NCBI GenBank assembly: GCA_017396665.1
Contig: JAFQLH010000018.1
Location: 1-40,473, forward strand
Direction: 5' to 3'
Source: Oscillospiraceae bacterium
Lineage (GTDB): Bacteria > Bacillota > Clostridia > Oscillospirales > Ruminococcaceae
DNA: 40,473 nt
Shown: one piece after another, positions 1 through 40,473 of the stretch
Layout of the letters: each line of letters begins with the position of its first letter
How positions within the stretch are numbered: the first letter of the stretch is position 1
Position numbers and translations under genes: made by a program
The notes under the pieces: model-generated
What the model was told of the DNA's origin: nothing
Database searches by the model: none
Seen by the model: the letters and a program-made list of their open reading frames with translations, nothing else

Positions 1-1217
1 CATACATCAAGGAAACAGGCGACTGGGCTATCCTCGATGAGATGGTTCCGTTTGACAACGATATGGCTAAGGCTAAGCCAATGCTCGAGCACCTCAAGGT
101 TTCATTCTACAAGATTGTTAATAACCTCGGCCCACACGGTCTCCCACTCGCAATGAGAGCTGACTGGAACGACTGCATCAACCTCTCCTGCTACTCTGAT
201 ACTCCGGGCGAAAGCTTCCAGACATACACCAACCCTAAGTTCGCTGCAGAAGGCGGTTACTCAAAGGTTGCTGAATCTGTAATGGTTGCTACACTCTTCA
301 CCTACACAGGTCCTAACTACGTAGCTATCCTCAAGCATCTTGGCAAGGATGACGAGGCTGAAGCTGCTCAGGCTGAAATCGACAAGATGAAGAAGAATGT
401 TATGGACCACGCATTTGACGGTCAGTGGTTCCTCAGAGCTTATGACGCAAACGGCGAAAAGATGGGTTCAAACGAGTGCGAAGAAGGTAAGATATTCATC
501 GAGCCACAGGGCTTTGCTGTTATGTCCGAAATCGGCAAGGAAAGCGGCGCTGACATCAAGACTCTTAACTCAATCGACAAGTACCTCAACACAGACTTCG
601 GTCTTGTTCTTAACAACCCTGCATTCACAAAGTACTACATCCAGTACGGTGAAATTTCTACATATCCGGGCGGATACAAGGAAAACGCAGGTATCTTCAC
701 ACATAACAATGCTTGGATAATCTGTGCTGAAGCTTACGCAGGCCGTGGCGACAAGGCATTCGAGTACTACTCAAAGATTGCTCCTGCATTCACAGAAGAA
801 ACCTCCGACATTCACAAGACCGAGCCTTACGTATACGGTCAGATGATTGGCGGTAAGGACGCAGGCTCCGATATCGGCAAGCCGGGCAACCACTTCGGTC
901 AGGGCAAGAACTCCTGGCTCACAGGTACTGCTGCTTGGAACTTTGTTGCTATCTCACAGTACATTCTCGGTATTGCGCCTGACTTCGACGGTCTTAAGAT
1001 TGACCCATCTATCCCTGCTGAATGGGACGGATTTGCTCTCACAAGAAAGTACAGAGATAACACCTACAACATCACAGTCAAGAACCCTGAACACATTTCA
1101 AAGGGTATCAAGTCTGTTATCGTTGACGGCGTAAAGGTTAACGGAAACGTTCTCCCTGTATTTGAGGCTGGTTCAACTCACGAGGTTGAAGTCCTCATGG
1201 GCGATATCAACGCATAA
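1..1217 (+). CDS. Cellobiose phosphorylase-like GH94 enzyme, C-terminal part (gene starts before window)
   Basis: The frame is open from base 3, so the gene begins upstream; roughly 405 codons of a family normally near 800 residues are present. GH94 enzymes are cytoplasmic phosphorylases; cellobiose phosphorylase converts cellobiose and phosphate to glucose 1-phosphate and glucose, saving ATP after cellodextrin uptake. Seen here: the ADWNDC motif near bases 159-176, which carries the catalytic acid Asp of the family, the HNNAWI and [14 protein letters not shown] segments of the (alpha/alpha)6 barrel, and the closing beta-sandwich with IPAEWDGF and YNITVKNP. Cellodextrin or another beta-glucoside phosphorylase is possible because the specificity-bearing N-terminal half is missing. 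A stem-loop terminator follows at 1229-1262. Confidence 0.9.
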
Positions 1218-1228
1218 TCAAAGCTATA

Positions 1229-1262
1229 ATGGTGCTTTCCTTGGCGGAAGCACCATTTGTGT
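1229..1262 (+). terminator. Rho-independent terminator after GH94 gene
   Basis: GGTGCTTTCC and GGAAGCACC form a stem with a TTGGC loop, followed by a T-rich stretch. The next gene's ribosome binding site begins just after it. Confidence 0.6.
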
Positions 1263-1277
1263 TTCGGAGGTATTGAT

Positions 1278-1718
1278 ATGGAAATACGACTTATGGATAT
1301 AAGCGACTATGAAGCTGTCTATTCTCTCTGGCTTTCCTGCAAGGGTATGGGCCTCAACGACATCGACGACAGCAGGGAGGGTATTGAAAAATACCTAAGG
1401 CGCAACCCGTCTACCTGCTTTGTCGCAACCGACTGCGGTCAGGTTGTCGGAGTAATACTTTCAGGCAACGACGGTCGCCGTGGCTTTATACACCACACCG
1501 CTGTAAGCCCTGCCCGCCGCTGTGAGGGTATAGGAAGGGCTCTTGTTGACACGGCACTTAACGCTCTTAAGGCTGAAGGGATAAGCAAAACCGCCCTCGT
1601 TGTCTTTGAGAGAAACAAGGACGGAAACGCATTCTGGGAAAAGTGCGGATTTGAAAGCCGAAGCGACCTTGTGTACAGAAACAAGGCACTCAGGGAGCTT
1701 AAAAGGCTTGACACATAA
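1278..1718 (+). CDS. GNAT family N-acetyltransferase
   Basis: A 146-residue protein of the GCN5-related acetyltransferase fold, which moves acetyl from acetyl-CoA to an amine; the substrate cannot be told. The acetyl-CoA pyrophosphate-binding loop is seen as RRCEGIGRALV, preceded by the beta-4 strand FIHHTAVSPA, and the fold closes with NAFWEKCGFESR. I chose ATG at 1278 because GGAGG lies 7 bases upstream (1266-1270); a TTG start at 1257 would sit inside the preceding terminator and lacks a binding site. It is probably transcribed alone or by readthrough from the GH94 gene and is closed by a strong terminator at 1731-1769. Confidence 0.88.
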   Translation: MEIRLMDISDYEAVYSLWLSCKGMGLNDIDDSREGIEKYLRRNPSTCFVATDCGQVVGVILSGNDGRRGFIHHTAVSPARRCEGIGRALVDTALNALKAEGISKTALVVFERNKDGNAFWEKCGFESRSDLVYRNKALRELKRLDT

Positions 1719-1730
1719 GGCATAAAGCTA

Positions 1731-1769
1731 AGCACCACGCCTGCCGTTTGGGTAAGCGTGGTGCTTTTA
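1731..1769. terminator. Bidirectional terminator between convergent genes
   Basis: AGCACCACGC and GCGTGGTGCT form a perfect 10-bp stem followed by TTTTATTAT on the plus strand. It lies between the stop codons of the acetyltransferase (+) and the metallophosphoesterase (-). Confidence 0.8.
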
Positions 1770-1779
1770 TTATACTATG

Positions 1780-2643
1780 TTACTGCTCGCACTTGAGGGT
1801 GCACACAACTATGTCGAATGGGTTGAAAAGTCTGAGTGTATAACCGCTGTTTCCTGCACCTGCACTAAGCAGCATTGTGACAGGCTCGTCCTCGTACTCG
1901 CCCGAAACATACTCGGGGAAGATGCTCTGCCCCGGGGCGTATGCGCCGTTGCCGAACGGGAGTCCTATAAGTCCGCCGTGTGCGTGTCCTGAGAACATAA
2001 GGCACTCGCTGAGCCCTATTTTTTCGCACTCGCCTGAGATTATCTCCAAATCCTCGGGGTAGTGGTGGAGCCATATAACGAAGTCCTCGTCTGTTTCTGC
2101 GATTGCCTTTACAGTCTCGTCAAAGCCGCCGCCCTGTACCGAGGTTGTTCCTGCAATCGTGATAGTCTGTCCGTTTCTCTCAAGCTGTGTAACGCTGTCG
2201 TCAAGGACTGTAATCCCGTTTTTTGCACAGCAGTCCTTCATAAGCTGTAAATCAGCTTTTGAGAGCTTCACGTCGTGGTTGCCCCACACGAGATAGCAGG
2301 GCGCAAGCTCTGAAACTCTTTCGAGGAAGTAGTTAGCCCTCGAAACATCGGTACGCACCGAGTCTGCGATATCCCCCGTGATGAAGATGTAGTCGGGGTT
2401 TTGCTCCTCAACCTTTTCAAGGAGTCTTTCACAATAGCTCTCCCCTGCGTTGTGGAAGTCTGAAATCTGAACTATCGTTACTCCGTCAAACTCGCTCGGC
2501 AGAAGCTCGCTCTCAAAGGTGTATTCCTCAGCCGTAGTGAAGCTGTTTGACCTTATAAGCTCTATTGCAAGCAGCACAACCGCCACGCACACAGCAGCGA
2601 GTATTATCTTTTTCTTTTTGGAAAGCGCCTTAAAGCTTTTCAT
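1780..2643 (-). CDS. Membrane-anchored metallophosphoesterase (YkuE-like)
   Basis: A 287-residue calcineurin-like phosphoesterase. An N-terminal basic segment and one hydrophobic helix (about residues 12-26) anchor it, with the catalytic part predicted outside the membrane. All metal-site motifs are visible in order: SDFHN (DxH), ITGDIAD (GD), WGNHD (GNHD), LHHYPE, and SGHAHGG (GHxH). Relatives such as Bacillus YkuE act at the membrane or wall; the substrate here is unknown. It is the last gene of a leftward operon, only 6 bases after the stop of the small Xre regulator. Confidence 0.88.
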   Translation of the reverse strand: MKSFKALSKKKKIILAAVCVAVVLLAIELIRSNSFTTAEEYTFESELLPSEFDGVTIVQISDFHNAGESYCERLLEKVEEQNPDYIFITGDIADSVRTDVSRANYFLERVSELAPCYLVWGNHDVKLSKADLQLMKDCCAKNGITVLDDSVTQLERNGQTITIAGTTSVQGGGFDETVKAIAETDEDFVIWLHHYPEDLEIISGECEKIGLSECLMFSGHAHGGLIGLPFGNGAYAPGQSIFPEYVSGEYEDEPVTMLLSAGAGNSGYTLRLFNPFDIVVCTLKCEQ

Positions 2644-2649
2644 ACAAAA

Positions 2650-2874
2650 CTACTCCTCGGAAATGTTCTCGTCAGATGTGTACTCCAGTATGTCACCCGG
2701 CTGGCAGTCGAGTGTTCGGCATATTGCTTCAAGTGTTGAAAATCTGATTGCACTGACCTTGCCCGTCTTGAGCTTCGAGAGGTTTACGTTTGAAACGCCT
2801 ACCCTCTCGGAAAGCTCGTTGAGGCTCATTTTTCTGTCAGCCATTACTCTGTCAAGTCTTAAAATAATCGCCAT
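2650..2874 (-). CDS. Small Xre/Cro-type transcriptional regulator (YozG-like)
   Basis: A 74-residue protein that is almost entirely one helix-turn-helix domain: MSLNELSERVGVSNVNLSKLKTG gives the turn and recognition helix, and FSTLEAICRTLDCQPGDILEY is the standard C-terminal half. Tiny regulators of this YozG type are commonly encoded beside DUF2975 membrane proteins, as here (14 bases downstream of that gene). It probably controls its own operon; repeated CGATAA boxes lie upstream of the operon promoter at 3658-3761. The effector is not known. Confidence 0.88.
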   Translation of the reverse strand: MAIILRLDRVMADRKMSLNELSERVGVSNVNLSKLKTGKVSAIRFSTLEAICRTLDCQPGDILEYTSDENISEE

Positions 2875-2888
2875 ATTGCCACCCCGGA

Positions 2889-3569
2889 TTAAAGTGTTTC
2901 GTCTGATTCACGCTGGAGCTGTGCGCCGTAGTTGAAGATGTAGATTACGAGGAACACAACTGCTACGAGCATAATTGTCATAAGGTTGATAGAGCCGAGC
3001 AGACCTTCGCCAAGCAGAGTGATTGCAAACCAAGGGATAAGAGAGTAAGCAAAATGCTTCATTCTCTTTGTAACATTCTCCTCAAATGGTGATTCGCACT
3101 TTTCAAATGCCCTCGCAAGCTTTCTTGCAAACACGAGAGTAATGAAGATAGCAAGTCCCATTATAACAAGTGCCGAGCATGCGATGCAGATTATTCCGCC
3201 AAGTCCGATTACTCCGTCAAGCTCGTCGTAAAGCTCCTGCAGATTGAAGCTCGTATTTGCGTTTACTGTAACCTTGCCGTCTTCTTCGGTAGCGTTTGCT
3301 GTGTCAAATTCAAGTCCTGCAACGTTTACGTCAAAGTCCTCGAGGTCGTCGGCTTCAATTATGCTCAATGGAAAGTCGCTTGTGTCAACTGTTACAGTTG
3401 CGTCTGCGTTGAAGTTTAACGATACTGCTTCGTCCTCTACAAAAAGTCCTGCCACTGCAAGTACTGCGAAAACAGCCATCATAACTATCATAAGTGCCTG
3501 CACAACAGTAATAACTATCTGGCTGATTTTTCCTATAAGATTGATTTTCTTTATTGCGTCGTTTTTCAT
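2889..3569 (-). CDS. DUF2975 family membrane protein
   Basis: A 226-residue membrane protein. One hydrophobic helix lies near residues 14-42, then an acidic Thr/Val/Asp-rich extracytoplasmic stretch of about 85 residues, then further helices near 130-155 and 175-220. The conserved FEKCESPFEENVTKRMK segment after the second helix matches the DUF2975 family. The function is not established; the family is usually paired with a YozG-like Xre regulator, as seen here. It is first in the operon DUF2975 - xre - phosphoesterase, driven by a consensus promoter at 3622-3650. Confidence 0.8.
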   Translation of the reverse strand: MKNDAIKKINLIGKISQIVITVVQALMIVMMAVFAVLAVAGLFVEDEAVSLNFNADATVTVDTSDFPLSIIEADDLEDFDVNVAGLEFDTANATEEDGKVTVNANTSFNLQELYDELDGVIGLGGIICIACSALVIMGLAIFITLVFARKLARAFEKCESPFEENVTKRMKHFAYSLIPWFAITLLGEGLLGSINLMTIMLVAVVFLVIYIFNYGAQLQRESDETL

Positions 3570-3621
3570 GATGAATTACCCTTTCGTCTAAAAAATTTGT
3601 TTTGTTTCAGCTGATGTACTC

Positions 3622-3650
3622 AGTATACACCATGCATATTCGTTTGTCAA
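3622..3650 (-). promoter_or_regulatory. Consensus promoter of the DUF2975 operon
   Basis: On the minus strand TTGACA (3650-3645), a 17-base spacer and TATACT (3627-3622) match the sigma-A consensus. The operon start codon is about 50 bases downstream. Confidence 0.85.
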
Positions 3651-3657
3651 CTAATTT

Positions 3658-3761
3658 TTATCGTTTATCATTAAATTTGTAGCTTCTGTACATACCAAGA
3701 GGTCGATTTTGTATGTTTCGCTGTGCAATCTATACGATAAAAATTTATCGACTAACGATAA
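3658..3761. promoter_or_regulatory. Four CGATAA boxes upstream of DUF2975-xre promoter, candidate operator
   Basis: CGATAA, in either orientation, occurs at 3658-3663, 3735-3740, 3745-3750 and 3756-3761; the last three are 10-11 bases apart, on one face of the helix, and two of them form the palindrome CGATAAAAATTTATCG. The nearest box starts 8 bases upstream of the -35 hexamer. Binding by the co-encoded Xre protein is an inference. Confidence 0.45.
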
Positions 3762-3764
3762 AGC

Positions 3765-4028
3765 CACCCGTATATACTTCTATATGTATCTATCGGGGGA
3801 AACCTTTCTGAAGAAAGTTTATCCCCCGGACCCCCTTACAAAGACTTTCAATATGATTTCAGCCCCATAGGGTGTACATCAAAGAGCAGAGAATTATAAA
3901 TCAGTTCTCTTTCTGGTGCATACCCTATGGGGCTGAAATTGTACTAAAAGTTTTAGGAAAGGAGTTTGAGGAACAACCCTTTTTCAAAAGGGTTTTCCTC
4001 AATATACATATAAAACTATATATGAGTG
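3765..4028. repeat. Quasi-palindromic intergenic repeat, copy 1
   Basis: Shared core at 3795-4000. Arm A (hairpin starting GGGGGAAACC, ending ATCCCCC), a central 84-base hairpin at 3856-3939 with stems ATTTCAGCCCCATAGGGT / ACCCTATGGGGCTGAAAT, and arm C (hairpin of AACCCTTTT / AAAAGGGTT closed by GAGG / CCTC). Arm A and the reverse complement of arm C align end to end with mostly transition differences. Symmetry continues into the flanks (3765-3789 against 4004-4028). It lies between the 3' end of the uracil-DNA glycosylase gene and the promoter of the DUF2975 operon. There is no credible ORF in it. Confidence 0.9.
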
Positions 4029-4030
4029 GG

Positions 4031-4699
4031 TTATTTGATTGTCCAATCGATAGGCACTACATCATTTTCGGACAAGAAAGTATTGACCTTTGAGAAATGT
4101 CTGCAGCCGAAGAACCCATTATATGCAGAGAGCGGACTTGGGTGGGCAGCTGTAAACACGGCGTGCTGTGGTGAAGTCACGAGCTGAGCTTTTGTTTTAG
4201 CGTTACCGCCCCAGAGAATAAAAGCGATTGGTTCTTTTCTGAGGTTAAGCTGTCTGATGACCTCGTCTGTGAACTGCTCCCAGCCTTTACCCTTGTGGCT
4301 GTTCGCCTGACCTTCTCTTACGGTGAGCACAGTATTGAGGAGCAAGACGCCCTGCTTTGCCCACGAGGTAAGCTCGCCGTGTGGTGCAGGCTCGATACCG
4401 AGGTCGTCATAGAGCTCCTTGTACATATTGCGAAGCGAGGGTGGAATCTTGCAGCCCTTCTGCACAGAGAAGCACAGACCGTGCGCCTGTCCAATCTCGT
4501 GGTAAGGGTCCTGTCCTATGATAACCGCCTTGACCGACTCAAACGGTGTTGTTTTAAGAGCCGCAAAGACATTCTGCTTTTCGGGGAACACTCTCACGCT
4601 GTCATATTCCTTCTTAAGAAAGCTGCAAAGCTCCTTGAAGTACGGCTTTTCAAATTCAGCCGACAGGACCTTGTCCCAGCCTGAGCCTAGTGTAAACAT
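4031..4699 (-). CDS. ung: Uracil-DNA glycosylase, family 1
   Basis: Removes uracil from DNA as the first step of base excision repair. From ATG at 4699 the protein has 222 residues, close to the usual 220-230. Catalytic signatures are complete: GQDPYH with the water-activating Asp at residue 64, LLNTVLTV (uracil-binding Asn near 122), and the Leu-loop HPSPLSAYNGF with His near 186. The frame is open further upstream, but those extra residues do not resemble the family and overlap a separate 34-residue gene. No good ribosome site precedes 4699; the start is 2 bases after that small gene's stop (TAATTATG), which suggests translational coupling. Confidence 0.95.
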   Translation of the reverse strand: MFTLGSGWDKVLSAEFEKPYFKELCSFLKKEYDSVRVFPEKQNVFAALKTTPFESVKAVIIGQDPYHEIGQAHGLCFSVQKGCKIPPSLRNMYKELYDDLGIEPAPHGELTSWAKQGVLLLNTVLTVREGQANSHKGKGWEQFTDEVIRQLNLRKEPIAFILWGGNAKTKAQLVTSPQHAVFTAAHPSPLSAYNGFFGCRHFSKVNTFLSENDVVPIDWTIK

Positions 4700-4701
4700 A
4701 A

Positions 4702-4806
4702 TTATGCAGCTATTACGCCGGCAATAACTGAGCCGACAACGCCGAGCACCATACCCGCTACGATTATCCATGCAACTATACGCTTTTTCAAATCCTTCTT
4801 TTTCAT
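4702..4806 (-). CDS. 34-residue single-span membrane peptide upstream of ung
   Basis: Reads MKKKDLKKR followed by one hydrophobic span (IVAWIIVAGMVLGVVGSVIA) and a short end. A strong ribosome site (GGAGG, 9 bases before ATG) and its own consensus promoter support it as a real gene. It recalls the short basic-plus-one-helix peptides of Firmicutes grouped as DUF4044-like, but the assignment is tentative. The stop is separated from the ung start by two bases, so the pair is probably one transcript with coupled translation. Confidence 0.72.
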   Translation of the reverse strand: MKKKDLKKRIVAWIIVAGMVLGVVGSVIAGVIAA

Positions 4807-4838
4807 ATTCTTTTCCTCCGTATTGAGATGCTTTAAAC

Positions 4839-4867
4839 ATTATATCACAAAAAGAGTGTTGTTTCAA
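4839..4867 (-). promoter_or_regulatory. Promoter of membrane peptide-ung operon
   Basis: Minus strand TTGAAA (4867-4862), 17-base spacer, TATAAT (4844-4839). It is arranged back to back with the promoter at 4884-4912, their -35 boxes 16 bases apart. Confidence 0.85.
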
Positions 4868-4883
4868 GAAGAATTTTATCCTC

Positions 4884-4912
4884 TTGCAAAGAAAGAGCGG
4901 ATATTGTATAAT
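4884..4912 (+). promoter_or_regulatory. Promoter of the AAA+ ATPase gene
   Basis: TTGCAA, 17-base spacer, TATAAT, about 40 bases before the start codon. It diverges from the ung operon promoter. Confidence 0.85.
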
Positions 4913-4950
4913 AGTAGCGATGTATTCTGTTTTCACAAGGAGGACAACAT

Positions 4951-6912
4951 ATGACTTCATACAACAAGCTTGTAAGGATAAGCCTCAGCGTCCGTCATTT
5001 CGGCAAGGACAAGGAGGCGGCCGCAGCTACCATAGAAAACATCATACGAACCTGCAAGGGCGTTTTCCCCGACGGGATAAAGGTTCTCGAATCGGGAGTG
5101 TCGGGCTGTGAGCTTCTGCTTTCAAGCGGTGCTTTTGACAACGACTACACAGAAAAGATTATTCTCGGAATTGCCAAGGACATACTCGGCGACGTTGAGG
5201 TATCAAAGGTTGTGAAGGTTTCTGTTTCTGACCTTGTTATCGACAAGAAGGAAAAGGGTGCTTCACCTGAGGCACTTATGGAAATCGAAAGACTTGTGGG
5301 CTGTGAGGAATTCAAGGAGCTTGCGAGGGAAATAACCTCGATTGCACCTCAGATTATAAAAAGCTCAACCCAGAAGGTTTTTGCAAACCAGAGCTACCTG
5401 TTTTCAATAAACAGCGGTTGCGGACTTTCTACACACATTTCGCTTTTTGCTGAGCTTATCAACGAGCTTTCTGTTTTCAGCTTCAGCGACGAGCCGTACA
5501 TTGTTGAGGAAACCCTCAGACAGCGTGGCGTTGCAGAGGCACCTGACGCGTACCTAGGAAAGCTTGCCGCACTCAAAAAGGAAAGACACCGCCGTGGCGG
5601 ACAGCTCTACTGCATTGACATAAGCGAGTGGATTGGCAGGACAGACGACAAGGACTTCCGTGAGATGCTGTCGCTTGTTGCCGAAAACAACGAAAACAAC
5701 ATATTCATTTTCCGCATTCCGTTCATTGAGGGAAATGTTTTGAGAGAGGTGCAGGACAGCCTCAGCGATATGCTGTTTATAAGAGAGGTTTCCTTCACGC
5801 CTTACGATATGCCACAGCTTGAGGAGTGTGCTGAAAGAAGCTTCTCCCAGCTCGGCTATACTATGGACAATGATGCGTGGGAAATCTTCGAGACAAGAAT
5901 CGCAGAGGAAAAGAGCGACGGAAGATTCTACGGCATAAACACAGTAAACAAGGTAGTTAACGAAATTATCTACCACAAGCTTGTTTCAAACGCAAAGCAG
6001 GGCAGCGAGGACACTTCTATCTGCAAGCAGGACATTATCTCTCTTGCGGCAACCTACGGTCATCGTGACAAGACCGCTTCTCAGCTTCTTTCAGAGCTTG
6101 TCGGCATGGACGACATCAAGGAAAAGGTCCAGGAGATTGTAAATCAGATAAAGGTTTCTCTGCAAAACGACATCGACTCGCCTTGCCTGCATATGCAGTT
6201 TATCGGAAATCCGGGAACGGGCAAGACTACCGTTGCACGAATTGTCGGAAAGCTCCTCAAGGAAAACGGCGTTTTGCGTAACGGAGATTTCTTCGAGTAC
6301 AGCGGACGTGACTTCTGCGGTAAGTTTATAGGCGAAACCGCCCCGAAGACCGCAAGTATGTGCCGTGACGCATACGGCTCGGTCCTGTTTATCGACGAGG
6401 CGTATTCCCTCTACCGTGGCGACAGCGATTCGAGAGACTTCGGCAGAGAGGCGCTCGACACTCTTATCGCTCAGATGGAAAACCACCGCACAGAATTCGT
6501 TGTGATTATGGCGGGCTACGCCGACGAGATGGAAACGCTCATGAGCGGAAACATCGGTCTTAAAAGCCGTATGCCTTACACGATATCCTTCTCAAATTAC
6601 ACTTCCTCTGAGCTTTTTGAGATTTTTAAAAAGCTTCTGACCGAAACCTTCAAGTACGACGACAAGGTTCTCAATGAGGCAAAATGCTACTTCGAGTCAA
6701 TCCCCGAAAGCGTCCGTGCGTCAAAAGAGTTCTCTAACGCTCGCTTCGTCAGAAACCTCTTCGAGAGAACCTGGAGTAAGGCGGCTATGCGCTCTAAACT
6801 CCTCGGAGAAAGTGAATTCATAGTGACCGCCGAGGACTTTAAGCTCGCTACTACCGAACGTGAGTTTTCTTCCGCTGTCGCTAAGAAAACACGCTCCCTC
6901 GGCTTCAGATAA
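4951..6912 (+). CDS. CbxX/CfxQ-type AAA+ ATPase
   Basis: A 653-residue protein. The C-terminal third is a CbxX/CfqX (SpoVK-like) AAA+ module: Walker A GNPGTGKTT with Lys at 425, Walker B VLFIDEAYSL with Asp-Glu at 482-483, the sensor region FVVIMAGYADEM, and the arginine-bearing segment IGLKSRMPY. The N-terminal 390 residues have no Walker A, but the stretch near 275-345 (FIREVSFTPYDMPQLEE, then a lid-like helical block ending VVNEIIYHKL) resembles the tail of a degenerate AAA module. This fits a two-module remodelling ATPase with one inactive module. Start ATG with AAGGAGG upstream. Family members act on Rubisco activation, sporulation or type VII-related systems; no partner is visible here. 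Confidence 0.85.
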   Translation: MTSYNKLVRISLSVRHFGKDKEAAAATIENIIRTCKGVFPDGIKVLESGVSGCELLLSSGAFDNDYTEKIILGIAKDILGDVEVSKVVKVSVSDLVIDKKEKGASPEALMEIERLVGCEEFKELAREITSIAPQIIKSSTQKVFANQSYLFSINSGCGLSTHISLFAELINELSVFSFSDEPYIVEETLRQRGVAEAPDAYLGKLAALKKERHRRGGQLYCIDISEWIGRTDDKDFREMLSLVAENNENNIFIFRIPFIEGNVLREVQDSLSDMLFIREVSFTPYDMPQLEECAERSFSQLGYTMDNDAWEIFETRIAEEKSDGRFYGINTVNKVVNEIIYHKLVSNAKQGSEDTSICKQDIISLAATYGHRDKTASQLLSELVGMDDIKEKVQEIVNQIKVSLQNDIDSPCLHMQFIGNPGTGKTTVARIVGKLLKENGVLRNGDFFEYSGRDFCGKFIGETAPKTASMCRDAYGSVLFIDEAYSLYRGDSDSRDFGREALDTLIAQMENHRTEFVVIMAGYADEMETLMSGNIGLKSRMPYTISFSNYTSSELFEIFKKLLTETFKYDDKVLNEAKCYFESIPESVRASKEFSNARFVRNLFERTWSKAAMRSKLLGESEFIVTAEDFKLATTEREFSSAVAKKTRSLGFR

Positions 6913-6920
6913 ATATTATA

Positions 6921-7227
6921 CCCACCACAAATTAAGGGTAGCATCCGTATAGGAATTTATGTGTTTCTTGAGGAAAACCCTTTTGAAAAAGGGTTATTCC
7001 TCAAACTCCTTTCCTAAAACTTTTGACTTTAATTTCAGCCCCATAGGGTATGCACCGCAAGAGAACTGATTTAAAATTCTCTGTCTTGTGATGTACACCC
7101 TATGGGGCTGAAATCATATTAAAAGTCTTTGTAAGGGGGCTTGGGGGACAAACTTTCTTCAGAAAGGTTTCCCCCAAAAAATACACATGATTTTCTGTAT
7201 GAACGCTACCCTTGATTTTGTAGTGGG
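6921..7227. repeat. Quasi-palindromic intergenic repeat, copy 2 (fills the gap stop to stop)
   Basis: Reverse orientation relative to copy 1: arm C first. Core 6970-7175, central hairpin 7032-7114. The flanks are inverted repeats of each other over the rest of the gap, for example AAATTAAGGGTAGC near 6929-6942 against GCTACCCTTGATTTT at 7205-7219, and ATGTGT against ACACAT. The element occupies nearly every base between the stop codons of the AAA+ gene (6912) and the SGNH hydrolase gene (7230). Confidence 0.92.
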
Positions 7228-8343
7228 TTATATTTTTGAGGTTATGACAGACACGAGGTAGAACGGGAGCTCATAGTTATCCTTACTGTCTATAATCTCG
7301 ACGGTGAGGGTATGAGGCTTATTTTCGTCTGAGATGAGTATATCTGTAAGGCAGATAAGGTCGCCCCAGGTTTCCCCGAAGTTTCCGTCGAGTATTACAG
7401 CGTTGTCCTCGTCGCCGTCGAGCACCGCTTTAGCGATGCAGGCAGGCTTTTTGACAGTCTTTCTGTACTGGAGTGATACCACCGCACAATCGCCCAGCTC
7501 AAACTCAAGCTTTGAGCCTACGCCTCTGCCCTCCCAGCCGTTTGAGAACACCTCAGTAATATTATTCTGTATTCTCTCATCGGCGGCAAAGCCGACCGCC
7601 TTCGGTGTGCAGTTTTTATTCTGCAGTCTCATGCTGTTTTGAAATCTGAGCTTTGTGAGGCTGCCTCTCTCCTCGTCTTTAACCGCATACAGCGGAGTCA
7701 TAGACATATCCTCAAGGCAGGAGCAGATTATAGTTGCAACGAGAGCGTGACCGCTGTCGCTTGGGTGCAGCATATCTCCTGTGAGGTCGCTTGCGTTGAT
7801 TTCGCCGTCCTGAATCTTAGGGTAGATAAAATCCCTTATGCTTATCGCAGGGAGCGAATAGTAGCTTGCAACCGTGTTATGTATTCTCTGGGCGTTGTGG
7901 CCGTCATCGTAAAACAGGTTGTTCACAACAACCACCGCAGGCTTCTTCTCGCTGTCGAGGATTGTTCTCACAAGGCTCTCATAGCTTTCCATAAACAAGT
8001 CGTTGTCCTCGTCGTTCACGCTGAACTCGACGATAACAAAATCCGGCTTGTGACAAAGCAGGTCACTGTGCACTCTTGCACAGGCAAACTGAGAGGTAGT
8101 TGCGCCGATACCCGCATTAACGTATCTGCAGTTTTCGCCGAAGCGTTCTACCCACCACTTCCACACTCTGTACGCATAGCAGTTTTCATGACGGCTCGCA
8201 CCGCTTCCCATTGTGATTGAGCCACCGATAAAGCCGATTACGACCTCCTCGCCTCTTTCAGCCTTCTCGACAACCTTCAGAAGTCTTTCCCTGTCGCCCA
8301 TGCTGACAAGTGCCCTGTCATACAAATTGATGTAGTCTACCAT
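7228..8343 (-). CDS. SGNH/GDSL-family hydrolase
   Basis: An esterase-type hydrolase, probably removing acyl groups from carbohydrate or another small substrate; no signal peptide is seen, so it is predicted cytoplasmic. Blocks in order: block I FIGGSITMGSG with the nucleophile Ser, block II with the Gly of NAGIGATTS, block III SVNDEDND with Asn, and block V MLHPSDSGH with the catalytic Asp/His. The C-terminal 130 residues form an extra beta-rich domain. ATG at 8343 (371 residues) follows CAGGGATT; a GTG at 8376 after AAGGAAAAAGAG is possible and would include a small CCCGAT/TTCGGG stem in the coding region. Its 3' end abuts repeat copy 2. Confidence 0.85.
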   Translation of the reverse strand: MVDYINLYDRALVSMGDRERLLKVVEKAERGEEVVIGFIGGSITMGSGASRHENCYAYRVWKWWVERFGENCRYVNAGIGATTSQFACARVHSDLLCHKPDFVIVEFSVNDEDNDLFMESYESLVRTILDSEKKPAVVVVNNLFYDDGHNAQRIHNTVASYYSLPAISIRDFIYPKIQDGEINASDLTGDMLHPSDSGHALVATIICSCLEDMSMTPLYAVKDEERGSLTKLRFQNSMRLQNKNCTPKAVGFAADERIQNNITEVFSNGWEGRGVGSKLEFELGDCAVVSLQYRKTVKKPACIAKAVLDGDEDNAVILDGNFGETWGDLICLTDILISDENKPHTLTVEIIDSKDNYELPFYLVSVITSKI

Positions 8344-8397
8344 AATCCCTGCCCGAAGTATTATCGGGCTTTGCACCTCTTTTTCCTTAAAATCAAT

Positions 8398-8431
8398 ACT
8401 GCCCGCCCGATTTTTCAGGCAGGCAGTTTTT
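8398..8431. terminator. Terminator hairpin after the cytidylate-kinase-like gene
   Basis: ACTGCCCGCC pairs with GGCAGGCAGT around a short loop. It lies 14 bases beyond the stop codon of the leftward gene at 8445; the T run is better on the plus strand than on the minus strand. Confidence 0.6.
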
Positions 8432-8444
8432 ATTTAGCCTATTA

Positions 8445-9065
8445 TTACCGTTCTTCCTTCATATCAATGTATCTCTTCATAATCTCAACAGCACCGTCAA
8501 TGCCTGTCTTTGAGGAATTGATACAAAGGTCGTAGTTCTTAGCCTCGCCCCACTTTAAGTCTGTGTAGTAGTTAAAGTAGCTTGCACGACGCTTGTCGGT
8601 CTTTCTGATAAAGTCCTCGACCTTGTTCTTTTCGATATCGTATCTTTCAAGGATACGCTTTTTCTTCTCAATGATATTTCCTGTCACAAAGAAGTTAACT
8701 ACATTCGGATTATCTCTCAGAACATAGTCAGCGCATCTTCCGACGATAACACAAGGCTCCTGTGCAAGTGTCTTGATAGCTTCAAACTGAGCTAAGAATA
8801 TCTTGTGGTTAAGCGGCATCTCGCCCGATGTAAGTCTTCCGTCAGAGCTTGGCGTGTAGGTTCCCATAACAAGCGAATACAAAAGACTTCCCGAATAGGA
8901 TTCATCGTGCTTCACAAAGAGGTCCTCGCATATTCCGCTTCGCTTTGCAGCAACGCCGAGAAGCTCCTTATCATAAAACGGTATGCCAAGCTTCTGTGCG
9001 AGCGCCTTACCGATTGCGTGTCCTCCGCTTCCGAATTCACGGCTGATTGTAATAACAGTTTTCAT
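8445..9065 (-). CDS. Cytidylate kinase-like family protein
   Basis: A 206-residue P-loop protein of the Cytidylate_kin2 family, common in gut Firmicutes. The N-terminus ITISREFGSGGHAIGKALAQKLG is the nucleotide-binding loop, CVIVGRCADYVL is the following core strand region, and RILERYDIEKN then KRRASYFNYY is the arginine-rich lid. True CMP kinase (cmk) has a different lid and is usually elsewhere; the substrate of this subfamily has not been settled to my knowledge. Single-gene unit: start ATG with GGAGG 8-9 bases upstream. Confidence 0.88.
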   Translation of the reverse strand: MKTVITISREFGSGGHAIGKALAQKLGIPFYDKELLGVAAKRSGICEDLFVKHDESYSGSLLYSLVMGTYTPSSDGRLTSGEMPLNHKIFLAQFEAIKTLAQEPCVIVGRCADYVLRDNPNVVNFFVTGNIIEKKKRILERYDIEKNKVEDFIRKTDKRRASYFNYYTDLKWGEAKNYDLCINSSKTGIDGAVEIMKRYIDMKEER

Positions 9066-9228
9066 ATACGATACCTCCGATTCCGCTGGAATTATTCTTA
9101 ATCTTATTATATCACATTTTTCTCTTCAAGTACACAATTTATTAGCTTTTGATATAACAAATTTCTCCACTCGTTTTTGTGCATTGTTCACAGAGATGTC
9201 AACAAACCCTCCCCTTGTGCATATAATA

Positions 9229-9711
9229 TTACAGGTCTGCGTGCGCACAGAAAACGCCCTTGTCGGTTATATCTATATAGCCGTAGGAAGGCTTTTTGAA
9301 ATCTCTCGGAGCTGCGGCACTTCCCGGATTCATAATATATACACCCTCGTCATATTCAAGGTGTCTGCAGTGGGTGTGTCCGAACAGCATAACGCTGATT
9401 TCGTTTTGCTTTGCCAGATAAAAAAGCCTGTCGGTAGAATACTTTACGCCGTGGTTGTGTCCATGGGTGAACATAATTCTCACCCCATCGACAGACAGAA
9501 GGTCGATGTCGGGAGCAGAGGAAGCAAAGTCGCAGTTGCCCCTGACATTATAAATACGCTTGTCGGGATACCTCTCACGCATACGGTCAAGCTCACGCTC
9601 TCCGTCGCCTAAAAAGATATACGCATAGGCTTCCTTTTCCAGTATATCTATCATTGCTCTTTCTCTGCCGTGGGTGTCAGAGAAGACTATTATTCTTTTT
9701 CCGTGAGCCAT
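9229..9711 (-). CDS. YfcE/MJ0936-type metallophosphodiesterase
   Basis: A 160-residue single-domain enzyme of the small bacterial phosphodiesterase group. Metal-binding motifs are all present: FSDTHG (DxH), LGDGERE (GD), RGNCD (GNxD variant), FTHGHNHG, and LFGHTHCR (GHTH). Such proteins hydrolyse model phosphodiesters in vitro; the cell substrate is unclear. Start ATG at 9711; upstream on the minus strand is a good promoter (9742-9770) divergent from the following small-gene cluster. Confidence 0.9.
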   Translation of the reverse strand: MAHGKRIIVFSDTHGRERAMIDILEKEAYAYIFLGDGERELDRMRERYPDKRIYNVRGNCDFASSAPDIDLLSVDGVRIMFTHGHNHGVKYSTDRLFYLAKQNEISVMLFGHTHCRHLEYDEGVYIMNPGSAAAPRDFKKPSYGYIDITDKGVFCAHADL

Positions 9712-9741
9712 ACAAAATGCCCCTTTCTTTTCTATGAATAG

Positions 9742-9770
9742 ATTTTAACACATATTATCGTCAATTTCAA
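9742..9770 (-). promoter_or_regulatory. Promoter of the phosphodiesterase gene
   Basis: Minus strand TTGAAA (9770-9765), 17-base spacer, TAAAAT (9747-9742), about 30 bases from the start codon. Confidence 0.7.
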
Positions 9771-9799
9771 TACAAGCTTTTACAAGGAGGAACTAAACT

Positions 9800-10042
9800 A
9801 TGTCATTACCACTCAGCGAAAAGGCAAAACAGCAGATGCTCAGAAACGTATCGCAGAAAACAGGTATGTCACCGCAGGAGCTTGAGGAGGCGCTCAGAAG
9901 CGGAAAGCTCGACTCATTCACAAAGGGTATGAGCCAAAGCGACACAGAAAAGCTTCTTAATGCCCTTTCAAATCCGTCGCTTGCACAGAAAATACTTTCG
10001 ACACCGCAGGCACAGGAAATCATAAGAAAGCTAAAGTCGTAG
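9800..10042 (+). CDS. Conserved small helical protein, unknown function (cluster gene 1)
   Basis: 80 residues, all predicted alpha-helical, with no signal peptide or membrane span. It contains the pattern SQKTGMSPQELEEALRSG and a C-terminal LSTPQAQEIIRKLK that I recall from unnamed Clostridia proteins. AAGGAGG precedes ATG at good spacing. It heads a set of three short, closely packed genes (gaps of 36 bases and a 14-base overlap), so the products probably work together. Confidence 0.75.
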   Translation: MSLPLSEKAKQQMLRNVSQKTGMSPQELEEALRSGKLDSFTKGMSQSDTEKLLNALSNPSLAQKILSTPQAQEIIRKLKS

Positions 10043-10078
10043 TGCTTTTAAATCAAAGACAAGACGGAGGTGAACAGC

Positions 10079-10483
10079 TTGGATGACCTTATGCAAAAGC
10101 TTCAGGGAATACTGAACGACAAGGAGAGTATGCAGCAGCTAAGCCAGCTCGCCTCTATGTTCTCGCAGGGTGCAGGAGGACAGGAGGAAAGCCCTGTGCC
10201 CGATTTTTCAGCATTCGGGCAAGGGCAAAAGCCCGCTTCTCCCCCGCCGCCTTCAAACGACACAGGGCTTGACATATCAAAGCTTATGACACTTCAGAAG
10301 GTGTTTTCGCAGGCTTCAAAGCCCGACAAGAACAGGGATTTCCTGCTTGCACTTAAGCCGCTTCTCAAGGAAGAAACGCAGGCGAAGGTCGACAAGCTGA
10401 TTGCGGTTTTCAAGATTTTGAATCTTCTTCCGATACTTAAAGAAATGAATCTGACGGGAGGCGACCTGCTTGGCATCATATAA
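10079..10483 (+). CDS. Conserved unknown protein (cluster gene 2)
   Basis: 134 residues: an N-terminal helical part (LQGILNDKESMQQLSQLAS), a Gly/Pro/Gln-rich linker around residues 43-60, and a leucine-rich C-terminal helical domain (LLALKPLLKEETQAKVDKL then ILNLLPILKEMNL). I chose TTG at 10079 because GGAGG ends 8 bases before it; GTG at 10070 overlaps that ribosome site. No function is known to me. The C-terminal domain recurs in unnamed Clostridia proteins beside genes like its neighbours. Confidence 0.7.
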   Translation: MDDLMQKLQGILNDKESMQQLSQLASMFSQGAGGQEESPVPDFSAFGQGQKPASPPPPSNDTGLDISKLMTLQKVFSQASKPDKNRDFLLALKPLLKEETQAKVDKLIAVFKILNLLPILKEMNLTGGDLLGII

Positions 10484-10784
10484 CGACGGCGACAGCTTTG
10501 ACAGAATGCAGAGAGAGGCGGTAGAGCGTGTCAGGGAAATGCAAAGACGGGCACAGGGGCTTGCAGACAATCACCGCCCCGAACCTCACGGGCAGGCTGA
10601 GCCAGAGCCTTCTCCGCCTCACTCCCCCGATGAACCAAAGGACAAGGGCGGTCTTCTCTCGTCGCTTCTTTCAGACATAAAAATCGACGAGGAAAAGGCT
10701 CTTATCGGACTTCTGATATATGTGCTTTACAAAAACGGCTGTGACACAAAGCTGATGCTTGCGCTTGGGTATCTGCTGCTTTAA
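10470..10784 (+). CDS. Conserved unknown protein with C-terminal hydrophobic helices (cluster gene 3)
   Basis: 104 residues from a TTG start that has GGGAGG 8 bases upstream inside the end of the preceding gene; the two overlap by 14 bases. A charged N-terminal helix (REAVERVREMQRRAQG) is followed by a Pro/Glu/His-rich linker (residues 30-55) and a hydrophobic end, ALIGLLIYVLYKNGCDTK then LMLALGYLLL, able to form one or two short membrane-associated helices. The function is unknown; overlap suggests translational coupling with gene 2. Confidence 0.7.
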   Translation: MASYNDGDSFDRMQREAVERVREMQRRAQGLADNHRPEPHGQAEPEPSPPHSPDEPKDKGGLLSSLLSDIKIDEEKALIGLLIYVLYKNGCDTKLMLALGYLLL

Positions 10785-10890
10785 AAAAGTTTTCCGTATC
10801 CTTTGAAAAAAGTCTTTTAATCCGACTGAAACTGTGCTATAATTAATTAAATAGTACCCTGTTATAATAACGTACGAAAGGTCGGATTTT

Positions 10891-11265
10891 ATGAACAATG
10901 TAGTAAAGGTAAGAATTTTCGGTAAGGACTACATCCTCAACACCGAAGAAACAGAAACCTATGCACTCAAGCTTGCGGCTTTGCTCAACCAGAAGCTCGA
11001 AAAGACTGTAAAGGGAGCTTCAAATATGTCAAAGCTCGACGCTGCGGCACTCGTTGCACTCGACAGCGTTGACGAGGCGTACAAGTCAAGTGCAAACCTT
11101 GAAAACATCCGCACTCAGATAAAGAAATATGCCGACGAGGCTGCGAAGTCAAAGGAAGCTGTCGCAGAGCTCCAGATTGAAAACAAGGAGCTTCGTGAAA
11201 AGATTGCACAGCTCGAAAAGGAAATTGCGGTGAGAAAGGCCCTCACCCCTAAGAAAGTCAAGTAA
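10891..11265 (+). CDS. zapA: Cell division protein ZapA
   Basis: 124 residues. The N-terminal globular ZapA domain is seen in VVKVRIFGKDYILNTEETETYALKLAALLNQ, and DAAALVALDSVDEAY matches the dimer helix; residues 70-115 are a heptad-rich coiled coil. ZapA bundles FtsZ filaments at the division site. A TATAAT box lies at about 10839 with AAAGG before the ATG. Its stop codon overlaps the start of the U32 gene by one base (TAATG), a pairing often seen in Clostridia. Confidence 0.88.
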   Translation: MNNVVKVRIFGKDYILNTEETETYALKLAALLNQKLEKTVKGASNMSKLDAAALVALDSVDEAYKSSANLENIRTQIKKYADEAAKSKEAVAELQIENKELREKIAQLEKEIAVRKALTPKKVK

Positions 11266-13289
11266 TGGCTGAGATATTATCACCCTGCGGAAGTATACAG
11301 GCTGTCGAGGCGGCACTCGGTTGTGGCTGTGACGCAATATATGTCGGCTCTGAGGTTTTCTCCGCAAGACAGAACGCTAAGAACTTCAGCTACGATGAGC
11401 TCAGGCAGACTGTTGAGGAATGTCACAAAAACGGCGTAAAGGTCTACCAGGCTATCAACACGCTGTTTTTTGACAGCCAGCTGGACGACGTTGTAAACGA
11501 GCTTAAAAACGCCTGCGAGCTTGGCGTTGACGCTATTATCACGCAGGATTTAGGAATATGCTATCTTGTCAGAAGACTCTGCCCGACTCTGCCGATACAC
11601 GCTTCTACACAGATGAGCCTGCACACTAAAAACGGCGTACTTCTCGCCCGTGAGCTTGGCTTTGTGAGAGCAGTTGTATCAAGGGAGCTGTCACTTGAAG
11701 CACTTAAAACGCTTTGTGAAACTGACGTTGAGATAGAGGCTTTTGTACACGGGGCACTTTGTATGTCGGTGTCGGGACAATGCTATATGTCAGCACTCAT
11801 CGGCTCAAGAAGTGCAAACAGGGGCCTTTGCGCACAGGCGTGCAGACTGCCCTTCTCTGCCTGCGGTAACGGAAGCTGTGACCTTTCACTCAAGGATATG
11901 TCGCATATCAAAAGCGTGAAGGAGCTTGAGAAAATCGGTGTTGCGTCACTTAAAATAGAAGGCAGAATGAAAAGACCCGAATATGTTGCGGCGGCTACAA
12001 ATGCCTGCAGACTCTCGCTTGACGGCAAGGAGTATGACGACGGACTTCTGCGTGCGGTGTTCTCAAGAAGCGGATTTACAGACGGCTACCTCACAGGCAG
12101 GCTGGGAAGAGATATGTTCGGCACGAGAGAAAAGGAAGACGTCACCTCGGCAAAGGACGCTTTCCCGAAACTCCACGAGCTTTACAGAAAGCCGTACAAA
12201 AGATTCTCTCTTCGGTTTGACGCAGTTATAAAAGAAAACGAGCCCGTTTTACTCACAGCGACAAGCAGTGACGGAGTATCCGCTGCTGTGTACGGTGACA
12301 AGCCGGAAAAGGCTATAAACAGACCTCTCACGAGGGAGCTTTTAGAGAAGCAGCTTTCACGTCTTGGCTCAACAATATACACTCTCGACAGCGCCACCTG
12401 TCAGATAGATGACGGAATTACCGTGTCGCCTTCTGCACTCAATGAGCTTCGCAGAAGGGTGTGCGAGGAGCTTGACAGCATAAGGACAAGCTCAAAGGTG
12501 AAAGCGGCTTTCACACCTTGTCAGATAGAAAAGCCACAGCGTTTTTGGGCTCCGCACCAGAGCATCAGACTCGATTTGTCGTATGCGTGGCAGCTTGAGG
12601 GAGTGGATTTTGACGGCGTCGAGCTTGTTTCTCTGCCGATAGCAGAATTCAAAAAGCTTGACAGAATCTCCGACAAGCTTTCTGCATATATGCCTCGCTT
12701 TGACTTTGACGAGGAAAAGACCGCACAGCTTTTGTCTGAGCTTTGTGACAAGGGGCTTCGGCACATTACTGCGACAAACCTCTCACATATATACACGGCA
12801 AGAGGCAAAGACCTTACAATTCACGGAGATTTCGGCCTTAATGTTACAAACTCATATTCAGCACAGCTTCTTTCAGAGCTCGGTGTAAGCGATGTAGTCG
12901 GCTCGTTTGAGCTCACTGCAAAGCAGCTTTGTGCAATCTCCTCGCCTGCTGCGATGGGTGCGATTGTATACGGAAGGCTTCCTTCGATGCTTACCGTAAA
13001 CTGCCCTGTAAAGCAGGCTGTCGGCTGTAAAAACTGCACAGGCAGGCTTGAGGACAGGACAGGCAGAAGCTTTGAGATAAACTGCTGTGACGGATATGTT
13101 GAGGTACTCAACAGCGAGCCTCTCTACCTTGCGGACAAGCTTTCAGACTTTAGTGCTCTTTCGTTTGTGACGATGAAATTTCACAAGGAAAAGCCGGAGG
13201 AAATCTCGCAGATTATAAAAGACTATAAGCTTAAAGCTGAGCCTTGCGGTAAAATCACAAGGGGCTTATACTACAGAGGAATTATATAA
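11265..13289 (+). CDS. U32 family protein, RlhA-like (U32 plus DUF3656)
   Basis: 674 residues. The N-terminal U32 barrel (EILSPCGSIQAVEAAL, GCDAIYVGSEVFSAR) contains four cysteines at about 166, 173, 189 and 193 (LCMSVSGQC and GLCAQAC) fitting the iron-sulfur ligands of the tRNA/rRNA hydroxylation branch; IEGRMKRPEYVA is the signature next to it. The rest holds a DUF3656-like region. Length and layout resemble Escherichia coli RlhA, which hydroxylates C2501 of 23S rRNA; classical annotation would be collagenase-like peptidase. Translation is coupled to zapA. RNA hydroxylation is an inference from homologs. Confidence 0.85.
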   Translation: MAEILSPCGSIQAVEAALGCGCDAIYVGSEVFSARQNAKNFSYDELRQTVEECHKNGVKVYQAINTLFFDSQLDDVVNELKNACELGVDAIITQDLGICYLVRRLCPTLPIHASTQMSLHTKNGVLLARELGFVRAVVSRELSLEALKTLCETDVEIEAFVHGALCMSVSGQCYMSALIGSRSANRGLCAQACRLPFSACGNGSCDLSLKDMSHIKSVKELEKIGVASLKIEGRMKRPEYVAAATNACRLSLDGKEYDDGLLRAVFSRSGFTDGYLTGRLGRDMFGTREKEDVTSAKDAFPKLHELYRKPYKRFSLRFDAVIKENEPVLLTATSSDGVSAAVYGDKPEKAINRPLTRELLEKQLSRLGSTIYTLDSATCQIDDGITVSPSALNELRRRVCEELDSIRTSSKVKAAFTPCQIEKPQRFWAPHQSIRLDLSYAWQLEGVDFDGVELVSLPIAEFKKLDRISDKLSAYMPRFDFDEEKTAQLLSELCDKGLRHITATNLSHIYTARGKDLTIHGDFGLNVTNSYSAQLLSELGVSDVVGSFELTAKQLCAISSPAAMGAIVYGRLPSMLTVNCPVKQAVGCKNCTGRLEDRTGRSFEINCCDGYVEVLNSEPLYLADKLSDFSALSFVTMKFHKEKPEEISQIIKDYKLKAEPCGKITRGLYYRGII

Positions 13290-13304
13290 ACGGAGCTGAT
13301 TTAA

Positions 13305-13748
13305 TTGACACTTAGAATAAAAAAGCTTAATGAAAATGCAATTATCCCGAAGAGAGCGACAAGCGGCAGTGCGGGCTACGACCTTTCAGCCTGCCTTTCA
13401 GAGCCTGTAACGGTTCTTCCGGGAGAAATAAAGAAGATACCGACAGGCATAAGCTGTGAGCTTGTAAGCGACACTGATGCTGTTATTCTTATCTACGCAA
13501 GAAGCTCTCTTGCAACAAAGCACGGTATCACTCTTGCTAACTGCGTGGGCGTTGTTGACAGCGACTACCGTGGAGAAATTCTCGTTGCGGTGATAAACCA
13601 GTCGGACAAGCCTTACACAATAGAGCATGGCGAGAGAATTGCACAGCTTGTTATAACACCTGTGCTTCTTCCAACGGTAGAAGAGGCAGAGGAGCTTTCT
13701 GACACCACCCGTGGTGCAGGCGGCTTTGGCTCGACAGGAAAAGCGTAA
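13305..13748 (+). CDS. dut: dUTP diphosphatase
   Basis: 147 residues, the usual trimeric dUTPase size. All five motifs are seen: AGYDLSA (I), ARSSLATK (II), GVVDSDYRGEI with the catalytic Asp (III), GERIAQLV (IV) and RGAGGFGSTG (V). It hydrolyses dUTP to dUMP, limiting uracil in DNA; the window also holds ung, which removes uracil once incorporated. The start is TTG with GGAG 9 bases upstream. It follows the U32 gene by 15 bases and leads the fumarase subunit by 12, so all four from zapA look co-transcribed. Confidence 0.95.
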   Translation: MTLRIKKLNENAIIPKRATSGSAGYDLSACLSEPVTVLPGEIKKIPTGISCELVSDTDAVILIYARSSLATKHGITLANCVGVVDSDYRGEILVAVINQSDKPYTIEHGERIAQLVITPVLLPTVEEAEELSDTTRGAGGFGSTGKA

Positions 13749-13760
13749 GGAGTTGTAGTT

Positions 13761-14612
13761 ATGTCTGATGTAAGAGAAATAGATGTTTCGCTTGTAAAGG
13801 AGCTCGTTTCAAGGCTTTGCATAGAGGCAAACCTCTATCTCCCCAAGGACCTTGAGGAGTGCATAGGCTGTGCAAGAAAAGCCGAGCAGTCACCTGTCGG
13901 CAGGGGCGTTTTCGATGACCTTATCGACAACATCGAGGCGGCAAAGCAGGAGAAAATCGCTATCTGTCAGGACTGCGGTATGGCGGTTATCTTCATTGAT
14001 ATAGGACAGGATGTTCACTTTGTCGGCGGAAGCCTCACTGACGCTATAAATAAAGGTGTTGCTGACGGATATACAAAGGGGAAGCTCCGCTGTTCGATTG
14101 TGTCTGACCCGCTTGAAAGAGTAAACACAGGAAACAACACGCCTGCTGTAGTGCACACAAGAATTGTTGAAGGCGACAAGGTAAGCATAACCGTTGCACC
14201 AAAGGGCTTCGGAAGTGAAAATATGTCCGCACTGAAAATGTTCACCCCGTCTGCGACAACTGATGATATCGTGGATTTCGTGGTGGAGTCAGTTGCGAAG
14301 GCAGGCTCAAATCCTTGCCCGCCGATAGTTGTCGGAGTAGGTATCGGCGGTGACTTTGAAAAGTGTGCGTATCTTGCCAAAAAGGCACTTTGCAGAAGCG
14401 TGTCGGTCAGAAACCCAAAGGAGCTTTATGCAAGGCTTGAGGAACAGATGCTTCAGAAAATCAATCTCCTCGGAATAGGCCCTCAGGGCTTTGGCGGAAC
14501 TGTAACGGCACTTTGCGTAAACATTGAGCAGGCTCCTACACACATTGCAGGACTGCCTGTTTCTGTGAATGTCGGCTGTCATGTTACCCGTCACGCTCAC
14601 GGTGAGCTATAA
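13761..14612 (+). CDS. Class I fumarate hydratase (or tartrate dehydratase-type) alpha subunit, without beta partner
   Basis: 283 residues, the normal size of the separate alpha subunit of the two-subunit iron-sulfur hydratases. Cluster-ligand cysteines are visible in ICQDCGMAVIF, NPCPPIVVGVGIGG and NVGCHVTRHA. In known systems a beta subunit completes the active site that hydrates fumarate to malate, and its gene normally follows at once. Here the next gene is the opposite-strand symporter, and the two coding regions overlap by 29 bases at their ends. The beta subunit must lie elsewhere or be absent. Start ATG with GGAG upstream. Confidence 0.88.
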   Translation: MSDVREIDVSLVKELVSRLCIEANLYLPKDLEECIGCARKAEQSPVGRGVFDDLIDNIEAAKQEKIAICQDCGMAVIFIDIGQDVHFVGGSLTDAINKGVADGYTKGKLRCSIVSDPLERVNTGNNTPAVVHTRIVEGDKVSITVAPKGFGSENMSALKMFTPSATTDDIVDFVVESVAKAGSNPCPPIVVGVGIGGDFEKCAYLAKKALCRSVSVRNPKELYARLEEQMLQKINLLGIGPQGFGGTVTALCVNIEQAPTHIAGLPVSVNVGCHVTRHAHGEL

Positions 14613-15882
14613 ACCGCCTTGTTTCTTCCTTGATAACAGGCGCAAGAATAATCAAAGCTGTAAGGTTTGGCAAAGCCATAAGCCCGTTTAAGATGTCTGA
14701 AACGAGCAGGGCGGTGTCAAGCCTTATTACGCATCCGAAATAAACTGCATAGCAAAACAGAAGCGAAAATACTGTACCGCTGTGTCTGCCCTTTGAGATG
14801 TAGCAGAAGGCACTTTTTCCAATCGCCGAAAATCCGCATATGCTTGCAAAGGCAAAGAGTATTGAAGCCAGGGAGCAGACTGTCTCTCCGCCCTTTCCCA
14901 TCGACATTGAGAACGACTGCCAGACTGTATCAGCACCCGTTGAAAGCACGGCAAGTGCGGTCAGAGTTCCTATCACAAAGGTGTCTGTGAACACCTCAAG
15001 CATACACCACATTCCCTGCCTTGCAGGACTCTGAACAGAGCTTTTTGCGTGAACACAGCCGGTCGTTCCAAGGCCTGCTTCTGTTGAGAAAATCCCTCTG
15101 CGAAAGCCTGTCATCATACAGCCGAGCAGACCGCCCGACACAGCCCTTGGGCTTACAGCACCGCTGACAATTGAGCTAAGAGCAGGCAGAAGGTTTGCCC
15201 TTGACACCCACAGGCACACCAGACATCCGCCTATATAAAGAGCCGACATTATCGGCACAAGCCGAAGCGACAGCGAGGCGAGAGACTTTATTCCGCCCAT
15301 AGAAACAACAAGCACAAGCGAGCCTGCGATTATTCCGCAGGCCGTTTTTGATATGCCGAAGGTGTCCTCACAGGCGAGTGCCATAGCACTTCCCTGCGCT
15401 ATGTTGCCCATACCGAGAGAAGCTCCGACCAGCAGAACGGCATACAGCACACCTGCCCTTTTTGATTTAAGAGCCTTTTCTATGTAGTGCATGGCAGAGC
15501 CGTCATAACCGCCCTTGTCCTTTTTGCGAAAACGTACAGACAGCACTCCCTCTGCATACGAGAGCATCATTCCAACAATTCCTGCTACCCACATCCAGAA
15601 GACTGCTCCTGCTCCGCCGAGCGTTATCGCCGCCGCTACTCCTGTTATGCTGCCTGTTCCTATCGTTGCGGCAAGTGACGAAAAGAAGCTTGCCGGCGCA
15701 GAGATAGTGCCGCCGCTTTCCTTGTCCTTCTCCTTTGAAAGAAAGGTGCTTTTTATCACAAGCGGAAATCTGAAAAGCTGAAAAAAGCCGTTTGACGCAC
15801 TCAGATAAATGCCGACGGCTATTATGAATATTACTGTCGGTGTGCCGAAAACCGCAGTCCTCACCGCATTGAGAAGCTCCAT
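14584..15882 (-). CDS. Sodium:alanine/glycine symporter (AGCS family)
   Basis: 432 residues with about 10-11 hydrophobic helices. AGCS carriers import alanine or glycine with sodium. Family landmarks seen: SSLAATIGTGSITGVAAAI near residue 67-86, VFWMWVAGIVGMMLSYAEG, and GFRRGIFSTEAGLGTTGCVHA. The precise amino acid cannot be read from sequence. Slightly shorter than typical 450-490 residue members. It is a single gene overlapping the fumarase subunit tail to tail, with no terminator between. Confidence 0.9.
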   Translation of the reverse strand: MELLNAVRTAVFGTPTVIFIIAVGIYLSASNGFFQLFRFPLVIKSTFLSKEKDKESGGTISAPASFFSSLAATIGTGSITGVAAAITLGGAGAVFWMWVAGIVGMMLSYAEGVLSVRFRKKDKGGYDGSAMHYIEKALKSKRAGVLYAVLLVGASLGMGNIAQGSAMALACEDTFGISKTACGIIAGSLVLVVSMGGIKSLASLSLRLVPIMSALYIGGCLVCLWVSRANLLPALSSIVSGAVSPRAVSGGLLGCMMTGFRRGIFSTEAGLGTTGCVHAKSSVQSPARQGMWCMLEVFTDTFVIGTLTALAVLSTGADTVWQSFSMSMGKGGETVCSLASILFAFASICGFSAIGKSAFCYISKGRHSGTVFSLLFCYAVYFGCVIRLDTALLVSDILNGLMALPNLTALIILAPVIKEETRRFIAHRERDG

Positions 15883-15983
15883 TTTGTTGTTCCCCTCTTT
15901 CCCTAAGTCTACAAGGTGAATTTTTCGCCCCGAAATGCTATATCATATATAAAGCGATAGTGTTTTTGCTCGGAGGTGAAATA

Positions 15984-16451
15984 ATGAAGACATACAGACA
16001 GAGCAGACGTGGGCTTATCTTTGTTCAGATAGCACTGCTTGCTTCAAGCGTTGCTGTCATAATATTCTCATCTATATACCTTGTCCGTTATCCTATGTTT
16101 ATGTATCTTGTATCGGGAATATTCTGCTTTGGTGCATTCGCATACGGGAGTATATTCCTGCCCCTTTCGATGTCAAAAACAAGCTACACCATAAGCGAGG
16201 AATGTATAACAAAGCTTTGCGGTGTTATCTTCACAAAAAAGGTCTGCCTTTCGCTAAAAAGCGTTCAGTATGTCACAAGGCTTTCGCCACCGCTTTCAAA
16301 ATACACGGGGCTTTGTTTTATAAAGATTGCCTCGCAGGGGGCGAATATGCGTCTTTTACTTCTTGACGAGGAGGACTCGCTGGAGATATTCTTTCTAATC
16401 GGAAAAAGCATACGGGAGGGACATTATGACAAACACCGTTCAGACGCCTGA
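15984..16451 (+). CDS. PH-domain membrane protein (YdbS-like)
   Basis: 155 residues. Two adjacent hydrophobic helices (about residues 12-32 and 38-58) precede a bacterial PH-type domain (SKTSYTISEECITKLCGVIF, then KKVCLSLKSVQYVTRL). I chose ATG at 15984 since GGAGGTG lies 7 bases before it. It overlaps the next gene by 26 bases. YdbS/YdbT-type pairs in Bacillus are membrane proteins linked to resistance to foreign bacteriocins; whether that applies here is unknown. Confidence 0.78.
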   Translation: MKTYRQSRRGLIFVQIALLASSVAVIIFSSIYLVRYPMFMYLVSGIFCFGAFAYGSIFLPLSMSKTSYTISEECITKLCGVIFTKKVCLSLKSVQYVTRLSPPLSKYTGLCFIKIASQGANMRLLLLDEEDSLEIFFLIGKSIREGHYDKHRSDA

Positions 16452-17928
16452 CTCTGCACACGGCACGGCGGGACTTTTCAGGGCAAGACAGCACCCTATC
16501 AGGATACTCGGCTACACCACAAGAAGCTTCTGGCTTATCCTCATACCTCTGACAAGAGACCTTGTTGCGTCACGCTATGACATAGCCTCCTGGCTGTACG
16601 GCTCGTGGCTCAGCATACTGACGATATCGGTGATATTCCTGTACGCTTTTTTCCGCTGGTATCTTATCACCTACCGCATCGACGATGACTGTATCGTATG
16701 CAGAAGCGGAATGTTCGGGCTTTTTGAAACAAAGCTGTATTTTTGCACTGTGACAAGCGTTTCATCGGCTCAGAGTATTATAAACCGTCTTTTCAGGGCA
16801 AGCAGAGTCTACCTCTGCTGTTCGGGAAAAGGCTCACGTGCGGCGCTCAGACTCACTATGAAGCGTTCTGACATGGTGCGGCTTTTTTCACTTCTCGGCT
16901 TAGACGAAAACAGGCAGGGCGGTCCTCTCTTTTGCTTCAAGCCAAAGCGAAGCCACCTTGTTATATTCTCTCTGCTTTTCTCCTCATCGCTTTCGGGGCT
17001 TATTCTTATTGCGACCTTTCTGCTTCAGTCGGGCAAGCTCATAGGTGCAAGGCTTGAGCGTGACATAAAGCTCGGACTCATTGAGCTTAGCGACAACGCT
17101 AAGACGCTTGCAGACAACCTTTCTGAGATTTCTGCTACCGCTATGGTCTGCTTTTTCTCTCTCTTTTCAATATCCTTTATCGCAAATCTAATCCGTCACG
17201 CAAGCTTTACCGTCACAAGGAAAAACGGCAGGCTTTTCATAACAAGCGGTCTTGTAACAAGACGCTTTCACATACTTAAAAGCCGTGCCATTATATACTC
17301 AGATGCACAGCAGAATCTCCTTATGAAGCTTTTCGGGATATGCTCTGTGAGAATTTTCTGTGCAGGCTACGGCATTAAAAACCGTGAGCTCAACGTTTTA
17401 GTGCCTATAACAACCCTTGGCAGAGTCAGAAGCTCGCTGAGGCTGCTATTCCCACAGCATCTTTCTGTTTCCCCTTCCGTCAGGGCGGTGCGCAGGAATT
17501 TCTTTTCGTATGTATGGCTGCCTCTTTCAGCGGAAACAATAATATTACTGTCCGGGACTTTACTTGTCAGACTTTCGCTTTTTGTTGATGGTGCAGTAAG
17601 GCTTTTGGTGATTTTCTCGCAGATTCCTGTCATATGGCTTTTTGCCGCAAAGCTTGTTTCCCTTTTCAAGACCGCCATAGGCTATAAGGACGGAATGCTG
17701 CGGCTCGATGTGTGCAGGCTATACAGATTTCACAGGGTGACAATTCATGCTAGCAACATCTCATGCGTCACAATAAAGCAAAGCCCCTTCCAGAGAGGAA
17801 AAAACCGCTGCAGTCTCAGGCTTTATGCGAAAGCTCCCTCACGCAGAAGCTTTTTAGTTAAGAACATTCCCCTTGATGAAACACTTCGTCTGCTGTCTGA
17901 AGCGGGTGTTTTTTGTCAACAACGATAG
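16426..17928 (+). CDS. PH-domain membrane protein (YdbT-like)
   Basis: 500 residues with repeated units of two membrane helices plus a PH-like beta domain, as in Bacillus YdbT. Three such units can be seen: around residues 30-150 (YRIDDDCIVCRSGMFG, LYFCTVTSVSSAQS), 175-330 (FTVTRKNGRLFITSGLV, HILKSRAIIYSDAQQ) and 360-495 (KDGMLRLDVCRLYRFHRVTIH, NISCVTIKQSPFQ). GGGAGG precedes the ATG within the end of the upstream partner gene, so the two are coupled. Confidence 0.8.
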   Translation: MTNTVQTPDSAHGTAGLFRARQHPIRILGYTTRSFWLILIPLTRDLVASRYDIASWLYGSWLSILTISVIFLYAFFRWYLITYRIDDDCIVCRSGMFGLFETKLYFCTVTSVSSAQSIINRLFRASRVYLCCSGKGSRAALRLTMKRSDMVRLFSLLGLDENRQGGPLFCFKPKRSHLVIFSLLFSSSLSGLILIATFLLQSGKLIGARLERDIKLGLIELSDNAKTLADNLSEISATAMVCFFSLFSISFIANLIRHASFTVTRKNGRLFITSGLVTRRFHILKSRAIIYSDAQQNLLMKLFGICSVRIFCAGYGIKNRELNVLVPITTLGRVRSSLRLLFPQHLSVSPSVRAVRRNFFSYVWLPLSAETIILLSGTLLVRLSLFVDGAVRLLVIFSQIPVIWLFAAKLVSLFKTAIGYKDGMLRLDVCRLYRFHRVTIHASNISCVTIKQSPFQRGKNRCSLRLYAKAPSRRSFLVKNIPLDETLRLLSEAGVFCQQR

Positions 17929-17986
17929 TATTTTTTCAAAATCAAGCCCTGTTTTCTGTGCGTTTTGGAGAAACACGAAAAAGCTC

Positions 17987-18015
17987 TTGACAAATCGGGG
18001 TTATTGTTTTATAAT
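17987..18015 (+). promoter_or_regulatory. Promoter of the tRNA pair
   Basis: Perfect TTGACA, 17-base spacer, TATAAT, about 30 bases before tRNA-Met. Confidence 0.9.
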
Positions 18016-18045
18016 ATATTAGTCGCTATGAGCTTTGACATATAT

Positions 18046-18122
18046 GGCGGCATAGCTCAGTTGGCTAGAGTACTCGGTTCATACCCGATTGGTCGTGTGT
18101 TCGAATCACACTGCCGCTACCA
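18046..18122 (+). tRNA. tRNA-Met (CAT), elongator type
   Basis: 77 bases with encoded CCA. Acceptor GGCGGCA / TGCCGCT, D stem GCTC / GAGT, anticodon loop TTCATAC, T arm GTGTG-TTCGAAT-CACAC. Position 1 is paired and the anticodon stem lacks the GGG/CCC of initiators, so elongator is favoured. Confidence 0.95.
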
Positions 18123-18174
18123 TCTGAAAACTCAGCTTTTTAGCGACAGCGTTCATTAGCTGAACGCTCAATAC

Positions 18175-18249
18175 GGCCCGTTGGTCAAGTGGTCAAGACG
18201 GCGCCCTTTCACGGCGCAATCATGGGTTCGACTCCCGTACGGGTCACCA
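18175..18249 (+). tRNA. tRNA-Glu (TTC)
   Basis: 75 bases with encoded CCA. Acceptor GGCCCGT / ACGGGTC, anticodon loop CTTTCAC with TTC anticodon, T loop GGTTCGACTCC. Between the two tRNAs is a stem AGCGTTC / GAACGCT that may guide processing. Confidence 0.95.
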
Positions 18250-18286
18250 AGCCTCTCTTGTTTAAGACAAGAGAGGCTTTTTATTT
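18250..18286 (+). terminator. Terminator after tRNA-Glu
   Basis: AAGCCTCTCTTG and CAAGAGAGGCTT form a 12-bp stem followed by TTTTATTTG. Confidence 0.9.
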
Positions 18287-18288
18287 GC

Positions 18289-18317
18289 TTGACAAAGGCT
18301 TCGGCTTGTGTTATAAT
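18289..18317 (+). promoter_or_regulatory. Promoter of the small membrane protein gene at 18355
   Basis: TTGACA, 17-base spacer, TATAAT immediately after the tRNA terminator. Confidence 0.9.
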
Positions 18318-18354
18318 ACCTCCAAATCATGAACATATAAAGGGAGGTATTTTT

Positions 18355-18624
18355 GTGACTCGGAAAAGAATACTTAAAGCTATATTGATTATCATCTTAC
18401 TGTGGCTTGCTGTTTTCGTAGTTGATTTGCTGGCGGTCGCATCCTTTGACCACGAGCCTGTATTCTGCTTTGAGAGCAAAAACGACTCGCACTACGTCGG
18501 ACTTGGCTATTCCTTCGATTGCTGTACCCACCCTATAAGCGAACAGTTTGAATACAGCCTTTCCATTTTCGGAGCAGAGATAACCTCGACGTTTACAAAC
18601 CAGCCCTTACAAGCACATTTTTAA
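18355..18624 (+). CDS. Small exported or membrane-anchored protein, unknown function
   Basis: 89 residues from GTG, with GGGAGG 8 bases upstream and a consensus promoter. MTRKRILKA leads into one hydrophobic helix (about residues 9-29), then a 60-residue extracytoplasmic domain with an FDCCTHP motif and a C-terminal half rich in beta-type residues. A longer frame starting in tRNA-Glu is not real. No family recognised. A terminator follows directly. Confidence 0.65.
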   Translation: MTRKRILKAILIIILLWLAVFVVDLLAVASFDHEPVFCFESKNDSHYVGLGYSFDCCTHPISEQFEYSLSIFGAEITSTFTNQPLQAHF

Positions 18625-18657
18625 AGGAACACTCAGTTTTCGGGTGTTCCTTTTTTA
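18625..18657 (+). terminator. Terminator after the small membrane protein gene
   Basis: AAGGAACAC pairs with GGTGTTCCTT, followed by TTTTTTATTT. Confidence 0.85.
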
Positions 18658-18679
18658 TTTACGTCGTAAGTAAGCAAAC

Positions 18680-18710
18680 AAGGGTACCGAGGAAAACCCC
18701 GATACCCTTT
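18680..18710 (-). terminator. Terminator of the LacI-LytTR gene
   Basis: AAGGGTACCGAGG and CCCCGATACCCTT form a stem around AAAA, about 30 bases beyond the stop codon of the leftward gene; the strand after it reads GTTTGCTT. Confidence 0.65.
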
Positions 18711-18742
18711 GTCTTTTATTCGTTAAGGAAAGCCTTCGCTTT

Positions 18743-20500
18743 CTACTTAAGTCCCATTCTCAGCTTAAAGCTGTCGGCATATTTTCGTGAAACACGCACC
18801 TCGCTCTTTGTTACAAGCACAGCAATAAGCGACCTGTCAACATCCTGCCTTACGCCTGAAACCCTGTCAATATTCAAGAGCACAGACTTTGAAACACGCA
18901 TAAAATTGTACCCGGAAAGCTGCTGCTCCAAATCTGCAAGCGTGTTCTTCACCTCGTAGCTTCCGCTCTTGAGTGCTACATAAACCTTGCGTGCGAGAGC
19001 CTCAAAATAGAGAACATTTTCGATATTCACCCTTGACAGAACTCCTTCACGCTTGACATATATCGTATCGGCTGTCTGAGGCTGTCCCGACTGCTCCGTC
19101 AAGGTCTGGCTTTCCTTTGTGGCTGTCTCAGCGGCAACCGTCGGGTTCTCTGTCTGCACTGTCACACCTTGCGAAGCTGTCAGTACCCTTTCAAGACTGT
19201 CAACTGCGACAGAAATGTCCCTGCAGAATCTTTGCAGAAATCTGTTGTACATCATCGCCTGGTGATATCCCGCTGTAATATAACCGTAGAATTTCTCCCC
19301 GAAGGCAACCGGCAGAACGAACAGGTTTCTCACCATATCGTCACTCTGTGCTTCAGGCGGCAATATGTCCGTATAGTCGTATATTATTCTTCCCTTTCCG
19401 TAATTGAAATAGCTATGGAACACGCACTCCGCTTTTCTTTCACCTGTAACGAGGGAGAATGTAAACGTTTTCATATACGGCACCAGATAGGTGTGGTTGT
19501 CGAGAATAAAAGGCAGGTCGTCATAACCGCCGATGCGCATAAGCTTCTCCACAAACTCGCTGTTCTGATAATACACCTCATAAAGAGTGTATTGCTCGTG
19601 CTTTTCAATATCCCGTCTTATCTCGCTGATTGTACCTGTCTTTACACCACAGCCACAGCTATCGCCCGTTATAACTCTTTCATCAGAGTGCAGGGTTTCA
19701 ACCTCTTCGCCTGAAATCTGCTTATGAAGATAAGACATCGCACGCTCTCCGAGAGATACGGCACTTATGGTTGAGGTAGTTATCGGGAATACACTTCTGA
19801 AGCTTTCTGATTCGGCATCCATTCCAACAACTATTATATCATCGGGGACCTTTATTCCGTTTTTGAAAAACTCCGTAACAAGTGCTGCGGCAATTCTGTC
19901 GTATATACACACCACCGCCTGTGGCATCTCTATGTTACCGAAGATAATATCCTTAACATATTTCTTTGCGCAGTCTGTCCAGTTACCGCCGTAGAGAAGA
20001 TTCTTGTTTGACACCCTGAGGCCGTGCCTCTTCATAGAGGAAACAAAGCCCTCTACTCTGGCATTGTTATCACCTGCGACACCGCCCAGACAATGTATAT
20101 CCCTGCAACAATGCGACTCAATCACGTGGTCTGTGACAGCTTCAAAGCGGTCTGCATCCTTGAAGGAAAAGCTCTTGTCCTTAAGCTCCTTAAAGCAGGT
20201 TGCACCGATAACAACATACGGCACTGAGCTTTCCTTTATTCTCTTTTCAACTTCAACAACAAGGTTCTTGTTGTCATAGAAGGACTTTACAGAGAGTACT
20301 ATACCTTTGAACTTTGAAAAGTCAACAACATCGTATATCCTTCTCTCTATGTCGTTCTTCGTTTTTGAAGCCATAACCATAGAATAGGTAACGGTTGTAT
20401 ATCCTAGCTCATTCGCGAGTCGGATAACGCCCGCAGTATATTCATCATAGTAATCGCCCTTAGAGTATCCCATCACGATACAGATAGAGTTATTAAGCAT
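18743..20500 (-). CDS. Fusion regulator: LacI-type sensor, GAF-like domain and LytTR DNA-binding domain
   Basis: 585 residues from ATG at 20500 (after GGGTGAAAAT). Residues 1-285 form a periplasmic-binding-protein-like sensor as in LacI regulators (NNSICIVMGYSKGDYYDEY, PQAVVCIYDRIAAALVTEFF, VPDDIIVVGMDAES) but without the LacI helix-turn-helix. Residues about 290-440 resemble the linker/GAF-like region found in sensor-GGDEF proteins. After a Gln/Thr linker, residues about 475-580 are a LytTR domain (VLYFEALARKVYVALKSG, FMRVSKSVLLNIDRVSG). No signal peptide is seen, so it probably senses a cytoplasmic sugar or metabolite. It diverges from a secreted-protein gene; tandem direct repeats lie between. 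Confidence 0.85.
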   Translation of the reverse strand: MLNNSICIVMGYSKGDYYDEYTAGVIRLANELGYTTVTYSMVMASKTKNDIERRIYDVVDFSKFKGIVLSVKSFYDNKNLVVEVEKRIKESSVPYVVIGATCFKELKDKSFSFKDADRFEAVTDHVIESHCCRDIHCLGGVAGDNNARVEGFVSSMKRHGLRVSNKNLLYGGNWTDCAKKYVKDIIFGNIEMPQAVVCIYDRIAAALVTEFFKNGIKVPDDIIVVGMDAESESFRSVFPITTSTISAVSLGERAMSYLHKQISGEEVETLHSDERVITGDSCGCGVKTGTISEIRRDIEKHEQYTLYEVYYQNSEFVEKLMRIGGYDDLPFILDNHTYLVPYMKTFTFSLVTGERKAECVFHSYFNYGKGRIIYDYTDILPPEAQSDDMVRNLFVLPVAFGEKFYGYITAGYHQAMMYNRFLQRFCRDISVAVDSLERVLTASQGVTVQTENPTVAAETATKESQTLTEQSGQPQTADTIYVKREGVLSRVNIENVLYFEALARKVYVALKSGSYEVKNTLADLEQQLSGYNFMRVSKSVLLNIDRVSGVRQDVDRSLIAVLVTKSEVRVSRKYADSFKLRMGLK

Positions 20501-20569
20501 ATTTTCACCCACAAATAACGTCGGCACAGCACAACCGCACCGCACACATCTTCACAAATTGTTAATATT

Positions 20570-20598
20570 ATTATAAAGAATAAATCATCTTATGTCAA
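20570..20598 (-). promoter_or_regulatory. Promoter of the LacI-LytTR regulator gene
   Basis: Minus strand TTGACA (20598-20593), 17-base spacer, TATAAT (20575-20570). A second, weaker minus-strand pair (TTGCAA at 20672-20667, 18 bases, TATAAT at 20648-20643) lies upstream. Confidence 0.85.
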
Positions 20599-20690
20599 CG
20601 AATTTCCCTGCTTCCCGTTTGCAAATCGGCATATTACACGGAATTATACTATAGAAAATATACATATTGCAATAATAATGTTGACAGAAT

Positions 20691-20709
20691 TTGTGCATAT
20701 ATCGCACAA
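20691..20709. promoter_or_regulatory. Inverted repeat TTGTGC-N7-GCACAA, candidate operator
   Basis: Perfect 6-bp arms around ATATATC, just upstream of the second minus-strand promoter candidate. Regulator unknown. Confidence 0.35.
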
Positions 20710-20740
20710 GCTCTGCAGGTTGTACAGAATGAGTTGCCGC

Positions 20741-20780
20741 CAGCAAACGTTTTCGAATTTCTCAGCAAACGTTTTCGAAT
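20741..20780. repeat. Two 18-bp direct repeats with 22-bp period, candidate LytTR site
   Basis: CAGCAAACGTTTTCGAAT occurs exactly at 20741-20758 and 20763-20780. The AACGTT core and two-turn period fit the tandem layout bound by LytTR proteins; the central AAACGTTT also resembles a LacI-type half palindrome. Located between the LytTR regulator and a divergent secreted-protein gene. The rest of 20546-20950 holds no gene I can support. Confidence 0.6.
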
Positions 20781-20952
20781 GACGCAGGATGCACATTTGC
20801 GTGTCTGAGTTGCATTTTTGCGAAATAAGTTGCCACGTTTTTGGAGCTTGTCCATTCATTTTATTTCCATTTGCAACTTATACGCCAATTCCGGCTTCTT
20901 ATCCTGCCATAAAACGTGATAACCGAAAATAAGACCTCTCATCGAAAAAATA

Positions 20953-20981
20953 TTGAACAAAACCTTGCGGGGTGATATTAT
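20953..20981 (+). promoter_or_regulatory. Promoter of the secreted protein gene
   Basis: TTGAAC, 17-base spacer, TATTAT; about 70 bases of leader before the ATG at 21061. Confidence 0.7.
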
Positions 20982-21060
20982 GAAGTCACAGCAAACGGCG
21001 GGACCGAAAACGGTTAAGTGGTCACTGCCGAATACAAAATAATTGGAGGGTATTTACCAA

Positions 21061-22226
21061 TGAACAGAATCACAAAGGCTTTAACAGCCACAGCACTCGC
21101 AGCAGCAATCGCTGTATCAACACTCGGCGCTTCCGCAGCAACATTCAGAGTTACTGACGCTCAGCTCAATTCAGGCATCACAGGCGTAAAGATTGAGCAG
21201 GCTGAACGCTATGAAAATGTCGGAATCGTAACATTCGCACAGGTACAGAAAAAGGTTAATGCTAACGGTAAGTTCGTAGCACCATTAAAGAATATGTCCG
21301 GCGGAATGGCTGCAGGCAAGAGACTTCTCTACATCGAGCCATCTTCGACAAATGCTGCTACACTTAAGTCTAATGCTACATGGCTCAAGAACAACATGAA
21401 CAAGCTTTTTGTTACAAACAACGGTGCTAACGTTACTAACTCCGCCGGTTATCCGCTTCAGCTTCAGTATGATTACTCAAAGAAGATGTTCTGCATAACG
21501 GTTGCCTCAAAGAACATGTTCAATAATGCAAGCATCAAGGGCACAACAGCAACTTACAATAAGAGCACCAACTCCTTTAGTGTCAAGACAACAATCGTTC
21601 TTCCTGATGCAACAATGACTCCTACAAGCATCAAGATTGGTGGTCAGACTGCAAAGGTTGTAAGCTCAGTGGTTACTTATTCTGATATTGAATATCTCGG
21701 AAGCTCTGACCTTGATTACTTAAGCGGCTGGGGAGACGGACAGACCGAAATCACTGTTACAGCTACAGTCAATGCTATAACATGGATGAACAACTCCTGG
21801 CGCAAAAAGGGCATGCCTATCACAATCAATGGCATACAGCTCGGCTATGCTAGGGTTTACGCTGACGCTCCTGCTGATTACTTCATAAGAAATTCCGGTC
21901 TCAAGGTTCTCGGCGGAAAAAGCAGTTGTTGCGGAGGAGAAATGACGAGCCTTATGGATACCGAGTTCTGCTACATCAAGAAGGAAGGCAATACTCTCAA
22001 GCTCTGGAGAAGCAAGGGCGACTGTAGCGACTTAGGTCTCGCTGAGTTCAACAACACACTTCTCTACAACGGCTGGTACGATGGCATTGACTACATCAAG
22101 ATGTATGATGAAAATAATAGGTGCTGGTACAGCTGGAACGTTTCCGCAAGCATCTACACACCTGAATACATCTATAAGTCCGTACATAATAGTGCACTTA
22201 ATTACGGTGGCACACACGAACACTAA
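21061..22226 (+). CDS. Secreted protein of unknown function
   Basis: 388 residues from ATG at 21061, chosen because GGAGGG lies 8 bases upstream and a clean signal peptide starts there (MNRITKAL, hydrophobic AAAIAVSTL, cleavage after ASA). The mature protein is Thr/Asn/Ser-rich and probably beta-structured, with Trp/Tyr-rich patches near the C-terminus (LLYNGWYDGIDYIKMY, CWYSWNVSASIY) and several cysteines (SSCCGG, FCYI, DCSD). It has no dockerin or sortase motif that I can see. Carbohydrate binding is possible but unproven. It is divergent from the LacI-LytTR regulator. Confidence 0.75.
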
Positions 22227-22262
22227 TCGATAAATCAAGTTACACCCCACAAATAAACATCA

Positions 22263-22296
22263 AACAACAGGCTGTCACGAGGCAGTCTGTTGTTTT
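22263..22296 (+). terminator. Terminator after the secreted protein gene
   Basis: AACAACAGGCTG and CAGTCTGTTGTT form a stem followed by TTTTTG. Confidence 0.8.
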
Positions 22297-22369
22297 TGAG
22301 GGCATACCACAGCCTGTATTAACTGTCAGGCACTAAATAACGCTTTAGTTACCCTCTCATATATTTTAT

Positions 22370-22409
22370 AGCAAAACAGTCTCACCGATTCTTGTGAGGC
22401 TGTTTTGCT
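22370..22409. repeat. Long stem-loop in intergenic region
   Basis: AGCAAAACAGTCTCAC and GTGAGGCTGTTTTGCT pair over 16 positions with one G-T pair around an 8-base loop, without a clear T run. It may be a second terminator. The remainder of 22227-22537 shows only this, the preceding terminator and the promoter region of the next gene. Confidence 0.6.
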
Positions 22410-22452
22410 GTCTGAAAAAAAGTCTGCATAATTTTTGCGGGCTTTTTTCATT

Positions 22453-22480
22453 TTAACATTTCAAAAACATTTCCTAAAAC
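22453..22480 (+). promoter_or_regulatory. Tandem 11-bp repeat box upstream of gene 22538
   Basis: TTAACA at 22453, AAAACA at 22464 and TAAAAC at 22475, 11 bases apart, starting 48 bases before a TATAAT. The layout matches sites of OmpR/PhoB-family response regulators, such as the TTAACA boxes of Bacillus PhoP. A matching box lies at 22915. Confidence 0.5.
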
Positions 22481-22537
22481 TTTCGCAAACAACCTATGGG
22501 TATAATACAGACATAAGATACAGAAAGGAAAGATTTT

Positions 22538-22912
22538 ATGGAACAGAAATTTGAGTACACCTATTCGGCAAAAGAGAAATCAGAGCTTGAGAAAATCAGA
22601 AAGAAGTACACACCGAAGACCTCAGAAGAATCAAAGCTTGAGCAGATAAAGAGACTTGACAAGAGCGTTGAGTCCTCGGCAATGACAAAGGCACTGATAG
22701 TCGGAATTATCGGCTCGCTTATTTTAGGCGTCGGAATGTGCTGCACTATGGTATGGACAGACTTTTTCGTGCTTGGAATAATCGTTGGCATAATCGGAAT
22801 ACTTGTCTGCACACTTGCTTATCCTGTTTACAAAAGGTCGCTTGACCAAAAGAGGGCGGTTGTCGGTGCACAGATTTTAAAACTGAGTGACGAAATCAGC
22901 GGGGAGCTTTAA
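22538..22912 (+). CDS. Conserved small membrane protein, unknown function
   Basis: 124 residues: a charged N-terminal half (KEKSELEKIRKKYTPK, KLEQIKRLDKSVES) and two membrane helices (about residues 50-70 and 76-96) with a short loop between. I recall this family from Clostridia, sometimes labelled dihydropteridine reductase without good reason. ATG follows AGAAAGGAAAG. It shares a tandem promoter box with the next gene, suggesting common control. Confidence 0.75.
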   Translation: MEQKFEYTYSAKEKSELEKIRKKYTPKTSEESKLEQIKRLDKSVESSAMTKALIVGIIGSLILGVGMCCTMVWTDFFVLGIIVGIIGILVCTLAYPVYKRSLDQKRAVVGAQILKLSDEISGEL

Positions 22913-22914
22913 GA

Positions 22915-22942
22915 TTAACATTACAAAAACATTTTAAAAACA
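22915..22942 (+). promoter_or_regulatory. Tandem 11-bp repeat box upstream of gene 23013
   Basis: TTAACA at 22915, AAAACA at 22926 and AAAACA at 22937, exactly 11 bases apart. The first 20 bases differ at one position from the box at 22453. Confidence 0.55.
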
Positions 22943-23012
22943 TCTCTCAAACAGACGGATGATAATATATAATCACACCAAACAAAATAAAACATTACGG
23001 AGGTAAGCTACT

Positions 23013-23267
23013 ATGAGCAACAAGGTAACAGAATTTTTCAAGAACGCATTCGAGGATATGAAGGAAAGCACAAAGGCACAGCACGAGGTTGACAAGGCAA
23101 ACTTTGCGGCTGCAAAGGCTGAGTCAAAGGCTCAGTGGGAGGAAGCAAAGGCAATGAGCAAGCCTTCAAAACGCAAGGAAATGATGCAGGCAAAGCGTGA
23201 CGAGCAAATTGCTAAGGCTAACGAGCGTATTGAAGAAGCTAACAAGAGAATAGACGCTACAAAGTAA
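23013..23267 (+). CDS. Small charged coiled-coil protein, unknown function
   Basis: 84 residues, highly charged and Ala/Lys/Glu-rich, with no membrane span; nearly all predicted helix. The start SNKVTEFFKNAFEDMKES is conserved in unnamed Clostridia proteins, and residues 20-80 show long amphipathic repeats (KAESKAQWEEAKA, NERIEEANKRID). GGAGG precedes the ATG at 10 bases. Similar control boxes tie it to the membrane protein upstream. A terminator follows. Confidence 0.72.
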   Translation: MSNKVTEFFKNAFEDMKESTKAQHEVDKANFAAAKAESKAQWEEAKAMSKPSKRKEMMQAKRDEQIAKANERIEEANKRIDATK

Positions 23268-23277
23268 AAAAGCTGTC

Positions 23278-23312
23278 AGGCAGTTCCGATAAAAAGGAAC
23301 TGCCTTGTTTTT
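23278..23312 (+). terminator. Terminator after the coiled-coil protein gene
   Basis: AGGCAGTTCC and GGAACTGCCT form a 10-bp stem followed by TGTTTTT. Confidence 0.9.
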
Positions 23313-23335
23313 GCGATGAAAATCACAATATGCTA

Positions 23336-23363
23336 TTGCGTTTCTTTTTCGATGTGTTATAAT
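23336..23363 (+). promoter_or_regulatory. Promoter of thioredoxin gene
   Basis: TTGCGT, 16-base spacer, TATAAT, about 50 bases before the ATG. Confidence 0.65.
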
Positions 23364-23415
23364 TGAATAAACGGCATATACTAAATGCCAAAGTAAAGAA
23401 AAGAGGTATAAGAAA

Positions 23416-23724
23416 ATGGCTGTAATTCAAGTAACAAAGGACAATATCGACTCAGAGGTTTTTAGCTACAAGGGAAATGTTCTCATAGACTTCTACGCAG
23501 ACTGGTGCGGACCTTGCAGGATGCTCTCGCCTGTTGTTGAGGAAATCTCAAACGACTTCCCTCAGTACAGAGTGTGCAAGGTTAACATAGATGAACAGCC
23601 TGAGCTTGCACAGAGATTCGGCGTCACAAGCGTTCCGACGCTTTTCGTTGTAAAGCAGGGCATGGTTGTCAATCAGTCTGTCGGCGTTGTACCAAAGCGT
23701 AATATAATTCTTATGCTCAGATAA
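23416..23724 (+). CDS. trxA: Thioredoxin
   Basis: 102 residues, the normal thioredoxin size. The active-site WCGPC is at residues 30-34 in the usual context DFYADWCGPCRMLSP, and the cis-proline loop is seen as VTSVPTLFVV. It reduces protein disulfides in the cytoplasm using thioredoxin reductase, which is not in this window. It precedes the flavodiiron protein by 92 bases, which has its own promoter; both would serve redox defence in an anaerobe. Confidence 0.95.
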   Translation: MAVIQVTKDNIDSEVFSYKGNVLIDFYADWCGPCRMLSPVVEEISNDFPQYRVCKVNIDEQPELAQRFGVTSVPTLFVVKQGMVVNQSVGVVPKRNIILMLR

Positions 23725-23751
23725 ATTTTTCAAAAAAATTTTTAAAAGGGC

Positions 23752-23780
23752 TTGCCAAATGTATACCGATATGGTATACT
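23752..23780 (+). promoter_or_regulatory. Promoter and palindromic operator of flavodiiron gene
   Basis: TTGCCA, 17-base spacer, TATACT. The palindrome GTATACCGATATGGTATAC at 23761-23779 (7-bp perfect arms) covers the spacer and most of the -10 box, so a bound protein would block polymerase. The regulator is unknown. Confidence 0.75.
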
Positions 23781-23816
23781 AATATCAGAAACAAAAATAT
23801 CAAAGGAGAATCTGCT

Positions 23817-25607
23817 ATGAATGTGACAAAGGATATTTTCTACGTAGGAGTAAATGACCACAACATTGACCTGTTTGAAGGACAGTATGTTGTACCTAAC
23901 GGTATGGCTTACAACTCATACGTAATCGTTGATGAGAAAATTGCTGTAATGGACACAGTTGACGCAAGCTTCACACATCAGTGGCTTGACAACATCGAGA
24001 ACGTGCTTGGCGGAAGAAAACCCGACTACCTTGTTGTTCAGCATATGGAGCCTGACCATTCGGCAAACATTTTAAACTTTATGAAGGCTTATCCTGATGC
24101 GGTTGTTGTATCATCGGCAAAGGCTTTTGTGATGATGAAGAACTTCTTCGGAAATGACTTTTCCGACAACCGCATAGTCATCGGAGAGGGCGACACCCTT
24201 TCACTCGGAAGACACACCCTCACCTTCGTGACTGCGCCTATGGTTCACTGGCCTGAGGTTATTGTTACCTATGATAGTCTTGACAAGGTTCTTTTCTCTG
24301 CTGACGGCTTCGGAAAGTTCGGCGCTCTCGATGTCAACGAAGACTGGGCCTGCGAGGCAAGACGCTACTACATCGGTATTGTAGGAAAGTACGGCGCTCA
24401 GGTTCAGGGACTTCTCAAGAAGGCTGCAGGTCTTGACATAGAGATAATCTGCCCGCTTCACGGCCCTGTTCTCTCTGAAAACCTCGGCTACTACCTTAAC
24501 CTTTACAACATCTGGTCAAGCTACGATGTTGAAACAGAGGGAATTGTTATCGCATACACATCTGTTTACGGCAACACAAAGAAGGCTGTTATGCAGCTCG
24601 CTGAAAAGCTCAAGGCAAACGGCTGCCCTAAGGTTGTAGTAAACGACCTCGCAAGATGCGATATGGCAGAGGCAGTTGAAGACGCATTCCGCTACGGAAA
24701 GCTTGTTCTTGCAACAACCACCTACAACGCTGAAATATTCCCGTTTATGCGTGAGTTCATAAATCACCTCACAGAAAGAAACTTCCGCAACAGGACTGTT
24801 GCGTTTATCGAAAACGGAAGCTGGGCGCCTCAGGCAACCAAGGTTATGAAGCGTATGCTCGAAAAGTGCGTGAACTTAAAGTACACAGAAAACGGCGTGA
24901 AGATTATGTCCGCACTCAACGAGGAAAGCTCTGCTCAGGTTGACGCTCTTGCTAAGGAGCTCTGCATGGAATACCTCGCTCAGCAGGACGAAACCGCTAA
25001 CAAGAACGATATGAACGCCCTCTCCAACATCGGCTACGGTCTGTATGTTGTTACCTCAAACGACGGAAAGAAGGACAACGGTCTTATCGTAAATACTGTT
25101 ACTCAGGTTAGCGAAAACCCGACAAAAATCGCTGTTACTATTAATAAGCAGAACTACTCCCACCACGTTATCAAGCAGACCGGTATTATGAATGTCAACT
25201 GCCTGTCAGAAAGTGCTCCGTTTGCTGTGTTTGAGTGCTTCGGCTTCAGAAGCGGAAGAAATGTAAACAAGTTTGAGGGCTGTGAGCCTCTTCACTCGGA
25301 TAACGGCCTTATCTTCCTCCCAAGACATATCAATGCGTTTATGTCGCTCAAGGTTGAACAGTATGTAGACCTCGGCTCGCATGGTATGTTTATCTGCGAA
25401 ATCACCGAGGCAAGAGTCATAAACGACGAAAAGAGTATGACCTACGCCTACTACCACGAAAATGTCAAGCCAAAGCCCGATACCCAGGGTAAGAAGGGCT
25501 ATGTCTGCAAAATCTGTGGCTTCATCTATGAGGGAGAAGAACTCCCCGATGACTTCATCTGCCCACTCTGTAAACACGGCGCCGCAGACTTCGAACCAAT
25601 AGTATAG
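23817..25607 (+). CDS. Multidomain flavodiiron protein with flavin reductase and rubredoxin domains
   Basis: 596 residues. Flavodiiron enzymes reduce oxygen to water, or nitric oxide to nitrous oxide, protecting anaerobes. Domains in order: metallo-beta-lactamase-like diiron core (1-240) with ligands His76, Glu78, Asp80, His144, Asp163, His215; flavodoxin domain (242-385) with FMN loop TSVYGNTKKA; flavin reductase-like FMN domain (about 405-540, GLYVVTSNDGKKDNGLIVNTV); and C-terminal rubredoxin (555-596) with CKIC (564, 567) and CPLC (582, 585). Such fusion brings its own electron carriers. It has its own promoter with an operator-like palindrome; its stop codon is part of repeat copy 3. Confidence 0.95.
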   Translation: MNVTKDIFYVGVNDHNIDLFEGQYVVPNGMAYNSYVIVDEKIAVMDTVDASFTHQWLDNIENVLGGRKPDYLVVQHMEPDHSANILNFMKAYPDAVVVSSAKAFVMMKNFFGNDFSDNRIVIGEGDTLSLGRHTLTFVTAPMVHWPEVIVTYDSLDKVLFSADGFGKFGALDVNEDWACEARRYYIGIVGKYGAQVQGLLKKAAGLDIEIICPLHGPVLSENLGYYLNLYNIWSSYDVETEGIVIAYTSVYGNTKKAVMQLAEKLKANGCPKVVVNDLARCDMAEAVEDAFRYGKLVLATTTYNAEIFPFMREFINHLTERNFRNRTVAFIENGSWAPQATKVMKRMLEKCVNLKYTENGVKIMSALNEESSAQVDALAKELCMEYLAQQDETANKNDMNALSNIGYGLYVVTSNDGKKDNGLIVNTVTQVSENPTKIAVTINKQNYSHHVIKQTGIMNVNCLSESAPFAVFECFGFRSGRNVNKFEGCEPLHSDNGLIFLPRHINAFMSLKVEQYVDLGSHGMFICEITEARVINDEKSMTYAYYHENVKPKPDTQGKKGYVCKICGFIYEGEELPDDFICPLCKHGAADFEPIV

Positions 25608-25855
25608 CCACTTTGCACGCTTTTATTGAGGAAAACCCTTTTGAAAAAGGGTTATTCCTCAAACTCCTTTCCTAAAACTTTTGACTTTAATTTCAGCCCC
25701 ATAGGGTATGCACCAAGAGAGATGAAAAATTCTCTGCTTTGTGATGTACACCCTATGGGGCTGAAATAATATTAAAAGTCTTTGTAAGGGGGTCCGGGGG
25801 ATAAACTTTCTTCAGAAAGGTTTCCCCCGACAAAAACATGCAAAGTGGCTATACT
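25601..25855. repeat. Quasi-palindromic intergenic repeat, copy 3 (mirrors both stop codons)
   Basis: Orientation C-B-A. Core 25628-25828, central hairpin 25690-25767. The outer arms AGTATAGCCACTTTGCA (25601-25617) and its exact reverse complement (25839-25855) contain the TAG stops of both convergent genes. Core, central hairpin and outer arms share one centre near 25728. Confidence 0.93.
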
Positions 25856-26586
25856 GAGGCACGTCTTTTACGGTAGGCGAGTTTACGGTAGGCGGAAGGG
25901 GTGACGCCTGAGAACTCTTTAAAGAGCTTTGCGAAGTGGCTTTCTGTTGCGAAATAGAGGACACTTGCAATCTGGGCTACCGAATAGTCTGTATAGCTGA
26001 GCATAAGCTTTGCCTCGTCGATTTTCTTTTCGTTTATGTAGGTCTTGAGGGTAACGCCGACCTCACTGTGAAAGTGTCTTGAGAAATATGTCGGACTGCA
26101 GCCTGCCGCAGCTGCGACCTCGTCGAGCGTAAGCCTTGAGTGGAGGTTGTCATAGATATAGTCAATCCCCTTCATTACGGGCTTTGAGAAAGGCGTCTTC
26201 TTTCTGAGCCTCTCCATACGCTTTGTGTACTCCAAGACAAGCTCACGGTGGATATCCTTTATCTGCGAGGTGGAATTGCAAAGGTCTATACGGTTTATGT
26301 AGGCGTCACTTAAGGTGTACGCCTCCTCCATTTCAAGACCGCCCTCTATGCAGTATCTTGTTATAAAAGCAACTGTGATAACAAGGTGGTACTTTAAATT
26401 CCTCACCTCGTCACGGCTCAGCCTTCCCAAGCCGTCCGAGTCAAGCGGCTTGAAAAGTCTCTCGACCTCGCTCTTGTTTCCGAGCTGTATGTTGCGGTAA
26501 AAAGCCATTTCTCTGTCGTACGGGAGATGGCTGACACGGTACTCACGGTTTTCATAAACAAGCGTCAGAAGCTCTTTACTATCCAA
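25849..26586 (-). CDS. AraC-family transcriptional regulator
   Basis: 245 residues from a TTG start with AAGGAGG 7 bases upstream. The C-terminal 100 residues are the double helix-turn-helix AraC domain: LTLDEVAAAAGCSPTYFSRHFHSEVG and SVAQIASVLYFATESHFAKLFKEFSGVTPSAYRK. The N-terminal 140 residues are helical (FYRNIQLGNKSEVERLF) like the sensor part of many Firmicutes carbohydrate regulators and have no cupin motif. It diverges from the GH16-GH5 operon and is the likely regulator of it. Confidence 0.92.
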   Translation of the reverse strand: MDSKELLTLVYENREYRVSHLPYDREMAFYRNIQLGNKSEVERLFKPLDSDGLGRLSRDEVRNLKYHLVITVAFITRYCIEGGLEMEEAYTLSDAYINRIDLCNSTSQIKDIHRELVLEYTKRMERLRKKTPFSKPVMKGIDYIYDNLHSRLTLDEVAAAAGCSPTYFSRHFHSEVGVTLKTYINEKKIDEAKLMLSYTDYSVAQIASVLYFATESHFAKLFKEFSGVTPSAYRKLAYRKRRASV

Positions 26587-26636
26587 AACAATACCTCCTT
26601 TTTGGATTTCTTTTATATATTATAACACACCTTGGG

Positions 26637-26666
26637 CAAAATTGCGATAGAAAACGCAAAATTTTG
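26637..26666. promoter_or_regulatory. Imperfect inverted repeat between araC-type gene and GH16 gene
   Basis: CAAAATTGCG and CGCAAAATTTTG are inverted with a two-base gap, separated by 8 bases. It sits between the divergent starts; control of the glucanase operon is an inference. Confidence 0.35.
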
Positions 26667-26762
26667 CTTTTAATTTTTGAAAAGCGATATTACAATATAA
26701 GCATAGAAGCGGGTAAGACGCCTGCTCACGATGAACGGAAAATTTTTTGGGAGGTAATTTCA

Positions 26763-28223
26763 ATGCTAAAAAACCACAAGCGACTTTTAAGCCTGCTCCT
26801 TGCAGTAAGCATGCTTTCTTTTGCAGGCTGTCAAAGTGACGACAGCTCATCACAGGCTGAAAGCTCATCAGTAGCTGATTCTTCTTCACAGGCAGACAGC
26901 TCGGTTGCAGACAGCTCTGAGCCTGACAGCTCCGAGCCTGACAGCACAGACGATTCTGCACAGGACGGCGAATACCAGCTTCTCTGGAGTGACGAGTTCG
27001 ACGGCGATGCACTCGACGAGACAATCTGGAACTACGAGCCACACGCTCCGGGCTGGACAAATGAGGAGCTCCAGGAATACACAACCTCTACCGACAACGT
27101 GTTTATAAGAGACGGAAAGCTTGTTATCAAGGCTATCAAGACTCTCACAGACGGAGGCTCTGACTACTACACCTCAGGCAAGGTTACAACACAGAACAAG
27201 AAGGACTTTATGTACGGCAAGGTATGTGTAAGTGCAAAGGTTCCCGATGGACAGGGACTCTGGCCTGCAATCTGGATGATGCCGACAGACGAAAGCTACT
27301 ACGGACAGTGGCCGAAGTGCGGTGAAATTGACATCATGGAGGTTCTCGGAAACAACACAAGCGTTGCATACGGCACTCTCCACTACGGCGAGCCACACGC
27401 TGAACAGCAGGGCACCTACGAGCTTGAATCGGGCAAGTTCTCTGACGATTTCCACGAGTTCTGCGTTGAGTGGGAGCCGGGCGAATTCCGTTACTACATC
27501 GACGGAAACCACTACCTCACTATCAACGACTGGTTCACAGCAGTACAGGGCGAAGATGAAAAGCCTTATCCTGCACCGTTCAATCAGACCTTCTTTGTAC
27601 AGCTCAATCTTGCTGTCGGCGGAACATGGCCGGGAAACCCTGACGAAACAACAGACTTTGACAAGGCTGAATTTGAAATCGACTATGTAAGAGTTTATCA
27701 GAAGCCTTCATACGACACAAACGTTACAAAGCCTGAGAAGGACTTCAAGGAGCCTGACGAAACAGGAAACTACGTTACAAACGGCGACTTTGCTGATGCT
27801 GAAGACCTCGCAGACGATGTTGACTGGACCTTCTACCTCGCAAACGGCGGTGCTGGTACAGCTACAATCCACGACGGACTTATCGAGATTGTTACAGATA
27901 ACGCAGGTACAGTTGACTACTCAGTACAGATTTTCCAGCCAAACCTCCCTATGATTAAGGGTCAGAAATACAAGCTCTCATTTGATGCTTACGCTTCAGA
28001 GGACAGAAACATCGTTGTATGCGTTTCAGCTCCGACAGCAGGCTGGATTAGATATCTGCAGGACACTGAGCTTGGCATTACAACAGAAAAGAAGACCTAC
28101 GAGTTTGAATTTGAAATGAAGGACAAGACCGACAACAACGGCAGAGTTGAGTTCAACCTCGGAAACAGAGGCTCAACTGCGACTGTATACATCACAAACG
28201 TGCGTGTTGAGGTTGTGGAATAA
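26763..28223 (+). CDS. GH16 beta-glucanase lipoprotein with C-terminal CBM4/9-like module
   Basis: 486 residues from ATG at 26763 (GGGAGG 8 bases upstream). A lipoprotein signal with lipobox LSFAGC is followed by an acidic Ser/Asp/Glu linker (to about residue 70), a GH16 domain (about 73-315) and a CBM_4_9-like module (about 345-486). The catalytic motif GEIDIMEV gives Glu188, Asp190 and Glu193; LWSDEFDGDALDE and GLWPAIWMMP are typical GH16 landmarks. The extra Met in ExDxxE places it with laminarinase-type beta-1,3(-1,4)-glucanases. It would cut glucans at the cell surface; the following GH5 gene lies 18 bases downstream. Confidence 0.93.
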   Translation: MLKNHKRLLSLLLAVSMLSFAGCQSDDSSSQAESSSVADSSSQADSSVADSSEPDSSEPDSTDDSAQDGEYQLLWSDEFDGDALDETIWNYEPHAPGWTNEELQEYTTSTDNVFIRDGKLVIKAIKTLTDGGSDYYTSGKVTTQNKKDFMYGKVCVSAKVPDGQGLWPAIWMMPTDESYYGQWPKCGEIDIMEVLGNNTSVAYGTLHYGEPHAEQQGTYELESGKFSDDFHEFCVEWEPGEFRYYIDGNHYLTINDWFTAVQGEDEKPYPAPFNQTFFVQLNLAVGGTWPGNPDETTDFDKAEFEIDYVRVYQKPSYDTNVTKPEKDFKEPDETGNYVTNGDFADAEDLADDVDWTFYLANGGAGTATIHDGLIEIVTDNAGTVDYSVQIFQPNLPMIKGQKYKLSFDAYASEDRNIVVCVSAPTAGWIRYLQDTELGITTEKKTYEFEFEMKDKTDNNGRVEFNLGNRGSTATVYITNVRVEVVE

Positions 28224-28241
28224 GATAACGGAGACCGGTTT

Positions 28242-29192
28242 ATGAAAAAGCTAAGCGGATTTTACAAGGGCGTAAACCTCGGAGGCTGGCTCTCGCAGTG
28301 CGTTCACACAAAGGAGCATTACGACAGCTTTATTCAGGACGAGGACTTCAGGGAGCTTTCAGGCTGGGGACTTGACCACCTGAGACTGCCCGTTGACTAC
28401 GACCTTCTTGAAAACGACGACGGAAGCTACAAGGAAGACGGCTTTCTGTACATCGACTACGCAATAAAAATGTGCCGTGAAATTGGGCTGAGCCTCATTC
28501 TCGACCTGCACAAAACCTACGGCTTCTCGTTTGACAAGGGCGAGGGCGAGCTCGGATTTTTTGAAAACGAGCAGTACAGAGAGCGTTTTTGCAGGCTGTG
28601 GGAAAAGCTTGCAAAAAGGTACGCAAAGCACAGCGATATGCTTGCATTCGAGCTTCTGAACGAGGTTACCGACAAGAGCTACTGCGACATATGGAACGAA
28701 ACCGCACTTAATTGCATCAAAAGGATAAGGGCTATCGCTCCCGACAATCTGATTCTTGTGGGCGGTTATCACAACAACAGTGCTGAGGCGGTAAAGGACC
28801 TTTTGTACATCGAAGACGACAAGCTCGTTTATAACTTCCATTGCTATGACCCTCTGAGATTTACCCACCAGGGTGCATACTGGGTCGAGGATATGGACAG
28901 GGATTTCAAGATGAGCTTTGAAGAATCGGGCGTTACGGAAAAGTTCTTCGAGGACTTTTTCGCAGATGCAATAAAGACATCTGCCGAGCGTGGCGTCCCG
29001 CTCTACTGCGGAGAGTACGGAGTTATAGAAACTGTTGATGTCCAGCAGGCTCTCCCCTGGTACAAGGCTCTCCACAGCGTCTTTGAAAAGTATAACATCG
29101 GCCACGCCGTATGGACATACAAGAAAATGGACTTCGGGCTCTCAAGCCCTTCCCTTTCGGTTATTAAAAACGAGATTATCTCTCATAAGTGA
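28242..29192 (+). CDS. GH5 glycosidase, cytoplasmic
   Basis: 316 residues of a (beta/alpha)8 GH5 enzyme without a signal peptide. N-terminal GVNLGGWLSQC, the HLRLPVDYD strand, the acid/base Glu141 in LLNEVTD, the His of NFHCYDPL and the nucleophile Glu258 in CGEYGVIE are all present. The GVNLGGWL start is typical of glucan exo- or endo-hydrolases in GH5; a beta-glucan oligosaccharide substrate fits the operon with the surface GH16 enzyme. GGAG upstream of ATG; terminator at 29213-29255. Confidence 0.92.
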   Translation: MKKLSGFYKGVNLGGWLSQCVHTKEHYDSFIQDEDFRELSGWGLDHLRLPVDYDLLENDDGSYKEDGFLYIDYAIKMCREIGLSLILDLHKTYGFSFDKGEGELGFFENEQYRERFCRLWEKLAKRYAKHSDMLAFELLNEVTDKSYCDIWNETALNCIKRIRAIAPDNLILVGGYHNNSAEAVKDLLYIEDDKLVYNFHCYDPLRFTHQGAYWVEDMDRDFKMSFEESGVTEKFFEDFFADAIKTSAERGVPLYCGEYGVIETVDVQQALPWYKALHSVFEKYNIGHAVWTYKKMDFGLSSPSLSVIKNEIISHK

Positions 29193-29212
29193 AATTGACC
29201 TCAATAAATATC

Positions 29213-29255
29213 AAAACAGCCCTGCAGGCTTAAATCCTGTAGAGCTGTTTTTTAT
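29213..29255. terminator. Bidirectional terminator between GH5 gene and a 20-residue ORF
   Basis: AAAACAGCCCTGCAGG and CCTGTAGAGCTGTTTT form a long stem followed by TTTAT; the minus strand is also suitable for the small unit beyond. Confidence 0.85.
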
Positions 29256-29261
29256 ATAGCA

Positions 29262-29324
29262 TTATTCCTTTGTAATATTTTCAAACGGTGTGTAAAGCTG
29301 ACATATATCTTTTGCCTTTGGCAT
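29262..29324 (-). CDS. Candidate 20-residue peptide gene with own promoter and terminator
   Basis: Encodes MPKAKDICQLYTPFENITKE. AAAGGGTG lies 6 bases before the ATG, a consensus promoter at 29361-29389 starts the transcript about 30 bases upstream, and a terminator follows 7 bases after the stop. It has no signal or membrane segment. It could be a tiny gene, a leader, or a gene remnant. No other gene is evident in 29193-29609. Confidence 0.4.
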   Translation of the reverse strand: MPKAKDICQLYTPFENITKE

Positions 29325-29360
29325 AAAATCACCCTTTCATTAAAAGCTGTTGCTAATGCT

Positions 29361-29389
29361 ATTGTAACCCGAATCCTGCTTATTTTCAA
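29361..29389 (-). promoter_or_regulatory. Promoter for the 20-residue ORF
   Basis: Minus strand TTGAAA (29389-29384), 17-base spacer, TACAAT (29366-29361). Confidence 0.6.
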
Positions 29390-29525
29390 GCAAAATCGCT
29401 CAAAAGGCCTCCTTATAAATCACACATTTAATTATTTGACTTTGTGCACAAAAAAGGCGGTCTTCATTTGTCCAACACGCTTTGTGCTGTACAAGGAAAG
29501 CTCGATTAATTGTTGCAGTTGATGA

Positions 29526-29554
29526 TAGACAGATTAAATCTAAAATGCTATAAT
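29526..29554 (+). promoter_or_regulatory. Promoter of the HD-GYP sensor gene
   Basis: TAGACA, 17-base spacer, TATAAT, 55 bases before the ATG. Confidence 0.7.
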
Positions 29555-29609
29555 GAAACCATAAGGTTAAAATGGACGTATTATTAATAGGTAAGGAGGG
29601 ACAGGCCAT

Positions 29610-32609
29610 ATGATATCGGCATTATTCAAAAAAGCAATAGCTACTGTGGCAGCGGTTGCTACGCTCGTTTCAAGCGGTGCAGGTGCTTTTGCACAGACAG
29701 TTTTATCAGAAGGCTCTGTTCAGCCTATGGAAAGCAGTAACACGGTTATTACCGTTTACAGCGAAGCTGACGGACTTCCGACAGGCGAGGCTAATACAGT
29801 TCTGCAGACCTCCGACGGATACATCTGGATAGGCAGCTACGGCGGACTTATCCGATACGACGGAGAACATTTCAGGAATTACTCGGCAGAGGGGCTTATA
29901 GATTCCTCCTCCATACGTTCGCTGTTTGAAGACTCATACGGCAGGCTGTGGATTGGCACAAACGACAAGGGCGTTTATTTAATGCAGGACGATACGATTG
30001 GACATATCCCTTGCGATATTCCAGATGATTTTCTGTGCATAAGAGATTTTGCGGAAAGCCTTGACGGAAGAATTATCGTTGCTTCTACATCGGGCCTTGG
30101 CGAGGTCGAAAACAACAGCTTGACCCTTATGCCTTACGAAAACACCCAGATACACGGCGAGCCGGTATACTCTATTGCTATCGACAGCTTCAACAGAATA
30201 TGGGCAAGCATAAACGCAGGGCGTTGCTACGTTATTCAGAATCAGTCGGTTGTTATGGGCTACGAGCCTGACGATTTCTTCTCAGACGGTGTAGATATAT
30301 ACTCTGTTGCAAACGACTATGACAACAATATTTACCTCGGAAGCTACGGCGACGAGCTTGTAAAAATATCTTTTACCGAGCAGGACAGCGAGAGTCTTGC
30401 TCCCGATAGTCTGAACAAGGAAACCTTCTACACAGGCTCTGTTCAGACACACAACCAGCTCAACGTTTCTCCTTCAAATGATATTCTCGTGAGCGGTATA
30501 GCAGGCTTTGGCGTGTTCGACACAAAAACCAACAGCTTTACCGAATACAGCGATGCTGACACACTTTCGTCAATCAACTGGGCAACCGTTGACTACGAGG
30601 GCAACATCTGGCTTGCATCTACAAGTCAGGGTGTAATAAAGCTCACTCAGGGCTGCTTTGAAAACTACAACAGCTCGGCTGCTCTCACAGAGGTTTCTGT
30701 AAATGCGGTGCATCTTTCGGACGGCTGTTTCTACATTGCAACTGACACGGGACTTATAATCTGTGACAGCAACTGGGACAGGGTGGATAACAGCCTTACA
30801 GAGCTTCTGCAGGGAATCAGAATAAGACAGATAACCACCGACTCGCAGGGCAACATCTGGATTGCGACATACTCCGAATACGGCGCTGTGAAATATAATC
30901 CGGAAAGTGAAGAAACAGAATACTTCGATTCTGAAAAGGGTGTTAAGAGCGACAAGGTGAGAGTTATAGAGTCTATGCAAAACGGCGATATTGTTATCGG
31001 TGCACAGCGAGGACTCACCGTCGTCAGAGATGACAAGGTTATAAAGACCTATGACACCGACGACGGCTTTGCCGCTACGGCTGTTCTTTGTATGATGGAG
31101 CTGGACGGCTCACTCTTTGTCGGCACAGACGGAAGCGGTATATATGAAATTACAAGCGAGGGCAAAATAAAGGTTCACAGTTACTCTGAGGGGCTTTTAG
31201 AGGGCGTTGTTCTCAGAATGTGCCCCGACCCCGATAATATGTCAAACTACTTTGTCAGTGCGGGAAGCTCGCTTTACTACTTCGACAGTGAGGCAGGTTC
31301 ATTCCGAAAGCTTGACAACTTCACAAAGGGCCCGGGAAGCATTTACGACTTCTATGTCCGTATGGGAAAGCTGTGGATTCTCCAGAACAACGGCATTATC
31401 TCAGTTGACAAGAACGCTCTTCTTTCGGGAAAGAATCCTAAGACAAGGACCTACGGTGTAGAGCACGGTCTTACAGGCACGCTCAACGCTAACACATGGA
31501 ATTCCTATAACAGCAACAGTGACCTTCTCTATGTTGCGACAAGAAGTGGCGTAAGCATATTCAGCTTTACAGAAATTCCGTACATTTTCCCGAAGGGTAT
31601 CATAAACAGCGTGTCGGTTGACAACACGATAATAGAGCACCCTGAAACCGTGTCGCTTAAGAAGGATGCACAGCGTATTACAATCGACTTCTCGGCTCTT
31701 ACCTACACGGGAACAACCCCGCTCAACATCGGCTACACGCTTGAGGGCTTCGACAGCGAGGAGTTCTTTGTTACTGACAGCAACAACGCTCTTGTCAGCT
31801 ACACAAACCTGCCCGGCGGAAAGTATTACTTCAAGGTCAGAATCTTTGACCCTGTTACAGGACAGACGCTCTCAAACTACACGCTCATAATCGAAAAGGA
31901 CAAGAGGCTCACAGAGTATGCACTTTTCTGGGTACTGCTTGTTGTCGGAATATTTGCGGCAGCTTCGATTCTCTTCCTCATTGTTTTCAAGGCGAAGACA
32001 AAACGCTACGAAAAGCACCAGAGAGAGCTTCAGTCAATCGTTGACCTGTCACTCAAGACAACTGCGAAAATCATCGACGCCAAGGACGAATACACAAACG
32101 GCCACTCTATCAGAGTTGCTTACTATTCAAGAGAGCTTGCCAGAGAAATGGGCTTCTCAGACGAGGAGCAGAAGCGAATCTACTCTATCGCACTCTTGCA
32201 CGACATCGGAAAGATTGGCGTTCCCGACAGCATCCTCAACAAGCCAAGCAGGCTCACAGATGAGGAGTTTTCTGTCATCAAGGAGCACGTTACCGTCGGC
32301 GGAGAAATCCTCGAAGAATTCAGCGTAATCAAGGGAATACAGGACGGCGCTAAGTACCACCACGAAAGATACGACGGAAACGGCTACTGCGAAAACAGGT
32401 CGGGCGAGAGCATCCCGCTCGTCGCAAGAATTATCTGCGTCGCAGACAGCTACGACGCTATGCAGAGTACAAGATGCTACCGTGACGGACTGTCAACCGA
32501 AAAGATTATCGAAGAGCTCAAAAACGGCGCAGGTACTCAGTTCGACCCGGATATCGTTCCGCATATGCTCTCACTCATCGAAAGAGGTATCGCACCTCTC
32601 GGCTTCTGA
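29610..32609 (+). CDS. Membrane sensor: beta-propeller, Y_Y_Y and HD-GYP domains
   Basis: 999 residues. A signal peptide (to about 30) is followed by two-component-regulator-type propeller repeats (DGYIWIGSYGGLIRYDG, YGRLWIGTNDKGVYL, GNIWLASTSQGVIKL and others to about 660), a Y_Y_Y-like domain (about 675-765), one membrane helix (about 770-793) and a cytoplasmic HD-GYP domain (815-990). The metal residues are present: DAKDEYTNGHS, LHDIGKIG, HVTVGG, KYHHERYDGNGY. The signature GYP reads GYC and the later RPY reads RCY. HD-GYP enzymes degrade cyclic di-GMP; this would couple an external polymer or sugar signal to that messenger. GGAGG lies 10 bases before the ATG. Confidence 0.92.
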   Translation: MISALFKKAIATVAAVATLVSSGAGAFAQTVLSEGSVQPMESSNTVITVYSEADGLPTGEANTVLQTSDGYIWIGSYGGLIRYDGEHFRNYSAEGLIDSSSIRSLFEDSYGRLWIGTNDKGVYLMQDDTIGHIPCDIPDDFLCIRDFAESLDGRIIVASTSGLGEVENNSLTLMPYENTQIHGEPVYSIAIDSFNRIWASINAGRCYVIQNQSVVMGYEPDDFFSDGVDIYSVANDYDNNIYLGSYGDELVKISFTEQDSESLAPDSLNKETFYTGSVQTHNQLNVSPSNDILVSGIAGFGVFDTKTNSFTEYSDADTLSSINWATVDYEGNIWLASTSQGVIKLTQGCFENYNSSAALTEVSVNAVHLSDGCFYIATDTGLIICDSNWDRVDNSLTELLQGIRIRQITTDSQGNIWIATYSEYGAVKYNPESEETEYFDSEKGVKSDKVRVIESMQNGDIVIGAQRGLTVVRDDKVIKTYDTDDGFAATAVLCMMELDGSLFVGTDGSGIYEITSEGKIKVHSYSEGLLEGVVLRMCPDPDNMSNYFVSAGSSLYYFDSEAGSFRKLDNFTKGPGSIYDFYVRMGKLWILQNNGIISVDKNALLSGKNPKTRTYGVEHGLTGTLNANTWNSYNSNSDLLYVATRSGVSIFSFTEIPYIFPKGIINSVSVDNTIIEHPETVSLKKDAQRITIDFSALTYTGTTPLNIGYTLEGFDSEEFFVTDSNNALVSYTNLPGGKYYFKVRIFDPVTGQTLSNYTLIIEKDKRLTEYALFWVLLVVGIFAAASILFLIVFKAKTKRYEKHQRELQSIVDLSLKTTAKIIDAKDEYTNGHSIRVAYYSRELAREMGFSDEEQKRIYSIALLHDIGKIGVPDSILNKPSRLTDEEFSVIKEHVTVGGEILEEFSVIKGIQDGAKYHHERYDGNGYCENRSGESIPLVARIICVADSYDAMQSTRCYRDGLSTEKIIEELKNGAGTQFDPDIVPHMLSLIERGIAPLGF

Positions 32610-32620
32610 TAAGCAGGCAT

Positions 32621-32857
32621 GCAGGTGTGTAAGTATATATTGGGGAAATCTTTCTGAAGAAAGCTTCCCCCAAGCCCCCTTCAAAGACTTTTAATATTAA
32701 TTCAGCCCCATAGGGTGTACATCACAAAGCAGAGAATAATTCATCTCTCTTGGTGCATACCCTATGGGGCTGAATTTGTGTCAAAAGTTTTAGGAAAGGA
32801 GTTTGAGGAAAAGCCCTTTTTCAAAAGGGTTTTCCTCAAGACATACTACATAACTGT
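32621..32857. repeat. Quasi-palindromic intergenic repeat, copy 4
   Basis: Orientation A-B-C as copy 1. Core 32642-32837, central hairpin 32700-32775. The outermost stem has AATTCAG / CTGAATT where the other copies have ATTTCAG / CTGAAAT, a paired substitution. The flanks are imperfectly mirrored, and the right one supplies the stop and last codons of the transglutaminase-like gene. Confidence 0.9.
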
Positions 32858-34228
32858 ATTATTCTTCATATAGCCTGAGGTATATTCATACGGGGTGAGG
32901 TAATATGACCAAGGTCCATACTTTTTGATATTACCGCTTTCCATGATATACGTTACGCCGTCGATATCGACCTCGGTCCAGAAGTGCTGCCAACGGCTGG
33001 TGCCTGTTGAGTTACAGCGCCAGCCCTTGATGACTCTGACGTCATAGCCCATATAAGCCATCATAGCAGCCATTGCGCCGTTATACTGAACGCACTGTCC
33101 ATACTTCTTTGTAAAGATTGATTCTACCCATGAATTTGTGACGTGGGTATAAGAGGTATCGTATGTAACCTCGGTATTAATCCAGTTAAGAGTATACTGG
33201 AGTCTTTCGTTTCTTGTCATACCTGCGAAGTTCTTTGCAAACTTATCGAGAATCTTCTTGTCCTCTGCAGTGATTGTGTATGTCCAGTCGTAGACAGTTG
33301 TACTGCCCTGAGCGTCGTGCACCTTTACCTCGTAGTGTCTCTTGGAGAGGTCAGCCGCATTGAGAATTGCGTCATAGGTGTTAGTGTACACAACGTTACT
33401 TCCTGAGCTATAGTACCATGTGCCCTTTACGTTACGGTAAGCCTGAACCTTGTAGGAATAGTCATTGCCATCGACTGCGGTCTTGTCAACCCAGCTTGTG
33501 CCTGTAACCTTCTTGATAAGCTTATAAGCTCCGCCGTTTTCGCTTCTGTAAATCTTATAGCCCTCGGCTCTTACGTTCTTGTCCCAGCTAAGCTTTACTC
33601 CTGAGCTGTACTTAGCGAGCTTGAGTGTAGGAACCTTAGACTTTGCAACGCAGGTTCTCTGAACGGTGTTGCTGTAATAGTCCTTGCCGTCTTCGCCGTG
33701 AACAACGCCCTTGACCTTGTAGTAATAGCCGCCGAACTGCAGAAGGTTGTTGTCGTAGTAATACGCGTTAGGTGTCTTGTCGTAAAGAACATAGTTCTTT
33801 GTAACTGAGCTGTAACGGTAGATATAGTACTCATCACAGCCAAGGTCGGTCCAGGACATCTTAATCTGAGAGGTTGTAGTACCTCTGCCGTAGATTACGT
33901 CAATTGTACCTACGCCGATATCGTAGCTTACTGCGTCTTCCATTGTTCCGCTGTAATCACCGATAAACTGAATGTCTGCTGTAACACTTCCGATTTCTGC
34001 TGACGGATTTACAACCTTGAAGTCCTCTCCCTGAGTGAGAGCCTGTCCGTCATATGTAAGTGTAACAGTCGGGCCTGTCTTGATTGTTGCGTCGGAAACC
34101 TCACCGATTACCACCTTTGAAGTGTCAACCTGAGAAGCTATTTCTTCCGCCGCTGCCGCTATACCCTGAGCCGAGAATGACAATGTCATTGCAAGCGCCA
34201 GAGCAAGCGAGGTTACTCGTTTCTTCAT
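32846..34228 (-). CDS. Secreted transglutaminase-like protein with Fn3-type domains
   Basis: 460 residues. I chose the second ATG (34228) because AGGAG is 8 bases from it and only 2 from the first. A signal peptide (MKKRVTSLALALAMTL, cleaved near AAAAEE) precedes a short beta domain (to about 105), two Fn3-like domains (about 105-195, KMSWTDLGCDEYYIYR; 195-285, KLSWDKNVRAEGYKIYR) and a transglutaminase-core domain with Cys in KYGQCVQYNGA, His in WQHFWTEVDIDG and a following acidic residue in TYIMESGN. Such secreted domains act as proteases or crosslinkers at the surface. The C-terminus runs into repeat copy 4. Confidence 0.88.
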   Translation of the reverse strand: MKKRVTSLALALAMTLSFSAQGIAAAAEEIASQVDTSKVVIGEVSDATIKTGPTVTLTYDGQALTQGEDFKVVNPSAEIGSVTADIQFIGDYSGTMEDAVSYDIGVGTIDVIYGRGTTTSQIKMSWTDLGCDEYYIYRYSSVTKNYVLYDKTPNAYYYDNNLLQFGGYYYKVKGVVHGEDGKDYYSNTVQRTCVAKSKVPTLKLAKYSSGVKLSWDKNVRAEGYKIYRSENGGAYKLIKKVTGTSWVDKTAVDGNDYSYKVQAYRNVKGTWYYSSGSNVVYTNTYDAILNAADLSKRHYEVKVHDAQGSTTVYDWTYTITAEDKKILDKFAKNFAGMTRNERLQYTLNWINTEVTYDTSYTHVTNSWVESIFTKKYGQCVQYNGAMAAMMAYMGYDVRVIKGWRCNSTGTSRWQHFWTEVDIDGVTYIMESGNIKKYGPWSYYLTPYEYTSGYMKNNTVM

Positions 34229-34277
34229 ATTCATCTCTCCTGTTTTTTTATCTCTGTGTTTTTTTACCTATGCACAT

Positions 34278-34306
34278 ATTATATCATTTTGCGACAGACA
34301 ATACAA
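34278..34306 (-). promoter_or_regulatory. Promoter of the transglutaminase-like gene
   Basis: Minus strand TTGTAT (34306-34301), 17-base spacer, TATAAT (34283-34278). Its -35 box overlaps the stem-loop that follows the GH26 gene. Confidence 0.7.
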
Positions 34307-34339
34307 CCGCCATATTCTACAAAAAAGAACACGGCGGTT
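34305..34339 (-). terminator. Stem-loop after the GH26 operon
   Basis: AACCGCC and GGCGGTT with partly paired ATTCT / AGAA inside. It is 14 bases beyond the GH26 stop; no strong T run on the minus strand, so terminator function is uncertain. Confidence 0.45.
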
Positions 34340-34353
34340 TGGTTATTAATTCC

Positions 34354-35319
34354 TTAATAAAGCTTTGGAAGGTCTTCCCTTGTAACCGAATAAGGCGAAG
34401 TGTATATCTCTCTTAAAACCTCTGCTTTGGTGTAATTGTCGGTAAGGCAGAATTCGTGCGACCAGGTCATAAAGCTTGCCCAGCCCACCTGCTCTCTCAC
34501 AATATTCTCAGGGTGAGGGAGAGTTCCCGTTTCACCGATGAGTACAATTTTCTCAGCGTCGGTAATCTTCACAAGCTCGCTGTACATATCAGCCCTTGAG
34601 GAATGGTCGTGTGCAGGCGGATACATATCCCTTGAAATTATATCGACAACCTCGTCGCCGGGGTAATGCTCTTTTTTTGTTCCGTTGAAAACCCAGATGA
34701 GATTGTCAAGATGATGGATATCGGTAAAGCGGTGGTGCATTATTCTCCAGAGCTTCTTGAACACCTCCGCCCCCTTTGCTCCCCACCAGAACCAGTCGCC
34801 CTCGCACTCGTGAAGCGGCCGCCAAAGGATAGGGATTTCCTTGTCGCAAAACGGTCTTAAAAGCCCTGCCATATAGTCGATGTCAGAGATAAGTGCCTTG
34901 TTTTCGGGCGTTCCGTCAACAACAGCTAGCGAAGCGTCAAACTCTGTGTTCCTTGTAAAAAAGGACTTTGAACGGCCCTGAAGCGGTGAAAACCAGTGCC
35001 AAGTAAATGTGATAAGTCCCTTCTTTTCAGCCCACTCCCAGGCACGGCGAAGAGTTCCGAGGTTGTCATACACCTCGCTCATACACTCATCATCGGTGTC
35101 GAGATAGTTGATGTTCGGAGAATAGGAAAGCAGCTCAAAGCCCAGAAGTGCAGGCTCCTTGCCTGTGACCTCCATTATGTAACGGTACTCCTCCATACCC
35201 ATACTCTGAGTATGCTGACCTGTGATAACCTGCTTTAAGGTTATATCTGAAAGGTACTTGAGTACATTCTTTACGCTCTGCGGAGCGTTCTTGTTTGTCG
35301 GTGTGTAAAGCTTGCCCAT
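34354..35319 (-). CDS. GH26 beta-mannanase, cytoplasmic
   Basis: 321 residues, no signal peptide or binding module. GH26 enzymes hydrolyse beta-1,4-mannan; the acid/base Glu171 is in RPLHECEGDWFWWG and the nucleophile Glu263 in LIGETGT; TGQHTQ near the start and SPYS at the end fit the family. Lack of export suggests action on imported mannooligosaccharides. It is the last gene of a leftward MATE - MBL-fold - GH26 operon, 16 bases after its neighbour. Confidence 0.92.
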   Translation of the reverse strand: MGKLYTPTNKNAPQSVKNVLKYLSDITLKQVITGQHTQSMGMEEYRYIMEVTGKEPALLGFELLSYSPNINYLDTDDECMSEVYDNLGTLRRAWEWAEKKGLITFTWHWFSPLQGRSKSFFTRNTEFDASLAVVDGTPENKALISDIDYMAGLLRPFCDKEIPILWRPLHECEGDWFWWGAKGAEVFKKLWRIMHHRFTDIHHLDNLIWVFNGTKKEHYPGDEVVDIISRDMYPPAHDHSSRADMYSELVKITDAEKIVLIGETGTLPHPENIVREQVGWASFMTWSHEFCLTDNYTKAEVLREIYTSPYSVTREDLPKLY

Positions 35320-35335
35320 AGTTTTTACCCGTCTT

Positions 35336-36118
35336 TCATATAGTAACTACATCGCCCGAGCTTATGTAGTATAGCTTTTTATCCATAATTCCCTTCAGCG
35401 TTTCAAACTGCTCTGCACCTGTGCAGTGCCCCGTATAGTAGCGAGTGTCAAGTGCACATAGCTTTTGTCCTGCCTCATAAAGCTCCTCGCTTTGCGGTGA
35501 AAGCTTCATAAAGTGAAAGCCTCCGACCAGCACATCGGGTTTGAAAAACTCCGCAAGTCCTACTACTCCCCTGTGTGAGCAGCCGCTTATAAGCACCCTT
35601 TTTCCGCTTTCCTCAATCAGAAGATATATCTCGTGACGAAAGTCGTCGGGTAGCTTTTTGTCACCCTCAAGCCTGCTCAGACCGTAAGGCTTTGGCGGAT
35701 ATCTAAGACAGGTGTCCTTTGCGGTGTAGAGGGTAAGTCCGTCACCGAGTGATGTCTTTTCAAAGACAGCTTTAAGTCGCTCGTTTCCCTCAAGGCTCTT
35801 GTCAACGCCGATAAACTTATCCTCTGCGTTGTAATGCTCCCCGAAGGCGTAGCCGCTCATATAGACGCTTGCCTTGTTGTTCTCCTTGAGAAAAAGCCCC
35901 ATTCCGCCGCTGTGGTCATAGTGTCCGTGCGACAAAATCGCTGTATCGACATCTGCCAAATCTACCGACATTGTCTTTGCGTTTTTGAAGAAAACATCAG
36001 TCTGCCCCATATCAAAAAGAAGCCTTCTGCCGTTTGTTTCAATGTACAGCGAAAGTCCGTGCTCGCAGGCAAACGCTTCGCTTTTTGCTGTGTTCTCACA
36101 AAGCACCTTTATAATCAT
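35336..36118 (-). CDS. Metallo-beta-lactamase fold protein (MJ0301/DHPS-like group)
   Basis: 260 residues from ATG at 36118, whose A is shared with the stop codon of the MATE gene (TAATG). The metal motif LSHGHYDHSGG (His64, His66, Asp68, His69) and later ISGCSHRGVVG, GGFHFMKL and YTGHCTG match the MBL group sometimes named 7,8-dihydropterin-6-methyl-4-(beta-D-ribofuranosyl)-aminobenzene-5'-phosphate synthase. The true substrate is unknown. Longer N-terminal extension is open but overlaps the MATE gene and is unlikely. Confidence 0.88.
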   Translation of the reverse strand: MIIKVLCENTAKSEAFACEHGLSLYIETNGRRLLFDMGQTDVFFKNAKTMSVDLADVDTAILSHGHYDHSGGMGLFLKENNKASVYMSGYAFGEHYNAEDKFIGVDKSLEGNERLKAVFEKTSLGDGLTLYTAKDTCLRYPPKPYGLSRLEGDKKLPDDFRHEIYLLIEESGKRVLISGCSHRGVVGLAEFFKPDVLVGGFHFMKLSPQSEELYEAGQKLCALDTRYYTGHCTGAEQFETLKGIMDKKLYYISSGDVVTI

Positions 36119-37482
36119 TATGTAAGCTCCTTTTCCTTGCCGCCCGACAAAAGCTTCGAGCGATAGTAGAAGTACGGCAGCATTACGCAGAGCATTGAGC
36201 CAAGCCACGCTACCGGCTCGGAAATGAACAGTGCGTCACTTCCGATATAGTTTATTACGACCTTTGACATTATGACTCTTGAGAAGAACTCCGAAATTCC
36301 CGATATCATAGACCATTTGCCTATTTCCATTGCAAGAAGTGCGTTTCTGAAAACGTGCAGATAATAGAGGATAACGAGGAAGCAAGCCATTATTGTGAGG
36401 TATCTCACAGCCTTGTCAAGTGCGAGTGCCGCACCCTCCTCGCTTGTATCGAGGAAAAGCGTGAGAAGCGGTCTTTTTACAAGCAGAAGCAGTCCGATGA
36501 TTGCAAATGCCATAACGGTTACAATCCTGACCGCCGCCGCTGTTCCCTGCTTTACTCTGTCACGTAAGCCCGCCCCGTAGTTCTGCGACAGGAAGGTAGC
36601 GCAAGCCATTCCGACAGACAGTGCGCAGCTTTCCATAAGCCCGTAGACCTTGTTTGTAGCGGTGTAGCCTGCGATAAAAATTCTTCCCTGGAGATTGATG
36701 CTCGACTGCAGAATGATTCCGCCAAGTGCGAGAACCATATTCTGAAGTGCGACAGGAGTTCCGAGCAAAAGCATATTTTTAATTCTTGCTCTGTCAGGTC
36801 TCCAGCAATCTCTTGTAAGCTCGATGCAGTCGATTTTCTTTATACAAATAACGCAGTACACAAACGATACCGCCTGCGACAATACCGACGCAAGTGCCGC
36901 ACCGAAGATTTCCATATCAAACAGGAACACAAACAGGCAGTCAAGCCCGATGTTCAGAAGTGCAGCAATCACCATCGCAATGAGCGGTGTTCTTCCGTCG
37001 CCGAACGCTCGCAGAATTGATGCCGCCATATTATAAGCCGCCACGACAAGCGTTCCGCTTATCATAGTTACAAGATATATATTTGCGTCGTCTATTATTT
37101 CCGTCGGCGTGTTGAGAAGATTGAGAACAGGTCTTGCCGCAAAGATTCCTGCTACAGTAAGAACACTTCCTATAACTGCACAAAGCACCACAGAGGTAGC
37201 TATTGCCCTGTTCATAGCCTTGTAGTTCTTGTCACCGAAATAGCGTGACACAAACGTTGCAAAGCCCTGAGTAATTCCCGTCACAGTCCAGAGTATCATC
37301 CAGTAGCTCCAGTCTGTTGCTCCGACTGCCGCAAGTGCGTCTACTCCTACTCCTCTGCCGACGATTGCGGCGTCTACTATCATATATAACTGCTGACCTA
37401 TGTTTGTAATAATCAGCGGAAAAGCAAATTTAAGAATATGCCTTGTCGGAGAGCCCAATGTCATATCCACAGTTCGTTTCAT
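36118..37482 (-). CDS. MATE family efflux transporter
   Basis: 454 residues with 12 predicted membrane helices. MATE proteins export drugs or metabolites using sodium or proton gradients. Landmarks: ILKFAFPLIITNIGQQLYMIVDAAIVGRGVG at the N-terminus, TGITQGFATFVSRYFG, and YNMAASILRAFGDGRTPL. It is first in a leftward operon with a consensus promoter. Why a mannanase gene follows is not clear. Confidence 0.93.
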   Translation of the reverse strand: MKRTVDMTLGSPTRHILKFAFPLIITNIGQQLYMIVDAAIVGRGVGVDALAAVGATDWSYWMILWTVTGITQGFATFVSRYFGDKNYKAMNRAIATSVVLCAVIGSVLTVAGIFAARPVLNLLNTPTEIIDDANIYLVTMISGTLVVAAYNMAASILRAFGDGRTPLIAMVIAALLNIGLDCLFVFLFDMEIFGAALASVLSQAVSFVYCVICIKKIDCIELTRDCWRPDRARIKNMLLLGTPVALQNMVLALGGIILQSSINLQGRIFIAGYTATNKVYGLMESCALSVGMACATFLSQNYGAGLRDRVKQGTAAAVRIVTVMAFAIIGLLLLVKRPLLTLFLDTSEEGAALALDKAVRYLTIMACFLVILYYLHVFRNALLAMEIGKWSMISGISEFFSRVIMSKVVINYIGSDALFISEPVAWLGSMLCVMLPYFYYRSKLLSGGKEKELT

Positions 37483-37530
37483 TTCTATGTACCCCCATAA
37501 AGCCCTGTAAGACAGGCTCCATTCATTGAT

Positions 37531-37559
37531 ATATTAAGCCATTGCGGACATAAAGTCAA
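37531..37559 (-). promoter_or_regulatory. Promoter of the MATE operon
   Basis: Minus strand TTGACT (37559-37554), 17-base spacer, TAATAT (37536-37531). Confidence 0.75.
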
Positions 37560-37591
37560 GGGGTTTTATGAAAATCCTTTGCAAAAAATTA

Positions 37592-37620
37592 AAGCCCTCT
37601 CCCACTAAGGAAGAAGGCTC
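37592..37620 (-). terminator. Terminator of the Xre regulator gene
   Basis: Minus strand AGCCTTCTTCC and GGGAGAGGGCT pair around TTAGT, followed by TTAATTTTTT. Confidence 0.75.
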
Positions 37621-37625
37621 TGAAA

Positions 37626-38237
37626 TTAAAGCTTTACGGTCTTTACAAATCGGTATTCACCGAGGTCAAAACGCTTTCCCGAAGTATCGCAGGAGAGCTG
37701 TCTTGTTTCCATAAACTCATCTGTAACAGCGACAAGAAGCTTTGCGCCGGCCTTTTCCACGAGAAAATAGCTTGTTGACGCATCCTTTGCGTTGTTTATC
37801 ATCTCAGGGACACCGAACGGTGCATCTGTTAAAAAGCCGAGCATATTACCGATAAAGCTCTCACCCTTTGTAAGACGCTTTTCAGCTCTGAGCGCATAGA
37901 TTGTATCGCCCCCGAACTTTTCAGACACAATAGCGTTTTTTCTTCCCTGCTTGCCGAAAACGCTCACGTCACCGAGCTTAATTTCCTCTCTTATAACACG
38001 AAGGTCAAGCTCTGTACTGTCATTCAAGAGGTAGTCGAGGCTGACCGAGAGGACCTTTGAGATGTTCTTTAAATTCTCGATATCCGGCATACCCTTGTCA
38101 GACTCCCACTTTGTGATAGCCTGTCTTGATACAGAAAGTGCAACTGCGAGCTGTTCCTGTGTAAGACCTGCTGAGGTTCTTGCGCTCTTAATCTTCTGTC
38201 CTAATGTGAGTGCCTTTTCGCTTGATGTGTTTGTCAT
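37626..38237 (-). CDS. Xre-family regulator with C-terminal unknown domain
   Basis: 203 residues. Residues 10-66 are a helix-turn-helix of the Cro/C1 type (LGQKIKSARTSAGLTQEQLAVALSVSRQAITKWESDKG, read in two blocks). The C-terminal 120 residues look like a beta-rich domain, similar in mood to PH or phospholipid-scramblase-type folds, but I cannot name it. It diverges from a LURP-one-related gene; the two may form a regulatory pair. Confidence 0.85.
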   Translation of the reverse strand: MTNTSSEKALTLGQKIKSARTSAGLTQEQLAVALSVSRQAITKWESDKGMPDIENLKNISKVLSVSLDYLLNDSTELDLRVIREEIKLGDVSVFGKQGRKNAIVSEKFGGDTIYALRAEKRLTKGESFIGNMLGFLTDAPFGVPEMINNAKDASTSYFLVEKAGAKLLVAVTDEFMETRQLSCDTSGKRFDLGEYRFVKTVKL

Positions 38238-38302
38238 AACTGTTCCTCCAAAATTAATTGTTTTGCAGACTTTCGCTGTGCGATGTCCTTATCGACAATT
38301 TC

Positions 38303-38331
38303 ATCATAGCAGACAAGCACAAAACAATCAA
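38303..38331 (-). promoter_or_regulatory. Promoter of the Xre regulator gene
   Basis: Minus strand TTGATT (38331-38326), 17-base spacer, TATGAT (38308-38303). Confidence 0.6.
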
Positions 38332-38456
38332 GAAACGCTCGGTAGAACCCGTGCAACGAACCGTAGCACGTTAAAAACCGCCCATTATTCGCAGTTTTCT
38401 AAGCACCGTTTCTTTTTATATTATAGCATAGTTTACATACAAAAGCAACCACCCTG

Positions 38457-38485
38457 TTGTCATTTATGCAGGTATATGATATAAT
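38457..38485 (+). promoter_or_regulatory. Promoter of the LURP-one-related gene
   Basis: TTGTCA, 17-base spacer, TATAAT, about 35 bases before the ATG. Confidence 0.75.
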
Positions 38486-38520
38486 GTAGAGAACCATTTA
38501 ACTTCAGGAGGGATTTTTTA

Positions 38521-38994
38521 ATGAGGCTTACGTTCAAGGAGCGTCTGTTCACATGGTTTGACAGCTACGATATTTACGACGAAGACGGAAATGTTATGTT
38601 TGAGGTCAAAGGCGAGCTTTCGTGGGGACACCTTCTAAGAGTATATGACTCTCATGGCAGAGAGGTCGGCTGTGTTCAGGAAAAGATTCTCTCTTTTCTC
38701 CCCAAGTTTGAAATATTCAGGGGCAACGACTACGCAGGCTGTATTAAAAAGGAGTTCACCTTCTTTAGGCCGTCCTTCGATATTGATTACAGAGGCTGGT
38801 ATGTTCAGGGTGACTTTTTTGAGTGGGATTACACGATACTCAATTCTGCAAATAAAAAAGTCGCTACAGTTTACAAGGAACTTCTCCACCTGACAGACAC
38901 ATACATAATAGATGTCAGAGATTCCAGAGATGTGCTTGACGTTCTTATGCTTGTCCTTGCTATTGATGCGGAAAAGTGCTCGAGAAAAAATTAG
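38521..38994 (+). CDS. LURP-one-related family protein (scramblase-like fold)
   Basis: 157 residues. The pattern SYDIYDEDGNVMFEVKGELSWGHLLRVYD, repeated beta strands and IIDVRDSRDVLDVLMLVLAIDA at the C-terminus match the LOR/YxjI (DUF567) family, a tubby-like barrel with one central helix. Its biochemical role in bacteria is unknown. AGGAGGG lies 8 bases before ATG. The Nudix gene begins 18 bases downstream, so they are likely co-transcribed. Confidence 0.85.
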   Translation: MRLTFKERLFTWFDSYDIYDEDGNVMFEVKGELSWGHLLRVYDSHGREVGCVQEKILSFLPKFEIFRGNDYAGCIKKEFTFFRPSFDIDYRGWYVQGDFFEWDYTILNSANKKVATVYKELLHLTDTYIIDVRDSRDVLDVLMLVLAIDAEKCSRKN

Positions 38995-39012
38995 CAAAGG
39001 AGGACACTTACG

Positions 39013-39513
39013 TTGGAAATCTGGGACGGATACTACCCTGACGGCTCTTTGGCAAACATAGATTTAATACGTGGCGAACCGATACCCGATAGTCTGCGTC
39101 ATCTTGTCTGCGACATTCTTGTAAGACATACAGACGGAGACTATCTTCTTATGAAGCGTGACACAAAAAAGCCGAACTACGGCGGATATTTTGAAGCAAC
39201 GGCAGGCGGCTCGGCACTCAAGGGCGAGGATACGCTTACCTGTGCAAAGAGAGAGCTTGCCGAAGAAACAGGAATCGTATGTGACAAGCTCACCGAGGTC
39301 GGCGTATATGTTACGCACGACACGATATATCACAGCTATCTGTGTATTACGGATTGCGACAAGACCTCGGTCACTTTGCAGGACGGTGAAACTATCGGCT
39401 ACAAATGGCTGAGCGAGGACGACTTTATCAGATTTGTAAACTCAGACGAAATGATACCCTCGCAAAGAACACGCTACCGCAGGTACCTCACAGACATGGG
39501 ATATCTAAGATGA
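39013..39513 (+). CDS. Nudix hydrolase
   Basis: 166 residues from TTG with AAAGGAGG upstream. A complete Nudix box is seen: GGSALKGEDTLTCAKRELAEETGI, given here in two parts as GSALKGE and CAKRELAEETG, with the catalytic Glu pair in REL-EE. The N-terminal ILVRHTDGDYLLMKRD and the end YKWLSEDDFIRF are typical of the IDI-like/YfcD subgroup. It hydrolyses a nucleoside diphosphate-linked compound; the substrate is unknown. Co-transcribed with the LURP-one gene. Confidence 0.92.
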   Translation: MEIWDGYYPDGSLANIDLIRGEPIPDSLRHLVCDILVRHTDGDYLLMKRDTKKPNYGGYFEATAGGSALKGEDTLTCAKRELAEETGIVCDKLTEVGVYVTHDTIYHSYLCITDCDKTSVTLQDGETIGYKWLSEDDFIRFVNSDEMIPSQRTRYRRYLTDMGYLR

Positions 39514-39562
39514 AATTGAAGGTAGAAGTGATTATTTACTGCTTATTTTTAGGAGATAAAAG

Positions 39563-40108
39563 ATGTGCTACAAACAAAACATTACTTTTGACGATATAAA
39601 AAATCTTGTTCAACATTCCTTGGAGGATTTCTATACACAAGACAGCATCCTGTTTGATTGCTCTGCAGAGAATGAAGCAGTCTCTGAACGTTGCATGATG
39701 TTCCGCATAGGCTGGTATATGTTAACCCGAATGAAAACACTCGAAAAATTTCATTGGGCGGACCTTGATTGTGAGTATAACAGACATTTTGAAGATATAA
39801 AATCAATGCACGTATTTGGTCTTGATGGGTATTCCCAAGAATCCAAGGGCATTATTCCTGATTTATTGATTCACAAAAGAATGTCAGATGAAAATAACCT
39901 TCTTGTTATTGAATTCAAGAAAGGCACACCTTCATCAGAGCGAAGGAATAATGATTATAGAAAATTGACTTATTTCACCGACACCTCAAAAGAATACAGC
40001 TACGATGTCGGATTGTATATTGAATTACACAAAAACGAAGCAATTGTCAAAGTATATCAGGACGGCGCACACAAAAAGCATCTTGATTATACTGTTTATC
40101 CCTATTAA
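39563..40108 (+). CDS. PD-(D/E)XK nuclease-like protein
   Basis: 181 residues. A motif GIIPDLLIHKR followed by NLLVIEFKKG gives PD-x(13-15)-E-x-K, the active-site pattern of PD-(D/E)XK nucleases, followed by a helical NDYRKLTYFT segment as in small nuclease domains of defence or repair proteins. Codon use and base composition are clearly more AT-rich than the neighbours (many AAA, GAT, TAT, TTT codons), which suggests later acquisition. AGGAG lies 8 bases before ATG. No partner restriction or toxin gene is seen. Confidence 0.65.
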   Translation: MCYKQNITFDDIKNLVQHSLEDFYTQDSILFDCSAENEAVSERCMMFRIGWYMLTRMKTLEKFHWADLDCEYNRHFEDIKSMHVFGLDGYSQESKGIIPDLLIHKRMSDENNLLVIEFKKGTPSSERRNNDYRKLTYFTDTSKEYSYDVGLYIELHKNEAIVKVYQDGAHKKHLDYTVYPY

Positions 40109-40138
40109 TCCATTGTCACACTGATATCAGTAGACACA

Positions 40139-40169
40139 AAAATCCCCACCGATTTCTCGATGGGGATTT
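40139..40169 (-). terminator. Terminator of ppdK
   Basis: Minus strand AAATCCCCATCGA and TCGGTGGGGATTT form a stem followed by TTTGTG; it may also stop the rightward nuclease-like gene. Confidence 0.85.
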
Positions 40170-40202
40170 AATTATGCTATTTTTACGTAAGCTTTATTCA
40201 GA

Positions 40203-40473
40203 TTACATCTCAGCGATTGCAGCCTGAGCAGCAGCAAGTCTTGCGATTGGAACTCTGAATGGTGAGCAAGATACGTAGTTGAGACCAATCTTGTGGCAGA
40301 ACTCAACAGATGTTGGGTCACCGCCGTGCTCTCCGCAGATACCGATGTGGAGGTTTGGATTTACAGGCTTACCAAGCTTGATAGCCATTTCCATGAGCTT
40401 ACCAACACCAGTCTGGTCGAGCTTAGCAAATGGGTCGTTCTCGAAAATCTTAGCATCATAGTAAGCATCGAGG
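40203..40473 (-). CDS. ppdK: Pyruvate, phosphate dikinase, C-terminal end (gene starts beyond window)
   Basis: About 90 codons at the C-terminus; the frame stays open to base 40473, so the rest lies to the right. PPDK interconverts pyruvate and phosphoenolpyruvate using ATP and phosphate, typical of anaerobic Firmicutes with pyrophosphate-linked glycolysis. The closing PEP/pyruvate-binding signature is seen: [12 protein letters not shown], the catalytic Cys region [21 protein letters not shown], and [12 protein letters not shown] just before. Confidence 0.95.

What the first reader, a model, noticed from the sequence alone, without database searches (positions are those of the whole stretch)
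6921..7227. Inverted symmetry extends beyond the shared core into locus-specific flanks
Outside the common core the flanks differ between loci, yet at each locus left and right flanks are reverse complements. Copy 2: AAATTAAGGGTAGC on the left, GCTACCCTTGATTTT on the right. Copy 3: AGTATAGCCACTTTGCA and its exact complement. Copy 1: CACCCGTATATA and TATATATGAGTG. Copy 4: weaker. Target-site duplications of transposons would be direct, not inverted. Mirrored unique flanks imply a copying process, for example snap-back synthesis or template switching at a palindrome, or an insertion mechanism that duplicates one flank in inverse. The palindrome in copy 2 reaches almost from stop codon to stop codon.
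Basis: partly seen in the sequence, partly recalled or inferred. Interest (0 to 1): 0.9.

Follow-up and report, generated by a model that had tools for sequence, protein, structure and literature searches.

The report
Stop-to-stop palindromic repeats at gene ends
Dozens of copies of a DNA repeat that can fold back on itself sit at gene ends in these gut bacteria, and at most of these places the DNA on its two sides is an imperfect mirror copy reaching from one gene's stop signal to the other's, so something keeps the two sides matched.

Summary
In 69 full copies from two species, own left and right flanks are far better reverse complements than flanks paired across copies (21.3 against 10.3; best of 10,000 permutations 12.7); a wider set of 74 elements gives 26.2 against 8.8. 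The flanks are not simply unique host DNA: most fit one degenerate palindromic consensus, so they look like the element's closing stem. They differ more between copies than the core does, yet paired sites change together (223 concordant double changes, 99 expected). The mirror reaches the stop codon and fades there. In the two main species copies are mostly between convergent genes and never, among 70 classifiable hits, between divergent ones. Six compact empty orthologues hold an ordinary hairpin instead; they cannot show which side was mirrored. At 8 of 9 shared sites the orthologous core is not the nearest, and the core is inverted at three. Best reading: a palindromic repeat in the 3'-end slot, with locus-bound arms kept complementary and a homogenised core. 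Termination activity and the mechanism that keeps the arms paired are inferred.

The parts
6913..6967 (+). left arm of copy 2: noncoding DNA from the stop codon of 4951-6912 to the core
   Evidence: own-arm alignment, distance to stop 55 nt
6968..7175 (+). shared core of copy 2
   Evidence: core boundaries set, coordinates; mean core identity between copies 0.89-0.92, by gap costs
6968..7004 (+). hairpin H1 of the core (part of the inverted half-unit)
   Evidence: folds; aligned with other half-units
7031..7115 (+). central stem-loop of the core; its apex is variable between copies and its sequence differs in other species
   Evidence: fold, alignment of 56 copies, relatives
7121..7175 (+). 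half-unit with hairpin H3 (7143-7175); a 56-position covariance model of the half-unit matches 63 of 394 genomes of the order
7176..7227 (+). right arm of copy 2, imperfect mirror of the left arm, ends at the stop codon of 7228-8376 (-)
3751..4046 (-). copy 1 with 44 nt on each side (core 3795-4002)
25582..25872 (+). copy 3 with 44 nt on each side (core 25626-25828); perfect 17-nt mirror block that includes the stop codon of 23817-25607
32597..32883 (-). copy 4 with 44 nt on each side (core 32641-32839); weak mirror

Best explanation
These are copies of one family of interspersed palindromic repeats that occupy the noncoding slot at gene 3' ends, often the whole space between two convergent stop codons. 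Each copy is a four-way-junction palindrome: a core (two inverted hairpin half-units around a central stem) closed by a long stem made of the two 'mirrored flanks'. The arms are the element's own closing stem at that locus. They drift apart between loci but stay complementary within a locus, because the pairing is kept by selection on a hairpin at the 3' end of the facing genes (probably a bidirectional terminator or 3'-end protector), very likely helped by arm-to-arm template switching. The core is homogenised among copies and can be inverted in place by recombination or template switching, so the core looks shared and the flanks look unique. Shown here: symmetry, shared degenerate arm consensus, concordant change, stop-to-stop extent, context bias, different histories of core and arms. 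Inferred: terminator activity, and the shares of selection and template switching.
For: Symmetry and extent. Shared arm consensus, and 223 concordant double changes against 99 expected; the excess stays above twofold in all five sets tried. 46 convergent, 24 tandem, 0 divergent of 70 classifiable hits (8 of 78 not), against 88 convergent, 453 tandem, 80 divergent of 621 adjacent gene pairs in about 787 kb. At 42 convergent copies with a clear mirror the core-to-stop distances agree (Spearman 0.78; median difference 4 nt, 14 when re-dealt); the arms are more centred than 56 ordinary hairpins (relative asymmetry 0.045 against 0.14, p 0.003). Without any score filter, 82 convergent arms keep mirror identity 0.67-0.79 over the last ten noncoding bases, ordinary hairpins 0.43-0.72. 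Left arms A-rich and right arms T-rich 30-60 nt out. Arm mismatches favour transitions (411:180, against 2022:2048 in alignments around seven shared sites; 357:176 in 62 copies of the wider set). Empty orthologues hold an ordinary hairpin in the slot. Orthologous core not nearest at 8 of 9 shared sites; inverted at 3.
Against: No transcript data; the simple terminator scan, which allows loops of only 3-8 bases, finds none in copy 2. The transition bias is smaller with other windows: 467:262, 388:272 for one-sided changes. At tandem sites G-U and A-C mismatches on the sense strand are about equal (63 and 56), which does not favour RNA of one strand. Excess double changes have ts:tv 68:56, close to all deviations (1.18), which fits templated copying at least as well as stepwise compensation. 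Near-perfect 30-39 nt arms in other species exceed what a terminator needs. Closely related shared sites show no concerted rewriting by eye. RNAalifold on all 69 pairs the two half-units with each other and gives no closing stem. Two parsed G269 copies show no mirror.
Confidence: 0.6

Rival explanations
1. Snap-back template switching at the element copies one gene's 3' noncoding flank onto the other side in inverse, creating mirror arms in single events.
For: 39, 34, 30 and 27 identical mirror bases at single loci, more perfect than the inner element ends; no other G221 copy matches the 39-nt left arm (query 164-214) over its whole length; some arms hold, by eye, a complete small hairpin with its loop mirrored, as L323; double-change spectrum like that of all changes; core inversion at 3 of 9 shared sites, loop inversion being a described outcome of template switching (PMC8794818, outline with abstract, and one results section read).
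Against: Mirror identity falls at the stop codon even where no gene lies at the mirrored place: coding part 0.299 against 0.262 +/- 0.021 (36 arms). Arms share a family consensus, and parts of the 39-nt arm do match other G221 copies (C7 from query base 172 at 82%, C33 from 181, C24 from 188). No empty allele with one flank copy (by eye). The one mirror running deep into coding, L240, lies next to the end of the held sequence.
Confidence: 0.28
2. The core inserts into the loop of an existing bidirectional terminator, whose two stem halves become the locus-specific mirrored flanks.
For: Ordinary convergent spacers here have a median of 57 nt and one roughly centred hairpin; outer arms often start with an A-tract and a GC-rich stem, by eye; one filled/empty pair (L048/L038) shows the empty hairpin's A and T tracts roughly in line with the filled arms.
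Against: The arm consensus reaches about 35 nt from the core; in the other five compact empty alleles the hairpin stem does not match the filled arms, by eye; 30-39 bp perfect stems are longer than ordinary terminators.
Confidence: 0.25
3. A MITE or REPIN-like transposon whose terminal inverted repeats simply decayed; the mirror is only what is left of them.
For: Degenerate palindromic arm consensus; inverted pair of half-units around a spacer, REPIN-like.
Against: Own arms agree more than independent decay allows: concordant double changes more than twice expectation in all five sets. No Y1/RAYT transposase beyond a fragment at a contig end of G000 (other transposases not searched).
Confidence: 0.1
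4. Assembly or binning artefact.
For: Several contigs end in copies; L240 has a mirror running into coding next to the end of the held sequence.
Against: Same pattern in records labelled Ruminococcus flavefaciens strains (L170, L199, L182) and inside long contigs; mirror arms carry mismatches.
Confidence: 0.02

Closest known systems
SPRITE of Streptococcus pneumoniae (PMC3049150, passages read)
   Same: Small interspersed repeat shaped like a rho-independent terminator, overrepresented between convergent genes, close to neighbouring genes, suspected of co-option as terminator
   Different: SPRITE is an 18-bp duplex followed by a U-rich tract; here a three-hairpin core closed by a stem that diverges between loci and runs from stop codon to stop codon
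REP/BIME with RAYT (PMC2817692, abstract read); the name REPIN is recalled
   Same: Hairpin units in inverted orientation, extragenic, many copies
   Different: No Y1/RAYT transposase beyond a fragment in 11 genomes; units of about 56 nt; closed by a co-varying stem
MITEs such as RUP and BOX (review PMC10969869, passages read)
   Same: Non-coding, palindromic, dispersed, intergenic
   Different: No target-site duplication recognised, no parental element sought beyond Y1; the arms are conserved in complementarity more than in sequence
Template-switch mutations at hairpins (PMC8794818, outline with abstract and one section read)
   Same: Stems created or corrected, and loops inverted, by reverse-complement copying
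   Different: Described there for RNA genes; here a repeated intergenic element at many loci

Membership tests
MITE | terminal inverted repeats | tested here: met
   degenerate 35-nt palindromic arm consensus, 49 of 69 left and 59 of 69 right arms
MITE | direct target-site duplication | tested here: inconclusive
   filled and empty alleles compared at 7 of 10 candidate sites (6 compact); spacers too diverged to see a duplication
MITE | parental transposase with the same ends | tested here: inconclusive
   only Y1 transposases were searched
REPIN/REP-RAYT | RAYT (Y1) transposase in the genome | tested here: not met
   1 of 11 genomes matched PF01797, a 31-position fragment at a contig end; several of these genomes are incomplete drafts
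REPIN/REP-RAYT | two hairpin units in inverted orientation | tested here: met
   inverted half-unit pairs: 74 found in 73 of 177 loci by a profile; 37 of 122 units by a strict pattern
SPRITE-like terminator repeat | enrichment between convergent genes near stop codons | tested here: met
   46 of 70 convergent, 0 divergent against 88 of 621 convergent in background
SPRITE-like terminator repeat | stem followed by a T tract | tested here: inconclusive
   outer right arms T-rich on average, but no terminator call in copy 2
Intrinsic terminator | stops transcription | not testable with these tools
   no expression data
Known Rfam RNA family | match at gathering score | tested here: not met
   window: only two tRNAs; only sub-threshold matches for copy 2 and for the G024 copy in L013

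The most novel reading that the evidence does not exclude
In these bacteria the palindromic element works as a template-switch site: replication snaps back at it and rewrites the 3' noncoding end of one gene as the reverse complement of its neighbour's, so that facing genes come to share mirror-image 3' ends, locus by locus, in several genera.
Probability: 0.25. Interest if true: 0.87.

Novelty: new variant of a known kind. Interest (0 to 1): 0.66.

Why it matters
Whether paired stems evolve by slow compensatory change or by one-step copying between arms is an old question. Here nature gives many copies of one element at different loci, with filled, empty and inverted alleles in related species, so the two can be told apart by counting. 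It also shows a repeat family whose shared core and private arms have different histories, and which sits in the slot of ordinary hairpins between facing genes in rumen and gut Ruminococcus relatives.

Tried and rejected
Target-site duplication: flanks are inverted, not direct. Known RNA family: none at gathering score, only weak matches. RAYT-driven REPIN: Y1 family absent but for one fragment. RNA on one strand only: sense G-U and A-C about equal. RNAalifold on all 69 copies gave the half-units pairing with each other and no closing stem, and the script then stopped on an error; I used re-dealing tests instead. In one search identity to the consensus was no better than for shuffled arms because gaps were too cheap; one search repeats it with dearer gaps. 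Alignment A1 holds 56 of 69 copies; 13, many with weak arms, were left out, and only the remark on the variable central apex rests on it. One search failed on a parameter. One search filtered own arms by score but not the re-dealt ones; the unfiltered comparison is. Paper searches: (four 15-17 nt pieces of the element, no paper); no title or abstract start listed there describes this repeat.

Full report
What is there. The window is contig C74 of G000, a 1.83 Mb draft genome. The stretch 6921-7227 is one of four copies in the window and one of 32 matching places in the genome, some partial or at contig ends. G006 and G007 of the same genus gave no match. Copy 2 folds as a four-way junction: hairpin H1, a central stem, hairpin H3, closed by a long stem made of the flanks (DNA z -10.2; RNA z -15.1). 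H1 and H3 belong to inverted half-units of about 56 nt. A covariance model of the half-unit matches 63 of 394 genomes and 32 of 168 genera of the order at E up to 1e-4 (at most 14 candidates scored per genome). By a simple pattern 37 of 122 units have an inverted partner; the Desulfovibrio and Planctomycetota rows that were printed have none.

Is the mirror real? I extracted 78 hits and kept the 69 that cover the element from end to end. Own left against own right flank scores 21.3, other pairings 10.3, shuffled sequence 8.2; the best of 10,000 permutations reaches 12.7. From 45 nt outside the core the difference is nearly gone (7.26 against 6.88). In 74 inverted pairs from 73 of 177 searched loci the same test gives 26.2 against 8.8, best of 5,000 permutations 12.1, own flank best for 47 of 74. 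This wider set is not wholly independent: some of its loci come from G004, and the titles of L204-L240 were not shown. In 17 paired elements from G001-type species and G024 it gives 20.4 against 12.8 (two of the 17 rows are the same G024 place and some are one site in sister species); there the arms are clearly shared element parts. In one search, 9 of 20 fetched loci could be parsed: own 24.9 against 8.7 within genomes, with no mirror in the two G269 copies. In one search, 10 of 20 could be parsed.

Are the flanks unique host DNA? Mostly not in G000 and G004. With dear gaps, 49 of 69 left and 59 of 69 right arms fit one 35-nt palindromic consensus better than 95% of shuffles (identity 0.69 and 0.72, shuffled 0.57). 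Between copies left arms are about 64% alike, the core about 92%, own left against own right 74% (300 random pairs for the first two; with other gap costs the core gives 0.89-0.91). At consensus positions 223 double changes are concordant, with 99 +/- 9 expected when arms are re-dealt; the excess holds in G000 alone (85 against 37), G004 alone (138 against 64), without one subfamily and the G004 member of shared sites (170 against 76), and with one copy per cluster (168 against 78).

Where the mirror ends. At 42 convergent copies with a clear mirror, the noncoding lengths left and right of the core agree (Spearman 0.78; median difference 4 nt, 14 when re-dealt). Over 123 gene-side arms with a clear mirror, out of 172 with a stop codon 10-90 nt from the core, mirror identity is 0.66-0.79 through the last ten noncoding bases, 0.67, 0.59 and 0.38 in the stop codon, 0.51 and 0.44 in the next two, then near background. 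The re-dealt control rises from 0.36 to 0.65 over the same ten bases, because the alignment end is optimised, and was not filtered by score. Without a filter, 82 convergent G000 and G004 arms give 0.67-0.79 and ordinary hairpins 0.43-0.72. In the 36 clear arms, out of 55, with no gene at the mirrored place on the other side (for 6 no gene was found on that side at all; L043 and L124 look like one place), the coding part is 0.299 against 0.262 +/- 0.021. The 56 ordinary hairpins between convergent genes are also centred between stop codons, less tightly. Copy 3 has 17 identical mirror bases that include the stop codon of its left gene; ten orthologues end at the same residue, but the same bases resemble the arm consensus, so this does not prove copying of host DNA.

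Context. Of 78 hits, 46 are convergent, 24 tandem, 0 divergent and 8 not classifiable. Background in about 787 kb, which includes the window: 88 convergent, 453 tandem, 80 divergent adjacent gene pairs. In the wider set 30 are convergent, 18 tandem, 1 divergent, 25 unclassified.

Filled and empty sites. Nine sites are filled in both species with both flanks aligned, two more are split at contig ends and two more appear. At 3 of the 9 the core is inverted relative to its genes: L019/L050, L023/L063, L029/L054. In L023/L063 the arms stay with the genes while the core flips; in L029/L054 the inner arms flip with the core. At 8 of the 9 the orthologous core is not the nearest (rank 14-35 of 44 in G004; 3-22 of 25 the other way); for example the L054 core is 99% like L059 and 92% like its orthologue, whose arms are 95-98% alike. 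Cores of the two species are on average 89% alike, so rank alone is weak evidence, but near-identical non-orthologous cores point to homogenisation. One search gave ten two-flank pairs without an element; I examined seven. Six are compact and each carries an ordinary hairpin with A and T tracts where the filled allele has the element; the seventh (L031) has a hairpin and more inserted DNA. By eye none shows a single copy of the filled flank; only L048/L038 aligns at all within the spacer. Not examined: L028/L041 (inconsistent order), L032/L283 and L066/L263 (gaps over 1 kb). G006 also has a hairpin at the L041 site.

Selection or copying? For selection on pairing: mismatches within arms favour transitions (411:180, against 2022:2048 around seven shared sites; 357:176 in 62 copies of the wider set; less so with other windows, 467:262:272), the mirror ends near the stop codon, and the element takes the slot of terminator-like hairpins. 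For copying: excess double changes show ts:tv of 68:56, about the spectrum of all deviations (1.18), so transversions are about as often concordant as transitions (my division of the counts); in G221 and G300 single loci carry 39, 34 and 30 identical mirror bases while the inner element ends match less well. The 39-nt arm is matched only in part by other G221 copies, best by one from base 172 of 164-214 at 82%, so it is related to the family's arms but most like its own mirror. Equal G-U and A-C counts on the sense strand of tandem copies (63, 56) do not point to RNA of one strand. I therefore commit to complementary arms kept by structural selection with template switching as a likely helper, and rate pure inverse copying at 0.28.

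Known relatives. The nearest is the SPRITE of the pneumococcus (passages of PMC3049150). REP elements share the inverted hairpin units but not the RAYT (abstract of PMC2817692). Template switching is described as creating and correcting stems and inverting loops (PMC8794818, outline with abstract and one section). In nine paper searches no listed title or abstract start describes this repeat.

Noticed in passing
window 1-7230 against G004 C27 and C50 (L055, L056): Gene order around window copies 1 and 2 is rearranged in G004 in a way that fits an inversion of about window 1780-6912 with element copies at the new junctions; window 1-1270 and 2684-3836 are 97% and 93% identical to G004 while neighbours are 72-73%.
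   Followed up: partly
L056:12725-12991 and L055:1-168 (G004): The G004 counterpart of window copy 1 is split between two contig ends, each running from the element into other DNA that looks like a mobile-element insertion.
   Followed up: no
L081:1950-2080 (G000) and L282:17740-18122 (G004): Same site with a single-hairpin core between mirrored arms in G000 and a full core in G004.
   Followed up: partly
L143, L146 (MAGs labelled Desulfovibrio), L145, L133 (MAGs labelled Planctomycetota): The half-unit motif occurs in records labelled as other phyla, in one Desulfovibrio record as three tandem units about 208 nt apart.
   Followed up: partly
L240:7275-7660: A mirror of about 110 nt that runs into the coding sequence of the left gene and reaches the end of the held sequence: a real long palindrome or an assembly fold-back.
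   Followed up: partly
G000 contigs C26, C27, C37, C47: Contigs begin or end inside copies of the element, so the element breaks assemblies and copy counts are uncertain.
   Followed up: no
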